Part shown: piece by piece, positions 1 through 64,000 of the stretch
Numbering within the stretch: the first letter of the stretch is position 1
How the letters are laid out: the number at the start of each line of letters is the position of its first letter
Assembly (NCBI GenBank): GCA_009746045.1
Contig: RPFO01000165.1
Coordinates: 6,612,036-6,676,035 of the forward strand
Length of the DNA stretch: 64,000 nt
Direction of reading: 5' to 3'
Source of the DNA: Mesostigma viride
Lineage: Eukaryota > Streptophyta > Mesostigmatophyceae > Mesostigmatales > Mesostigmataceae
The notes under the pieces: generated by a model
The model's input: only the letters and a program-made list of their open reading frames with translations
Told to the model about the DNA's origin: nothing
Databases searched by the model: none
Position numbers and translations under genes: made by a program

Positions 1-213
1 GACTAATGTCGCTTTTTGCATTTGCGTCGAAGAGATGGTTTGCAGGAGTACCTTCTACTTGACAGAGGATAACAGTCCACACTACAGGATAATGGTGCTG
101 AAGGCCATGTTCCATACCTGCCAAATCTTAGGTTCCTTTTGCTGCTGCAGATGCAGCCGACGTTAAAGACACATCCATGTGTTTGAATTCATTATTGCAC
201 TTGCTTTTCCAGG

Positions 214-320
214 AGTTATTCAATGTGCCTATCCAGGATTTATTCTATGTACCTATCCAGGGTTATTCAATGTGCCTATCCAGGGTTATCAATGTGGCTA
301 TCCAAGGCTATTCAATGTGA
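214..320 (+). repeat. Short tandem repeat, about 23-26 bp unit
   Basis: About four imperfect copies of a unit containing TTATTCAATGTGCCTATCCAGG. The repeat lies in T-rich DNA just upstream of a splice-acceptor-like site, so it is probably intronic. Confidence 0.7.
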
Positions 321-408
321 TACCTTTGGCTGCAAAAACTTTTGAAATTTTATGTACTTCATCCTGCCATATCGTCATTTCATCTTGCCCTCACAACCCC
401 CACAACAG

Positions 409-2110
409 GTGGTACCTCCTGGCCCTGACCATCATCGCCAGCATTAGAAAGGGGCGTGGCAGCCTGCAGAAGCATGAGCTGCAGGGCTCCCCAATCCGCC
501 CGGACCCCTTGTCCTCACACCAGCCTAACGGCCAGACCATGTACGATATGAATAACTCGTACCCCAACGCGGGTCTTGCCGCCTCACCAGAGCCCGTGGG
601 GCGGTCCCAGTCCTCCAGCGGCGCAGATACGCCAGCAGACAGCCCCGGCCAGGAGGCGGCGTTCATGCGGCGGGGTCCCCCCTTGGACAAGAGCGGAATG
701 TTTGTGAGGACAAATCGGTCAAGCACCCTGGCAGGGGGGGCAGGGACAACTGGTCATGCAAATTCGAGCTCGGTGCTTCCGTTGCAGGAGCGCGTGGAGT
801 TGAGCTCGCTCGGTTTTGGCAAGGGCCTGTTTGTTCGCACACGCGCCGCGGCACCCCGTGAGGCTGCGGCTGCCTCTACAGAGGAGGACAGGAACAAGGG
901 GGGCGAAAAAGGGGCCCGCTCGGAGGCGTATGGGTACACTGATGATGACTCCCGCCGGGGGAAGCCCTATGGCGATGAAGTGCGAGGATATGACTCGGCC
1001 GACGAAGGGTCCACTCCAGGGGACTTGAAAGCCCAGGAGCAACGACACAAGCAGCGACAGGAGGAGGCAATCAGGTCCTCGCGCTTTGGCCGGCCATCCC
1101 CGCGGTCGCTTGCCAACCTGCTCTTCTCCGATTCGCCCACGGGCTCCCCCACGTGGGCTCGAGAAGAGGGCAAGGGGGCCTCCGCCCGCCTGCCAGGGTT
1201 GTTCTCGGTAGGCTCACCCAAGGCGGGCCCTGCCGACAGGTTTGCCAAGCGGGAGGGGTCGTCGATCGTGACGCCCACGCGGGTGGCCGACGGGGCGCTC
1301 CCCGAGTCCCAGCCAGGGTCCCCTGCGCTCTCGCCCAAGTGGACTGCCGTGTCGCCCAGGAGGCGGGACGTGGATTGGTCCCCCCGGTCAGGGAGTACGT
1401 TCGGACGGGGCAGCGTAGGGGGCGATGTGGAGGGGCAAGAAGGGCAAAGGTGGGCAGGCAAAGGTGGGTTGTTGGCAGGTGGACAATTGGGGCAGGTGGC
1501 GGCTGGAGAGGGAGCGGACGGCGACGTGGATTCCTCGCAGCAGGGCGCGGCGGGGTGGAACTTCGCGCAGGACGTGCGGGGGTCCCTGCGGATGGGCTCC
1601 CAGGGACCCAACGCGTCGTGGAGCACACGCATGGCGGGGACGTCGTCCTCGTCCGGCATTGAGGAGATCTCGATTGCGGACGACAGTTCAAGCAGGGCGG
1701 CGCGCGCGGCCATCGCCGCGCAGAGGCAGGCCATGAAGCAGGGGGGGGCGGAAGATGGCCGGCCTGCGACCGCAGGGGCCCCTGGCGGCGGGGGAGGGTT
1801 GGACGAGGACGGTTTCGGGATCGCCAGCTATACGCTTCCGTACGGGAGGAGCAACAAGGCAGCCCTGGGCGGCTTGGGTGGTGATGATGAGGACGAGGCG
1901 ATGCCGCAGCAGCTGGGGGCAAAACCTGCGTGGCAGATGCCAGCGGCTAGTACGCCGGTGGGCCCAGGCGCACAAGTGGTGGCAGGCAGCGGGTCAGGTG
2001 AGCCAGCGGCGACCTCCAGTGCTCCCGCGGTGGCACATGGCAAGGTTGCGCGCAAGGAGGCACCGCCAGTGGAAAAGAAGAAGAAACCGAGGCAGCCACT
2101 TTGGAAGTAG
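409..2110 (+). CDS. Probable last exon of a host gene, low-complexity protein of unknown function
   Basis: The reading frame is open to the TAG at 2108-2110. Upstream DNA is T-rich and ends in a pyrimidine-rich CCCCCACAACAG acceptor at 407-408, so I place the exon start at 409 with a split codon. The exon opens with a short hydrophobic stretch (WYLLALTIIASI), possibly the end of a membrane helix from an earlier exon. About 550 residues follow that are rich in Ser, Gly, Pro and Ala with scattered basic and acidic patches, including repeated SP, RSP and FVRT motifs. The tail is strongly basic (EKKKKPRQPLWK). No domain family is recognised. Long disordered tails of this kind are common in algal proteins. 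The upstream exons lie outside the window. It is the best candidate for a living host gene here, but expression is unproven. Confidence 0.55.
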
Positions 2111-2140
2111 TGCAAGCTAGGCCTTGTGAGTTTGCTCCCG

Positions 2141-2480
2141 GCAGATTAATTAATTAATTAATTAGGAACATAACTCCGTTGGGGGTATATGTAGCACATA
2201 GCCCTGAGAAGGGGCATATGAGCCTATAATACATTCTAAGCTACTTCCTGCAAGGGTGGGAATGTAAACAACACTTGCTCTAGGTGCACCAGGGCACCCG
2301 CACCCTCATGGTCTATCACGCTATGCCCGGGTAAGGGGGGAGCATGCCTGTGAGGGGGAAGATCATCATGGCTATACAAGAGCTATGGCATGGCTTCTCA
2401 GCAGAGAGTGACTCCCTGCATGGGCACAACATTACCAAATAAGGCTAGGCCTCAGCTGGTATAGTGCCGTCCCGGCAGAT
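2141..2480 (-). repeat. Isolated LINE 3' end (minus orientation)
   Basis: The block begins with a (TTAA)n tail at 2141-2162. Read on the minus strand it matches the 7190-7660 block: shared landmarks are the CAGCAGAGAGTG stretch, the CCCTGAGA block and a final GTTGGGAG-type end. No coding region is attached. It is most simply a 5'-truncated LINE copy. Confidence 0.55.
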
Positions 2481-2889
2481 CTGCTGTATAAATTTATGTA
2501 ACATAATTAATCAATTAGTTATTACAAATATGAAAAAATAGGTGGGGATTTTCATTTCCAAAATGCCTACGGAGCATCGTTTTATATCAAACTATAACAA
2601 TCGACATGCCCTCCATCAAGATACTGGAGCTCGTGTTTTATGGGTCGCACGCCTCGCTCCTTGCCCTGTGCCTGCGCATCCATGGCCATGATCGCTTTCG
2701 CAATGGAGTTGACAGCTAGCCGGTTCTCCCACCGCGGCCTTGACCACAGCTGCCCGGCTGATCTCGCCCTCGCCTTCAGGTCGCCGCTCTCTTTTCCATC
2801 CTCAAGCGCTCTGCCGATGACCTCCGGGACCCCTCCCTCATGACCAAATCCACCTTCGCTCCTCCACGTACCTTCAGGAAGCCATCGCG

Positions 2890-3510
2890 CAGCACGTGAC
2901 TCCCCTCGCTGCAGATGTGGCAGCTGGGGGCCGCACGCTGGCCGCCGAGCTCCCCGCCATCTCCACTGCCACCTCCACCCTCCTCGCCTCCACAGCTCCA
3001 CCTCCACCACCGCCTCCACCGACGCCATCACCGCCCAGCTCCGTGACATCGACAAGCGCCTCCATGATTATTAACGCCATCGCCATCGACAGCCTGCAAA
3101 ACACCGTTGGCCTCACCGCTCAGGCGGTGAAGGAGCATTGCCGCCCATGCAGCCAGCACCCGCTGGCCCTGTCGACGTACGATGCTCCTCCCACCCAAAC
3201 CTGGGCCGACATGCTGAAGTGCTTAGGTTGCTCAACACACCACCTCCACCACCTCCGCCGTCGCAGCACAGTTAAAGCAGCAGACGCTCGACCTCCGCGA
3301 GGAGGCAGAGCTCGACAAGCGCAGCCTTAACGTCATCGTCAAGAACTTGGACCTGGTGGAAGGTGAGAACTCCGTGACTTGCTTGCACAGGCGTTTGAGA
3401 AAGGAATCCTTGGTCGCATGGGCCTCAATGGTGAGATGAAGCTGGAGGCCCTCCGCCTTCCCCGCTCGCGTGGTAAGGCGGGGGCTGTCGCGTTTGCGTG
3501 CCATATCATC
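2890..3510 (+). pseudogene. LINE ORF1 protein, N-terminal fragment
   Basis: An Ala/Thr/Pro-rich stretch (2896-3200) is followed by a charged coiled-coil-like segment and the start of an RRM-like fold. Around 3260-3385 the frame reads LKQQTLDLREEAELDKRSLN then VIVKNLDLVEGEN, which has the character of the RNA-binding ORF1 protein of L1-type LINEs. The strand of the fold continues to about GKAGAVAFACH (near 3500), then the similarity stops. The matching C-terminal piece reappears at 6931. Frameshifts separate the parts, so this is a dead copy. The start is not defined. Confidence 0.5.
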
Positions 3511-3580
3511 CTGGACTGGTCATTACCGCTACTTGGAATGCATCCACTATCAGCAGTAATCATGTGTGTGATATGCCACC

Positions 3581-5866
3581 TTAAGGGGACGCGGCGCGCC
3601 GAATTTTTTCCGCGCCAAAAAATTCGCGGTACCAGCCGTACCGTGAAAAGTGGGTGCACGGTGCGCGCACCCCTTGCGGAAGTGGCCATGGCGACTGCGT
3701 TTAGTAGGCGAAACTAGCAATGTAAGGCTAGAGAAATGCCAAAAAAATGCTCGAATGTCGAATACGATGATTTAATGATGTTGGTTTGTGGCGGCAAGTA
3801 GCTGATTTACAATATCGCTGCTTTATTTTTCTGCCATGCATGGGGGGTAAACTGCATTTTTTTGTCGCGCGGAATAAAATAGAATTCGTGATAGCGGCAG
3901 TAAATTCGCAGTTTTGGGGGGCTTTTTGACCGCGAAGGATGAATTCGTATCGGTAGCATTGACTTCCAAACCGAACTGGTGCTTTTGGCTACATTTTCAG
4001 CCGTTCTCGGTAAGTAATTCTTCAGGCCTCCGCAGTGCATGTCGGAACCTTCCATGGAAGAACGGCCGTTGTTGCGCGCCTGGGCGAGGGATCTGCGAGG
4101 GCAATGTAGAGATTTGCCGCGAATGTTCTGTGCTATCAGCTCTTTCTTCTATTAGCTCATCCTTCGAAGTTTTTTTCGTTCTTTTTGGGCAGTTTCCGCC
4201 AGCTATAGCTCGCCGTTGCTTGCCGTGGTGTTGTCGAATACCTGGCATGCAGCTTTAGATTGTTTTCGTTGATGTCGTGGTCAAGTCCGCTTCAGTCGAA
4301 GCCTATTGCTTCTCGGGAAGGTATTTCATGAAACGTGTTCTGGCAAGGATGTTGTGCGTATGGAAGCTTCTAGCTGTGTGAGACTGACGCACCCTCTCTT
4401 CGCAGCGGCATCACAGCGCTCATGCGCTGGAGGCCCGCCAATGGTTTCTTTCCATTTTATATCGTGCAGGGGAGGAAGTGTTTTGTTGACGATCATGTTG
4501 GAGATATTGCATTTGTGTGACTGCATGTAGATAGCTGCCACCATTGGTTTATTTGAGCTTTCCCTTGATATGATGATGTGAAGAGACTGCAATGTGCTGA
4601 GCCAACCATGGTTGACATGGTTGACTGCATGCAAGCTTTGAATGCCATGATCTCCTTGGTTCCTTGCCCTCCATCGTTCCAGTTTGTTGCCCATCTCAGG
4701 TAGGGCAGTTAAGGAGTCGCTGCAGTGTTGATTAGCTTGGTTGGCATAAACCTTACCACTCTAACCTGGGAGAAACATAGAAAATGCTGATTAGGCATTT
4801 TAGTGCCATCATCATTATTATTGCTATTCACATGCTTATAAGTCTGGCCATGCTCGAGGGACGGTGAAGGGGTATGAGGTGTGTGGCCACCCATTTGTAT
4901 TTCATAACATATTAAGCATGTATTTGATGCATGTTGGATGGCATGCAAAGTGTAATTGTGTTTACTTGGTTACTGAGTGGTCCTTAGCGCCTTGTCAGGT
5001 GGTCGTCTAGGAAACCCATCAGTGCGTGCCACAGTGACCCCCGACCTTGAGCATGTGTCGTCATCAGTGAGCAAGAGTTAGAGGTGCTTTTGGTCATAGA
5101 TTTGCTGAGTTCTTGGCATGAAGTTTACAAGGTAACCTTGGGTTGAGTATAGTGTATGCTCTCTTGGCATGTATGCCTAGCGATCGTGTTGCTATGCTTG
5201 CGCTGGCAAGGTTGGCCATGCCGAGGGCAGGTGAGGGCAGATGAGGTGCCTAGGCGTTTGCTTATGTTTTGTGATCGAGTAGGGCATGCTTTCAGGCTTT
5301 TTGGATGGAAAACATCATGCCTAAGTGGCCTTGTACAAAGAAAAACCTTCTTTAGCGGTCGTGCGAGTGGCATCTGCCAAATGCAATAACTTGAGCTAGG
5401 GTTGTCCGATTGACCTCAAACTTGGACCGTGGCTTGGAACGCCCGTGCCGAAATTAAATAGTGCTTTTTGGCTTGATCTAACAAGTTTATGAATTGTTTT
5501 ATTTTTTTAAGTGAAAAAAATCGCGTTTTTGGCGCCACGGGCTATTTTTTGAACGGCGGTGTCCATATGCCCCATGTAAGTTGCTGTTTGCGATGTCCCA
5601 GGACGTTACTACGTGGCTTGTGCTTTTTGGGTCAAACTGTTTTGTGGATTGGCTGGGGCATAACCAGCCCTAGTTAGCGTCTTTTGCTATTTATAGTAGC
5701 GCATTATTGGCGTATATATGGGGGTAGTACCCCCAAGAAGTGCATGGACAACTCACTAGAGATGGTATTTAGTGCCCCCAATCATAACTTAGCATTGTGC
5801 AAATGAATTTCAAGTGATGTTAGCATATGTCAATTTTAAGGGTTTTGAGGTGCCACATCCTCTTAA
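3581..5866. mobile_element. Possible DNA transposon with imperfect terminal inverted repeats at TTAA
   Basis: The left end reads TTAAGGGGACGCGGCGCGCC. The right end, read on the other strand, starts TTAAGAGGATGTGGCACC. Fourteen of the first 20 positions agree. Four of the six differences are transitions, each falling at a CpG in the left end. Both ends coincide with TTAA, the target of piggyBac-type elements. I see no transposase inside: the interior is T-rich with only short weak frames. A non-autonomous relic is one reading. Chance similarity of decayed DNA is the other. Confidence 0.3.
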
Positions 5867-6930
5867 CATGAGAATGTAAGGTGCGGTCCTTTACGGCACC
5901 GCCACTTTCATGACAGGCAATCCGGCCCAATCAGCCGATTCTTGAGACAATGCTTTATCATCAAAGCAACCAAAAGACCTTTCAATTCCAATGAGATACA
6001 TGGCGCATTACAAAGACTGTCGAGTTGTAATGTTGTAGTTATAAGAGCAGCTGTGAGGCCCCTTGGGTGACGCCACTGCAGGCCCCTTGTGGCGGCAGTG
6101 CGCGTGTGTTCCCGACCAGTACTGTTCCTACTGGCATGCATGCCAACGATGACCAGGGTTGCCCGAAGGCCCTGTCCCTTGTCTCGTTCTCAGTCTTACA
6201 CACATTCTTAACAAAACCAATACATTGTCATATCCGTCAGTCCATCCTCATGGCAACTGACTGCATGCAACCACTCGCGGGGGCTGCTCCGGGCTGCTCG
6301 AACTATTTCACCCCATGAAGACAACAAACCAGTTGTGAGGGAGAGAGAGAAACGGACGAACAACGACCACCATGGTTCGTTGCTCATCCTTCTATACTGC
6401 TCAAAGCTCAAGCCTGGCGGCTGGCGCCACTAGCGCCACTCTAGACATCAGCCAATCATAACATTGTCTAATTTCCGACAAGCTAAACTTTAAGCTTTAT
6501 CTGTCAAGCGAACACAAATATACAACTTAGGGCAAATCTATCGGCCATGCCAGGCACCGCCTGGGGCTTCCTTGCATTTGTGTCTGGTGTCCCACGTTGA
6601 CATCCTGAAATTGCACAGCTGCTCAGTGTCTCGCCAGCTTGCTGTGTACCAGCATTCGGCAAACTGCCCTTGTGACGAATGTCAGTGAAATTCAGGTCCG
6701 CCCAAAAATTCCGTCAGCAAATTCAGCGGACTTGGCGCGAAAGTACAACTGAGATCCGCGGCGTCAGTACCGGGCCGCGGTATAGCAACCCGCACAAGGC
6801 TGCGGACGTCAGAATTACGCTAAAATCTGGTAGCTACTCGTACCATGGTAGCTAAAATCTGAATTGCGGACGTGATAAATCACGGACGCGACAGGGCGCC
6901 TCCGCTTCTGCTCACCTTTGAGAACCGGCG
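5867..6930. other. No gene seen
   Basis: Only short frames without recognisable motifs. It forms the right part of the 3.4 kb that separates the two halves of a LINE ORF1. Confidence 0.5.
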
Positions 6931-7080
6931 GACAAGATTTCTTTCCTCAGACGCCGCAAGCAGCTCGAGAGGACTGACTACACCTTGGACGACGACTTGA
7001 CCCTCGCGCAGCAACAATTAATAACCGGGCGACGGGAGCTATGGAAGCCGACCTACCTCCAGCTCGATCCGGCAGTCTGA
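6931..7080 (+). pseudogene. LINE ORF1 protein, C-terminal fragment
   Basis: A 49-residue open stretch to the TGA at 7078-7080 contains RRRKQLERTDYTLDDDLTLA followed by QQQLITGRRELW. This pattern (a short basic helix, DxDLT, then a charged helix ending in ELW) is typical of the C-terminal domain of L1-type ORF1 proteins. It is in the same orientation as the N-terminal fragment at 2890-3510 and would complete it, so the two are probably one copy split by later insertion. Confidence 0.5.
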
Positions 7081-7189
7081 CCTCGGCGGGGAAGCCGGTG
7101 TACTGGAAGGGGGCGGCCATCTACATGTACATCGGCCACAAGCCCTGGCAAGCAACCCCGGCCTGCTCACTACCCAATGATGCAGCACC

Positions 7190-7660
7190 TCCAGCCATCC
7201 CAGCTTAGGGGACTATAGCAGTAGTAGTGTAGAATAGTAAGGCCTACCAACGTGGCCTTGTACATGTACGCCTATTATGGGCCCCATACCAGATGATGAA
7301 TTAGCGCTATTTAGCCATGTACATGTGTGCCTATGATGAGCCCCACACCAGATGATATGCCCAGCAATTTAGTCACGCTGTCAGCCCATGCAGAGAGTTG
7401 AGCACTCTCTGCTGAGATGCCATGCACCCTAGCCATTGCCTAGCCATAATAATCTTCCACTCCATGCCAGGCCTTTTAGGTATGATACATCATGGTGGTG
7501 CATGCAGGTGCACTGCCGGTGTGCACCCAGAGAGAGTAGGTGGCGGTTTACATCCCCCCCCCTGCAGGTAACTTGTAGCTCAGAATGTATAAGTAGAAAC
7601 CATATGCCCCCTAGCTCTCAGGGCTATGACAGTGTTACATAAGCTCCCAACGAAGTTATT
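7190..7660 (+). repeat. LINE 3' untranslated end (plus orientation)
   Basis: Homologous, in opposite orientation, to 2141-2480. It ends GCTCCCAACGAAGTTATTG followed by an AAATT-type tail. The tail abuts the tail of the minus-strand LINE that begins at 7655, so two elements meet tail to tail. Confidence 0.5.
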
Positions 7661-7814
7661 GAAATTAAATTAAATTATAACATGTCTCCGTTGGGAGAGC
7701 ATGTAGCACATATTATTCCTTGCTGGATGGATATGGAGGTGGGCGGAGCCGCGTGGTCGAACGAACCTAACTCTAAGTTATCTAGTCTAGAAAAATCATA
7801 ACTGCACTATTCAG

Positions 7815-10800
7815 CACTGAAACGCCCTTTCCGCTTGGGGGGAGGGGGCTTGCCCACAGGGGCTGGCATGTGAGCCTGGACAATCTTCTGCCACCGCTTC
7901 TTGTTCTGCATGGCAGTCCAAAGAAGAGAGAGGGAGTGAATGGAGTGCTCAAACTGAGCTGGGACCACTAGGTCGGCCAGCAACATCTGGCTGGATGTAG
8001 TTCATGGCAGGCTTACCTAGCTTTCTAGGAATGTCCTTGGGGCTAGGCCAGGTCAGGATGTGCCGCCCTGGTTGGCCAAGCCGCTGGGGGCCGGCCAGAC
8101 CAAGGGCGGTGTCGACCTGACTGGTGCGAGCAAGATGTCCTACAAATGCTATCCTACGCTGCCAGCCTGCCTAATCTCGTCCGAAATGCGAGGCATACCC
8201 TGATACAAAGACTCTATAATGACCTATGCTTGGAAAACCCTACATTCAGGACCTGTCGGAGCATCCTGTAAACCGTGCCGTCAAGCTTAGCCGCCAGTGT
8301 GTCCGTGAGTGTCCATGCCTCGGCGCCATACGTAAGCACCGTGAGGACGAGGACCTTGAAGAGCATGCGCTTACAGTGCTCGCCCAGGCCCTTCGAGCGC
8401 CAGTAGCTAGGTGTTGAGCGAACGGAGCCGGGCCCAGGCCAGGCCGATGCGGATGTCCACATCGTCGGCGGTGTCGGGGAGCATGCTCCCTATATAACAG
8501 TTTGAAGCGATATCACCGAACCGGACCTCCGTCCCGTCGAGCAGGCGCGGCAGCGGCGGGCGACTGGAGGCCCCAATCACCATCGCCTCAGTTTTGACAC
8601 TAATCTCCAGCCCCACCGCCCTCGCCTCCAAGCCCAGAAAGTCCAGCCAGGTCTGAATGTGCTCGGGGCGCGCGATGAGGGTGGTGTCATCCGCATAAAT
8701 CAGGTCGGCCAGGTGGTAGCCAGTGCCACCCCCGCCGTGCTCGCGCTCGTTAAGAATGTCCAAGCCGGGCTCGAACCCCTTAAGAGCCGTAAAGCGCGCA
8801 CGTGCCCGGCGCATGACGTGATCGATCCACGACAATAATGAACAGATATGGGGACAGCACACAACCTTGCCACACCCCGTGGTGAAGGGGGAATGGTGGG
8901 GTGGTGCCTTCCGCAGTCCGCACTACTGCCTGCATGTGCCGAGCCCTCATACAAGCGATGAATGGCAGGAATAAACGCTGGTGGTACCCGATCCAGAGCA
9001 GTAGGATGGCCAAAAGAGCCTCCCAGAGGACCGTGTCAAAGGCCTTGATATAGTCGACAAAAATGAAGACCAGCGGCAAACCATCAGGGCAAAGGCGACG
9101 CACCTCCTCCATCACTGAACCGGGGCGCGACAAATACAGCTATGACAGTGTTACGACCGCGACGGAAACCCATCTGAGACTCACCCAGGTGTGGGTCCAG
9201 CGCGGCGCGGAGTCTGCCTCTGGCTGTGCAGCATCATACGCATGAAGACCTTCAGCGCGGCGCTCTGGAGGCAGACACCCCGATAGTTACCGGGGTCAGC
9301 AGCAGAGCCCTTCTTGAACAGCATGACTCGGATGGCCGTCTGCCACTCAGCAGGCGGAGGCTCATCAGAGAGCAGGACACGGTTGCAGAACGCCAGCAGA
9401 AGATCCCTCACCGCTGGGGCAGGGGTCTTCAGTCAGCAGCTCAGCAGAAAGGTGGTCGGCACCGACCGCCGCGTCGTACCGCAGGCGAGTAAGGGCGCCG
9501 TCCAATTCCTTCAAAGTGAAGGGGTGGACGACGCCGTTGGTGGCAAGGCAGCCCTCCTGCAATTAAGGCGGGACTTGGTAGTCCGCGGCCGAGGAGGGGG
9601 ACGCAGGCGGCGGGCCGGGATCCGGCAACACCGAGACCCGGGCGGCCGTCTCGGGGTGAAGCAGCGGGGGGGGGGCGCGAGCCCCACCTGTCAAGGAAAC
9701 ATTCTGGGCCAACCAACGGTCAAGGCTGACCCGGGCGCCGTCACGTCCCCCGTGTGCTCCACCGGGGTGCGCTGCCGCCGGCCGCCGAGCCGGTCGAGGT
9801 GGTACCACATGTCCTTGCCCTGGTTGCGAGCTTGGCAGGCCTTGGCATCTGCGACGCACTGGGCCGCCTCTGCGTCCTGAGCAAGTGGCAGTGTAGGCCT
9901 CCACAAGGGCGGTCTTGAGCACCGGTTTCAGCAGCGGGTCCCGGTTACGCTTGAGGCGGTGCCGGGCGGCCAGGACCTTGGGGTCCTGGCGGTAGAGCGA
10001 GTCGGGGCGGCGGCGGGGCATGACCGGCAGGTGCCGGGCCGCCAGCAACGGGGCGCGGGCCGCAAAGCCCGCAAAAATGGCGGCGTTGGGGGCCGGCACC
10101 TTGAGCCAGCGCGTCGACGTCTGCCTGGGCGTCCAGGGCCGCCAGGTATACTCCCGTTGGCTCCGGTTCCGCTTGCGCTCGGCGTCCGTCCAGTCCTCAG
10201 GATCCCCCCGGACCGGGTGTAGAGCAGACCAGTCAGGGCGGGCCACTGGGGCGCGGCGCTCGGGGACATGGAACCGGAGCCGAATGGTCGCGCGCACCAA
10301 CCGGTGGTCAGTGCACACCGTGGGCGTGTCGAATACTCGGGTGTCCAGAACCGAAGTACACCGGGACTGCCGTACCACCACGTAGTCCAGACAGGCCTGA
10401 CGGTCGTTAGGGCCCCGAAAAGTCACGACCAAGTCCTGTGAGGGACGTTGGAAGTGGCAGTTGACAGCACTGACCATCCCGCTAATAATCCCGCAAACAG
10501 GCAGAAAACAGGGGAGTGTTGTCGTTCATTAGCAGCCGTGCTGGCAGGCGCAAAGCGACTGCCAGCAGTGCCCACGGGGAGCGTGGCGTTGGCATCGAGC
10601 AGCATAACCAAGAATCTAGTGGCGGGCCGGGGTCGGCCCCCTCAAGGCTACGCAAGTCCTCGAAGAACTTCTGGCGTTCCAACTCAGGTAGACCACTATG
10701 GGGTGCGTAACCCACCCCAACCGTGAGGTGGTGTTTAATTAGACCGCCCCTCAACTGAGGTGAAATGTGCCACCATAAGGCGTGGGGTTAGAAACAGTCT

Positions 10801-11187
10801 GTAGCGTGCTGAGGCTGGCAGCTGCCAGCGGCGAACACAAAAGGCCAACACCACCTTGGCCTGGCGTCCCACTGCCAGCGAAGTAAAAACGCCAAACGCC
10901 TGCCAGGCGATCAGTGCTCACCGTGCTGAAATGGCACTGTGCGACGATGCTCCTGCACGCCTAGAATAGACACACGATGTGAAATGCAAAAGGCAACGAG
11001 CTCCGGCCACCCGGTAGCTATGGTCGCTATCTGCTAGCAATGTGCGTACGTTGAAAGTTGCGAGGGCCAAGGATGCCTGCTGGCCCAACAGGGGAGAACG
11101 ACGATGGGAGATGGGGGTGGATGCAGCGGAAGGTGGGGGTGGGGATGGAACAGAGGGGAGGGAGGGGGATGGAATATTGCTTTTCAT
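7815..11187 (-). pseudogene. LINE-1 ORF2: AP endonuclease plus reverse transcriptase
   Basis: ORF2 nicks the target and copies the element RNA there. The endonuclease starts near 11090 with LATFNVRTL and continues through an LLDANATLP segment (10611-10423). It ends with LDYVVVRQ...DTPTVCTDHRLVRATI (about 10400-10250), the DHRLV block being the usual catalytic His end. The reverse transcriptase follows: RYDAAVGADHLSAELL (9562-9365), LFKKGSAADPGNYRGVCLQS (9411-9181), motif A FVDYIKAFDTV and motif B GVWQGCVLSPYLFII (9133-8780), and motif C IYADDT (8862-8407). The TYGAEAWTLT region is at 8462-8214. The C terminus reads KKRWQKIVQAHMPAPVGK and stops near 7815. At least six frame changes interrupt it. 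The linker between endonuclease and reverse transcriptase is rich in Arg and Pro. Confidence 0.8.
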
Positions 11188-11406
11188 CGCATGGAGCTTG
11201 TCCTGCAGGCGAAGGATGCGAGCCTGCCGCGGCTGCTCTGGGTATTCGGGGATGAGTGCGCAACGCAGAGGCGTAGAAAATCTAGCATGCGTTGTGTGTT
11301 CCTATTAAATCTTACTGCTGAGAGCTGTCCGGGCCCAAGATACCGGCACCACCATGTGTCTCTGTCGACTACTAGGCCGATGCATGGTACCTAGTGGAAC
11401 GGGGGA

Positions 11407-12560
11407 CTATTTAGAGGCTGTCCCCGTTCGAAGCCTGTTAGCCGCGAGCCGGACTCCAGGCGCATCTGCACACGCTTCCCCCCCGGTACGTACCCCTTCC
11501 TCTTCTCCACGACCTTCTCGTGATTCCAAAGCTTGCTCCTTGCTGCCAGATGTGCAGGGGTATACATAGTCCTCGTCCATGCTGATGAGGGTGTCCTTGA
11601 GCAGGTGACGGGCGCCCATGACCCGTTTCTGGTCGTTCACGGTGGCCACGGTGACCAGAACCAAGCCAGCTGGGCCTGGCAGGCGAATGGCCCTGTCAAT
11701 GGTCACGTGATGGCGCAGCTGCAGCACCCCCAAGAGCGCGGGGCCCCGCAAGGCCTCGGTAAGTGCTTTTGCGGTGTCATGCTTGCCTTTCTCAAAATTC
11801 TTGAGAATGATATTGCATTGTCTGAGCTGATCGAGCCACATTCTGTGACGCGACTGCAATGGCAGCCGTCTTAGCCGCCTGGGCGACTATGGCATCCAAG
11901 TTCTTGCCTGCCACGTCCGCGAACGTGACCCGCTTTGGAGGCGGGAGGTCGCCATGGCCGCCTTTAATTCCAGCAAGGTGGCTTGGGTTGCAGCAGAGGC
12001 AGCAGCCATAGACTTGAGCTCACCTTGCACAGAGGTGAGCGACTGCTGCATGCCACGCAGCAGCGCAGTGGGGTCGGCTGCGCCGGCAGGGGTGTTGGTG
12101 TCGGCTGCGGCGTCGGATGCGTCAGAAATGGTCGCCAGCGGGTTGCAGAGTTCAGGGCAGCATGTTAAGAGGCAGGAGGTGCGTTGCAGGTCGTCGTCCC
12201 ATCGCAGCCACTCCGCGGGGCCGTCAGAAGCAGCCGCGCCGGTGTTGGGATTGCGGATGATGTCGTCGGCGCCGTGTCGGAAATTTTGAGGATTTGTTGC
12301 ACGTCGGCGAGCGGCATGGTGAAAAATGCTACAAGGTCGGCCGGTTGCAGGCAGGTTCCGAGGCTTGTATAGAACGGACAAGGCGGTGAAGGCGGTGGGG
12401 TGGCAGGCGCGGTGTTAGCCTCGGCGTCCATGGAAGTGGCTTCCGTGGTGCGAGGTTTCTTGTGAGCGGCGGTAGCAGTGTCGGCGGAATGGCTGGCGTC
12501 CTCAAGAAGGTCGTCGATGGCGCGGTTTTCCTGGGCGGCAGGTGTTGTTTGGGCCTCCAT
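11407..12560 (-). pseudogene. LINE-1 ORF1: RNA-binding protein
   Basis: The start at 12560 reads MEAQTTPAAQENRAIDDLL. An Ala/Thr/Pro-rich N terminus is followed, after a frame change, by a heptad-like coiled coil (LLRGMQQSLTSVQGELKSM and on to LLELKAAM, about 12170-11930). After another frame change comes an RRM-like segment, QCNIILKNFEKGKHDTAKAL (near 11830), ending with ARHLLKDTLISMDEDY. This trimerising coiled coil plus RRM plus C-terminal domain is the L1 ORF1p layout. ORF1p binds the element RNA as a trimer and chaperones it. ORF2 follows on the same strand. Confidence 0.6.
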
Positions 12561-12874
12561 AATATAGCTACGAGTAATATTACGGATGCTATGTCGGGGT
12601 CGCAGGCGTGCAATTCACGGGTGGAATGCCGCCATATGGAGTCAAAAACAGCGATATCTGCTGGGCAGGACAATGTCAACAGCGTACTAAATCGGGGGCG
12701 ATAGCTGCAGGAAATTATACCAGCATGTTCGTGATCGAAAGAAGAGTCGAATGCACTAAACCCGACTAAATTTCATGGCCTGTCAAGTCGAAAGTTATGA
12801 GCATTCTCGGCAGCGATAGCTCGGCATATTTTCGCGGGCCATAGCATGGGAGTATATGATTGCCCACGAAGTTA

Positions 12875-14450
12875 TGTTCTTAGTTAATTAATTAATTAGA
12901 CTCGTGCTCCCGTTGGGGAGTCACGGAGCATTAACCCCGATGGATGGATGGATGGATGGGTGCAAACAGTCCTACCGGTCTAGTCTATCTACATCGGCTA
13001 CATGCTACATCTATCTAACAACATTCTAACTACAACATCTATCTAGCTAGGCAGCCGCACGCTGCCCTAGGGGGCTATCTGGCGTGCCTCCCACGAGATT
13101 GCACACGCGGGCGCTTCCCCACTGGGGGGGGCTCGTTGTCCTCTATGACCTGGGCCCACTTGGCCTTGTCCATCATCTTCTTCCAAATCACGGAGAGGCC
13201 TAGGCCCCCCATGTCCTCTACTAGCTGTTCTTTGAAGGTGCGGGCCTTGCGACGTCTAACATCACTGGGCCCAGCCCACGTCAGGAGGTGCCGGCCAGGC
13301 TGGGCTTGTCGCAGTCCTGCGGGGGGGCCACGTGAGGTGTCTACCTGGTTGGTGCGAGCTAGGTGCCCTACTAGCTGCAGGCGTCGTTGCTTAATGGTGC
13401 TGGTGATATAGGGCATGCCCTGGTACAGGTCCTCATTGCGGACATGAGCAGCATATCCTACTCTGTAAATGGATCGCAGCATGCTGGTGACCGCGCCGTC
13501 CAGCTTGCGGGCCAGGTCGGCGGTGAGGGTCCACGTCTCGGCTCCATACGTGAGGACAGGAAGGACGAGGACCTTGAACAGGTCCTGTTTCTCGATCTTG
13601 CCCAGGGGCTTGCGCCACAGGGCCCGGTACTGGCGTAAAGCGTGCCAGGCGAGGGAGATGCGATGGTCCACATCAACCTCGCAGCTGGGGAGCAGGCTGC
13701 CCAGCAGCTTAACGCGGTCCCAATACAGGACTCGAGAGCCGTCTAGGAGAAAGAGGGGCGGCAGTGGGTTGGTGAGCCCAACCGCCAGGGCCTCTGTCTT
13801 CTTGCTGACCTCCAGCCCCACTGCACGGGCCTCGAGAGCCAGGCAGTCAAGCCATGTCTGCACATGCTCAGTGTCCTCGAAGAGGGTGGTGTCGTCTGCG
13901 TAGATGATGTCTGCCAGCTGAATCTCCGTGTCCGCACCGCCATGCCAGAATTTGTTAGCAACCTGCACTCCTGGTAATTCCCTGCCCACGATGCGGGCAA
14001 ATCGCTTGTGCGCCTGAATCATTACGTATTCGACAACAATAATGAACAGGTAGTACATAGGGCGAGAGCACGCAGCCCTGCCACACCCCCTTCTGTAAAG
14101 GGCATGGGGGCGTGGTCCCGTAAAAAGTGCGCACCGAAGTGGTGGACCCTTCATACAGGTGGCGGATGACAGCAATCAGGGGGCGGGGGATCCGGAACAA
14201 CTCGAGGATGTCCCAAAGCGCAGGCCAGAACACCGAATCGAAGGCTTTGATGAAGTCCACCAGCACAAGGTGCAAAGGGGACTCACCAGGCTGAAGGCGT
14301 TGCAGTTCCTCCACCAGTCGGCGAGTAGCGAATGGCAGATTGAATGGAACAGTTACTAGGATACCTTTGGGGTGAAGTACGGCGAACGTACACCATGCGT
14401 CCAGGCATAGTTGTCTCACTTCGTACACCGCCACTTGGCGGCGTTGTGAT
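12875..14450 (-). mobile_element. LINE-2: 5'-truncated non-LTR retrotransposon
   Basis: It contains only the reverse transcriptase half of an ORF2 and a 3' UTR. The UTR has a TCCA microsatellite (12940-12962 on plus as GATGGATGG repeats) and a final block CCCCAACGGGAGCACGAGTC before a (TTAA)n tail at 12877-12899. No endonuclease is found upstream, as expected for incomplete target-primed reverse transcription. Confidence 0.75.
13075..14434 (-). pseudogene. LINE-2 reverse transcriptase (ORF2 C-terminal half)
   Basis: Two overlapping frames join near 14050. The upstream frame (14434-13955) has motif A VLVDFIKAFDSVFW and motif B KGVWQGCVLSPY. The downstream frame (14175-13075, 366 residues) carries YYLFIIVVEYV, motif C IIYADDTTLF, the thumb, TYGAETWTLTADLARKLDGA and the C-terminal tail ending near GKRPRVQSRGRHAR. 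It is a clear relative of the LINE-1 ORF2 at 7815-11187 (shared HIQTWLD/HVQTWLD and LEARAVGLE blocks) but not the same copy. One frameshift plus the 5' truncation make it inactive. Confidence 0.8.
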
Positions 14451-15250
14451 GATGTATGCCCCGTGTGTCTGATATTATTAGGCAGCGTAGACTACAGAAC
14501 GTTCTTTTGCTGGCCATCTAGCCCGTACTAATCAGGCGAGGGCCCTGCTGGTTCCTTGCGGACTGGCCAGCCCGGAAGATTAATCTTCTTACATGGTCAG
14601 GCCCTGCCAGGGTTAGGCGCCGTGGTGGCCAACATCGGACATACCTGGTACGTTGTCTCCTTGATACCGCGACATGATTTTAGCTGACATGCAGAGCAAA
14701 GACGCTGTTGGCGTTATCCGCTCAACCCCTCTTACTCATATATGGTCAGATATGCAGGACAAGCAGCATTGGGCGGACATAGTCAATATGACTACGACCC
14801 CCCAACTGGGGGCCTTAGGAAATATAAAAAGCATGGTAGGCATAGTTTGCGTGCAAGATTAACTGGAGGCATCACTTGAGGCCCATATTTTAGACTAGCT
14901 GTTGACATACATGTACATAGTGACGTTTTGGGGAGACGTCCACTATATCAGGGAATTCAGTGCTCATGAATCATGATAGTGGGGATTTCAGTGCTCCTTG
15001 GTCCCCCAACGGGGACACGAGACTAATTAATGAATTAATGTTGTTTTCCTCATTTGGTCATTGTTAGTCTAAGTTCATTATTCTTGACGGATAATAAATA
15101 TAATAATGGTTTATATACATGGCCCACTATGGGAACGACGTCTTCAGAACTCCCCAATCTCCGCGTGTAAGGATCGGGATCACCACGAGACTGACGGGGA
15201 CACGAGACTAATTAATAAATTAATTAAGGATCGGGATCAGTGCAACCGCA
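14451..15250. other. No gene; two LINE 3' tails
   Basis: Two short blocks look like 3' ends of the LINE-2 family in plus orientation. One is at 14990-15045 (CCCCCAACGGGGACACGAGAC then TAATTAATGAATTAAT). The other is at 15195-15230 (ACGGGGACACGAGAC then TAATTAATAAATTAATTAA). No coding region is attached. Confidence 0.5.
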
Positions 15251-15321
15251 CAAGTCATGTGCACAACTGAGCAGTTGCTGTCGATCAGGCCCCACACAGT
15301 TTTGATGTGCAACAAAGCTTC

Positions 15322-15405
15322 GCGCAACATGGCGCAACATGGAGCAACATGGCGCAACATGGCGCAACATGGCGCAACATGGCGCAGCATGGCACAACAT
15401 GGCGC
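15322..15405. repeat. 10-bp tandem repeat GCGCAACATG
   Basis: About eight copies of GCGCAACATG with single-base variants (gagcaacatg, gcgcagcatg, gcacaacatg). Because the unit is 10 bp, all three frames on both strands are open across it and give repeated MAQHGATWRN-type peptides. These are not evidence of a gene. Confidence 0.85.
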
Positions 15406-15719
15406 ATCGTCGCGCGATTTGTCCATGACGAGAAATGTATGAATCTTCCTCCATGTGCGCTGCTAGGCACTGGCCAGTTGTCAGCAGCTGTCTTGACTCT
15501 TCAAGTCGTGAAAATACTGAAAACAACGATACCAGGGGCCAGGTGCAGCCAGGTATATACAATTATGCGCAAGTGCTCCAGCGCGCCGTAGTCATACATA
15601 ATAAGCCACTGTTGCAAGGGGCACAAAAAAAATATAGCGGACAGCTGCTTTAATTACTTTCATTGATTGCAAGAGGACATGCATGGCTTCGAGCATATAC
15701 TCGGCACTTCCGATCCACT

Positions 15720-16080
15720 TTCAAGGAAGCAGACAGCGCTGCACTACGACCGCAGGCATGTCCTCCTCGGAGCATGAGCCGGTAGTAGAGGAGTGGCTGG
15801 ACGCGTCACTTTCGCTGGCGGAAAACGTCGCCGTCGTAAGCAGTTCGCTAAGGTTCGGAGTTATATAGCCAACCAGTAGAGGCGCCCGTCTGCATATCCA
15901 CTTGCCATTTAGTTGCTTGTAGAGATGCTTTTTGGCTGATTTTGGAAGCTTGTTTGCAGGCAATAATGCGCCGCACGTGTTACATTTCAGCGAGGGCACC
16001 CCTTTGCCGAGGCTTAATTAAATCATCGACAACCTCCACGATGTCGAAATTCGGCCACCAGGACGAAGCTGCTTTGCTCC
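15720..16080 (-). pseudogene. Possible zinc-finger coding fragment, unassigned
   Basis: Minus-strand frames read SSWWPNFDIVEVVDDLI (about 16070-16020). After a change of frame they read LKCNTCGALLPANK...KKHLYKQLNGKWIC (about 15990-15890), then a Ser/acidic tail. A W...F block followed by CxxC and a spaced His recalls BED-type fingers found in hAT transposases and host factors. The last ligand and the frame junction are uncertain. It could also be a host gene with an intron. Low confidence. Confidence 0.25.
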
Positions 16081-17135
16081 CTTTCTGCGCTTGCAATGCT
16101 TCCATGCTGATATGGGCATATTCACTGGACGTTATGCTTGTCGTCGGTGATTCTACTGGTCAGATAAAAAGGACATAGGTGACACGGGGTTCAAGGTTCC
16201 AACCAGTTCAGCGACGGCCTCCGGTGTTAGTTTCTCTGGATAAGTTATGCCGCACGTCGCCTGGTCAATCGCAGCAAGCATGGTCATGTTCCGTGTTTAG
16301 TTGACCGTCGAAATTCCTGGCACGCGGATTGCAAATTGGATGCCACGTAAATCTTTGGAAACTGTCGACTTTTCTTGGAGCCTGGAGGCAGCTAGGCTGG
16401 GTAGTGTAATGGAAATGACTGTCTGTGGTGGTGGTCATAAGACTCCATCTTCCTCGTGCACAATTGATTCGGTTCTCGGAAGATTCCGGCGAAAGATTTC
16501 CGGAAAGCGACCACGAGGCAGCGAGTCCAGAACCTCAACGTGGCGAATATCACGAAGGCCTGAAAGTTGCACTACGGTCTTAGAGAATAACTTGCCCCGC
16601 TGGCAGAATGATGACCCCCGCGGCCAGATGGACCAGATCTGTAACTGACTACAGATTCCTTGCTGGAAAAGTGGAAATTGTAACGACCAAATAGTCTGGT
16701 CACATCCTGAAACTGGCCTCTCTGCTGTATACTAGCAGATACTAGCTGTAATTACCAACAATTACCATACACTATACAGTACCACATTTTCAATGATGAG
16801 AATTCCGGCCTTAAGGGGTTCAGCAGGCTCTTTTTCCGCGCGATGCCAGATTCGTATGACATATGCACCAAAAATGTTCCCAACAACCCGGACGCCGCGC
16901 CAGCTGGCTCTGTCTGCTGCACCGCACTGACCGCCGAACTGACTTTCCAGCCAGTGCGCTGAACTAGTGTGGGTGCACCGTGCCGTCCGTGCGCACCACT
17001 TGCGGCACTATGCAGCTGCCAGCCAGACGTTAGTGTTTCGTTGGCCGTTAGCATTAGGGTGCTGTATGTGTCTGCTGCACTGCAGTCCGGTCTGCACTGA
17101 ACAGCGGGCACGCGGAGGGCGTATTACTGTCGTTG
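16080..17135. other. No firm gene; weak coding-like scraps
   Basis: A minus-strand stretch near 16570-16430 reads VVQLSGLRDIRHVEVLDSLP and on to TESIVHEEDGVL, which has a coding look but no recognised family. At 16811 a TTAAGGGG...TTTTTCCGCGC block resembles the left end of the possible transposon at 3581. Confidence 0.3.
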
Positions 17136-17140
17136 GTTGA
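17136..17140. other. Target-site duplication of gypsy-2 (left copy), GTTGA
   Basis: GTTGA directly abuts the outer end of the gypsy-2 3' LTR at 17141. The same five bases follow the other outer end at 55770-55774, 38.6 kb away. This ties the two LTR copies into one insertion. Confidence 0.85.
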
Positions 17141-17178
17141 TGTTACGAGCCGCACCATCGGCTCTGAAAGACCCTAGT
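17141..17178 (-). repeat. gypsy-2 3' LTR, distal piece
   Basis: These 38 bp (TGTTACGAGCC... to CCCTAGT) equal the first bases of the intact copy at 55158-55769. The rest of this LTR resumes at 25648, after gypsy-1. Confidence 0.9.
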
Positions 17179-17915
17179 TGTTGCACGGATGCAACATGCC
17201 ATTTGTGGTAATAAATTATCCGTCCCGGTCGATCGGCGCCGACCGTAATCCGGCGCCCGAGTGCCGAGGCCATAGTATAATTGGCAGCCGAGGCAATCCG
17301 TGTGGAAGTAAGTGTAGAAGTTTTGCTGACGAACTTGGCCTTTGCGCCGTAGGCAGACCTAGCGCCTGAACGGGAGTTACGGGACAGCCAAGTGGCACTG
17401 CACATGCGTTATGATGGTTCCTACGGACATTTGGATATTTTTCAGGAGAGGCCTCTAGCCGTACTGGTCTTTAATGTGTTCTAGACGGTTCGAGAAGCCC
17501 GTCCCCGCGGACCTCACGTCATGCCTGGTTGGCAGCGCCAGGCGCAGCCACCAACGGGGACGAAGGGACAAAATAGGAAGGCACGAGCTATGCCAGCAAT
17601 CCGGACCTTGTATCGTAATTTACCACGTTGCTCTACAGATTATTTACCATCGCTTAATCCTGGAGTGTAAATCTCCTGTGGGCTCGAGTGTGAATCCCTC
17701 GCCTACTGGGTGTAAGTCTTCCCGCATTGAGTGTTTTAATCTGTGTGGTAACATTGTAATATACGAAACCGGTTTTCCGGGTTTGAGCTTATTCGTATTG
17801 TGTGACAAGTATTCTTAAGCCACCATCGTGCGCTGTGACGCATAGGAAGTCAAAGGTCTTTCGCATTCATTCTCAATCATTAAGGCGCTATTTTAAATAG
17901 CCATACGTGTTAAAC
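17179..17915 (+). repeat. gypsy-1 5' LTR
   Basis: Starts TGTTGCACGGATGCAACATG, in which GTTGCA-CGGA-TGCAAC is a perfect hairpin at the very end. Finishes ACGTGTTAAAC. The end could be placed one or two bases either way because LTR and target share bases. Confidence 0.9.
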
Positions 17916-17931
17916 TGGACTCGGAGGAAAC
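17916..17931 (+). promoter_or_regulatory. gypsy-1 primer-binding site
   Basis: TGGACTCGGAGGAAAC starts directly after the LTR with the TGG that pairs with the CCA end of a tRNA. I have not identified the tRNA. Confidence 0.6.
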
Positions 17932-18038
17932 TTTCCTAGTGGCCTCTATCCCGTCCCGTTTTTCTGTAATCTGATCCGGATCAGCAACGGAATTATATAA
18001 GGGCCGGAACCCTTACTAATTCCGCTTGCAGTAATTCA

Positions 18039-18061
18039 TTGTGGGGGTCGGATCCCCACAA
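18039..18061 (+). promoter_or_regulatory. Perfect RNA hairpin in the gypsy-1 leader
   Basis: TTGTGGGG (18039-18046) pairs exactly with CCCCACAA (18054-18061) around a 7-base loop. It lies between primer site and gag, where packaging or dimerisation signals usually sit. The function is inferred. Confidence 0.45.
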
Positions 18062-18385
18062 TCCTAACTGCCCATACCCGTTACCCATATTGCGGTTCTT
18101 GCATGCCCCAACCTGGCCTTGTCCGGTTGACCTAAGGGATTCGTCCGGAAACGAATCTCCTTATATTGCGTGCTTTAAACGGAAACGCTTTGTGGGTTGC
18201 AATTTCACGCATTGTTTGGCGTCTTGGCCATTGCCTCACACCCTATATCTGGGATACTTACTGTCAGCTCCGGCAAGCTGCAGTAATATCTCACGTCCTT
18301 TAATTGACGTATTTTTTGTGCTTAATTTGTCATCCCGCCAAGGTGACTAGAGGCACATTGTTCACACTTTACCAGCCACCACGCG

Positions 18386-20260
18386 ATGGCTGACGGTATT
18401 GAGCGAGGGCGACGAGAGGCCCATCGCTTCTCTCCTGCCCCTTCCCTCGTGGCAGCACTCGAGGCGGCAGAGAGAGCTACCCAAAATCACTCACGCCCGA
18501 GTAGTGAGCGTGGCTCTAGGGGGTCATCCCCAGCACAAACCCCACGTTTGGGAGGGAATTCCTCGGCGGCTGCCGGTGCACCACCTGATAGCCCTGTAGT
18601 GAATCCCCTTAATGGACCACCAAGTGGAACATCCATCGCGGGATTGTCGGCGGGTCCGGCCCTTGGTGTAGGAGCCGGCGCGGGGGCGCAGGGGAATAAT
18701 GTTACCCTGCACTACGGTAGGAGTGGGGCCCTGCCTACGGTGCTGCCGCAACCTACATTGGCCACTTGGCCCAGCAGCGCCCCGGCGCCACCCTTGTATG
18801 ATAGCCGATCGCGGTCTCGCCGCGCTGCGAATCGGGCGTCCTATCATGCGCCTGGACCCCTTGGGGCTAGCCCCTTCGGCCATGCCTCGCCAAATATGGC
18901 TGGGCAGGGCCAGGGCACCGCACGGACCGGTCGGTCTTCCTTCGGGGTCGCAGGGGAGGCGATTCCCCTCCCCAACTCAGCATACGACCGCCTGGCTCCG
19001 GGTGACCCACGAGCGCAGCACCCAGCGGCCACCGCCGCCCATCATTATGCAAGCCGCGCCCACTACCCACATGGGTATGAGCACCCGGGTGAGGATGAGT
19101 GCAGCCCCCCGGCAGGTTACCCGCGTGGGCACACCTCGCAAGGTGTGGCCGGGCCCGGGAGACCCGCGAGTATCATGGGCCATCATGACGATGATACTCA
19201 CAATGCAGGGCGACTACCACCGTTGCCCAAGCTGTCGGATATTCCCAAGTTTAAACCCGACTGCTCGTACCAAGAGTTTGAGGCTTGGGAGATTGCAGTG
19301 TCTCAGAAGATCGACATCTGGGAGACATACAATCGCAAGCTCTTGGACGAGGATATCAAGGTCAAGCTGGTGTCCAGCGAGGCACTGGCTCCCGATGTGA
19401 GACAAGCTCTCCATTGCGAAAGCGCCCTGGCCAATGGCTTCCCCAGCAGCTTGGCTGAATTATTTCGGCGAGCACGGGCCAAGTACCTGCCACCCGACCA
19501 AGACAAGCTGGACCGGGAGGCTTTTGGGGCGTTCAAGCAGGGGAACCTGAGCTATCGGGAATATATGACCAAGTTCGAGCTTCTAGCTGGGCGGGTTGAT
19601 GACCTGATGGGCCCAGAAGCCTTGGCAAGGTTCTATGAGGGCTTGCAACCCGAATTCCGGGATGAGGTGAAGCGGAAATTCGCCCACCTCTCCTGGGCTC
19701 AATGGAACCTGCAGGACATCAAGACCTACCTAGCGGAGATAGCTCCCTTGGTGCAGCGGACCCCAAAACCCCGCGTGAATGCACTGGAACTCAATGAGCT
19801 GGGATTCGCCCCCGTGTGGGTGGATGAGCTACAGTGCGAGGTCCTGGACATTAATGCCTTGGACACTTCCCGGATTCAGTGCTACCACTGCAACCGCGTG
19901 GGGCACATCAAACGTGAGTGCCCTGATCTCCCTCCGCTGGACCAGGCCCCGCCTGTGCAACGCAACAATTTCCAAGCGGCCTCCCCGCAAATGGCCTCGA
20001 GGCCACCACCGGCGCGAAATATGCGCACAGCTCCCAGTGCGGGTGAGCGTGCCCGACGCTTGCAACAAGCGCGCCAACAGCCCCGGCTGTACCAACAACC
20101 CAAGGCGCCCCCAAGCGCCTACCAGCAAGCTGGGCATGCCCTCAACCAACTGGATGCCGCAGACGCGGCCGAGCCTGATGATGGCTCTTCCGCGGCCGCA
20201 TCCGGCCACCTGCGAGGCACACCGGTGGACGAGGGGCCTGCAGGAGAGGCGTTGGACTGA
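18386..20260 (+). CDS. gag: gypsy-1 Gag
   Basis: 624 residues from ATG at 18386 (ACGCGATGG context) to the TGA at 20258. Gag forms the virus-like particle and binds the element RNA. The first 270 residues are Pro/Ala/Gly/Ser-rich. A capsid-like helical region follows (about 280-470, with LSYREYMTKFELLAGRVDDL and DEVKRKFAHLSWAQW), similar to retrotransposon gag domains. Near residue 515 there is one zinc knuckle, CYHCNRVGHIKREC (CX2CX4HX4C). The Gln/Pro/Ala-rich tail overlaps the protease frame, which lies in the -1 frame and is open from 20179. Gag is intact. Its relative in gypsy-2 (54038-51987) has the same layout. Confidence 0.92.
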   Translation: MADGIERGRREAHRFSPAPSLVAALEAAERATQNHSRPSSERGSRGSSPAQTPRLGGNSSAAAGAPPDSPVVNPLNGPPSGTSIAGLSAGPALGVGAGAGAQGNNVTLHYGRSGALPTVLPQPTLATWPSSAPAPPLYDSRSRSRRAANRASYHAPGPLGASPFGHASPNMAGQGQGTARTGRSSFGVAGEAIPLPNSAYDRLAPGDPRAQHPAATAAHHYASRAHYPHGYEHPGEDECSPPAGYPRGHTSQGVAGPGRPASIMGHHDDDTHNAGRLPPLPKLSDIPKFKPDCSYQEFEAWEIAVSQKIDIWETYNRKLLDEDIKVKLVSSEALAPDVRQALHCESALANGFPSSLAELFRRARAKYLPPDQDKLDREAFGAFKQGNLSYREYMTKFELLAGRVDDLMGPEALARFYEGLQPEFRDEVKRKFAHLSWAQWNLQDIKTYLAEIAPLVQRTPKPRVNALELNELGFAPVWVDELQCEVLDINALDTSRIQCYHCNRVGHIKRECPDLPPLDQAPPVQRNNFQAASPQMASRPPPARNMRTAPSAGERARRLQQARQQPRLYQQPKAPPSAYQQAGHALNQLDAADAAEPDDGSSAAASGHLRGTPVDEGPAGEALD

Positions 20261-20979
20261 GAGGCCGGGAGGGCACTCCGGGCGACACCTTACCCGGCCA
20301 TGAACAAGTCGCCCAAGTTTTGTTACCATGTAATGTGGTGACAGAGACCCAGGAATGGCAAGCGGAGCCTAGCGAAGGCCCGCGGCAACTACTCCTCTTC
20401 ACTGGAAGCCTACCAGACCCCCAGGGCTCTGGGCGTTGTTTGGAGGGCATCAAGGTCCTCATTGACAGTGGTGCGGCTACCACCTTCATCAGTGAGGCCA
20501 TAGTGCAGCGCCTGGGAGTAACCCCGACTCCCCATACCATTGCTCGGCGCGTGCGATACTCGGATGGCTACACTCAGCCATCCCCGGGCTATGCGGACTT
20601 GGCCCCTATCGTACAAGGCACCAGCGTGCCCATTCGCGCCACGGTCATTCCCTTACAAGCGGCTGATATCATCCTAGGGATTGACTGGCTGCACATATCC
20701 AAGGTGACCGTCTCTTTTGGTACCATGGTTACCCACTTCCCAGATGGGTCATTCTGGTTACCTGAGCGGCAGTATGCGGCCAACGGCATGACCATCACCG
20801 ATGACACGCCTGCCCTCAAGAGTGACCGTCGTCGCCTTGCGGACATTCTCATGTCCAAAAGGGAGTTCAAGCGGATGATGAGAGCCCGACAGCCTCCTCC
20901 CGTTTACTCCATTCGTCTGGACGCCCTTGCCCACGCGCGCGGGCCCAGCGCCCAGCATGCCAGGCTGGAGTTTCGTTAA
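20179..20979 (+). CDS. pol: gypsy-1 Pol, protease part
   Basis: The frame is -1 to gag and opens after a stop at 20176-20178, overlapping the last 80 bases of gag, so it is probably made by -1 frameshifting. No ATG is needed. It carries the retropepsin active site VLIDSGAATTFISEA and the second conserved block ADIILGIDWLH. The protease cleaves the Gag-Pol polyprotein. A TAA at 20977 ends the frame. The reverse transcriptase continues in another frame, with homology switching around 20940 (upstream reading SLNSLGMDLSEDEV). That is a real frameshift, because gypsy-2 has these parts fused in one frame. Confidence 0.85.
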
Positions 20980-22700
20980 ACTCGCTTGGCATGGACTTGT
21001 CGGAAGACGAGGTGAAACGACTCAACGCAGTGCTCGATCAGTATTCAGCCGTGTTTGAGGAGAAAACACCTACGTTTCCCCCGGCCAGACCGGTGCTCCA
21101 CCGCATTCATTTGCAGGAGGGGCACCCACCTACCACCTCACCCATTTTTCGCATGGGGCCCGTGGAGTTGGCAGAGCTCAAGAAGATCTTGGTCGGCTTG
21201 TTGGAGGCCGGCTTGATCGAGCCCAGCAATAGCCCTTACAGCGCGGGCGTGTTGCTGGTGCCCAAACCCAATGGGAAGTGGCGTCTGGTTACGGATTATC
21301 GCAAACTCAATGCGATCACCGTGAAGTCCAAGTATCCCCTCCCCCGCATCGATGATATATTTAATAAGGTGGAGGGCGCAAAGTACTTTACGGTGCTCGA
21401 TTGTGCAGACGGTTTTTGGCAACTTCGGATCGCCCCCGAAGATTGCCATAAAACAGCCTTTGCCACGCCTTTTGGCCATTACCAATTCCGCGTGGCGGCC
21501 ATGGGCTTGTGTAACAGCCCTGCCTCTTTTCAGATGCTCATGAACCACCTCTTTAGGTCGGTGATGGGCACTAGTCGGCTGCCCCAGGTCTCGGCAGACC
21601 TGCGCGACCCGACTATCCCGTGGGACCCGGGGACGCAGCCGTACAAACGCACCTGCGTGGCCATCTACTTGGATGACATCCTCATTTTCTCTCGCACGTT
21701 CGAGGAGCACTTGGAGGATGTTGCCGCGGTTCTGCAGATCATGGCGGATAATAAACTGTCCGCCCGCCGCAGCAAGGTAGAATCAGGCCGCAGCGTCCCC
21801 TTTCTAGGCCACATTCTCTCGGACAAGGGCGTGTCCACGGACCCCGATAAGGTCGCCGCCGTCCAACAGTGGCCTGTTCCCGCGAATGTTCGCGCCTTGC
21901 GCAGCTTCTTGGGCTTGGTATCGTATTATCGCCGCTTCATCCCGCGTTTCGCGACCATTGCGGCCCCGCTTACTCACCTCCTCAAGAAGGACGTACCGTG
22001 GGAATGGTCAGGCCTGTGTCAACAGGCCTTTGACCTGCTGAAGGCCAGGCTCGCCACTGCGCCTGTCCTCATCCTTCCGGATCCCACCAAGCCATTCGTG
22101 GTCAATAGCGATTCTAGCAAGGTTGCTATTGGCGGTGTGCTGCTCCAAGACCATGGTCTCGGTCTCCAACCGGTCGAGTATATCTCCCGGACGATGATCC
22201 CGGCCGAAAGAAATTACCCGGTCCATCAGCAAGAGTTGTTGGCCGTGGTGTACTGTTGCCATACTTGGCGGCACCATCTTCTGGGTGCTCAGTTCAACGT
22301 GGCCATGGCCGAACCCGACCCTGCGGACCCGTACCGCTTGATCATCCAGACCGACCATCGGCCCCTCACGCACTTGTTGACGCAGCCCACGCTTACGCCA
22401 CGCCAAGCCCGTTGGCTTGAATATTTGGCACAGTTCGGTCCGTTCAAGATCGAATATGTCAAGGGCCTTGACAACACGGTCCCTGACGCCCTGTCGCGTC
22501 GCCCCGACTATTGGTTTTATGAGGATCTTGACGTTTTGGCCACGACGTTGATCCCCTCCCATGGTCCCGTCGCCCCCTTTGGCGACCGCTTGAGCGACCC
22601 GATGAGCCCCTTCCTCTTCTGTGGCGCCACAACCGCGGAGGTTGACACTGTTGACCATTCCGTGCGCCTCGCCGGCAGCACCCCTGCACGTGAGGGCACG
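20943..22700 (+). CDS. pol: gypsy-1 Pol, reverse transcriptase and RNase H
   Basis: Makes element DNA from its RNA and removes the RNA strand. Recognisable blocks in order: LIEPSNSPYSAGVLLVPKPN, KWRLVTDYRKLNAITVKSKY, FTVLDCADGFWQLRIAPEDC (motif A), GLCNSPASFQMLMN (motif B), VAIYLDDILIFSRTF (YLDD, motif C) near 21660, and VPFLGHILSDKGV. RNase H follows: FVVNSDSSKVAIGGVLLQD, RNYPVHQQELLAVVY, QTDHRPLTHLL and NTVPDALSRR. The frame remains open to 22844, but after about 22700 the sequence no longer matches gypsy-2. The next segment lies in frame 2 (22700-22888, with LERLISRFTVTE), so a frameshift precedes integrase. All catalytic residues are present. Confidence 0.92.
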
Positions 22701-22885
22701 TGCGCAGCCGCAGGGGGGGAAGGACTTCGGCCCCGTACAGCCATATGGTGCCGGCGACAGGAGTCTACCCTCCAATGCAGCCCGTTGGAGAGGCATTCAC
22801 GTTGGCAAATACTGCAACAACGGTCGTCATCAGCTCGGACCTAGAGCGCCTCATCTCGCGCTTCACGGTCACTGAGGAAGGCAAA

Positions 22886-24356
22886 TGAAGCCATAGCTGC
22901 CCGCCCTCAGAGCATGGACGGCTACCCAGCCAAGTTTCAAAACGGGTTCCTTTACGTGAATGTCAGTGGCCAGGCGGCCCGTCAAGACTCATGGCGCTTG
23001 TATGTCCCCCAAATATGCCGCGCTGAGGTATTATTTGAGTTACATGACTCCGTCTTGGGGGGACACCAAGGCCAGGACAGGCTGTTAGCGAGGGCCCGGA
23101 GGTCCTACTATTGGCCTAAGATGGCTCGGGATGTGCGGGAGTATGTCAGTACCTGTGACAGCTGCCAGCACATGAAGCCACGGAATACGGGCAAACAGGG
23201 CGTTCCAAAGGAAATTCCAGACCCCATGTTCCCTTGGGACTCGGTGATGATGGATTTCATTGGGCCCTTGCCAGAGACCAAGGCGGGCAATGCTCAGATC
23301 CTGGTAGTGGTGGACCGGCTCACGCGGAGATGCCATTTAATCCCCTGCAAGGCCACCCTGACGGCGGAAGAGTGTGCCCACTTGTTCCTAAACAATGTGT
23401 TCCGGCTCCATGGCATGCCCCGACAATTTATCACCGACAAGGACAAGCTGTTCACGTCGAAATTTTGGACCTCATTTTTTCAGGTCGTCGGGACTAAGTT
23501 GTCTATGGGTACGGCCTATCACAGTAGCTCTTCTCACATGGTGGAGAGAGTGAATCGGGTGGTGGAAGAGGCACTGCGGCACTACCTGGATCGAGACGGG
23601 AGGAATTGGGACGAAGTGCTGGGATTCATTGAGTTTTCACTCAATAATGCCCCCCATTCTGCCCACGGGTATACCCCGTTCTTTCTTGATACAGGCAGGC
23701 ATCCCCTTACCCCCACCGATCTCTTGACCGCCCCAGCCATCACCACGACAACGGAGCTACGCTCCACAGTCGCAGGGGCGCGGGAGCTGGTACAACGGAT
23801 GGTGCAAGCTCATTCCAGCGCCATAAGTGGCCTACGTCAGGCGCGTGCCAAGTACATGGCGCGAGTCCAAAGTACCCTGGACAGGCGCACCCCTGCAATC
23901 GAAGCAGGTGACTTGGTTTTAATTGAGGGCCCCCACCAAGGCCGCTTCTCGCACAAGTTCGAGGACAGCCTGAAGGTCAAGCTCCGCCCCTTATTCCTTG
24001 GACCGTATCTGGTGGAGAAGGTGTTCAATGAGGTGATGGTGTCTGTCGCCATCCCGGACTCGTGGCAGCTGAAGTCCAATGTTTTCCACGTTGACCAGCT
24101 GAAGCTTTACCGCAAGAGCACCTTCCCAGGTCGTGTCATGGCACCCGCCCCCTTGGAGTTCAACCCCGAGACGGGCGAACCCGAGGATGAGGTCGAGGAC
24201 ATTGTAGCCCACCGCAATCGAGGCCGCCGCCGCGAGTACCTCCTTAAGTGGAAGTTCTCCCAAACAGAGCTAGAGCACTCATGGGTAGCTGAGGCTGGAC
24301 TCACGGGCTGTGCACGCTTGCTACAGGAGTATAAAGCCCGGGCAGGGTTGGCATAA
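22886..24356 (+). CDS. pol: gypsy-1 Pol, integrase with chromodomain
   Basis: Inserts the element DNA. It resumes in frame 3 after a second frameshift near 22885. The HHCC finger is ELHDSVLGGH...YVSTCDSCQHMK. The catalytic triad is D in MMDFIGPLPE, D in FITDKDKLF and E in SSHMVERVNRVVEEAL. A C-terminal module (ALRHYLDR..., TPAIEAGDLVLIEGPHQGRFS) is followed by a chromodomain with VEDIVAHRNRGRRREYLLKW and ELEHSWVAEAGLTGCARLL (about 24190-24345). Chromodomains steer chromoviruses to heterochromatin. The C-terminal position identifies this as a chromovirus of Ty3/gypsy. Confidence 0.92.
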
Positions 24357-24392
24357 TTCCGGCCCTTCTCCTACCTTTTGCGTAATGCTCCT

Positions 24393-24779
24393 TGCATGTG
24401 CATTGGCAGCCTTGATGCAGGCCGCCCCGCCCCAGGGGTCCATGGGCGAGTTATTCGGTGCGGTATCGTTTGGACAGGAGGTTCGGTGTCCCTCACCCGA
24501 CACAAGTTCCTCGCCGCCTTCTTGAGCGTTTTCCCACTGGAGGCGCTGCGGGATGTCAACCTGGCCAAACGCCATGATGCACGCGCCGGCGAGCGGCAAC
24601 TCACCTTCCAGCCCGCCCTAGTCCAGGCCAATGGCCTGCCTCTTCCCGAGCCGGCTGAGGCCGCGCCGGCTGAGCGTGTCCACCGGCGTCAACGCCCGGC
24701 CGCACCTCTGCGCGGGCATGGCCGTGGGGGCTCCGCTCGTGGGGGTCACCGCCCGAGCCCTTACCGCCCGGCGCCGTAA
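24393..24779 (+). CDS. Small frame between gypsy-1 pol and its 3' LTR, doubtful
   Basis: About 128 codons from an ATG near 24393 to the TAA at 24777. The first half reads LAAFLSVFPLEALRDVNLAKRHDA. The second half is Pro/Arg/Gly-rich. It has no recognised motif and no relation to the third ORF of gypsy-2. It may simply be an open 3' UTR. Confidence 0.25.
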   Translation, partial: CMCIGSLDAGRPAPGVHGRVIRCGIVWTGGSVSLTRHKFLAAFLSVFPLEALRDVNLAKRHDARAGERQLTFQPALVQANGLPLPEPAEAAPAERVHRRQRPAAPLRGHGRGGSARGGHRPSPYRPAP

Positions 24780-24893
24780 ACCATCGCCAACGGACGGTGA
24801 CAATTGGCACGATCGATGCGTGCCCTGGAAGGGAACAGTGACCATGTATACAGTCATTTATAAGTCCCGGCTACAGGAGTAGCCGCCTCTTTT

Positions 24894-24909
24894 GTTGGGG
24901 GGGGAGGTG
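24894..24909 (+). promoter_or_regulatory. gypsy-1 polypurine tract
   Basis: GTTGGGGGGGGAGGTG directly precedes the 3' LTR. It is the usual primer for plus-strand synthesis. Confidence 0.75.
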
Positions 24910-25643
24910 TGTTGCACGGATGCAACATGCCATTTGTGGTATAAATTATCCGTCCCGGTCGATCGGCGCCGACCGTAATCCGGCGCCAGTGCCGAGGCCA
25001 TAGTATAGTTGGCAGCCGAGGCAATCCGTGTGGAAGTAAGTGTAGAAGTTTTGCTGACGAACTTGGCCTTTGCGCCGTAGGCAGACCTAGCGCCTGAACG
25101 GGAGTTACGGGACAGCCAAGTGGCACTGCACATGCGTTATGATGGTACCTACGGACATTTGGATATTTTTCAGGAGAGGCCTCTAGCCGTACTGGTCTTT
25201 AATGTGTTCTAGACGGTTCGAGAAGCCCGTCCCCGCGGACCTCACGTCATGCCTGGTTGGCAGCGCCAGGCGCAGCCACCAACGGGGACGAAGGGACAAA
25301 ATAGGAAGGCACGAGCTATGCCAGCAATCCGGACCTTGTATCGTAATTTACCACGTTGCTCTACAGATTATTTACCATCGCTTAATCCTGGAGTGTAAAT
25401 CTCCTGTGGGCTCGAGTGTGAATCCCTCGCCTACTGGGTGTAAGTCTTCCCGCATTGAGTGTTTTAATCTGTGTGGTAACATTGTAATATACGAAACCGG
25501 TTAACCGGGTTTGAGCTTATTCGTATTGTGTGACAAGTATTCTTAAGCCACCATCGTGCGCTGTGACGCATAGGAAGTCAAAGGTCTTTCGCATTCATTC
25601 TCAATCATTAAGGCGCTATTCTAAATAGCCATACGTGTTAAAC
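24910..25643 (+). repeat. gypsy-1 3' LTR
   Basis: Almost identical to 17179-17915. Observed differences include GTGGTATAA for GTGGTAATAA, a 2-base gap at GGCGCC(cg)AGTGCC and GGTTAACC for GGTTTTCC. Confidence 0.93.
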
Positions 25644-25647
25644 TAGT

Positions 25648-26220
25648 CTAGCGTGGGTTACACCTGAATAACTCGGAATCTGCTATCCGCCCGGACTACG
25701 TGAATGTAGCCCTGAATTCTAGCCAGTACGCGGAATTACTAGCTAGGCCCTAAATGCACAACTAGATAAATTATGCATGTACATGGAATGCACGAAGGGC
25801 GTTAGTGCAGCCCAGATTTGACCCCTGGTTCGGCAGACGAGTTTTACTCAAGTCGATTTCATTCCAAACCAAAGATAGGAAGCCATTGTCACCTACGACA
25901 TTTGTCCAAGACGGCGTGCATGCCAGCGGGTCGGCCGGGGGCCGAACCTCTAGCGCTGCAATTAATATCAGCCGTAGATGTACATAGTATCCGCCAGTCT
26001 GGCACCCGGTACCTGGCAGTCCCGGGTACAGACCAGTAACACACCAAACCGAAAGCAAAGCCACGGGTACCTGGGCCGGCTGATGGAATAACTCGGCCAA
26101 GTCCCCGAATCTAACATAATAACTATCGAAAGTCTCAAACAATATCAAAATGACTTTCGACTGACCAAACTAATTTATTTTAGGAATTGTTACGCCCAAA
26201 CATGGGTTAGGGCCGTAACA
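25648..26220 (-). repeat. gypsy-2 3' LTR, main piece
   Basis: Continues the 38 bp at 17141-17178. It matches 55196-55769 with a few differences. Inner end on the minus strand: TGTTACGGCCCTAACCCATG, which folds back on GGGCGTAACA (26188-26220). Frames inside it are not genes. Confidence 0.93.
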
Positions 26221-26240
26221 CTCCTCCCCCTCCCCGGGGG
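26221..26240 (-). promoter_or_regulatory. gypsy-2 polypurine tract
   Basis: On the minus strand, CCCCCGGGGAGGGGGAGGAG ends exactly at the 3' LTR. Confidence 0.7.
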
Positions 26241-26532
26241 ACGATGGCTATCGTCCAATTGCCCGGGGGCCCACCTCAAACAACGGCACCACAAACATGG
26301 AAAATTCAAAAGAAAACCAAAACACAATCATAACAACGGGGTGCTGTGTACCAGCGAGAACCCATCGTCATACATGCATATAATACACCAACTATGAGAA
26401 TACTATGTCCCGATCCCTGTTCGCCAGCGGAGCAGTAGCCAGTTCTTCTCGGTGTTGCCTCGCAGGGACAACACCTTGATAGTTGTCAAATACTCCTTCG
26501 TCCCAGCACACTCCGGCCAATCTCCCGGAAAA

Positions 26533-27493
26533 TTACTGGAATCCCCGCTGCGCGCGATGCCGCCGCAACGCGTTGTAGCCTTGCTCGGTCATGATCTCCG
26601 GGATCTTGCCAGGGGGACCCGCGACCACGTCGGCGTTGAACGCCACCTGGTAGTCATTGCGCGTCTGCTGACGCAGCGTGGACTTCTCAATCCACACATC
26701 CGGCGGCCAGTACGACAGGAAGGCCGCCATGTAGGGGAGCCGGGTGAACCTGATGAACCCCTGCTCCACATCGACCTCCTCGCACCCAGTTTCCGCGAAG
26801 TACCCGGCAGCCATGAGCAACAGCTCCTTCTGGACCTTCTCGCTCTCGCAGTAGAACCCCGGAGCTGCCGCAATCTCAGGGAGCTGCTTCCGCATGTAGA
26901 TAGCTCCCGGGATAGGCATGAGCTTGGGATACGCAATCCGTCGCAAGTGGTGCTCAGCGCGGTATTGCGGCAGAGGCGGCGGGTGCAGATCGTACGTGGC
27001 GGTAGTCCCTACTATCACCGGCTCATAGCGGGACTCAGATGGCACCGGCGCCGGCACATGTGCGTGCAGGAGAAAGCTGACCGAGTCGAAGGTGCCTTCC
27101 TGCTGAATAAGCACGCTGGAGCCCCCACGGAAGCGCAGGCTCGCGGGGTAGTAAAACCGGATGCAAGGGGACAATGATCCGATTACGGGCATACGTTCCC
27201 CGTACCCATTCCTGGGCCGGTATCATGTCCCGTCGCGGAGCGATCTCCTGTACCGGCGTCTCTGCGGAGCGGGCCAGGACAGGTTGAGGCTGCGCTGGTG
27301 CAGGCTGGGGGGCAAGGGCCGGTTGAGGCTGCTCAGATGATGCGGGCGGGGGGATAAGGGCCGCAGTTAGCTGAGCTGACTGCCGCGCTCGATCTGCTGA
27401 CGCAGCGGTCGGTCGTTGGCACCTCGAACGGGAACAGTATCGGGTCGACCATAGCGTCTTGTAAGAAAGCCTGTACGGCTGTCTACATACCAC
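26533..27493 (-). CDS. gypsy-2 third ORF, downstream of pol, unknown function
   Basis: Two overlapping minus-strand frames: 27493-27035 and 27192-26533 (219 residues). The first begins MVCRQPYRLSYKTLW and has a Pro/Gln/Ala repeat region (PQPALAPQPAPAQPQP). The second has YYPASLRFRGGSSVLIQQEG, a hydrophilic middle and FIRFTRLPYMAAFLSYWPPD. Homology probably passes from one to the other near 27170, implying one frameshift in a protein of roughly 300 residues. The position is that of an env or other accessory gene. I see no signal peptide or membrane helix, so there is no support for an envelope protein. Gypsy-1 lacks it. I do not recognise the family. Confidence 0.45.
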
Positions 27494-27612
27494 CTACCCT
27501 GTCAATTATGATGGACATACCTGTACATACCAAGTGCAGGACCCGGCTGGTCCCCTACATACGTGTCCTGCAGCCCGTCACTGGCGGCTGCCTACGTACC
27601 TTACCTGGACCT

Positions 27613-27617
27613 GTACG
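27613..27617. other. Target-site duplication of copia-B (left), GTACG
   Basis: GTACG precedes the left LTR and is repeated at 44199-44203 after the right LTR. Confidence 0.88.
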
Positions 27618-28317
27618 AGTTAACGCCAAGCGCATTGGCGTGATCCTGATTCGGCATATCTCTGCGATTCCAGCGGCACCGGAACGAGTTCATTCCGACA
27701 AGTATCAAGAAAGTTATGGCGTTCCGACTTCCCGGTCGCGCGCGAGCGCGAGCCGGCTGTTCTTCTAAGTCGGACGTGAATATTGGCCGACGGCATATGG
27801 GGTCGACAGTAATTCCTGGGCTGACAGGAATTAGGTGCTGAACCTACGACGGTATTGGGTTAATACGTCGTACGCAGGAAATAGGAACCTTGACCTGTGG
27901 TCTGGTGGTACCGCAGGCCTAGTCCTGGACTTCTAGGTGCAGATGCAATAATCACTGTGGTGACTGTACTCTGTGGTCACTGTGCCTGTATGGCAGACCT
28001 ACTGTATAGGAACTGGGCGCTGTACAGGTAGTGAATACTGTACCGGGGGTGTTATTACTGAGCAGGCCTCCTAGGCTGCTCAGGACTAGCAAGCACAGTG
28101 CACAAGTATATAAACAATAGGCCAATGCCATTTGGGCAGATCTCTTGCGAGCCCGCCTCACGTGTGTTGCCTTGACTTGGCAAACGCGTGTACAAGCCTC
28201 AAGTTTGTGAGCGCTGTAACATTATCCAATTTTAACAAAGCTCCGTTTCCAACCATATTCACACATTGCTGCATTGCAACCATATCCTTCACATTGCGTT
28301 TGCTAGGAACGTTAACT
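27618..28317 (+). repeat. copia-B left LTR
   Basis: AGTTAACG...CGTTAACT, so the outer 8 bp are perfect inverted repeats. The start also folds: ACGCCAA (27622-27628) with TTGGCGT. It contains a TATATAA-like element near 28106 (AAGTATATAAAC). The sequence after the LTR (CAAATTACAACC) does not begin with TGG, so the priming tRNA may pair internally. Confidence 0.93.
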
Positions 28318-28410
28318 CAAATTACAACCAGTCTCAGCGGAGCGGCCAGGAGGGTCGTTGCTGGTTGCGGTGTGCAGCGTTGACGACGCGAGGAGCTCGT
28401 CCGGTGGTGA

Positions 28411-29331
28411 ATGGTGCAGGAAGAACAACGGCAGCAGGATTTCCAGTTTCGGCAGTCTGCTGGGGGTTCGATTTCGCCTGAATTGCGTCGTGTCGTTCGA
28501 GATCTATCTTTATTGCTTGCAGATCGTCCGCCTGTTAATCGCAGCTTCGTGCAATTCGTCGACGACCAGGTCGAAGATTGGGGGCGAATTCTGCGGCACG
28601 TCCAAACCATCGTCATTCCGGAGCACCGGAGCATCGACGACCTCGAGCAAGAGCTTCACGGTTTGGTCGGCATCCAGACGGTGATTGCAGCAGTAGCTGA
28701 GCGGGTGCGGACGGAGTTGGCGGCGAGGCGAGGAGAGGCTGCGGAGGCAGCTGGCGCAGTGCGACACGAGTTCGTGCCGGCAGCAGCGGTTGCGGGTGCA
28801 TCACGTACTTTCGCAGGCGTCATCGGCGACGAGGGTGTTGCAGCGGGGCCAGTTAGGCGTGAACGACGCGGAGCGGAGCATTACAGGCGCCTTGCAGAGG
28901 TCGGGGCGACAGCGGAAGCCATCACCGGAGGACAACGCTCGGCAAGAGTCGGCAGGTTTCCGGAGCGAGCAAGGGTTCCTTTTCAGGAACTGCCCCAACC
29001 CCTTCGCGTTCGTGTGACGCGTTGGGAAGAGTTTGCCCCTCTTGATTACGATAGTGACCTTGAGGTGGGAGCAGGGGGCGTCGCTGGGCTAGGCGACGAG
29101 GCACTTGGCGACCACGAGGTGCCAAGATACAATCCGCGGGGTGCCAGCGACGGGTTGTCACCTGTCTACTATACCAACGGTGACGATTCTGTCATCGCGG
29201 GCCGACAGCGGGTCGACGACGGCGCAGCGGGTAGCAGGGTGCCAGAGCTGATTGTGGTGAGCGACGGCGACAGCGACAGCGACAAGGACAACCAGGACGC
29301 GCCTGGGGCCAACCGTGGTGGTCTTGCCTGA
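28411..29331 (+). CDS. copia-B ORF0, accessory protein upstream of gag
   Basis: 306 residues starting ATG at 28411, 94 bp after the LTR. The N-terminal two thirds look helical and charged (ISPELRRVVRDLSLLLADRP, SIDDLEQELHGLVGIQTVIA, AERVRTELAARRGEAAEAAG). The C terminus is acidic and disordered, with a Ser/Asp run (SDGDSDSDKDNQD). There is no zinc knuckle, protease or polymerase motif. Gag begins 102 bp downstream in a different frame. Family member A2 has a 261-residue ORF at the same place and C has a 197-codon one. Their sequences are hardly alike. The function is unknown. A separate 5' gene is not standard for Ty1/copia. Confidence 0.65.
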   Translation: MVQEEQRQQDFQFRQSAGGSISPELRRVVRDLSLLLADRPPVNRSFVQFVDDQVEDWGRILRHVQTIVIPEHRSIDDLEQELHGLVGIQTVIAAVAERVRTELAARRGEAAEAAGAVRHEFVPAAAVAGASRTFAGVIGDEGVAAGPVRRERRGAEHYRRLAEVGATAEAITGGQRSARVGRFPERARVPFQELPQPLRVRVTRWEEFAPLDYDSDLEVGAGGVAGLGDEALGDHEVPRYNPRGASDGLSPVYYTNGDDSVIAGRQRVDDGAAGSRVPELIVVSDGDSDSDKDNQDAPGANRGGLA

Positions 29332-29433
29332 GTGGTAACACTTGGCACTTTCCTTTCTTGTTCAGTAGCTTATATTGCTTTAATTGCTGCTTGGCCACTT
29401 GGCTGGCTGTAGCAGATCTGAACAGAGGCCATC

Positions 29434-29621
29434 ATGAGTGAGGGTGCTATTGACCAACACACGCGCCTTATGGGCTTTGCGCGGCGCGGCGCTGGGATGG
29501 ATGGACGAGATGGACGCGATGGACACGGTGGACGCGATGGACGCGGGGACGGCCAGGCGCTGGGAGACCAGGCTGCGGTGCCAGATGATCAGAGCCAAGG
29601 ATCGCAGGGCGGTCAGAACGC
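29434..29621 (+). CDS. gag: copia-B Gag, N-terminal exon-like piece (cut by element C)
   Basis: ATG at 29434 opens MSEGAIDQHTRLMGFARRGA, followed by a GMDGRDGRDGHGG repeat. The frame runs to the C insertion point and continues in the same phase at 38095: 188 plus 1000 bases make 396 codons, so C interrupts an otherwise open gag. The last five bases here are the TSD AACGC. Confidence 0.85.
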
Positions 29622-30079
29622 AGTTGGATGGAGACTAGGGACGACGAACAACTGCTGAAGCTGAAAGCGAATGATGATTGTATTATCAATAATACAATGA
29701 GAGAGCAATGAAAGCTGAGGGCTCAGAATGGAACGTCTGGGCAAACTCGGGTGCTGCGGCACTCCCCAGTGCTACGCCTATATGCCTATGGCGGTGCTAC
29801 CTGCAGCACCAACCAGTGGACAACTGTACACTGCAATGCCATGCGACCACGTCACTAGCAACCAGCTAAGACTCGGCCCGTCAGGCCCGGCTACACCGGA
29901 CCTGGCGGGTCGAGCTAGCACCTAGGAACAGTCTGGCACTAACCGCACATCGGTCCACATGACACCTCAGTACCGTACACCCTGCCGTACTGTACTGAGG
30001 TGTCCCGCTCAGCCGCGGTAGGCAATACGCGGCGCGCAGGCCGGAAATCCGTGTGTCAGCCTAAGCATCTCATCTAACT
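29622..30079 (-). repeat. copia-C 3' LTR
   Basis: Matches 37632-38089 except for eight mismatches, all within 29914-29991. It contains a 13-bp imperfect hairpin, CTCAGTACCGTAC (29966-29978) with GTACTGTACTGAG (29987-29999). On the minus strand a purine-rich GAAAGGAAAACATAATGGG (30080-30098) precedes it as polypurine tract. Confidence 0.93.
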
Positions 30080-30525
30080 CCCATTATGTTTTCCTTTCAG
30101 GTTGAAGGCTAGCGACTTCAAGCCTGACCCTGCCCAGCTAGGAGACTGACTCCAAGCTGACTGAGGTGCTGAGCAACTGACACCCATACTGCAACATCTG
30201 GACTGAAAAAGATGGGCCCCAGAACTCGTGCAATACTTGTGATGGCATCACGTTTAGCTCAACATGCCCGGGGAGTTCCTCCTCCTCGCGAGCTCACAAG
30301 GGAGATAGCTATGCCTGTCTGCCTATCCAGGGAGTGCATCACCAGCCAAGAGAGCCATTGTAAAAAAATGCCAAGGTAACCGTTTAAGAGGTTCCATGTT
30401 GTTCCATCATCATCGCCCACTCAGAGAAAAATACCCAGCCAGGCTGGGTCAACTGAGCTCAGGTTACCTGCAACCTGAGGAGTGACAGTGGACAGGTTTA
30501 TTGCACCCTGCACTGTCCATGTTGT

Positions 30526-30703
30526 ACCTGCACAACATGTGAGGACCAGCCACCCCTGCCCTGCACAGAGGGGGCTGAAGTCCGAGTGACAGGTGACAGG
30601 ACTATGACATCCTGGACCTGGCCACATTGCACCTGCACAACGTGTGAGACCAGCCACCCCTGCCCTGCACATGGGTGACTGAAGTCCTGGTGACAGGTGA
30701 CAG
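30526..30703. repeat. 105-bp direct repeat, two copies, in copia-C 3' UTR
   Basis: Copies start at 30526 and 30631 with ACCTGCACAACRTGTGAG, followed by CCAGCCACCCCTGCCCTGCA. They lie between the copia-C RNase H stop and its 3' LTR. Confidence 0.75.
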
Positions 30704-31156
30704 GAATATTTCATCCTGCACCTGTGCTGAGCACGTTGTACTAGACAACATGACAGCACCCATGCCTTTACTGCCACTGAACAGTAAGGCCAGGTGGCCC
30801 AGGATATCCACAGTGAACTGGGGTCCTGGGTAACCACCTGTCAAGGGAGCTTTGACCCTCCACTTGAATGGGGGCACCTGAGCCACTGAGCTCAAGGCCA
30901 ATCCACCAAGGCATACGCCCTAGTGGAAAAAGTGTGAGATACATCCCATGCCCACCTATGAAGGTGTGCATAACGAAATTCCATGGTGTTGAAAAAATCA
31001 AAACAGATTTTATTGGGCATAGGGCACGCAGATGTATGAAAACAGACTCCAACCAACCCCCCTTGCTGGAAGCCACAACCTACCCCTTGGACCTGCCCAA
31101 GGGGTACTGGGTGACCTAGGCGGCCCTGGTGAACAGGACCCTGCTAGGCGTCCCCC

Positions 31157-32600
31157 CTATGGGGCAGGGTTGCCTGCTTGCCATAGGGGTTCATCAAGTG
31201 GTACAACAGCTGTATTGTCAGCTGCCTGCTGAGGCACTTTAGTGAGTGCATCAGCAGCGTTGTGTTTGTCCTCCACGTGACGGGTGGACTCCCAGTAGGT
31301 GGACTCCTGTTTCAGGACCACCCAGTCAAGATCAGTGTGGACAGCATAGGGGTTAGCAAGGAAACTGAGGACTGACTGACTGTCAGTGAGCAAGTGTGCC
31401 ACCACCCCAGCATTGCTGCCTGCTTGCATCTGCAACCAAACCAGCACATGATTCAAGTACCTGGCATGAAGCACTGCTGACACCACTGCCCTGCACTCAG
31501 CAGCATTGCTGCTGACAGCCTTGCGTCTATGCAACCGGCTGTACCATGAAATGAGAGACAAGGGTGCATCATCATTCTGCACAAAATACAAGCCTGACTC
31601 CCTTGCCTGCAACTTGGTAATCTGCCTGGACTCCATGGAACTATCCATCATAGCTTGGATGTGAATGGTTTTGTGGAGATCCAAGGAGTGCAAGATAAGG
31701 GGAGGGCCTTCCTGGAGAGTTTTGGTGATGGCTTTGTGACCTACTTGCATCAAGACATCATCATCAACTCTGCTAACCACAGCCAGGTGAGGTGCACACG
31801 TTGAGCACAACCACCCCAGCTTGCCTCTAATGGTAGGACAGGCTCCAGGTTTGATTTTTGTTTGCAAAACCTCCAAGCAGCTGTGCATGTAATCATTGGG
31901 AGAGTAGAGTGCACACACCCACTGGTTTTGATGCTGCTGGAGTTGTAACATTGTGCCACAAAATTTTATGGCAGTGGTGCCCAGCTCTACTTGCTTGCCA
32001 ATCTCAAAATGCTGTGACACTTGTTGAATAAAATCATCCACAGCACGCCTTGGCCCAGCAATCAGCTGATCATCCCCATGCCACACAAAGGTGAGAATGC
32101 CATGAGGGTGTGGGACCACAAAGAAGCAAGGGTCTATGTCATCATATCTAGCCCCTAGCTTTTCAAACACAGCCTGAGCTGACATCCTGAAAATGCGAGG
32201 AGCTGATTGCAGCCCTTCAACACCTATGTTAGCTTTCAGGTACTGCTGAGGGATGTGTTTTGCCCAAACTCTGGGAGTGGAGACTACATACACCTGACCA
32301 TGCCACACTTGTTGTGCTATCTCAGGTGAGCCTTTCAGGAAAGCCCTTTTAATGTCTGTAGCCTTACATACATAGTCATCCCCATCATTGAGATGACCCA
32401 CAAAGACAGACAGCAAGATTTTTAGGGATGTTTGCTGAATGCCTGGCGTGTACAACTCTGCCTCTGTCAGATCAGTGGTGCCCTTGAACTCTGTCACACA
32501 AGGTCTAGCATGAAAATGACTGACCCATCTGCTGCTGGCTTATGTTTACACACAAACTTCAGGCGCAAGTGCTTGCACCCTGCAGGCTTTTTGTCAATAG
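31157..32600 (-). CDS. pol: copia-C Pol, reverse transcriptase and RNase H
   Basis: The main frame is 32497-31157 (446 residues). A short upstream piece (KHLRLKFVCKHKPAADGSV, about 32570-32510) is in another frame. Two frame changes thus separate protease and polymerase. Motif A is VCKATDIKRAFLKGSPEIA. The catalytic box reads FVWHGDDQLIAGP, with His in place of the usual Tyr of YVDD. RNase H shows AMMDSSMESRQ (D), SSNAAECRAVV (E), LLTDSQSVLSFL (D) and EDKHNAADALTKVP. The overall arrangement is that of Ty1/copia enzymes (RNase H at the end, ADALTK block). Reverse transcriptase and RNase H of B and A1 share the HGDD box. Confidence 0.85.
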
Positions 32601-33611
32601 GTGTGACAGGGGAGTATGAGAAGGACTAAGAGGATCTGGCACTACCCATTCTTCCCTGGCCTTGTTAAAGGCCTCCACCCATTTTAGGAATCCTATGTGT
32701 GTGCGACAGTCTTGCTCTATCTGTTCATAAGAAAGAGGAGACATTTTAGCCACATCATGCTTGCCCAATCCAAATGAGTTGGGATGAAGTTTTTGGTTGT
32801 GAACCAAGTCTGCCACACAGGGTTCTTGCCCTGGGGCATACTTGGGTGTAGCAAATTTTACAGAAGCAATGTTGGTGTTAAGAAGTTTTTCAAGAGAAAT
32901 TTTGAAATGATTCAGATCAACACCACCCATGTCCTGGATGGATAGTCTATCACTGGAGATGAGGACACCAGGGTAACAGAGAAAAGGATCCCCCAACAAA
33001 GCATTCCCTTTATAACCTTCCAAGACCTGAAAAGGAGTGGGGATACCGAGTATAGTCAACATGACCTGACCTAATACCTTGAGGGATGACTGCCCTGAGA
33101 AATCAGCCACATGGTGCCAGGGTGAAGGTTCCAAAGGCAAATGGGGCACAGCCAGGGCACTGATAATGCTGACCTGGGCTTGTGTGTCCACTGCAACCAT
33201 AAATGGGCTATTGTCATTCTGCCCAACCTTCCCCACCTTAGCTGATCCTGCAGCAGTTTGAGCTTTGGCTCTATGAGCTGCTTGTAAAATGCGAACAGCG
33301 TCTGCTAGGCTGCGTTTGGAAGGTGCAGCTAGTGGCTGAGCTATGTTCACACTTGAAGAGGTGATAGGTTGCTGATCACCTGTTTTGCCAATGTGACCCT
33401 CTGCTGCAGGGGGCCAATCCTGCAGTGACTGCCTGCAATCATCAAGGGTGACCTGGGTGTCACAGTGGGTGTGGCTCTCACACTCACCAGTGGGTGTTCC
33501 AAACAACCACTCACTGGGCAACGCTGGGATGCCAGGCAACTGTACAGGGCTGTCGGCCAACAGCTCTTCCTCCTCTGCCACGTCTGACACAGTTGGAAAA
33601 TACAATTTCAT
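32559..33611 (-). CDS. pol: copia-C Pol, protease region following integrase
   Basis: 350 residues. ATG at 33611 overlaps the integrase stop as ATGA, in the -1 frame, so coupling or frameshifting is possible. The middle holds a retropepsin-like block: FMVAVDTQAQVSIISALA (active-site region, near 33190), a strand-rich stretch and ALLGDPFLCYPGVLIS. The expected D-T/S-G has become D-T-Q-A-Q. After it, LSYEQIEQDCRTHIGFLKWVE recurs in copia-B as LTYDQLVQEMSS...FEAW, linking protease to polymerase. In ordinary copia elements protease lies before integrase. None is found there in C. Confidence 0.75.
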   Translation of the reverse strand: MKLYFPTVSDVAEEEELLADSPVQLPGIPALPSEWLFGTPTGECESHTHCDTQVTLDDCRQSLQDWPPAAEGHIGKTGDQQPITSSSVNIAQPLAAPSKRSLADAVRILQAAHRAKAQTAAGSAKVGKVGQNDNSPFMVAVDTQAQVSIISALAVPHLPLEPSPWHHVADFSGQSSLKVLGQVMLTILGIPTPFQVLEGYKGNALLGDPFLCYPGVLISSDRLSIQDMGGVDLNHFKISLEKLLNTNIASVKFATPKYAPGQEPCVADLVHNQKLHPNSFGLGKHDVAKMSPLSYEQIEQDCRTHIGFLKWVEAFNKAREEWVVPDPLSPSHTPLSHLLTKSLQGASTCA

Positions 33612-34579
33612 CCTGTGAGGTGAACACCTGTGAATTTTCCCGTGTCATTGTGTTTAACTAACACTGTCCTGCCAGTGGTGTTAAACTTTAGGATGGTGGC
33701 TGGCCCATGCCAGGTACCCACCTTGCCTAGTCCCGACTCCTTGTAGAATAGGACCTGATCCCCTTCTCTGAAGGTGGGACGTGGATGCTTTGCATCCTTG
33801 ACAGCTAACCTGCTAGCTGTCTGTGCTCGCTGTGCGTTGTATAGGGCTAGTACCTCAGGTGGATAAATGCCTGCATGCAATCCATCTGGTGTAATGACCA
33901 CCCCTTGTGGGGTTTTCATGAGTGGCCTCCTGTTGAGGACTTGGCACAACCTGGTGGACCACAGAGCTCTGTCAGCATATGACCCACTGTCAGCCAGCAG
34001 ATTGCCATCTTCTTTGGCTACAAGGGTTTTAATGGACCTGATGGCCCTTTCAATAATGCCTTGCCTCTCATGATCTTCTAGCCCAGCCAGATCAATAGCC
34101 TCACACCCTGGTTCATTGGCAAGACACGTGAACTGCTGATCCAGTAACAATGCCTCCACAGGGTAGTACCTGGCCTGAGCAATCAAGAGAGCCCTGAGCA
34201 ACTGTGTCTTGTCCATTCCAGGTAATGGTTCAATGGTTGTGTACCTTGACCATGCATCTTTAAGTGCCAAGTAAGATTGTCCTTTGATATGAAAGACATC
34301 TCCTACCACCCTGCCCTTGCTCTTAGGTGGGGTAGCTACATGCCACTTAGGGGGTTTGGGTGCATTGAACTGACAATGCTGGCAGTGGGATCTGACCACC
34401 TGGCATGCACGTCTGAGTGCTGCCCCCCCTATTGCTGCTGCCACCACCTCTGCACTCACTTCATGCCCATAAAGGAAATGCAACTGCAAAGCAAGCTCCT
34501 GAAAACTGATATGAGCATCCTCTGGGGGACACTCTGCACACCTTGGGAACCATAGATGTGAAGGTTGGTTTAGAGACAT
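33608..34579 (-). CDS. pol: copia-C Pol, integrase
   Basis: 323 residues from 34579. The frame overlaps the end of gag and is +1 to it. The HHCC finger is LQLHFLYGHEV...CQHCQFN. Catalytic residues: D in VVGDVFHIKG, D in ALLLDQQFTC, E in RQGIIERAIRSIK. The last two are 29 residues apart instead of the usual 35. The C-terminal part has FREGDQVLFYKESGLGKVGTWHGPATILKF, a GKGxWHGPA-type module typical of integrase C-terminal domains. It ends at TGA 33608. Confidence 0.85.
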   Translation of the reverse strand: MSLNQPSHLWFPRCAECPPEDAHISFQELALQLHFLYGHEVSAEVVAAAIGGAALRRACQVVRSHCQHCQFNAPKPPKWHVATPPKSKGRVVGDVFHIKGQSYLALKDAWSRYTTIEPLPGMDKTQLLRALLIAQARYYPVEALLLDQQFTCLANEPGCEAIDLAGLEDHERQGIIERAIRSIKTLVAKEDGNLLADSGSYADRALWSTRLCQVLNRRPLMKTPQGVVITPDGLHAGIYPPEVLALYNAQRAQTASRLAVKDAKHPRPTFREGDQVLFYKESGLGKVGTWHGPATILKFNTTGRTVLVKHNDTGKFTGVHLTG

Positions 34580-34881
34580 AATCTTCTGAAACCAGCTGTA
34601 GCACCTTTCCAGAACTGCTCACTGCTCTGACAGTGGGGCATGCAGATGAAAGAGGTGAAGCAGGCACACTCAAGCCAGCATGAGAGGGAGACTCACACTT
34701 CTTGCCGTAAGGAGGCCGCTTGCAGTCCTTGGGGTCACCGTGGGGCGGCCCGTGGCACTTGTGGCACAGGACGTCCAAATGCCCCAGCTCGTCCACGTTC
34801 TTGCGGCAGGTGGGCCGCAGGTGGTACTTCATGCCACAGCGGGTGCACCGCTGAGAAGACTTGTCCTCCTTGTCCTGCTTC

Positions 34882-34958
<77 letters not shown>

Positions 34959-35618
34959 GCTGGAGCTGCCCCCCTTGGAGGGAGACTGCCCCTTACCCTT
35001 GCCCTTGCCCCAGCCCCTGCCCTTGCCCTTGCCCTTGCCCTTGCCCTTAAACATTTGTCCCAGCAGGGACTTGACTTCTGCCATAGTGACAGGTCTCTTG
35101 CTCCTGTCTTCCCTCTCCCTATCCTCCTCCTCCCTCTCTTCCCCCCTGACCCTCTTTACAGAGGTGCCCATGGCCCCCTGGCTAAGGGGAGCCAAGGCCA
35201 GCTTGATATAATCCAATGCCTCCTTCATGTCCTCCCAGTACTTTGCCATTCCTGTTGCAAGCATAGCGTAGGTGTTTTTGTCAAGTTTGAGTTTCTCAAG
35301 GAAGGAACGCAGCAAGAACTTGTGATCTAGCTGCTGGACATCAGGACGTGCTTTGATGGCTAGCTCATATTTCTTTGTCTCAGCCACATAGTCCACTGAT
35401 GTGACCCTGTATTCCTCTACCCACCTGAATGCCCCATAGATGTCCACAGATGAGGGGGTGGAGAGGAGGTCAGTTAGCTCCTTCATGAAAGCCTCCCAAA
35501 CTGCCCTAGCCTGCGTGTCCTGCCACTTGGGATACCTACGCTGGAAGACAAGAATGAGATTCTGAATCTGAGAGAGGACTGATGGTAAAAATCCCCCTGC
35601 ATGAGAGATCCAAACCAA
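34461..35618 (-). CDS. gag: copia-C Gag, capsid and nucleocapsid part
   Basis: 385 residues. A helical capsid-like region (PKWQDTQARAVWEAFMKELT, VDIYGAFRWVEEYRVTSVDY, HKFLLRSFLEKLKLDKNTYA) is followed by a Lys/Gly repeat (KGKGKGKGKGRGW), a long Asn run encoded by a GTT/AAC microsatellite, and two zinc knuckles: CTRCGMKYHLRPTC (CX2CX4HX4C) and CHKCHGPPHGDPKDC. The tail overlaps integrase. The N-terminal portion lies in another frame at 35962-35483, so gag is broken by at least one frameshift. Confidence 0.8.
34883..34958. repeat. (GTT)n microsatellite, about 25 units
   Basis: Encodes the poly-Asn tract of copia-C Gag on the minus strand. Long Val, Leu and Cys frames on the plus strand are artefacts of it. 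Confidence 0.95.
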
Positions 35619-35962
35619 TTCTTGACATTCAGTTCCTCCCTAGCCAGCTGCAGAGAGAGAAGTGCATGATTCCCCTGCTCCCTAGTATACCCCTCAGGCA
35701 GCCCCCTGACATTAATCCTATCCACAGGACGGTTTTCATTGTAAGTGGGCAACCTAGAGGGGGATGCAGGGGGAGAGGGAGAAGATGGTGTTGCTGCTGC
35801 AGCATTCACAGGAGAGACATGCTGAGAGGGAAGTGCTACTTGAGTGAGCTGAGCAGGATGGGCAAACATGGGCTGTGTAGGAGGGTTAGACAACATAGGG
35901 GTGGGCTGGTGGGGGTGTGAGTGTGTGTCACTTCCCGCCTCCTGCTGCGGGCCTCCTCCCAA
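35483..35962 (-). pseudogene. gag: copia-C Gag, N-terminal part in another frame
   Basis: 159 residues from MGGGPQQEAGSDTHSHPH. A Pro/Ser-rich leader is followed by RINVRGLPEGYTREQGNHAL and LQLAREELNVKNWFGSLMQG, which runs naturally into the capsid region at 35618 after a frame change. A probable single-base indel lies near 35600. Confidence 0.6.
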
Positions 35963-36777
35963 TCATGGAAGGTGGGAGAGAGGGACACTTCATCGTCAGT
36001 AGGGTTAGTAAGATCATGATGCAGCCAGGTAGGCAGCCACCTACCCGCCCCTCTCAGGATGGCGTTTGTAGGAGCTCCAGACGCACCAGACGCACCCTGC
36101 TGCCCTGCACCCTCCTCCCTGAGAGGAGAGCCTGCAGGGCAGGCAGCAGGTCGTCGCACACCCTGCGTGTGCCCTGCTTGGAGGTTGGGCAAGCCCAGGA
36201 TGTGCGTGATGATTGCACACACCAGGCTGCCCGCCTCCGCGACGTGCATCTGCTGGCTCCTGTCGGCCAGCCCACGGAAGGAGGCTGTGGCTGTCTGTAT
36301 GGCACGCCACACGGCCTCATCACCCAGGGTGATGAAGTCGCGACCTTCCAGGTCGCCCTCCAGCAGTGCTGGTTGCTGCCCAGCTGGTGGGACCCTGAGG
36401 CCCCTCCGGCCCTGCCAGGGACTTGTCCTTGTTGCGGCTAGAGGGGGCCTGCCCCCCAGAGCCGCTGGAGGTGCCCGTGACACCCTCCATGGGGGCTGCA
36501 TCCCCCGCCAGCGCCGGAGGCGCCGGCGTCGCTGCCGGGGTCCCTGCGACCCCGGGCGCTTGTGTCGCCGCCGGGGTCCCTGCGACCCCGGTGGCCTCCT
36601 CAGCCACCTGGCCCCCCACGCTGGGCGGGGGAGCCTGCGGCTGAGGTTGGACCCTCTGACCTGCCAGAGGGTCCTGGGTGGCTTCACCACCCATGGGCGT
36701 GTTGGGGGCGTCTGCCGCCCCGCGCTCCGTCGCAGGCGGCATCGCAGCCGCCTCACGCCTATCCGGGCCCCAGCCAA
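35836..36777 (-). pseudogene. copia-C ORF0/gag linker segment
   Basis: The informative part (about 36390-35900) reads ALLEGDLEGRDFITLGDEAV, QTATASFRGLADRSQQMHVA and SLVCAIITHILGLPNLQAGH. It continues the frame of 36961-36320 after a shift near 36390. It is either the end of ORF0 or the start of gag; no motif decides. Confidence 0.4.
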
Positions 36778-37588
36778 CTGGCGTGACTTGGGGCCACGGC
36801 CCCAACGGAGTCAGCGTGATCTCCTGTCGGGCGACCACGCGCAGCGCCTCTCTCTGACGCTGCCTGGACGCCCACTGATCAACAGTGCCGGGGTTGTGCC
36901 TCGGCCGATTGGCGAAACAGTACAGCCAAACTGCCACCTGAACCAGTGACTGCATCCTCAAACGCCCCTCGATCAGCGTTTGTCCGATGAACCTCTATCG
37001 CGTGTATCTCCTCATCTGGAAGCACTGAAAACGTTGATGTATGATCCGGCCGTTCACCGAAATGAACGCCGGGATGTCGTCCTCCCCAATGGGGAGAAAA
37101 TGGGGTGGGCGCCCGAACGCGACCGGGGGCGGAACATGTGCCCCATACCGGTCAATGTCCATGATGGCCATCTGTCGGCCCACGGAAAGATTACCAGACG
37201 TCGCAGGTGTCTGCGACGAAAGCTCAAGCGAAGGCCGAGGCCTCGCAGGCTGCACCTCCCCATCCTCCTCCGAGGAATCACTCCGCTCACGACCCCCGTC
37301 ACCTGCGACGGGGGAATTACGTGCCCGGGGGACCTGCCCCCCAGGTGCCATGGCGGACGAACCGCCAGTGGCAAACGGACGACCGCTCGCCATCCCCCGG
37401 GCGCCGGGCCCCACCTGCGGGGTCCGACGCCTGGGGTGGTCTGCGACCACCGTGCGGAAGGTGACGTTGGGCGTCACCCTCGCATCGTTGGTGGAGGGCG
37501 TGCCCTCCGGCGAAAGTCGGGGTGAAGTGCGCCTGGCAGGCGCCTTCCCATTGTTGTTGTTGCCGTTGTTGCCGTTGTTGGAAGCCAT
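36320..37588 (-). pseudogene. copia-C ORF0, interrupted by one TAG
   Basis: The ATG at 37588, 44 bp after the LTR, opens MASNNGNNGNNNNGKAPARR. 197 codons lead to a TAG at 36997-36995, after which the same frame stays open to 36320 (RFIGQTLIEGRLRMQSLVQ and on). This looks like one ORF of about 420 codons with a single nonsense or read-through codon. Composition is Pro/Ser/Gly-rich with an acidic stretch (RSDSSEEDGEVQ). It occupies the same place as ORF0 of copia-B and A2. Function unknown. Confidence 0.55.
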
Positions 37589-37615
37589 ATTTTTTTTGAT
37601 TTGCGAAAAAAATAT

Positions 37616-37631
37616 CGAACTTTTCAGTCCA
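37616..37631 (-). promoter_or_regulatory. copia-C primer-binding site
   Basis: On the minus strand TGGACTGAAAAGTTCG directly follows the 5' LTR. It begins with the canonical TGG. The tRNA is not identified. Confidence 0.6.
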
Positions 37632-38089
37632 AGTTGGATGGAGACTAGGGACGACGAACAACTGCTGAAGCTGAAAGCGAATGATGATTGTATTATCAAT
37701 AATACAATGAGAGAGCAATGAAAGCTGAGGGCTCAGAATGGAACGTCTGGGCAAACTCGGGTGCTGCGGCACTCCCCAGTGCTACGCCTATATGCCTATG
37801 GCGGTGCTACCTGCAGCACCAACCAGTGGACAACTGTACACTGCAATGCCATGCGACCACGTCACTAGCAACCAGCTAAGACTCGGCCCGTCAGGCCCGG
37901 CTACACCGGACCTGGCGGGTCGATCTAGCACCTAGGAACAGTCTGGCACTAACTGCACGTCAGTCCACCTGACGCCTCAGTACCGTACGCCCTGCCGTAC
38001 AGTACTGAGGTGTCCCGCTCAGCCGCGGTAGGCAATACGCGGCGCGCAGGCCGGAAATCCGTGTGTCAGCCTAAGCATCTCATCTAACT
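37632..38089 (-). repeat. copia-C 5' LTR
   Basis: On its own strand AGTTAGATGAG...CCATCCAACT, 458 bp. Flanked on the outside by AACGC (38090-38094). Confidence 0.93.
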
Positions 38090-38094
38090 AACGC

Positions 38095-39094
38095 GCCAGC
38101 CGCAGATCAAGCGGCGCCTAAGCGGCCGACCGTGGCTGAGGGGTACGCGGTGCTAGGCCAGTTTCAGTCCATCAAGGACAATTGGCAGCCCCGGGACGCT
38201 GAGAGGATGTTAGAGGACATGAACTTGTACACGGAGATATACACCGGTGACAAGCTTCGCATCCTAGCGTCTAGTGCCTACATAAGGCAGTCGGCGAGGC
38301 GGCTGTTCAAGTTTGTTCGGGAGCGACACGCGGCGGGGGACACCTGGGCGGCGTTTATGACGCGACTCAGGGTGTTCCTGAGTGACAAGAGGACCATAGA
38401 TGGGTCCCACCTGAAGCAAGAATACCTGGACTACAAGCCCATCAAGGGGCAGCTAGTGGTCCACGCCTTTGAAGACTTCGTCAAGCTGAGGGAGGACGCC
38501 ATGGCCAAGGGATTCTTCGTCGCAGATCGGATGGCCATGGGCGACTTTCTCAAGTCGCTGCAGCTGGATCCGGTCACCATGGATAATGTGACCATCCACA
38601 TGCGACAGGTCCATGGCTGGGCAGCCATGACGGACCAGTTGTATGAGTGTTTCAGCGGCAAGTACGTGGGTGGTAAGCGCCCTCGTCAAGGTGACGAGGA
38701 GGCCGCTGAACCTACGGTTAAGTCCATGAGGGGATCGGGCCACGGGGGCCCAGCGCCCTCGAGAGGGCCTGAGACCTCTTCAAGGGGTCGAGGAAGGTCC
38801 AGGAGGGGGCGTGACAGAAGGGCTGGACGGGGGACCCCGCCGAAGTCGGGACATCCACAGTCCCAGTTTGACTTCAAGAGGGTGGGTGGTCCTCCCAAGG
38901 CTGGGCCCAGCAGTGGGACCTCACGGGACATCAGTCAGGTGGAATGTTATTTCTGCCAGGGGAAGGGTCACTTCAGGAATGAGTGTCCCTCGTACCTGAG
39001 GCAGGAAGGTCAGAGCAAGCCAGCTCAGGGTGGCAGCAAGGACAAGGCTGGTCCATCCCAGGATAAGGGCAAGGGCAAAGCTGCTGATCATTGA
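38095..39094 (+). CDS. gag: copia-B Gag, main part
   Basis: Continues the 29434 frame after element C. The capsid-like region includes LGQFQSIKDNWQPRDAERML, RRLFKFVRERHAAGDTWAAF and DFVKLREDAMAKGFFVADRM. A Gly/Arg-rich basic stretch (SSRGRGRSRRGRDRRAGRG) is followed by one zinc knuckle, CYFCQGKGHFRNEC. The stop is TGA at 39092. The integrase frame is +1 to gag and overlaps its end (open at least from 39030). The layout and the FKRVGG...knuckle region match the Gag of copy A2 at 63400-63600. Confidence 0.88.
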
Positions 39095-39620
39095 CTTGAG
39101 CCTGCACACATCCCTGTACCCTGGAGGGTGCCCCCAGGGGTGTGTAATGTATGTAGCTGCTAGTGACGGCAGTGAGGGGCAGCCCCATGCTCTAGTGAAA
39201 GAGCCTATTGGACACGATGGGGCAAGCTTGGTTACCACAGAGAGTATGCCAGCTGTAGCTGCAGTGGTTACTCGCCAACGTGCCCGCCATGGCGGTGCTG
39301 AGCCTGAGGTAGGACCTGGTGATGTGGACCCAGGTGGATCTCAGAAGCATTCTGACCGTGCAGGACTGGCACAGGATGGTCAGGATGAGGATAGGGCTGG
39401 AGACAGTCTGACAGGCACGACCCTGGTGCCTCCTGTACATAAGGGATCTGTACATACCTTGAGTGCTAGTAATGACAATAAAAGATTTTCTCTCTTGTAT
39501 GACATTGCCTCAAGGTTGCATACCATGTTTGGCCATGCAGCTCAGTCTTTGCAAGTTGCTAGACGGCTGGGAGGAAGTGAGTTGTACTCCATCTGCCAAC
39601 AGGTTGCTCAAGCTTGCTGA
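39030..39620 (+). CDS. pol: copia-B Pol N-terminal part with integrase HHCC finger
   Basis: The frame is +1 relative to gag. After a variable linker it has RFSLLYDIASRLHTMFGHAA...QQVAQAC. The two His (HTMFGH) and the Cys pair formed with the next segment (C-L-K-C) make the integrase zinc finger. The frame stops at TGA just inside the finger, and the match continues in frame 2 at 39614, so a one-base indel near 39617 breaks pol. I see no protease motif in this stretch. Confidence 0.75.
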   Translation: MAARTRLVHPRIRARAKLLIIDLSLHTSLYPGGCPQGCVMYVAASDGSEGQPHALVKEPIGHDGASLVTTESMPAVAAVVTRQRARHGGAEPEVGPGDVDPGGSQKHSDRAGLAQDGQDEDRAGDSLTGTTLVPPVHKGSVHTLSASNDNKRFSLLYDIASRLHTMFGHAAQSLQVARRLGGSELYSICQQVAQAC

Positions 39621-42600
39621 AGTGCAGGCTAGTTGCTAGAAAGCCCAAGCAGTCTCATGCCAGGAATCCTATTTTGCAGCCAGGCCATGTGCAGGTAGAT
39701 ATTCAGAGAATCAGGGGTTTGAAGCTGCTGGTGGCAGTGGACAGATATACCAAGTACAAGACCCTAGAGATCCTGCCTGACATGGAGAAGCCTACATTGA
39801 TTGCTGCTCTGAAGTTGACAAGGAGCAGGTACCCTGGGTTGGAGTTGTTGCAGTGTGACATTCAGTTTGAGTGCTGTGAGAACCTGCCAGAGTTTCCAGA
39901 GTTGCTGATTACACCCAGGGAGAGCCACGGCCAGCAAGGGGTGGTGGAGAGAGCCATCCAAGAGATCAAGACTGTGCTGCTGGTGGAGAGGATTCCAAGG
40001 ACGTCATCTGCCATTGTGACATCTGCATGGCTACGTTCTGTGGAGGATAGGCTGAACCTCAGGACTCCCATGTTCTTTGGTGACATTGCCATCAATCCTC
40101 TTATGCTGCATACCAGGATGCTGCCAGCTGATGCTGAGCAGGCATGGAAGGAGAAGCTAGAGGCCAAGTTCCTCAAGCTGAGGCAGAAAGACAAGGGCTG
40201 GAGTGTCCTAGAACCTAACGTTGGACAACAGGTTGTTGTGTGGAAGGAACCAAGCTTTCCAGGGAAACGTGGCAGCTGGCATGATGGGGTGGTGACCCGA
40301 GTAGAAGCCGCTGGCCATAAGTGCTGGGTGGCCATTGATGGCTCCCAAGCAGTGCACCGTCTGTCCTGGTCAAAGATCCGTCCCCGGGGAGGTAATCAAG
40401 GAGACCTCTTCCAGGTGCCCGCTGGTGTACAAGGCGGGGGTGACGTGGAGCTTCCTGATCAGGGTGCTACAGCTGTATCGAGCCCTCAGGGTGACCCTGG
40501 CCCGGCCCCTGGGGTACCTTCACATACGGTGGTTGGGCAAGCAGGCGGACAGGCTGCACCTCCGGAACGGCCCGACACCAGGCCTAGGGGTGTGCGTCTA
40601 TCAGATATTGTACAGGCTTTGCAAAGAGCCAAGAAGGAGCCTAAGGTGTCCAAGCTTGTCCAGTTGGATGAACCTGAGGTAGCTGCCATGGAGATAGATA
40701 CCAATGCACAGGTTTCTGTCATGGGACCTCAGCATACAGGAGAACTGCTGGTCGGAGAACCAAGTTGCCCCTGGGTGTCTGATTTCAGTGGTAGGACGCA
40801 TCTAAGGGTGTTGGGAGAGGTTACTGCCCCTGTCATGGGTGTGGATGTGACCTTCCTTGTCCTAGAGGACTATGATGGCCCTGTGATTTTGGGTCAGAAT
40901 TTTCTGGGCAATCCTGGGATTTCTATCAGAGCTACAGCTCTGAGAAGAGATGGCTGGGGGATGATTCCCCTAGAAAATTTCAGGACAACATTTCCAGTCA
41001 GGTGCAGGGCCAAGCCGGTCAAGGGTGTAAAATGGGATGAAGGGGAGGTGCCCCCAGCGGCCAGTTTGGTGATTCCAGCTGTGTTGCACCCCAGCAGTAT
41101 TGGCATAACTCACAGGAGCCTTGCTGCACACTCTCCTTTGACATATGACCAGCTGGTCCAAGAGATGAGCTCGCCTACTTTGTTTGAGGCTTGGAAGCTC
41201 GCCTTCTCCAAGGCATTGGAGGAGTGGTTGCAGTTTGAGTGTGCTGCACCAACAGACAGACGTCCCCCAGCATCAAGGAAGCTTGCTTTGAGATTTGTGC
41301 TGAAGAGGAAGGTTGTGGATGAGGTATCAGTGCCCCATGTCAGGCCTGTCCTGAATGAGTATCACGGCACGGGGAGTCTGCCAGGAGAGGAGCTGTACAC
41401 GCCAGGGATGCTACACGACACATGGAGAATTTTGCTATGTCTCTACGTGGGGTTGCTGAACAGGGGAGCAGCTATGTCATCAGTGCTGCTGGACTTCAAG
41501 AGGGCATTTTTAAAATCTGATCCAGAAGTGGCCAGGAGGGTGTGGAAGCAGGATGAGCCTTACTGTGTTGAGGTGCCTGCCATCTGGAAGCTGGAGCTGC
41601 ATCAACAATTCCTGGTTATTCTGAAGGGCCTGGAAGGACTCAGGTCGAGCCCAATCATCTGGAGACTCACGCTGCAGGAAGCTCTGATCAGTGAGTGTGG
41701 CTTGAGAGTGTCTTCAGTTGATCCCTGTTTGCTGCTGGCCCAATGGGAGGGTCTGCCAGTGTATGCTAGTTTGCATGGAGATGATCTGCATTTGCTAGCC
41801 CCCACGACCTGGCTGAAGAAGTTTATTCCTGTCATCAGTGGCAAGTTTTCACTGGGCAAGGAGCTGTGGCAGGAGCCCAACAAGCCTGTAGTGTTCTGTG
41901 GAATGCAGGCTACCCTGTTCAGGAGGGACGGGGAGTGGAGTATCAGGCTTCAGGCTGGAGGAGATTATAAACAGACCATTGTGAAGGCCTTGCCAGAGAA
42001 GATCACCCAGGCTGCAGGACCTGAGTTGAGAGGCATGTGGGCCTGGTTTGCCAGCATCTGTGGTCCGTCTTTGATGGTCCATAGCAGAATGCCTGATGAG
42101 GTGCTTGAGGATGAGAAGCCTCGAGTCATAGCCCGGTTGGTGGAGAGTACCCCTGATCTGATTTTGTCTGGGATTGACTTTGCCCAGCCTATCACCTTGG
42201 AGATCTTTGTTGACAGTTCCATGGATGCTCGCCAGGTTACCAAGGTCAGGGGGAGATCTGCTGCTCTGTTTGCTTTTTATCAGAGCAGGGCAAGTTTGTT
42301 CAGCTGGTACAGCAGACTGCAGAAGAGGGTCTGTATCAGTTCAGATGTGGCAGAATGCAGGGCCATATGCGAGGGGATCCAGTCCAGCCTGTACATAAAG
42401 GAGTTAATGCTGGAGCTGGCTTCAGTTACCCCTTGGACCTTGCAGATGGAGACGTTGTTGCTAACAGACAGCATGGGTATGGTCCAGTTTGTTCACAAGC
42501 AGCTGGCCAGAAGCCGGGACCTGGATTATTTGTTGCTGAAGGAGTTGGCCAGTTTGGTTGACTTGAAGCATATCCCTGGCGAGGAGAACCCTGCTGATGC

Positions 42601-42691
42601 ATTGACAAAGCTGCCACACAAGGCCCCAGCCCAGTACAATGTACTGAGGAAGCTCATGAATGCTGACTGTCAAGTCGGTCTATCTGTCTAA
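39614..42691 (+). CDS. pol: copia-B Pol: integrase core, protease, reverse transcriptase, RNase H
   Basis: 1025 residues in one frame. Integrase core: D29 (VQVDIQRIRG), D82 (LLQCDIQFEC), E112 (QQGVVERAIQEIK), spacing DD29E. The C-terminal module has FPGKRGSWHDGVVTRVE. The protease-like domain follows: EIDTNAQVSVMG (Asp at residue 362) and VILGQNFLGNPGISI. Reverse transcriptase then has LRFVLKRKVVDEV, SVLLDFKRAFLKSDPEVA (motif A), LEGLRSSPIIWRLTLQEALI (motif B) and SLHGDDLHLLAP (motif C, HGDD). RNase H: IFVDSSMDARQ, SSDVAECRAICEG, LLTDSMGMVQF, ENPADALTKLPHK. The order integrase then protease within one continuous frame is the key oddity. Ordinary copia runs protease, integrase, reverse transcriptase. 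Confidence 0.9.
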   Translation: MLKCRLVARKPKQSHARNPILQPGHVQVDIQRIRGLKLLVAVDRYTKYKTLEILPDMEKPTLIAALKLTRSRYPGLELLQCDIQFECCENLPEFPELLITPRESHGQQGVVERAIQEIKTVLLVERIPRTSSAIVTSAWLRSVEDRLNLRTPMFFGDIAINPLMLHTRMLPADAEQAWKEKLEAKFLKLRQKDKGWSVLEPNVGQQVVVWKEPSFPGKRGSWHDGVVTRVEAAGHKCWVAIDGSQAVHRLSWSKIRPRGGNQGDLFQVPAGVQGGGDVELPDQGATAVSSPQGDPGPAPGVPSHTVVGQAGGQAAPPERPDTRPRGVRLSDIVQALQRAKKEPKVSKLVQLDEPEVAAMEIDTNAQVSVMGPQHTGELLVGEPSCPWVSDFSGRTHLRVLGEVTAPVMGVDVTFLVLEDYDGPVILGQNFLGNPGISIRATALRRDGWGMIPLENFRTTFPVRCRAKPVKGVKWDEGEVPPAASLVIPAVLHPSSIGITHRSLAAHSPLTYDQLVQEMSSPTLFEAWKLAFSKALEEWLQFECAAPTDRRPPASRKLALRFVLKRKVVDEVSVPHVRPVLNEYHGTGSLPGEELYTPGMLHDTWRILLCLYVGLLNRGAAMSSVLLDFKRAFLKSDPEVARRVWKQDEPYCVEVPAIWKLELHQQFLVILKGLEGLRSSPIIWRLTLQEALISECGLRVSSVDPCLLLAQWEGLPVYASLHGDDLHLLAPTTWLKKFIPVISGKFSLGKELWQEPNKPVVFCGMQATLFRRDGEWSIRLQAGGDYKQTIVKALPEKITQAAGPELRGMWAWFASICGPSLMVHSRMPDEVLEDEKPRVIARLVESTPDLILSGIDFAQPITLEIFVDSSMDARQVTKVRGRSAALFAFYQSRASLFSWYSRLQKRVCISSDVAECRAICEGIQSSLYIKELMLELASVTPWTLQMETLLLTDSMGMVQFVHKQLARSRDLDYLLLKELASLVDLKHIPGEENPADALTKLPHKAPAQYNVLRKLMNADCQVGLSV

Positions 42692-42877
42692 AAGCTGAGA
42701 GCTGGGTGCTTAAGTCTCTGGATATCAGGCTGGGAGCTTGATTGTACATAATCCTGAGCACACCTTGAGGGGTGAGACATGTCTCTGGTGTGGGAATGTC
42801 TGACATTGTCTCTGATGGAGAGATGTCTATCTGGGGTTTTCATCTCAGTCTGAGGTTTCCCCAGATCTGTGGTTTGT

Positions 42878-42899
42878 GGGCGGGGTTCGATTCCCTGGT
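42878..42899 (+). ncRNA. tRNA T-arm-like motif in copia-B 3' UTR
   Basis: Contains CGGGG-TTCGATT-CCCTG, a five-pair T stem with the B-box consensus GGTTCGATTCC. The 22 bases are identical to 47078-47099 in element A1. No acceptor, D or anticodon arm is seen around it, so this is not a tRNA gene. A tRNA-mimic arm is one possibility. Confidence 0.4.
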
Positions 42900-43309
42900 G
42901 CCGTCTTAAGGCGGAGTTTCACGGACTGGCTGACCCATCCACCATGCTGGTGAGGTGGCGACAGGTCCCCTGATTTTCCACGGTTGGAACGAGTATGGGA
43001 GCTTGTGTTTTGCATGTGCTTCGCGTAGATGTTGTGTCTGGTTCGATAAGGGGCAGCAGACCGGCGCCGACTCCCGTCTGGGGGTCAGCAATGTTTTCTG
43101 ATGAGCTGTTGTGGGTGATCTGTGGGGTTTCGCCTAAGGTCCTGAAGGTTGTACATACTTCTCAAGTTCTTAGCTGAACACCTATGGGCTGCCACAGTTG
43201 GCCAACCTCTTGTACATGGGTAACACAACGAGCCTCCCGTGAAGGGATAGGGACTCATTGTAATTTGTTTGTGCTCCTGAACCAGTATGGGTGCTATGTA
43301 CATATAATA

Positions 43310-43431
43310 AGGAATCCAAGCTGACTGTCATGCCCAGTGGGTTGTGACTTGTAGTCGGGGAGGATGTCCAGGAATCCAAGCTGACTGTCATGCCCAGTGG
43401 GTTGTGACTTGTAGTCGGGGAGGATGTCCAG
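43310..43431. repeat. 60-bp tandem repeat, two copies, copia-B 3' UTR
   Basis: Two exact copies of a 60-bp unit starting AGGAATCCAAGCTGACTGTC at 43310 and 43370. Confidence 0.95.
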
Positions 43432-43480
43432 TACCCATTGTGTGTGTTTGTATGTAGACTTGTGTGAGCTGCTACAGCTC

Positions 43481-43498
43481 AAGAAAAGAAAGGATTGG
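43481..43498 (+). promoter_or_regulatory. copia-B polypurine tract
   Basis: AAGAAAAGAAAGGATTGG directly precedes the right LTR. A1 has nearly the same tract (47732-47750). Confidence 0.8.
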
Positions 43499-44198
43499 AG
43501 TTAACGCCAAGCGCATTGGCGTGATCCTGATTCGGCATATCTCTGCGATTCCAGCGGCACCGGAACGAGTTCATTCCGACAAGTATCAAGAAAGTTATGG
43601 CGTTCCGACTTCCCGGTCGCGCGCGAGCGCGAGCCGGCTGTTCTTCTAAGTCGGACGTGAATATTGGCCGACGGCATATGGGGTCGACAGTAATTCCTGG
43701 GCTGACAGGAATTAGGTGCTGAACCTACGACGGTATTGGGTTAATACGTCGTACGCAGGAAATAGGAACCTTGACCTGTGGTCTGGTGGTACCGCAGGCC
43801 TAGTCCTGGACTTCTAGGTGCAGATGCAATAATCACTGTGGTGACTGTACTCTGTGGTCACTGTGCCTGTATGGCAGACCTACTGTATAGGAACTGGGCG
43901 CTGTACAGGTAGTGAATACTGTACCGGGAGTGTTATTACTGAGCAGGCCTCCTAGGCTGCTCAGGACTAGCAAGCACAGTGCACAAGTATATAAACAATA
44001 GGCCAATGCCATTTGGGCAGATCTCTTGCGAGCCCGCCTCACGTGTGTTGCCTTGACTTGGCAAACGCGTGTACAAGCCTCAAGTTTGTGAGCGCTGTAA
44101 CATTATCCAATTTTAACAAAGCTCCGTTTCCAACCATATTCACACATTGCTGCATTGCAACCATATCCTTCACATTGCGTTTGCTAGGAACGTTAACT
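43499..44198 (+). repeat. copia-B right LTR
   Basis: AGTTAACG...CGTTAACT, 700 bp. It differs from the left LTR at one base by eye (GGGAGTG for GGGGGTG near 43928). Confidence 0.95.
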
Positions 44199-44244
44199 GT
44201 ACGGCCCTGCATGATGAACACCTTTCTGACTATCTACTACCGCC

Positions 44245-44826
44245 CTAGTGTAGGGCACACCTCTTCTTGTATTCCCGTAGCAGGCGCTCACATCCGCCTA
44301 GCTCGTTCTCCGTACGCCATGAGTCCTCATAGTCGTGCTGGGTAAAACGCCATCGTACTCGGTACTGTCGCTGTCTGCTTCTCCCGCGCTGGATGTCCCG
44401 GTGGTCCACAATCTCGGCCACCTCGTCTTCCTGTTCACCAGTCTCGGGGTTGTATTCGACGGGGGCCGGCGGATTGCATGAGGCGGGCTTGGATGGAGTT
44501 CTGGTGATACAACTTGAGTTGATCGCGGTGGAAGTTGGGGGAAGTGTTCCAGGAGCTTGGGATGTCGACCTTGAACATCACATCGCCCAGCTTCTCCAAG
44601 ACCTTGTGTGGCCCCAGGAACATAGGATGGAGCTTGGTCTTGAGCTCACCTCCTACCTTCTCGGAGAAACGTCCTAGTCGGGGGCCTTCCACCAGAACCC
44701 AGTCGCCTGCCTCAATCGACGGGGTGCGCGCGTCCAGGCGACTAGCGGTCCTCGCCATATAGCGCTCGGTTGCGGCTCGGTAGCCCCTGACCGCGCTGTC
44801 ATGGGCCTGACGCATCTGAACCAATA
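44245..44826 (-). CDS. pol: gypsy-2 Pol, integrase C-terminal part and chromodomain
   Basis: Resumes the integrase after element A1: LLVQMRQAHDSAVRGYRAAT, then TPSIEAGDWVLVEGPRLGRFS and a KVLEKLGDVMFKVDIPSSW block. Near 44460 the frame shifts by one base. The chromodomain follows (PVEYNPETGEQEDEVAEIVD, RQYRVRWRFTQHDYEDSWRT, CERLLREYKKRCALH) to a TAG at 44247-44245. It is a close counterpart of the gypsy-1 C terminus. Confidence 0.85.
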
Positions 44827-44831
44827 GCTTC

Positions 44832-45243
44832 AGTTAACGTAAAGGATTTACGTTAGATGGATAGAGATTGTTACGCTCTTTCCAACGGCACCTTGAACGC
44901 CTCATTTGGTTAAGGAACGTAAAAGTTATGACGTTTCCTAGGCTGTGCCGACAGTACCCGGCGCGCCACTGTGGGCGCGTACGGACACAGGATGTACAAG
45001 TGTCACTTTGATAGTCCGCAGGACGTTGACAGGACTTGTACAGGACTTGATGGTCAATTGATAGGTAGGCGCACTGTAGCGCGCCAGGACCTATGAGACA
45101 ATTGATGCTGAGTAGTGTACGGATAGGTCCACAGGACTAGCCGTATGGACAATTGATAGATCTGCGCGCCAAAGGCGTGCCAGAGTCTGTGTAATCAATT
45201 GATTGACAGTTCAGCTGTGACAGTGCAGCTGAATACTTGGACA
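44832..45243 (+). repeat. copia-A1 left LTR, 3'-truncated
   Basis: Begins AGTTAACGTAAAGGATTTAC. Nearly identical to 47751-48160 (two differences seen). Similarity fades after CTTGGAC near 45242. Confidence 0.9.
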
Positions 45244-45268
45244 CAGCCCTATCAACTACCAAGGCCTG

Positions 45269-46798
45269 GTGAAGCTCATGTCCTCTCCCATTATGTGTCC
45301 CCAGGTCACACTGGGTCTGATTAAATCTGGGGAGGACTGGATCTCCAAGAAATGCGTGGAACCTGTCAATGACCTGCCTCCTGCACGACGTCTACTCAAG
45401 CTCAAGTTTGTCATCAAGATGAAGGAGGTGGACGGGGTCAAGGTACCACATGTAAGGCCAGTGCTGAATGAGTTCAAGGGTACTGGTGAGTGCACTGCTG
45501 AGGAGTTGTATACCCCTGGCATGTTGCATGATACTTGGAGGCTGCTGCTGTGTGTATTTCTAGGCCTTCTCAACAAGGGCTTGGACTATGGCTCAGTGGT
45601 GGTAGACTTCAAGAGGGCATTTCTGGAGGGTGATGCAGATGTGGCACAGGAAAAGTGGGAGGGCAAGACGCCTTTCTATGTCAGGGTGCCTGCTGTATGG
45701 AAAAGGGACATTCACACAGAGTTCCTTAAAATCCTCAAGGGCCTGGAGGGCCTGAGGTCAAGTCCAATAATCTGGAGGGAGACTCTCAACCGTTTCCTGA
45801 AGGAGCATTGCAACTTGAAGGTCTCTCCTGTAGACCCCTGTCTGTTTCTGGGGCAATGGGAAGGCCTGCCAGTGTATGCTTCGCTGCACGGGGATGACCT
45901 ACATCTGATAGCTCCCACGTCGTGGCTTAAGGAGCTGATCTCCATCATTAAGTCCAAGTTTCCTCTGGGTAGGGAGCAATGGCAGGTGGAGAATGAGCCT
46001 CTGCTGTTTGTGGGCATGGAGGCCACACTGGTGAAGAAGGGGGGGGAGTGGCGTATGCTGCTGGTGGGGGGCAATGATTATCAAGAGACCCTCATTAGCA
46101 AGCTTCCTCCAGTCATCACACAGGCACTGTGTCCCATGGTGAGGGGCATGGTTGCTTGGGTGGCGGGCATTTCCAGGCCAGACCTTATGGTCATAGCCAG
46201 GTTGCCTGATGACATGCTGGTGGAGCTAGGGTCTGCCAAGGTGGCTGATCAAGTCAGGGCTTCATCTGGCATTCTGTTGTCTGCAGTGGATTTATCACAA
46301 CCCATTTGCATGGAGCTGTATGTGGACAGCTCAATGGACAGCAGGCAGGTCTCCAAGGTCAGGGGCAGGGCTGCAGGGCTCTTTGTGCTCAGACAGGAAG
46401 GCCTGGGGAGTTTGGTGAGCTGGTTTAGTCGCCTGCACAAACGGGTGGCTGTCAGCAGTGATGTGGCAGAATGCAGGGCTATTTGTGAAGGCATTCACAC
46501 AAGCCTTTATCTGAAGGAGTTGCTTCATCAGATGACTTCTAACACTCCTTGGCCACTTCAGGTCACCACTCTTCTAAAAACAGACTCCATGGGGATGGTG
46601 CAGTTTGTGCACAGGCAGATGGCCAGAAGTAGGGACTTGGATTATCTCCTTCTTAAGGAGTTGTCCTCCTTGGCCAATATTGAGCATATCCCTGGGGTTG
46701 ACAATCCTGCTGATGCTTTGACCAAGCTAGTGCAGAAGGCAGCAGTGCAATACAAGGTTCTTCAGTCTCTGATGGACCCATCTCAGCAAGCTGTCTAA
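45269..46798 (+). CDS. pol: copia-A1 reverse transcriptase and RNase H
   Basis: 509 residues, open, with an incidental ATG near the deletion junction. KLKFVIKMKEVDGVKVPHVR, VVVDFKRAFLEGDADVAQ (motif A), LEGLRSSPIIWRETLNRFLK (motif B), SLHGDDLHLIAP (motif C), ELYVDSSMDSRQVSKVRGRA, SSDVAECRAICEG, LKTDSMGMVQFV and DNPADALTKLVQK. It is close to the same region of copia-B and shares the HGDD box. Because the enzyme frame survived while everything upstream was lost, the copy could only move with proteins supplied by others. Confidence 0.88.
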   Translation: MKLMSSPIMCPQVTLGLIKSGEDWISKKCVEPVNDLPPARRLLKLKFVIKMKEVDGVKVPHVRPVLNEFKGTGECTAEELYTPGMLHDTWRLLLCVFLGLLNKGLDYGSVVVDFKRAFLEGDADVAQEKWEGKTPFYVRVPAVWKRDIHTEFLKILKGLEGLRSSPIIWRETLNRFLKEHCNLKVSPVDPCLFLGQWEGLPVYASLHGDDLHLIAPTSWLKELISIIKSKFPLGREQWQVENEPLLFVGMEATLVKKGGEWRMLLVGGNDYQETLISKLPPVITQALCPMVRGMVAWVAGISRPDLMVIARLPDDMLVELGSAKVADQVRASSGILLSAVDLSQPICMELYVDSSMDSRQVSKVRGRAAGLFVLRQEGLGSLVSWFSRLHKRVAVSSDVAECRAICEGIHTSLYLKELLHQMTSNTPWPLQVTTLLKTDSMGMVQFVHRQMARSRDLDYLLLKELSSLANIEHIPGVDNPADALTKLVQKAAVQYKVLQSLMDPSQQAV

Positions 46799-47077
46799 GC
46801 TGGTGCATGGTTATAGGGCATTGGAGAGCAGATTGTGTGGTAGTGTCAGCATTGTGACTGGCATAATACCTGTATTTTAGTCTGTACTAAGGCTCATGGA
46901 CCATGGTACACTCACTCTGATTTTAATCAGGATACAGCCAGGTTTTGGCTGGGGTTCATGCTGTTGACTACACAAGGTTGACAGGTCCATTACAGACCAT
47001 GTATTCTATTTTAAAAGAAATGTATATTTGTACATACTTCTCACAATGGTCTGGGAACCTTTATTCTGGGGTTTATA

Positions 47078-47099
47078 GGGCGGGGTTCGATTCCCTGGT
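47078..47099 (+). ncRNA. tRNA T-arm-like motif in copia-A1 3' UTR
   Basis: Same 22 bases as 42878-42899, with GGTTCGATTCC in a stem-loop. Flanking sequence is unrelated between the two elements, which makes the identity stand out. Confidence 0.4.
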
Positions 47100-47731
47100 A
47101 TTATGTTTCTACAAGCTGGCCTGTTCAGGTGTTTGCCTGTTCAGACTTCCCTAGTTCCCCAGGGCAGGATTTAATTGTTGCCTATGTGTTTCATTTTGTC
47201 ATTTGTTTGCTGTGGCAGTTTACCATCTGGCAAGTAGACGGGCGCCGTAAGACGGGCGCCAATAGACCCCTGTTGAGAGAATGACAGGCAAACTATTGTA
47301 ATACGCCTTACTTTGTCAAGTGGTATTTTAATTGTCATGGATTTATTGTACTTATATTGAATATGTACTGGGTTTTATGGGATTAGTATCTGGGATTAAT
47401 GTAACTCACCGCCAGAAGGTCATTGTACTGGAGGCTCTACCGAGGTGATGGGATTAATTCCTGGAGAAGACCTCATAGAATTAACCTGTATGTATTTAAT
47501 TTTGTGTGTTTCAGTAATATCTGGTGGTACTCTGTAATGCCACTTCCATAGGTTTTTATCCATTTCACATGGAATGGTTTTCCCTGTGGCAGATCTGTTT
47601 CTTTTCCAGTTCCTTAAAAGAAAGGGCTGGGGGAATGGCATTGGCCATTAAAGACATCTGTTCAAGCTTCAAGCTGGAGTGAAGGACATTTCAAGCTACT
47701 TCAAGGGTCCCTGGCAGGGGATGTGATCCCT

Positions 47732-47750
47732 AAAGAAAAGAAGGGATTGG
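47732..47750 (+). promoter_or_regulatory. copia-A1 polypurine tract
   Basis: AAAGAAAAGAAGGGATTGG just before the right LTR. Confidence 0.8.
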
Positions 47751-48368
47751 AGTTAACGTAAAGGATTTACGTTAGATGGATAGACATTGTTACGCTCTTT
47801 CCAACGGCACCTTGAACGCCTCATTTGGTTAAGGAACGTAAAAGTTATGACGTTTCCTAGGCTGTGCCGACAGTACCCGGCGCGCCACTGTGGGCGCGTA
47901 CGGACACAGGATGTACAAGTGTCACTTTGATAGTCCGCAGGACGTTGACAGGACTTGTACAGGACTTGATGGTCAATTGATAGGTAGGCGCACTGTAGCG
48001 CGCCAGGACCTATGAGACAATTGATGCTGAGTAGTGTACGGATAGGTCCACAGGACTAGCCGTATGGACAATTGATAGATATGCGCGCCAAAGGCGTGCC
48101 AGAGTCTGTGTAATCAATTGATTGACAGTTCAGCTGTGACAGTGCAGCTGAATACTTGGACGCGTCCCTAGCAAGCTATATGTGTGACTTGGTCGCACCG
48201 GGACGCTAGTTCTTGCGTGCACGTTCTCTGGGCACTGCGACCCTGTCGCCTGTGCTGCGTGCAGTCTTGGAAGTGACGTGACTTACGTCTGTGTTTCCTT
48301 GTTAATAATAAAGGCAACTTTCCTGCAAGAACCATGGCGGAATTCGTGGCATTCTCACGCTCACAACT
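47751..48368 (+). repeat. copia-A1 right LTR
   Basis: AGTTAACG...CTCACAACT. A polyadenylation-like AATAATAAA lies near 48304. The start folds as ACGTAAA-GGA-TTTACGT. It matches A2 (61023-61637), with the last 45 bases the most diverged. Confidence 0.92.
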
Positions 48369-48373
48369 GCTTC

Positions 48374-48684
48374 TCCACCCCTTCCAGGGTGTCCCGCCGG
48401 ACCGATTTCTCTGCCAAAGCGGGGCTCGTGAGAAGGTCGGTCGGCGTAAGCGGGTGCCTGCCAGTGTTGAGGAAGAACGGCGTGAAGCCATGGGCCGCCT
48501 GGGGGGCGTTGTTCAAGGAGAATTCGACCAAGCCCAGAAACTCCTCCCAATTGCCTCCCACCGCGTCAGTGTAGTGTCGCATGGTCTCTTGCACTGTGCG
48601 GTTCAGTCGCTCCACCAGGTGAGAGGACGAGCTGTGGTACGCTGTCCCCAATGACACCTTGGTGCCCAGTCGTTCAAAGAACTC
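48374..48684 (-). CDS. pol: gypsy-2 Pol, integrase segment after an in-frame TAG
   Basis: Directly after TAG (48684-48682) the same frame continues EFFERLGTKVSLGTAYHSSS, SHLVERLNRTVQETMRHYTD (catalytic Glu) and on to LEGVEK, where A1 is inserted. Gypsy-1 has Thr at the position of the TAG, so a single nonsense change best explains it. Confidence 0.85.
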
Positions 48685-51600
48685 CTACCAGAAGCGAGCC
48701 GTGAACAACTTGTCACGGTCCGATATGAATTGCCGGCTGAGTCCGTGGTACCGAAACACGTGGTGGAGATACAACTTAGCGCAAGCCTCAGCCGTGAGCT
48801 CGGCCGGGCATGGGGCCAAGTGACACATGCGCGTCAGGCGGTCCAAGAAAACCAAGATCATGCTGTTGCCGTGCTTGGTCTTCCGGAAGGGGCCAATAAA
48901 ATCCATCATCAATGAGTCCCAAGGCGCCATGGGGTCAGGCAGCGTCTTGGGGATCGCTTGTGACCCCGTGTTGCGGGACTTCATGATCTGGCATGATGGA
49001 CACTCGCGCACGTACGTCTCGATGTACTCCCGCATACCTGGCCAGTAGAAGTTCTTTCTGGCCCGCGGCAGCAGGCGATGGATTCCTTGGTGGCCACCGG
49101 TGAGGGAGTCGTGGAGCTCATGGAGCAGAGCCGCTCTACATATCTCCGGGACGTACAGGCGCCAGCAGTCAGGTCTCACCATGACATAGAGTCGTCCGTC
49201 CTGGAACTTGCACGGGAGCTTGCCCATCTGCTGAGGGTGCGACCTGATCGCCTCCAGGGCTGCTGCTTCCGTGACGGTGAATCGGCTGATCAGCGTCTCC
49301 AGAACGGAGGTGACGGTGTACGCATCCGCCTCCTCTTCAGTCTCGAGGGTTTGGTATACGTACTCCGAGAAAATGGTGGGGGACCCAATGGGCTGCAAGT
49401 GAAAAATTCCCTGAGCCGGGACCACGTGGCTGAGTGGCAAGCGCGAATGGGACCCCTCCCCTTCCCCGGGGGCGCGCACGTCCTCGTGCGAACCCCAGTC
49501 GGGGGATAGGTCGTCCATGGTGGTACGACCCGTGTGAAACAAATAACGAGCCTGCGGCGACCGCGGAAGGTCACCATAGGACGTGCCGGCGGGCGCCTGA
49601 GCTGGGACGCAAGTGGTATGTAGTACTCCCAGATCTTCATAGAACCAGTAGTCCTCCCGCCGGGAAAGGGCGTCTGGGACCACGTTCTCTGCACCCTTGA
49701 CGTACTGAATCTTAAAGGGGGCGAACTGGGACAAGTACTCCAGCCAGCGTGCTTGACGGGGCACCAGGTTGGGTTGGGCGAGCAGATGCGTGAGGGGCCG
49801 ATGATCCGTGTGGATGATCAGCCGGTGGGGATCAAGATCCCCCTGCTCGCTGATGGCAACGTCAAACTGGGCCCCGAGAAGATGATGGCGCCAGGTATGG
49901 CAGCAGTAGACCACGGCAAGAAGCTCCTGCTGGTGTACCGGATAGTTGCGCTCGGCAGGGATCATAGTCCGGGAGATGTACTCGACCGGCTGCAACCCCT
50001 GACCCTGGTCCTGCAATAGGACACCGCCGATTGCAACCTTGCTCGCGTCCGTTGCGACCACAAAGGGCTTGGACGGGTCCGAGATAACGAGCACGGGGGC
50101 CGTGGTCAGGCTGCGCTTGAGGGCCTCAAAGGCCTGTTGGCACGGTTCCGACCAAACGAAAGGAACACCCTTCTTGAGGAGGGCGTTAATGGGGGCAGCG
50201 ATCGTCGCGAAACGGGGGATGAAACGTCGGTAATACGACGCGACACCCAAAAAGCTGCGCACGCCCTTGACGTTGGTCGGGGTCGGCCACTGCTGGATGG
50301 AGGCGATCTTGGAGGGGTCCGTCGCGACGCCGGCAGCGGACAGGGTATGACCGAGGAACGGTACGCTGCGACCAGCGCGGACCTTGGCCTTGCGGACCGA
50401 AAGATTCTCCTCCTCCATGATGCGCAATACCGTGGCGACGTCCTCGAGGTGATCCTCAAAGGTCTTGGAGTACACCAAGATGTCATCCAGGTATGCGAGC
50501 GCACAAGTGCGCTTGTAGGACCACGGGGGCTTCGCGCCCCGGTTGGGGTCCTCGAGGTCACGGGAAACCTGCGGGAGATGCGCGGTTCCCATGACTGGGC
50601 GGAGGATGTCATTCATGAGCATCTGAAAGCTCGCAGGGGAATTGCACAACCCCATGGCGGCCACACGGAACTGATAGTGGCCGAACGGCGTGTTGAACGC
50701 CGTTTTATGACAGTCCTCCGGCGCAATCCTTAACTGCCAGAACCCGTCTGCGCAATCAAGGACGGTGAAACATGTGGCGCCCTGCACGCGGTTGAAGATA
50801 TCGTCGATGCGGGGGAGAGGGTACTTGGACTTTACCGTAATAGCGTTCAGCTTACGATAGTCCGTGACGAGCCGCCACTTGCCCCCAGGCTTGGGGACCA
50901 ACAGCACGCCTGCTGAGAAGGGGCTGTTGCTGGGCTCGATGAGACCCCGCTCCAGAAGCGCCATCAAGATCTTCTTGAGCTCCACCAGCTCCACCGGACC
51001 CATGCGGTACATAGGGGACGTCGTAGGGCCATAGCCCTCCTGCAATTGGATGCGGTGGAGCACCGAGCGCGGCGGGGGAAACTCTTGCTTACTCTCATCA
51101 AAGAGCTTCGCGCGTGCTGCCAACACCGCATTGTAGCGCTCAGTCTCCTCGGGGGTGAAGCCCACACCGATCTCATTGAGCATGAGCTCCACGGCAGCGA
51201 GGTCGAGGCGATACATGTAGTATTCCTTGCCCTGACGCAACTTGCCCTCCAACGACTTGATGCTCATGAGGATCTGTGAGGCTTGGCGGGGTTGGGTAAA
51301 TTCCCGCTCGTGCGTGACGTTGTGCACAGTGGGACCCTGCGCCTGATATTCGCCAACCGGACTCCAAAAGGAGCCGTCGGGGAACCACACCACGCGACGC
51401 TTAATGCTGATGTCAACATCCTGAGCGTCCATCCAGTCAATGCCAATAATGATATCGGCTGCGCCCAGCGGCGCGACAGTGGCGGTAAGCTCCACAGGGA
51501 TGCCCTGAATCACCGCCTTGATGTCGACTAGACCTGGCGAGGGGTTCTTGCGACCATCTGAGTAAGTCACATTTACCACTGTCGCGTGTGGCCGTATAGT

Positions 51601-51987
51601 GTAGCCAGCGCGACGCGCCAGTGCCTCATTGATGAATGATGTGGAAGCGCCCGTGTCGACCATGAACTGCACGTCCATGACAGTCTTGCCCTTGAGGAAG
51701 GGGTCCAGTGCTGTTGATGGCACTGCCAGACCCCCTCGAAAGAGGAGCAAGCTGCGGGCCGCACTCCTCGGGGCTGCATGCGTCGGCGGGGCGTCCGCGT
51801 TGCTGCCCGAAGCCGGAATTGTAGCCGTGGCTGGAGCCTCACCAACTGGCTCCATACTCGCGCCGGTATCCGCAACTAACGGTGCCTGTACGGCGGAGCT
51901 ACTGCTATCTACACTATTTACTCCTACTACGCTATCTACCCTATCTACCTGAGCTACCGCTACTTCTACCCCCAAGGGGAGGGACAC
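48685..51987 (-). CDS. pol: gypsy-2 Pol: protease, reverse transcriptase, RNase H, start of integrase
   Basis: 1100 residues. The frame is -1 to gag: its first GTG shares the last base of the gag TAG at 51987. Protease: QFMVDTGASTSFINEA and ADIIIGIDWMD. Reverse transcriptase: KWRLVTDYRKLNAITVKSKY, FTVLDCADGFWQLRIAPEDC, GLCNSPASFQMLMN and LAYLDDILVYSKTF (YLDD). RNase H: FVVATDASKVAIGGVLLQDQ, HTDHRPLTHLL, VVPDALSRR. Integrase finger: HELHDSLTGGHQ...YVRECPSCQIMK. First two catalytic Asp: MMDFIGPFRK and FISDRDKLF. All catalytic residues are intact up to the TAG at 48684. Protease to integrase in one frame confirms that the breaks in gypsy-1 are defects. Confidence 0.95.
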   Translation of the reverse strand: MSLPLGVEVAVAQVDRVDSVVGVNSVDSSSSAVQAPLVADTGASMEPVGEAPATATIPASGSNADAPPTHAAPRSAARSLLLFRGGLAVPSTALDPFLKGKTVMDVQFMVDTGASTSFINEALARRAGYTIRPHATVVNVTYSDGRKNPSPGLVDIKAVIQGIPVELTATVAPLGAADIIIGIDWMDAQDVDISIKRRVVWFPDGSFWSPVGEYQAQGPTVHNVTHEREFTQPRQASQILMSIKSLEGKLRQGKEYYMYRLDLAAVELMLNEIGVGFTPEETERYNAVLAARAKLFDESKQEFPPPRSVLHRIQLQEGYGPTTSPMYRMGPVELVELKKILMALLERGLIEPSNSPFSAGVLLVPKPGGKWRLVTDYRKLNAITVKSKYPLPRIDDIFNRVQGATCFTVLDCADGFWQLRIAPEDCHKTAFNTPFGHYQFRVAAMGLCNSPASFQMLMNDILRPVMGTAHLPQVSRDLEDPNRGAKPPWSYKRTCALAYLDDILVYSKTFEDHLEDVATVLRIMEEENLSVRKAKVRAGRSVPFLGHTLSAAGVATDPSKIASIQQWPTPTNVKGVRSFLGVASYYRRFIPRFATIAAPINALLKKGVPFVWSEPCQQAFEALKRSLTTAPVLVISDPSKPFVVATDASKVAIGGVLLQDQGQGLQPVEYISRTMIPAERNYPVHQQELLAVVYCCHTWRHHLLGAQFDVAISEQGDLDPHRLIIHTDHRPLTHLLAQPNLVPRQARWLEYLSQFAPFKIQYVKGAENVVPDALSRREDYWFYEDLGVLHTTCVPAQAPAGTSYGDLPRSPQARYLFHTGRTTMDDLSPDWGSHEDVRAPGEGEGSHSRLPLSHVVPAQGIFHLQPIGSPTIFSEYVYQTLETEEEADAYTVTSVLETLISRFTVTEAAALEAIRSHPQQMGKLPCKFQDGRLYVMVRPDCWRLYVPEICRAALLHELHDSLTGGHQGIHRLLPRARKNFYWPGMREYIETYVRECPSCQIMKSRNTGSQAIPKTLPDPMAPWDSLMMDFIGPFRKTKHGNSMILVFLDRLTRMCHLAPCPAELTAEACAKLYLHHVFRYHGLSRQFISDRDKLFTARFW

Positions 51988-54038
51988 TACGCGCGAGGAA
52001 CGGATGGCCGGGAGGCCGCCTCGTTCGACCGCCCGGTCCGCTCTTCCCCCTCCTCCACCGGTTCCTCCTCATCGTCGTCGCCATACGCATAGCCTGCGAT
52101 GGCCTGGGCATCCAGCCGCCCACTGTCCGAGTCGTGATCGGCCGCGCCTCGTTGCTGCGCTAGCACCTTGTTCACCTCGCGGGTCACCCGTTGGAAGGAT
52201 GGACCTGAGGCCCGAGGCGTTTGATACTGCGCGGGCTGGCGGCGGGCATCCTGCAGCTTGGCTGCACGTGCTCCCGCATTACGGGGCCGATCGCCTCGCT
52301 GCGCAGGGTCCGGACGTTTGCCGAAGGCGGGGCCAGAGAACTGGGGTACATGCGTCTCCTCATCCTTGCGGGCGCGCAGGCGAGGGCACTCGCGCTTGAG
52401 GTGGCCAACCTCGCCGCACGCAAAGCAGCGGGAAGTGGCCGGATCGATCGCATTGACCTGGAAATCAGGGTCATAATCGCTCTCCGCTGGCAGCTCGTAG
52501 TCATACGCGTCCTCCTGTGCGACCTCAGGGTCCGCGGTGGTGAAGTGGACGCGCCGGGGTGCCGCGAGCGGGAAGCGCCGTGTAGATGCTGCACGGCGGC
52601 GGGCGATCACATCCGAGACTTGTAGCAGGTACTGCTGAATTTTTATCACATCCCACTCCTCCCATGGGACCTCGGCATAGTGCTTGAGCACCTCATCCAA
52701 GAGGTCCGGGTGCAGCGCCTCGATGAACCGTGCCTTGTACTCGGTCCAGGTCATGTCGTCAAGCCGGGCAGTGTACGCCTCAAACTCGGTGAGGAATTCG
52801 CGAAACGGTGTGCTGCCCTGACGGAACTTGCCAAAGGCCAGGCGCTCATGGAGCTTGTAGTCCGGTGGCACCAACTTGCGCCGGATGCGGGCCATCAGCT
52901 CCTCGACCGTGCGCGGGTAGGTGCGTGACGCGACGCTCTCACAGTGGAGGATGCCGACAACGGACGGATCCATGCACATCGCTACTAGATAGGGAATTAG
53001 CACATCAGTGGCCAACTCCCAATCGTGATGCTCGCACCATGCCCAATAGACCGCCAACACCATGCGTTCCCACTCATCGATCTCGCGCGGGGTCATGTCC
53101 GCGCGCAACTTGGGCACGGTTTTGAAATCGGGCATGGGCGGAGCCTTGACCGTGGCCGCCCGCGGGCCTCCTTTAGCGCAAAAGGGCGGACGGTTAAAGG
53201 ACGCCGGCAGCGATGGGGGCCCAGCAGCCCGCGGCTGGCTGCGCGAGGTCTCAGCGCCTCGCCGCAACCAAACGGATGTCGGGTGTTCGTAACCGGGATC
53301 GTTGAGGTCTAACCGGCTCAGATTCAGGTTGGGGCCATGCGCCATGCTAGGACGCGCGGGGCCCGTCGCTGGGAAGGACTGACCCAGGCGCGTCTCAGGG
53401 CGCTCCTCGGCATCCTCATCGTAGCGGGGGGGAAGTTCGACCTCCCCCTCTTCCGTCGACCACGGTGAGGTGCCCATGGATTGTGGCTCGCTGCTGAACG
53501 ATACACGACGCGCGGGTTCCGGCCGGGATGGGCTACCGCGACCGCGTCCGCGTCCGTTTACTGACCATGGGTGCTCTAATCGTTGGGCCCGTTGCGCATG
53601 GTAAAAGGCCGCGTTCTGGCTAAGCTGACCATTCGGCTGCGGTTGCCACTGTGGCCGCGGCGGCGGTTGCAACTGTGGCGGTTGCTCATGCTGCGGCTGC
53701 AATTGCTGCGGGGGCTGTGCCGGTGGGATGGATGCACTCATTGGATCTGACCTGGGAGACTCCCGCCTCGGGCCGGTCTCCACCCGTTCCGACCTACTGA
53801 AAAATTCTCCCTGCATATGCTGCTGCTGCTCGCTATCTATGAACATTCCGGCCTGTGGTCTGTACGACTCACGGGCGGGACTAGCCAGCACACCTGGGTG
53901 ACCTGCAGAGCTGCCCTGCTGGGAGGCTGGGCTCCGCTGTGATATCTCCTCATGTGCCTGTACGGCCGGACTATCTATACCCGTCTCCCTAACCTCTGAC
54001 CCTTTAGGTTTACCTTTACCCCTTGTTTTAGGCGCCAT
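51987..54038 (-). CDS. gag: gypsy-2 Gag
   Basis: About 683 residues from the second ATG at 54038 (CCATGGCGCC, start MAPKTRGKGKPKG). An earlier ATG at 54083 adds 15 residues with many Cys/Ser and a poorer context. Gln/Pro-rich and Arg/Gly-rich stretches fill the first 280 residues. The capsid-like domain (MTPREIDEWERMVLAVYWAW, DYKLHERLAFGKFRQGSTPF, LHPDLLDEVLKHYAEVPWEE) follows, then one zinc knuckle CFACGEVGHLKREC near residue 575. The tail is acidic (YGDDDEEEPVEEGEERTG). It ends with TAG at 51989-51987, where pol starts in the -1 frame. Confidence 0.92.
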   Translation of the reverse strand: MAPKTRGKGKPKGSEVRETGIDSPAVQAHEEISQRSPASQQGSSAGHPGVLASPARESYRPQAGMFIDSEQQQHMQGEFFSRSERVETGPRRESPRSDPMSASIPPAQPPQQLQPQHEQPPQLQPPPRPQWQPQPNGQLSQNAAFYHAQRAQRLEHPWSVNGRGRGRGSPSRPEPARRVSFSSEPQSMGTSPWSTEEGEVELPPRYDEDAEERPETRLGQSFPATGPARPSMAHGPNLNLSRLDLNDPGYEHPTSVWLRRGAETSRSQPRAAGPPSLPASFNRPPFCAKGGPRAATVKAPPMPDFKTVPKLRADMTPREIDEWERMVLAVYWAWCEHHDWELATDVLIPYLVAMCMDPSVVGILHCESVASRTYPRTVEELMARIRRKLVPPDYKLHERLAFGKFRQGSTPFREFLTEFEAYTARLDDMTWTEYKARFIEALHPDLLDEVLKHYAEVPWEEWDVIKIQQYLLQVSDVIARRRAASTRRFPLAAPRRVHFTTADPEVAQEDAYDYELPAESDYDPDFQVNAIDPATSRCFACGEVGHLKRECPRLRARKDEETHVPQFSGPAFGKRPDPAQRGDRPRNAGARAAKLQDARRQPAQYQTPRASGPSFQRVTREVNKVLAQQRGAADHDSDSGRLDAQAIAGYAYGDDDEEEPVEEGEERTGRSNEAASRPSVPRA

Positions 54039-54165
54039 GGTTACCGTACCACAACCACAAGAAGAGAAGGAAGCAAAAAACAAAGGTCAAGACAACATCT
54101 ACTGTCTATTATTATATATAATACTATAATATTATAGATGAGCCCCTCTAATCACTATGGCCCCG

Positions 54166-54591
54166 TCACTGGGTGCTGGGTGGCTGGCTAGCGTGCGTGC
54201 TAATCGACAGCTGGTTAAAGGTGACGGTAACCTGCTGCGTAGCTGTAGTGTCCTCTACCCTAGCCAGTGCACTGGTATGTGCGTACCTACGCCCCCTAGA
54301 TGCAGGACGTGCCCTGGGCCTAATCTCTAGCGGTGGGGCTTCTACATGTAATCCTACGGGACGTGTCATGTGTGCCTGGATAAACAGATCTGCTTCCCAT
54401 GCTGTCCCGAACCCCTTAAAAATAGCCCTATGTCTATCTACTATATTGTTCCTGCAGTCTACCCAGCTATAAAAAATCCCTACCTTGCCTGTGCCCCCAT
54501 CATGTGCCAATGCGTAATATAATTGCCTAGACCCATCACTGTCCCATCCCCTAAGTGCCCCAGTATGCCTAATATTATTATTATTAGACAT
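54166..54591 (-). CDS. gypsy-2 leader ORF: RNase H1-type hybrid-binding (caulimovirus VI) domain
   Basis: 141 residues from ATG at 54591 to the stop at 54166, between primer site and gag, 128 bp before the preferred gag start. Residues 25-73 read YYALA, then VGIFYSWVDCRNNIV, AIFKGFGTAWEADLFIQA. This is the pattern of the N-terminal hybrid-binding domain of RNase H1 (Y-A-V...GIY.SW.EC...V.GF..A.FKGF.T..EA..F), also present in the caulimovirus P6 transactivator. The C-terminal half is basic then Ser/Thr-rich without motifs. Established: the domain binds RNA/DNA hybrids or dsRNA, and P6 promotes translation of downstream ORFs. Inferred: it might assist reverse transcription or the translation of gag from a two-ORF RNA. 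The RNase H catalytic part is absent here. Gypsy-1 lacks this gene. Confidence 0.7.
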   Translation of the reverse strand: MSNNNNIRHTGALRGWDSDGSRQLYYALAHDGGTGKVGIFYSWVDCRNNIVDRHRAIFKGFGTAWEADLFIQAHMTRPVGLHVEAPPLEIRPRARPASRGRRYAHTSALARVEDTTATQQVTVTFNQLSISTHASQPPSTQ

Positions 54592-55140
54592 GCCACGTCT
54601 ATTGCATGCAGGCAGGGATAGGCAGAGAAGAAGGAACCTTGAGTACCTCTAGTGAGTGACCATCACCTGCTCACAAGGGTTGCCAACAGGCCCTATAATC
54701 TAAGAACGCAACGACATTACGTAGACAGGAAAACCTGTCAGCACAAGGGAGTAACCTACGTGACAACCCGCCCGTGTACCGGGCCCCAGCACGTAAGCCA
54801 CTCCCGCGGAGTCCCTCGCAAACCAGCCTGTACGGTTATGGCCTGCGTGAACCAACGAGCGAGGCCGGTGTACCCAGAGCCAGCGCTCACAGCACAAACA
54901 TGAAAACGACAAGAAAACAGGGCTGGGCGCACACAACACCGCTCTACGCGTGCAGAGAGAGGAGGGACAGAGCGAGCAATATGGCTGCTGCGCGCCCTAC
55001 AACCACCATGGCTGCGTGCCCACCTATTTGCTGCGGATGCGATGTTATCGTTTCTTGCCGTCTTGGTGCAGATCACCGAATTCTCGTCAGGCAGATCACG
55101 AGGCCCTGCCCGCTCTGTACGAGCTAGGGTGGCCCTAGAC

Positions 55141-55156
55141 GAATCCTCCGATACCA
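55141..55156 (-). promoter_or_regulatory. gypsy-2 primer-binding site
   Basis: On the minus strand TGGTATCGGAGGATTC, one base after the LTR. The first seven bases equal the initiator-tRNA-Met site (TGGTATC) common in plant LTR elements. Confidence 0.7.
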
Positions 55157-55157
55157 G

Positions 55158-55769
55158 TGTTACGAGCCGCACCATCGGCTCTGAAAGACCCTAGTCTAGC
55201 GTGGGTTACACCTGAATAAACTCGGAATCTGCTATCCGCCCGGACTACGTGAATGTAGCCCTGAATTCTAGCTAGTACGCGGAATTACTAGCTAGGCCCT
55301 GAATGCACAACTAGATAAATTATGCATGTACATGGAATGCACGAAGGGCGTTAGTGCAGCCCAGATTTGACCCCTGGTTCGGCAGACGAGTTTTACTCAA
55401 GTCGATTTCATTCCAAACCAAAGATAGGAAGCCATTGTCACCTACGACATTTGTCCAAGACGGCGTGCATGCCAGCGGGTCGGCCGGGGGCCGAACCTCT
55501 AGCGCTGCAATTAATATCAGCCGTAGATGTACATAGTATCCGCCAGTCTGGCACCCGGTACCTGGCAGTCCCGGGTACAGACCAGTAACACACCAAACCG
55601 AAAGCAAAGCCACGGGTACCTGGGCCGGCTGATGGAATAACTCGGCCAAGTCCCCGAATCTAACATAATAACTATCGAAAGTCTCAAACAATATCAAAAT
55701 GACTTTCGACTGACCAAACTAATTTATTTTAGGAATTGTTACGCCCAAACATGGGTTAGGGCCGTAACA
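55158..55769 (-). repeat. gypsy-2 5' LTR (uninterrupted)
   Basis: 612 bp, TGTTACG...CGTAACA on either strand. It serves as the empty-site reference for the gypsy-1 insertion. Followed by TSD GTTGA at 55770-55774. Confidence 0.93.
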
Positions 55770-55952
55770 GTTGAGTACCGTTGGTATTGAATTAAAAAAA
55801 TACGTTGGCCTGTAATACCAGGGAAACTAGGAAAACGCATCATCATAAACATTTCGACGGACGCGTAGTGCTGCGTGTGTCCGCTGCAGGGTTTATTCAT
55901 ACATCATTATTCGGTGTATCCCGTTATATCATGATGCCTCCTATGCCTCGCA

Positions 55953-56213
55953 TTGCTGCTGTTTATCTGCGAGATTGGTTCTCGGACGGATGATTCCGTT
56001 GAACCTTTTCTCCCGTATTGCCGGGGAGTTATTAACAAAAGTGGCGATATCCGGTACCAGGCGCAGGTTACCAGTGGTCGCGTGCCCGTGCGCGGCATGA
56101 CGGGCACGTTTGGTAGACGATTAGAAGCGTTTCAGCTAGTCTGCAGCAAAGTTCGTGAGGATGCATCTGATCGGCAGCGGGTTTTGACAACGCTGCTACG
56201 AATCCGATTGTGA
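55953..56213 (+). CDS. Small ORF with possible AP2-like domain
   Basis: 86 codons. The central part, LPYCRGVINKSGDIRYQAQV, then a GTFGRR...EAFQLV segment, resembles the AP2 fold (YRGV...W.A.I...LGTF.T.EEAA.AY) found in plant transcription factors and in homing-endonuclease-linked proteins. The usual Trp residues are missing and the frame ends 30 residues later. The start is uncertain: it may be one exon. Lying just outside the nest, it could be host DNA into which gypsy-2 inserted. Confidence 0.3.
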   Translation: MLLFICEIGSRTDDSVEPFLPYCRGVINKSGDIRYQAQVTSGRVPVRGMTGTFGRRLEAFQLVCSKVREDASDRQRVLTTLLRIRL

Positions 56214-56342
56214 AGTTGTACAATATTGTCCACGGTTGGTACAGTCGATGCATCCCTTTCCTGTGCTTGGTAAAGGTATCTTATGCCATTCGCTAGCTAA
56301 TGCACCGCTATTAGCTTATCTTTTTGCTGCTATATTGCACAG

Positions 56343-56979
56343 GCGTCCTCGAGGGCCAGCCGCAGCAACGACAGGAGGAGGCGTCAAGTGAGGACTCAGC
56401 AGACGCCGAGGAGAACGAGGACGACGAGGAGGGGGAGGACAACGAGAAGGACGGGGCTCTTGAGGACGACGAGGAAGAGGAGGCGGCAGACTCAGGAGGA
56501 GTGGGGGGACGGCGGCGTACAGGAAGAGGAGCAGGCGGAGGAGGAGGGAGGCGACAAGAAGGAAGTGGCCAACGACGAGCAGGGGGGGGGCGAGGAGAAG
56601 GACGGGGCCCACGACAATGACGAAGAAGAGGAGCAGGCGGAGGAGGATTAAGAGCTGGGCGACGGCGGCGTACTGCAAGAGGAGCAGGAGGAGGAGGGAG
56701 GTGACGTGAGGAAGGCCGGACAACGACGAGGAGGAGGAGGAGGAGGAGGAGGAGGAGGAGGAGGAGGAGGAGGAGGAGGAGGAGGAGGAGGAGGAGGAGG
56801 AGGAGGAGGAGGAGGAGGAGGAGGAGGAGGAGGAGGAGGAGGAGGAGGAGGAGGAGGAGGAGGAGGAGGAGGAGGAGGAGGAGGAGGAGGAGGAGGAGGA
56901 GGAGGAGGAGGAGGAGGAGGAGGAGGACGCGGCCGAGGAGCTGGAGCTCGGGGAAGGTGAATACGACGAGCCAAGGTAG
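56343..56979 (+). CDS. Possible host exon with acidic tail, frame broken by repeats
   Basis: A splice-acceptor-like TTGCTGCTATATTGCACAG precedes 56343. The first frame is highly acidic (SSEDSADAEENEDDEEGEDN, LEDDEEEEAADS). Later acidic stretches lie in the other frames (DNDEEEEQAEED; then DAAEELELGEGEYDEPR to a TAG at 56977). A segment around GACGGCGGCGTAC is duplicated at 56509 and 56660. The shifts suggest expansion or slippage in a GAG-rich sequence that once encoded a poly-Glu tail. Confidence 0.3.
56727..56925. repeat. (GAG)n microsatellite, about 65 units
   Basis: Uninterrupted GGA/GAG triplets. The Gly, Glu, Pro and Ser homopolymer frames on both strands come from it. Confidence 0.97.
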
Positions 56980-58507
56980 CTATAAAATATTGATAAGCAT
57001 TCCTCCCCTTGGAGTGGCTGACGCGGGGGAGGCTTGGAAGTCAAGTTTGGCAGCATATACTTCTTGAGGTTGAGGCACAACCCTTGGGTTTGCTTGTTGT
57101 AAGTTTGATTGGCCTGAAAATGTGGAGTAATAAATCGTAGGCGGGTGGCTGTGATAGTTCCTCGTGAACCGGGTTATGTTGATGGGGTTACATTGATGTC
57201 ATGCCAAGAACTTTTGTACCTTCATTCAGGGTATACTTTGAGAATGCAGATTGTTACCCCTAGATCAATTCTGCATTGGACGGTGAATGTCAAGAGGGGG
57301 TGAAGAAACTGACAAGTAGGCATCCAGGCAGGCATGAGGACACGCACTCAGCAAGCAAGGAGGGAGGCAAGCAAGGAAGTGTGTGGACAGGGCTGAGCTA
57401 GAAATGTAGGCGTACAACAGTGCCCACCACAAGTACATGTATGTGCAACAGGGTACGTTGTTAATGTTATGAAGGCATAAATGTTGTGTCATGAACATGC
57501 CTAACTATATATATACCTGCTTCCGTCCATGCGTGTGTCCGTGTGCATCCCTTTTTTCGTGCAGTCGAGTTATCCTCCATGTTGGTCAACCTCGCCCTTC
57601 ATGGTGAGGCAAACAATTGTTAATAATGAGCTGTATGCGTGGCGCAAGAGCTTTTGTGCAATTGTTGCCCCTCCTTTAATTTAGCCCTTAATTGTTGCTA
57701 ACGAAACCAGTCCACTTTTTTTGTTTCTTAGTCGTGGCGACGCAATTTAGCATGGCCGACGTCGTACACGAAATGCATTACCTAAAATTAATCATCACGG
57801 ACCCAACATGTAGTTTGATGCTTGGGTACTTATGGGTGAAGAAGAGCCTTTAATGTTTTCACTTTCCTTTTTGCTCACAGCATGCCTTGCCATTTCCAAC
57901 CAACGGTATGACCGTTGTCCTCCCGCGCTTAAGGACTAATAATGTCAAAGAGACAACCAGCGCAGGCCAGAAATCGGGAGAAATTATTCGGACCATGGTA
58001 GCTCGAGCCTGCCGTTATCTTTTCCGCGTTTTCGAGTCGTTCAGGATGATGAAGATGAATGGTGATGGAAATGTGTATCCTTGTGCATTGAAATTATGGC
58101 TGGCTTACGTGTGGAGCGACTAGATGACCTAGACGGTGGGGCCGGAAACAGCTTGCTTGATCAGGGCGTGTGTTTCGAGCCTAACTGGCCGGGAGTGTCT
58201 CGTGGTGAGCACCATTGCTGCGATCGCTCTCCCACCATTTACGAGGAAATACCCGCAAATGGAAAACCACTGAAAAGGTCTAGCTAGTCAGTCATCACGT
58301 TAGCCATGCCATGATTCCAAACGTCCAAGAACTGCACACGGTGCAAAGGCAAAAAGCCGGAGGACAGCACTTTCAAATGTGCGGCGGGAACCAAAAGCCC
58401 GCGGATGCCAGAAAACATCGTGTTGCGGCAGCGACGCGACGATGTGGACAACGATTATCCAGTGCCAAGCTCAGAACGGCCGCAAAGGAGATCTGGCATC
58501 ACAGGGT
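56980..58507. other. No supported gene
   Basis: AT-richer DNA with short frames only. 57887-58123 and 58379-58660 are open but show no motif. The last part may be 3' UTR of the Penelope-like element on the minus strand. Confidence 0.4.
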
Positions 58508-60935
58508 TCAGAGGTGCGGAGATACTATGCGATCCAGCCGGTCCACGACCTGTTTGTAGAGCTTGTGCCAAGGGGCAGCACCGAACAGATGTGGGTGACG
58601 TTGCAAAAAACATCGGACTTGACGGAGCATAATGGCTCGGTCATAGTCTTTGACCAATAAACGCTGCAAGAGTTCAACAAGAGTCGTGATGAAATCAACA
58701 CGATAAGAACAAAGACGGGAAAAACGATGTAACGTACTGAGAAAGAACAACACCATATTTTGCTGTGTGGGAAAGGAGACTGTGAATATCGGGGTAACGA
58801 ATAAAAGGAATTTGCTGGTATTTAGGATCCTTGCGCTTATCATAGACAGCCGTACGCCAGCCCTTCTTGTTATGGGTAATGTTAAGATCGAGGTAATTGC
58901 AATGAGTATCCTCCGACGCGAGCTTTAATGTGAGGGACGCTTGCGGGTAGATGCCAGGCAGACCAGCGGTGATATACAAATGGGTTGCGAAATCAGGGTT
59001 GTCGAAAGCGATGACATCATCAATGTATCGACATGTATGGATAAAACGCCTGATGAGAACATCATCGTTTGAGGCAATGAGATTCTCCATGAATGCAAGC
59101 TCATAAGTGTATATAGATAGAGGTTTGCAAGGAGCCCGGCACAGTTAGTGCCCATAGGGATGCCGATAGCTTGTTGGTATACATTGCCCGCAAAACAGAT
59201 GAAGGTGTTATCAACAAGATAAGAGATCCAATGAACAAGGTCAGCCTTCGTGATAATATAATTATAACCATCCCGCACGATAGCACCTGCCGCGATCCCT
59301 GAGAGCCACGTTGCCGTGGGCTTGGTCTGAGAAACACGCACGTGCAGGTGGTTGCGCCCGTGAGGCCTACGTGCATACAGACGAGTAAGGAGGCTATCTA
59401 AACGAGCTTTCAAATCGTGCAAATCTAGTGTGGTATATAGAGTGGTGAAATCATAGGTGGCTATGGGCATAGGTATACGTTTCTCTGCTGCTGTCTTAGA
59501 ACGGCTAAGGGCGGCTGCCAAGGCGTAGGCGTACTTGGGCTGAGTCTATGACGATCCAACTACCAGCGCATTCATACCCGGCATTCGACAGCACCTCCAC
59601 CCATAATGCATTGGCTTCGGGGAGAAGAGCATTCAAAGCATGGCAGATGAGTTTCGAGAGAGGCATCAGTGGGGCTGAATGCGACGCAGCAATGGTGCGC
59701 AAAGCAACAGGAGTTTTGTGCAGCTTAAGAGTGAGATACAGATATGGGAACGTAGTGGTGGTGGCGCGTCGCTGCCGCTTAAGGAATGCCCGAGCAAAAA
59801 TGTTTTGGCTGTGCAGAAAAGCCCGATGAGCAGCAGTGATACTGGCGGTGGACTGTGCACGCTGAACATAGGTAGGGCTGGACGCCAACTCGTGTTGCAA
59901 AGTAGCAAGGTAGTGCTTCTTGCATATAAAAGCAAAGTTGTTGGCACTCTTGTCAACACACGTGATGATAAAGTCCTGCTTAAAGTGGTCAAGAAGTGCT
60001 TTATCTGTGGTGTTGAGCCAGGTGGTGCGGTGGACTTGCTGGAGACGGTAATCAAGCCTGGTGAGACGTGCATTGCATTCGTGAATGACGGCGCGAAACC
60101 ACGGTTCCATGGCAAGGGGAGCAAGCTGTAGGTCCGTGCACATGGCATTGCAGAATTTGCGCAGTGATGTGGAGAGCAGTGCATTCACCTCTTTGGCACA
60201 CGTGCGCTGGACCCACGGCCGAAACTTGGTGCCTTTGGCGAAAAGGTCTACAAGCGTGTGGCTCGGCAGGATGCTGAGGTCAGCGGTCATGACGTGCTGT
60301 GAGGTGGGATCAAGGTACTTGAAATACCGTTGTTGTTGGCAGGGGCAGGCCCCTGCCAAGATGGTGGCCAGCTCGGTGGGCGTTGTATCGCGGCTGACCT
60401 TCCCGTTGCTGAAAACCATTTGTCCCAAGGTGGGAGAGTAATGCCAGGCGGCAATGGGAGTGCCGAAAGTGTTGCGCACCACGAGCGGCATCGCAGCCTG
60501 CACTTGCGGCAAATGCAGAATGTGTGGCAAACACAGCTCATCCATCGCAGCATGATTGAAAGGTGAGATCAGTAAACGGCGCGGACGCAGTGCATCTGCA
60601 TTCCCATTGACACGGTGCCGAATGATACGTGAGAGAAGGCCTCGCAGACTAGTGGCATGGGAGCAGGGGACTTGCAGATCAGCTGGGGAGCACGACCCGA
60701 CGGCAATGTGTAAGCTGGTAAGCTTCTTCAAGCTGCAGGCTTCGAGATAGGATGCATGAAAGTTGCCGCGTTGCATAAGCCGAGACATGTGACGTAAGCA
60801 GCGGAGACTGGTGGAGTAAAGGATCGAAGGATCGGTGGACACATGTGTGGAAGGTGGAGGGGCCGGGGTGACGCTGGGGGGATAGGGGCGATATGGGTGG
60901 AGATTGTGCTTCAGACGCCAGGCACGGATGAACAT
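58508..60935 (-). pseudogene. Penelope-like element, reverse transcriptase gene with frameshifts
   Basis: The first frame is 60935-59505 (476 residues, start MFIRAWRLKHNLHPYRPYPP). It has LLSTSLRKF..., ITCVDKSANNFAFICKKHYL and FPYLYLTLKLHKTPVALRTI, blocks seen in Penelope-like enzymes. After a shift near 59525 comes YDFTTLYTTLDLHDLKARL (motif A region) and QAIGIPMGTNCAGLLANLYL (motif B). After another shift near 59110 comes TCRYIDDVIAFDNPDF (YIDD), then NYLDLNITHNKKGWRTAVYD. The thumb region is SRLCSYRVDFITTLVELLQR in a last frame ending 58508. No GIY-YIG endonuclease is visible on either side. A 5' portion, if any, would lie beyond the element starting at 61023. At least three frameshifts make it inactive. 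Confidence 0.8.
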
Positions 60936-61022
60936 AAGAGGGCGGGGACGGAGGGGAGGCGGGCGGCGGCGAGACCGAGCTTTGAAACTCTTGCCTTCAA
61001 TGCAAAAACCGTGGGGCAGAAA

Positions 61023-61637
61023 AGTTAACGTAAAGGATTTACGTTAGATGGATAGAGATTGTTACGCTCTTTCCAACGGCACCTTGAACGCCTCATTTGG
61101 TTAAGGAACGTAAAAGTTATGACGTTTCCTAGGCTGTGCCGACAGTACCCGGCGCGCCACTGTGGGCGCGTACGGACACAGGATGTACAAGTGTCACTTT
61201 GATAGTCCGCAGGACGTTGACAGGACTTGTACAGGACTTGATGGTCAATTGATAGGTAGGCGCACTGTAGCGCGCCAGGACCTATGAGACAATTGATGCT
61301 GACTAGTGTACGGATAGGTCCACAGGACTAGCCGTATGGACAATTGATAGATCTGCGCGCCAAAGGCGTGCCAGAGTCTGTGTAATCAATTGATTGACAG
61401 TTCAGCTGTGACAGTGCAGCTGAATACTTGGACGCGTCCCTAGCAAGCTATATGAGTGACTTGTTAGCTCTAGGACGCTAGCTCTTGCGTGCACGCTCTC
61501 TTGGCATAACGACCCTGTCGTCTGTGCTACGTGCAGTCTCGGACTGACGTGACTTACGTCTGTGTTTGCTCATTATAATAAAGGCAACTTTCCTGCAAGA
61601 GCCATGGATTCCCTCGGTGGTAAACTCTCATTCAACT
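61023..61637 (+). repeat. copia-A2 5' LTR
   Basis: AGTTAACGTAAAGG...CATTCAACT, 615 bp. It differs from the A1 right LTR mostly in the last third. Contains ATTATAATAAAGGC as a polyadenylation-like site. The following CGTATTACAATC has no TGG start, as in copia-B. Confidence 0.88.
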
Positions 61638-61664
61638 CGTATTACAATCTTCGTACCAAGAAAA

Positions 61665-62450
61665 ATGCCGGACTCGATGGAGTTCCGCATTCCGAGGGAT
61701 TCTGAAATTTTGGGCAGTCCAGCGGACATCGCCGAATCTCCGGCTGGTCCTTCGACGACTCCTGTTCGTGAAGATCGTCCGGTTCTTAATCCGGCGTGGC
61801 AGCGTGTTGTTGACCAGGCGGTAGCGTCCAGTGCGGAGCTACGCGCTCAGCAGCAGGCACTGCTGCAAAACCTACGACTGCCGCCCCCGCCTCCGCAACC
61901 TTCGATTGTTTCGGGGTTTCGCGATTACCTTGATTCCATTCGAGCTTTGCTCGCGGACTTCGAGGTCCATACCCGGGCGGGGTTGCAAGCGCCCAGCGCG
62001 GTTGCCGAGGTCTCTGAGGAGATCGACAACGCGGTTTCATCGCTTACAGGTTACCAGCGCAATCTCGCTAACTGGCTGTCGGTTCGTTCGGGCGTCATTC
62101 CGACGATTACGACCAACCTGTTTCAAGACCTTGCGATTCTGCAGTTGCTGTCGCGAGGCTTCCGGACGCGTGAGCGGCAATTGCTGCTCAATCTTGTCGC
62201 GTTCTTGTCTGCATTGCGAGAGTGGGCGCCGGACGGGTGGGATTTTCTAACGATTCTTACCAACCCGCTCCGCATCGTCACCCGCCGCCGTCGTCGCCGC
62301 ATTGATCCGGTGACGGGACGTCGGTTGGACCCCATCGTCATCGAAACTCCGGTGACGATTGAGGTTGGGCAAGGCCAGGAGGCGCCTGCGCCTGTCGCCA
62401 ACGATCCAATTTACGACTACGACTACTGCGATTTTCGTGGTCTCGACTGA
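61665..62450 (+). CDS. copia-A2 ORF0
   Basis: 261 residues from ATG at 61665, 28 bp after the LTR (start MPDSMEFRIPRDSEILGSPA). The central region appears helical (VVDQAVASSAELRAQQQALL, IVSGFRDYLDSIRALLADFE, TTNLFQDLAILQLLSRGFRT). A basic patch VTRRRRRRIDP is followed by an acidic/Tyr tail (YDYDYCDFRGLD). No known domain. Gag starts 122 bp later. An intact ORF at the same place as in copia-B suggests it is a regular gene of this lineage. Confidence 0.65.
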   Translation: MPDSMEFRIPRDSEILGSPADIAESPAGPSTTPVREDRPVLNPAWQRVVDQAVASSAELRAQQQALLQNLRLPPPPPQPSIVSGFRDYLDSIRALLADFEVHTRAGLQAPSAVAEVSEEIDNAVSSLTGYQRNLANWLSVRSGVIPTITTNLFQDLAILQLLSRGFRTRERQLLLNLVAFLSALREWAPDGWDFLTILTNPLRIVTRRRRRRIDPVTGRRLDPIVIETPVTIEVGQGQEAPAPVANDPIYDYDYCDFRGLD

Positions 62451-62572
62451 ATTCGGCATGGTGGCGCGGTCGGCACCGGGGCAGGCGGCTTTTTGACAGA
62501 TTGTACATATCTACCTGTCTTTTGTTTTCCAGCTGCTTAGCTCAGGGCCATACACAGCTAGTGTAGTTTACC

Positions 62573-63684
62573 ATGGCTGAGGGACGCCGTAGCAAGGGCC
62601 TAGCCAGTGGGAATAATAATGGGGGTGCTGGTAGCGGGACCGCTCACGTAGATGACGTGGGGGTCACCGGAGAAATCACTAATATCCCTTTGAATAATAA
62701 TACTACACATGCTGTTTCTGGATATGATCTCACCACCCAGGGTCTGCTTATTGTTAATCAGCTGCAACCTGTCACTTCAGACTAAGCCAAAGCAGGCAGA
62801 GGAGTTTGTGGAAGGACTAGAGGGGTTTCCAAGTTTGTACGGGGTACAAACTATTATCAGATCTGGATAGGCAGCCAGACTTTTGGCAAGTGCACAGATC
62901 AGATTAAAGACCTCACTAGAGAGTGCAAGAAGGCCAACAAGGCCTGGGCAGTCTACGTGGCAGAGCTGAGGGAGCTGCTAGAGGATCAGAGGAAGAAAGT
63001 GGGGATCCATTGGCAGGATAAATACCAGGGTGGGAGGTGAAGGGAGACCTGATCCAGAACTTCCTTAACTATTGTAAATGGTTGAGGAGGGCAGGGCTCA
63101 CGGCTTCAATGTCGCTGACAGCATAGCCCTGACAAACTGGCTCAAGGTTTCTGGGCTGGACAAGGCAACACGTGGCTCTTTAAAGGTCATGTGTGCCCCA
63201 CACTCTACCCTCAAGGCCTACAAGGTCATAATCAAACAAGCACTCGAGGCAGAGGAGCTGTTTGAGGGTGGAATGCCAGCTGTGAAGGCTACCCACGCAG
63301 GTGGGCGTGCCCAGGGGGGCTCCAAGACGTCTGAGGCTGACAGAAGCCAAGGAGGACGGGGGCAACCACAACAAGCGGAAGGCCAACCATTCACCCGACC
63401 CTGACGGGCAATCACATGCCAAGTCGGTGTTCAGGAGGGTGGGTGGTAAGCCCAGGCAGGGTAACGCGCCTGACAACGGGGGAGGAGGCCAGGGCAAGTC
63501 AAAGATCCAGTGCTACCTGTGCAAGGGGTGGGGGCACATCAAGAAGGAGTGTCCCAGCTTCAAGAAGACCCAGGGCCAGGGCAGCAACAAGAAAAAACAA
63601 CAACAAGAACAACAACAAGTCCCAGGCAGGCCAGCCTTCAAAGGGCAGTCAGCAAGAAGACAACAAGGAGCAGTGACTGTCTGA
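62573..63684 (+). pseudogene. gag: copia-A2 Gag, frameshifted
   Basis: ATG at 62573 opens MAEGRRSKGLASGNNNGGAG and the frame stops at 62785. The match continues in other frames: YYQIWIGSQTFGKCTDQIKD and KANKAWAVYVAELRELLEDQ (about 62850-63000), FNVADSIALTNWLKVSGLDK (63110-63180), then FRRVGGKPRQGN and the zinc knuckle CYLCKGWGHIKKEC (63511-63552). A Lys/Gln tail ends at 63684. At least three frame changes. The layout equals copia-B Gag. Confidence 0.75.
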
Positions 63685-64000
63685 GGCAACCCCTACACAC
63701 CTTAATTCACCCAAGGGGGAGGCCAGGTGCTCCAATGCAGATTTTATATCTGGGCAACAAGAGGGTGATCTCCAGGTTCATGGTGGCCCCAGGTCACCTG
63801 GAGAGGTACAGGTTCCTATGAAGACGTCCTTGACAGCTGGTGCAGCTGTAAGAATGTCTGACCCCATGCATCCTTGTGCTGGGCACGAGGGTGGACCTCT
63901 CATTTTGAGAGAAACCAATGTACAACCACAGAGGGGTGTGAAGGCCTCTGGTGGTATGCATGTGGTCCCTGCTGGCGGTCCAGGTGTTGGGCATGAGCAG
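63685..64000 (+). other. Start of copia-A2 pol region
   Basis: Short broken frames only. The integrase finger seen in copia-B at the matching distance would lie just beyond the window. Confidence 0.4.

Follow-up and report, generated by a model that had tools for sequence, protein, structure and literature searches.

Copia-like LTR retrotransposons of Mesostigma viride with the integrase ahead of a predicted retropepsin domain

The elements and their features

The DNA analysed here, which we refer to as the window, is a stretch of 64,000 nt from Mesostigma viride (assembly GCA_009746045.1, contig RPFO01000165.1, positions 6,612,036-6,676,035, forward strand). The element copia-B occupies 27618..44198 on the + strand, complete from LTR to LTR, with a second element, copia-C, nested within it. 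Its 5' LTR (27618..28317, +) has the ends AGTTAAC...GTTAACT, and its 3' LTR (43499..44198, +) is preceded by a purine-rich tract. The two LTRs differ by one mismatch in 701 columns, and the element is flanked by a 5-bp target duplication, GTACG. A 306-aa ORF without Pfam match (28411..29331, +) lies 5' of gag. The portion of gag 3' of the copia-C insertion (38090..39094, +) ends in TGA and carries a CCHC knuckle that scores over the Pfam cut-off (zf-CCHC, 1.1e-4). This is followed by a frame with the H-x4-H finger of the integrase and no protease motif (39030..39617, +), and then by a pol frame of 1025 aa (39614-42691, +). The latter comprises the integrase core and C-terminal module (39614..40390, +; family alignment against PDB); the retropepsin domain (40625..40969, +; DTNAQ from about 40697), identified by motif, profile and the predicted fold of the family; the reverse transcriptase (RT; approximately 41276..41983, +), identified by homology to the RTs of copia-C and copia-D (RVT_2) and by a family profile against canonical copia; and RNase H (approximately 42161..42613, +; family profile). 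The finger is split from the 1025-aa frame because the window copy is broken. There are at least 44 other genomic matches to copia-B, on many contigs, in stop-free frames of 1068-1198 aa. In 32 of these 44 the frame is 1196 aa long, and frames of this kind encode the whole series without interruption, from finger and core through protease to RT and RNase H.

The nested element, copia-C (29622..38089, - strand), sits in the gag of copia-B and is also complete, with an LTR pair of 458 bp and the target duplication AACGC. It encodes gag with a zinc knuckle (34461..35618, -); integrase finger, core and C-terminal part (33608..34579, -; family alignment against PDB, with rve at E 0.004, below cut-off); a retropepsin frame (32559..33611, -; DTQAQ from about 33188, gag-asp_proteas at E 0.032, below cut-off); and RT plus RNase H (31157..32524, -; RVT_2 at 6.9e-6, below cut-off). 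Its LTRs differ at 8 positions against 1 in copia-B, which at face value would make the insert older than its host. We reject this age order, since a simple nest forbids it; as all 8 mismatches fall within 78 columns, a tract of conversion or recombination explains them better.

A third family is represented twice. The first copy, copia-D (44832..48337, +), is a deletion derivative in which only LTR sequence and RT-RNase H are kept. The second, copia-E (61023..64000, +), has the same domain order as copia-B and copia-C and continues for 4.8 kb beyond the end of the window (L031); it has a 989-aa frame with integrase, protease and RT (L031:213-3179) and a 3' LTR at L031:4790-5375. Protein searches of 5.8 billion sequences, in which the 8000 best candidates per query were scored, returned a sole relative, P0001; a hop protein at E 2.7 was disregarded. 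Scans of viral contigs found no relative.

Order of the Pol domains

Pol reads integrase, protease, RT in four lineages (copia-B, copia-C, the copia-E family and P0001), with RNase H next, and does so in one continuous frame apiece in copia-C, copia-E and P0001. The domains of copia-B and copia-C align one by one in the same order, with identities of 42% (protease), 32% (integrase) and 37% (RT). All three canonical copia families read from the same genome have the ordinary copia order.

We looked for a protease upstream of the integrase by motif and by Pfam. By motif, we scanned all three sense frames of copia-B between the LTR and the integrase, copia-C 5' of its integrase, copia-D, and the part of the third family that lies in the window, and found no retropepsin-like motif pair. 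A loose retropepsin motif matched once each in copia-B pol, copia-C pol and P0001, always between integrase and RT, and the strict D-T/S-G pattern had zero matches in all scanned sequence. Pfam gave no protease match upstream of integrase. It also failed to detect the protease of copia-E, or that of copia-B within the full frame of 1196 aa, so its silence 5' of the integrase is stronger evidence against an ordinary copia protease than against a divergent one.

The initial annotation had proposed a copia-like lineage in which integrase precedes protease, and this is borne out by the four lineages, the long open frames, the predicted fold and the ordinary copia control. The 1025-aa frame of copia-B and the integrase and protease frames of copia-C (34579-33608 and 33611-32559) are present as it described them, the lack of a protease between gag and integrase agrees with both scans, and in the genome-wide search for copies the order holds in the intact copia-B frames. 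Some details changed. The single copia-B frame does include the integrase core and C-terminal module, but the zinc finger belongs to the preceding frame (39030-39617). In copia-C the RT does follow in a successive frame, which begins at 32497, with RT similarity from 32524, rather than at about 32600. Two elements with this order had been called independent and taken to rule out a one-off rearrangement. This point is weaker than stated: the elements are homologous and therefore share one ancestral rearrangement.

Kinship with copia and the nature of the protease domain

The name 'copia' applies to these elements unevenly. RVT_2 is the best Pfam hit of the RT in copia-C, copia-D and copia-E (8e-7 to 7e-6, all under the curated cut-off), and matches that of P0001 weakly (0.014). 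Copia-B has neither an integrase nor an RT match in Pfam, and the integrase scores are all under curated cut-offs. In the integrase family alignment (A7), 46 of 56 PDB rows are retroviral integrases. A four-lineage RT profile matches three of three canonical copia RTs (4e-7 to 7e-4) and no gypsy RT; the RNase H profile reaches 2e-4 in one of three canonical copia proteins, with 11 and 87 in the others, and has no gypsy match; the frames of all three proteins reach the end of the retrieved stretch and may be incomplete. The integrase and protease profiles, even with filters off, match none of the three ordinary copia proteins compared from this genome. Pol_BBD and SH3_retrovirus are present in all three of these proteins; the rearranged proteins that were scanned have no match to either. 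The copia label given at the outset thus has its basis in RT and, less securely, in RNase H, and not in integrase and protease; the assignment is weaker than stated.

These last absences would be expected of a separate deep LTR superfamily with only RT and RNase H in common with copia. We consider this doubtful: the RT matches RVT_2 in two lineages (copia-C and copia-D/E), the RT profile finds ordinary copia and not gypsy, and the integrase precedes RT and its finger opens H-x4-H, both as in ordinary copia. Nor did we find a gypsy-type RT or the order PR-RT-RH-IN.

In the protease domain, Asp and Thr of the active-site triad are invariant across lineages that are 33-59% identical to copia-B over this stretch. 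The catalytic triad D-T/S-G is absent in all four, the glycine being replaced by N (D-T-N in copia-B, copia-E and P0001) or Q (D-T-Q in copia-C). The domain could accordingly be a catalytically dead retropepsin, kept for structure, with maturation performed in trans by the protease of ordinary copia, abundant in the genome, or of gypsy, present in the window, or with no cleavage at all. We regard this as rather improbable. An Asp-Thr pair conserved at such divergence fits a working enzyme, and two ordinary copia families here read D-S-A within long open frames, so the third triad position is not fixed in this genome.

Sequence scores for the domain are low. Against PDB profiles E is 0.14-0.9, none significant, and the hits are only DDI1, DDI2 and ASPRV1; in one PDB search, one of six hits was a helicase. 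The best Pfam family, gag-asp_proteas, matches at E 0.03-0.24, with no match in copia-E, and also matches both gypsy proteases of the window. Direct comparison with those two proteases gave an hhalign probability of 0.7% (E 0.079) in the right register, and pairwise z of -0.8 to 2.8. A first AlphaFold model of the copia-B protease, from three sequences, was set aside (pLDDT 37.8); in a second prediction three of five models had pLDDT 42-45. No Foldseek match fell below E 0.001, and TM-scores by query length were 0.37-0.47. These weak scores, and the moderate model confidence and TM-scores, speak for some other beta-rich module, the true protease lying elsewhere or being lost; we give this very little probability. 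Against it, the predicted fold matches that of retropepsin, as the initial annotation held, and the matches listed are retropepsin-like peptidases only, with DDI1 the best fold neighbour; in the profile alignment, the invariant Asp falls at the position of the catalytic residue in DDI1 and ASPRV1; and motif scan and Pfam found no other protease candidate. That nesting, frameshifts or assembly error created a false order, as the split frames and mutual nesting of the window copies might suggest, is hardly credible and already refuted, given the stop-free frames of the 44 further copia-B matches on many contigs and the continuous single frames of the other lineages.

Proposed origin and comparison with known systems

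We consider it likely that these are copia-like LTR retrotransposons with a Pol of integrase, retropepsin, RT and RNase H that arose by one ancestral rearrangement. In the common ancestor, the protease would have moved from before the integrase to behind it; alternatively, the old copia protease was lost and another retropepsin taken in behind the integrase. Gag and Pol would be made from one reading frame, divided in copia-B by a single TGA that probably undergoes low-rate read-through. Once this precursor enters the particle, as it would have to, two of its protease domains may dimerise and cleave at either flank, which would release integrase from their amino side and RT-RNase H from their carboxyl side. 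The cDNA would then be inserted with a 5-bp duplication. More speculatively, and with less confidence, a deep branch beside Ty1/copia may have lost its own protease and gained another retropepsin, DDI1-like or gypsy-like, in the interval from integrase to RT, working with D-T-N/Q; Pol order would then be no fixed mark of an LTR superfamily.

The order of Pol domains serves both to define these superfamilies and to find them. A large plant survey (PMC6317226) gives the copia order as GAG-PROT-INT-RT-RH, classes elements by similarity plus order, and drops unexpected orders as likely wrong predictions; such filtering could, by its very design, remove lineages of this sort. A third order in many near-identical copies means that the place between integrase and RT is one that a protease can occupy in recently multiplied elements. 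It offers a natural way to test the dependence of maturation on where the protease lies, and with the altered triad one can test how much change the retropepsin motif tolerates. It points to an enzyme set that is more freely rearranged in such elements than the usual classification assumes. Among the titles and abstract openings listed by our literature search, none reports the integrase-before-protease order, nor do the portions of PMC8556966 and PMC12440569 that it covered report one. One sentence among the passages covered of the ICTV profile of Belpaoviridae (PMC8742986) puts the Pseudoviridae integrase upstream of the protease. We read it as an error, 'upstream of RT' being meant, given the Pseudoviridae profile (PMC8515867), which gives PR, INT and RT-RH without calling this an order, and the copia order in the passages of PMC6317226.

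Like Ty1/copia (Pseudoviridae), these elements have an RVT_2-type RT, a putatively copia-like RNase H and an integrase ahead of RT, together with an H-x4-H finger, LTRs and a 5-bp target duplication. Unlike Ty1/copia, they have a protease that lies behind the integrase and is not of the Pol_BBD type, have no SH3_retrovirus module that we could find, and close the finger with C-x-C (copia-E and P0001) or C-x2-C (copia-C). LTR termini, those of Ty1/copia included, generally follow the rule TG...CA, whereas the LTRs here end AGTT...AACT. PMC3701649 states the rule for plants. With Ty3/gypsy (Metaviridae) they share a protease match to gag-asp_proteas, the top Pfam family here, which also matches the two gypsy proteases of the window, and a moved integrase has precedent in that group. 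In the Gmr1-like elements of Ty3/gypsy, the integrase lies before RT and the protease is still first. The elements described here differ from Ty3/gypsy in having RT and RNase H without gypsy match, and from Gmr1 in that the protease is not first. Finally, DDI1 and ASPRV1 are the best profile neighbours of the protease and share A-Q after the active-site triad; they read D-S-G where our elements read D-T-N/Q, and our domain lies within a retrotransposon polyprotein.

Pol domain order in intact copies

The genome searched comprises 440 Mb in 2243 contigs, with the window at C1912:6612036-6676035. The reading frames named in the initial annotation for the LTR elements copia-B and copia-C are present as stated. 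Copia-B is complete on the plus strand (27618-44198); its LTRs differ at one of 701 aligned columns, and GTACG is duplicated at the target site. From integrase core to RNase H its pol is the single frame described initially, but the window copy is broken and its integrase finger lies out of frame with the rest. Of the 45 matches in the genome search, one is the window copy; the other 44 all have stop-free open frames of 1068-1198 aa (1196 aa in 32). Thirty of the 45 loci were fetched. A frame of more than 1000 aa is found in 14 of these, the window copy not counted, by translation of the locus plus strand only; the remaining loci carry the match on the opposite strand. The commonest such sequence, common to six loci, reads finger, integrase core, protease, reverse transcriptase (RT), RNase H.

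The gag frame of copia-B ends at a TGA stop immediately before pol, which continues in the same frame. By pattern matching on both strands, this arrangement is found in 21 of the 30 fetched loci (TGACTTGAG in 19, TGATATGAG in 2); the pattern did not pick up the other nine, the window copy among them. The TGA is single and in frame, with C or T as the next base (39092-39094 and the 21 loci), and is likely a site of stop read-through. In copia-B (28411-29331) and copia-E (61566-62450), an ORF of ~300 aa separates the 5' LTR from gag; neither ORF has a Pfam match.

Copia-C, likewise complete but on the minus strand (29622-38089), lies within copia-B gag; its LTRs measure 458 bp and its target duplication is AACGC. 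Its search gave 116 scored matches, with open frames of 360 to 1826 aa. In the one copy read, L032, a single frame, 1587 aa or longer, runs from gag and its CCHC knuckle through integrase and protease to RT; RNase H follows ~0.7 kb further on in a different frame. A third family is represented by copia-E, which starts with an LTR at 61023 and extends beyond the window end. In its continuation, L031, finger, integrase, protease and most of RT share a frame of 989 aa; RT is completed, and RNase H encoded, in the following frame, and the 3' LTR is present as well. Copia-D (44832-48337) derives from this family by deletion and retains RT-RNase H, 98.8-100% identical to copia-E. The claim that integrase precedes protease in this lineage is upheld in intact copia-B frames, L032 and L031. 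The same order is found in P0001, a relative encoded as a single 1214-aa frame on an ENA contig of 6224 bp. P0001 is 67% identical to the window copy in the protein search, and 63-64% identical to its 38 scored matches in this genome, so its source is another genome, or a part of this one unassembled or unscored.

Upstream protease search and ordinary copia control

The absence of a protease between gag and integrase, also claimed initially, is borne out by motif scan and Pfam alike within the regions scanned. In sense frames, including the within-window part of copia-E, no loose retropepsin pair lies outside the integrase-RT interval; copia-B, copia-C and P0001 have one each inside it. Copia-B gag, the opening 643 aa of the copia-C frame and both ORFs that precede gag give no aspartic protease in Pfam; P0001 gives one at 557-628 alone, downstream of integrase. 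Within the 643 aa, a low-complexity stretch yields one chance row (E 1.1), to the membrane-spanning portion of a vacuolar protease. Pfam silence upstream is limited evidence, because Pfam was equally silent on the protease when given the complete copia-B and copia-E frames. Ordinary copia proteases in this genome are detected at 2e-9 to 4e-15, and one upstream would not have been missed.

An RVT_2 search scored 150 places (E 5e-50 to 6e-41), of which four were read; as L036 is of the same family as L034, the control comprises three families, L033-L035. All three have copia protease, finger, integrase and RT in that order, and Pol_BBD, rve, SH3_retrovirus and RVT_2 above cut-off. Their protease active-site stretch is WVLDSAASSHM or WVVDTGATYHM; L033 and L034 have D-S-A-A-S-S-H-M, not D-S-G. 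Against the control proteins (E-values for a nominal 10000 sequences), the rearranged-lineage RT profile matches at 4e-7 to 7e-4 and RNase H at 2e-4 in one (the remaining two, with frames that are perhaps cut, give 11 and 87); the integrase and protease profiles match none of the three. RT and RNase H profiles match neither of two window gypsy proteins, the protease profile does not match the one that bears a protease, and integrase matches window gypsy at chance level only (E 980).

LTR ends and nesting

The LTRs of copia-B and copia-C (27618-28317, 29622-30079) end in AGTT...AACT rather than the usual TG...CA, and the copia-D/E LTR (44832) begins AGTTAAC. All eight differences between the copia-C LTRs fall within 78 of 458 columns, a pattern such as conversion or recombination might leave. 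A 579-bp direct repeat (25643-26220 and 55191-55769; 99.5% identical) has the appearance of LTRs flanking a putative minus-strand gypsy element (gag/pol 54083-48685; integrase end near 44738-44399). Copia-D and copia-B appear to be inserted in this element, and copia-C in copia-B. Copia-E seems to have inserted into an element that we take to be Penelope-like, with an RT-like ORF before it (59505-60935, minus strand) and a GIY-YIG-like ORF after it (L031:5399-5971).

Origin, working and relation to Ty1/copia

Between lineages, protease identity (38-63%) is on a par with integrase (30-58%) and under RT (37-77%), so selection acts on the protease domain. The most economical history has a single rearrangement preceding the split of copia-B, copia-C, copia-E and P0001. 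Since the protease lacks a Pol_BBD signature and its nearest neighbours are DDI1-like retropepsins, substitution of a second retropepsin for the original and relocation of the original are equally plausible guesses. The D-T-N/Q of the rearranged proteases is unusual; D-S-A in two of the three ordinary families indicates that the third active-site position varies in this genome. The C-terminal part of integrase (~40260-40390) has a weak Agenet/Tudor likeness (Pfam Agenet 0.0094-0.077; PHF1 Tudor rows 0.33-0.5), and could be a chromatin-reading module or merely an SH3-like integrase tail.

The rearranged elements work like a Ty1/copia element, with the usual LTR cycle. Beyond that cycle, we infer that Gag-Pol would be made through TGA read-through in copia-B and from one frame in copia-C, and that the protease domains would pair within the precursor and cut on both sides. 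At the level of titles and abstract openings, in a literature coverage outside which most subscription papers fall, we found no report of the integrase-protease-RT order. Gmr1 elements are a precedent for a moved integrase. We do not file the rearranged elements under Ty1/copia, because the order that defines that group was tested and is not theirs: ordinary Ty1/copia has protease ahead of integrase, whereas the rearranged lineage has it behind.
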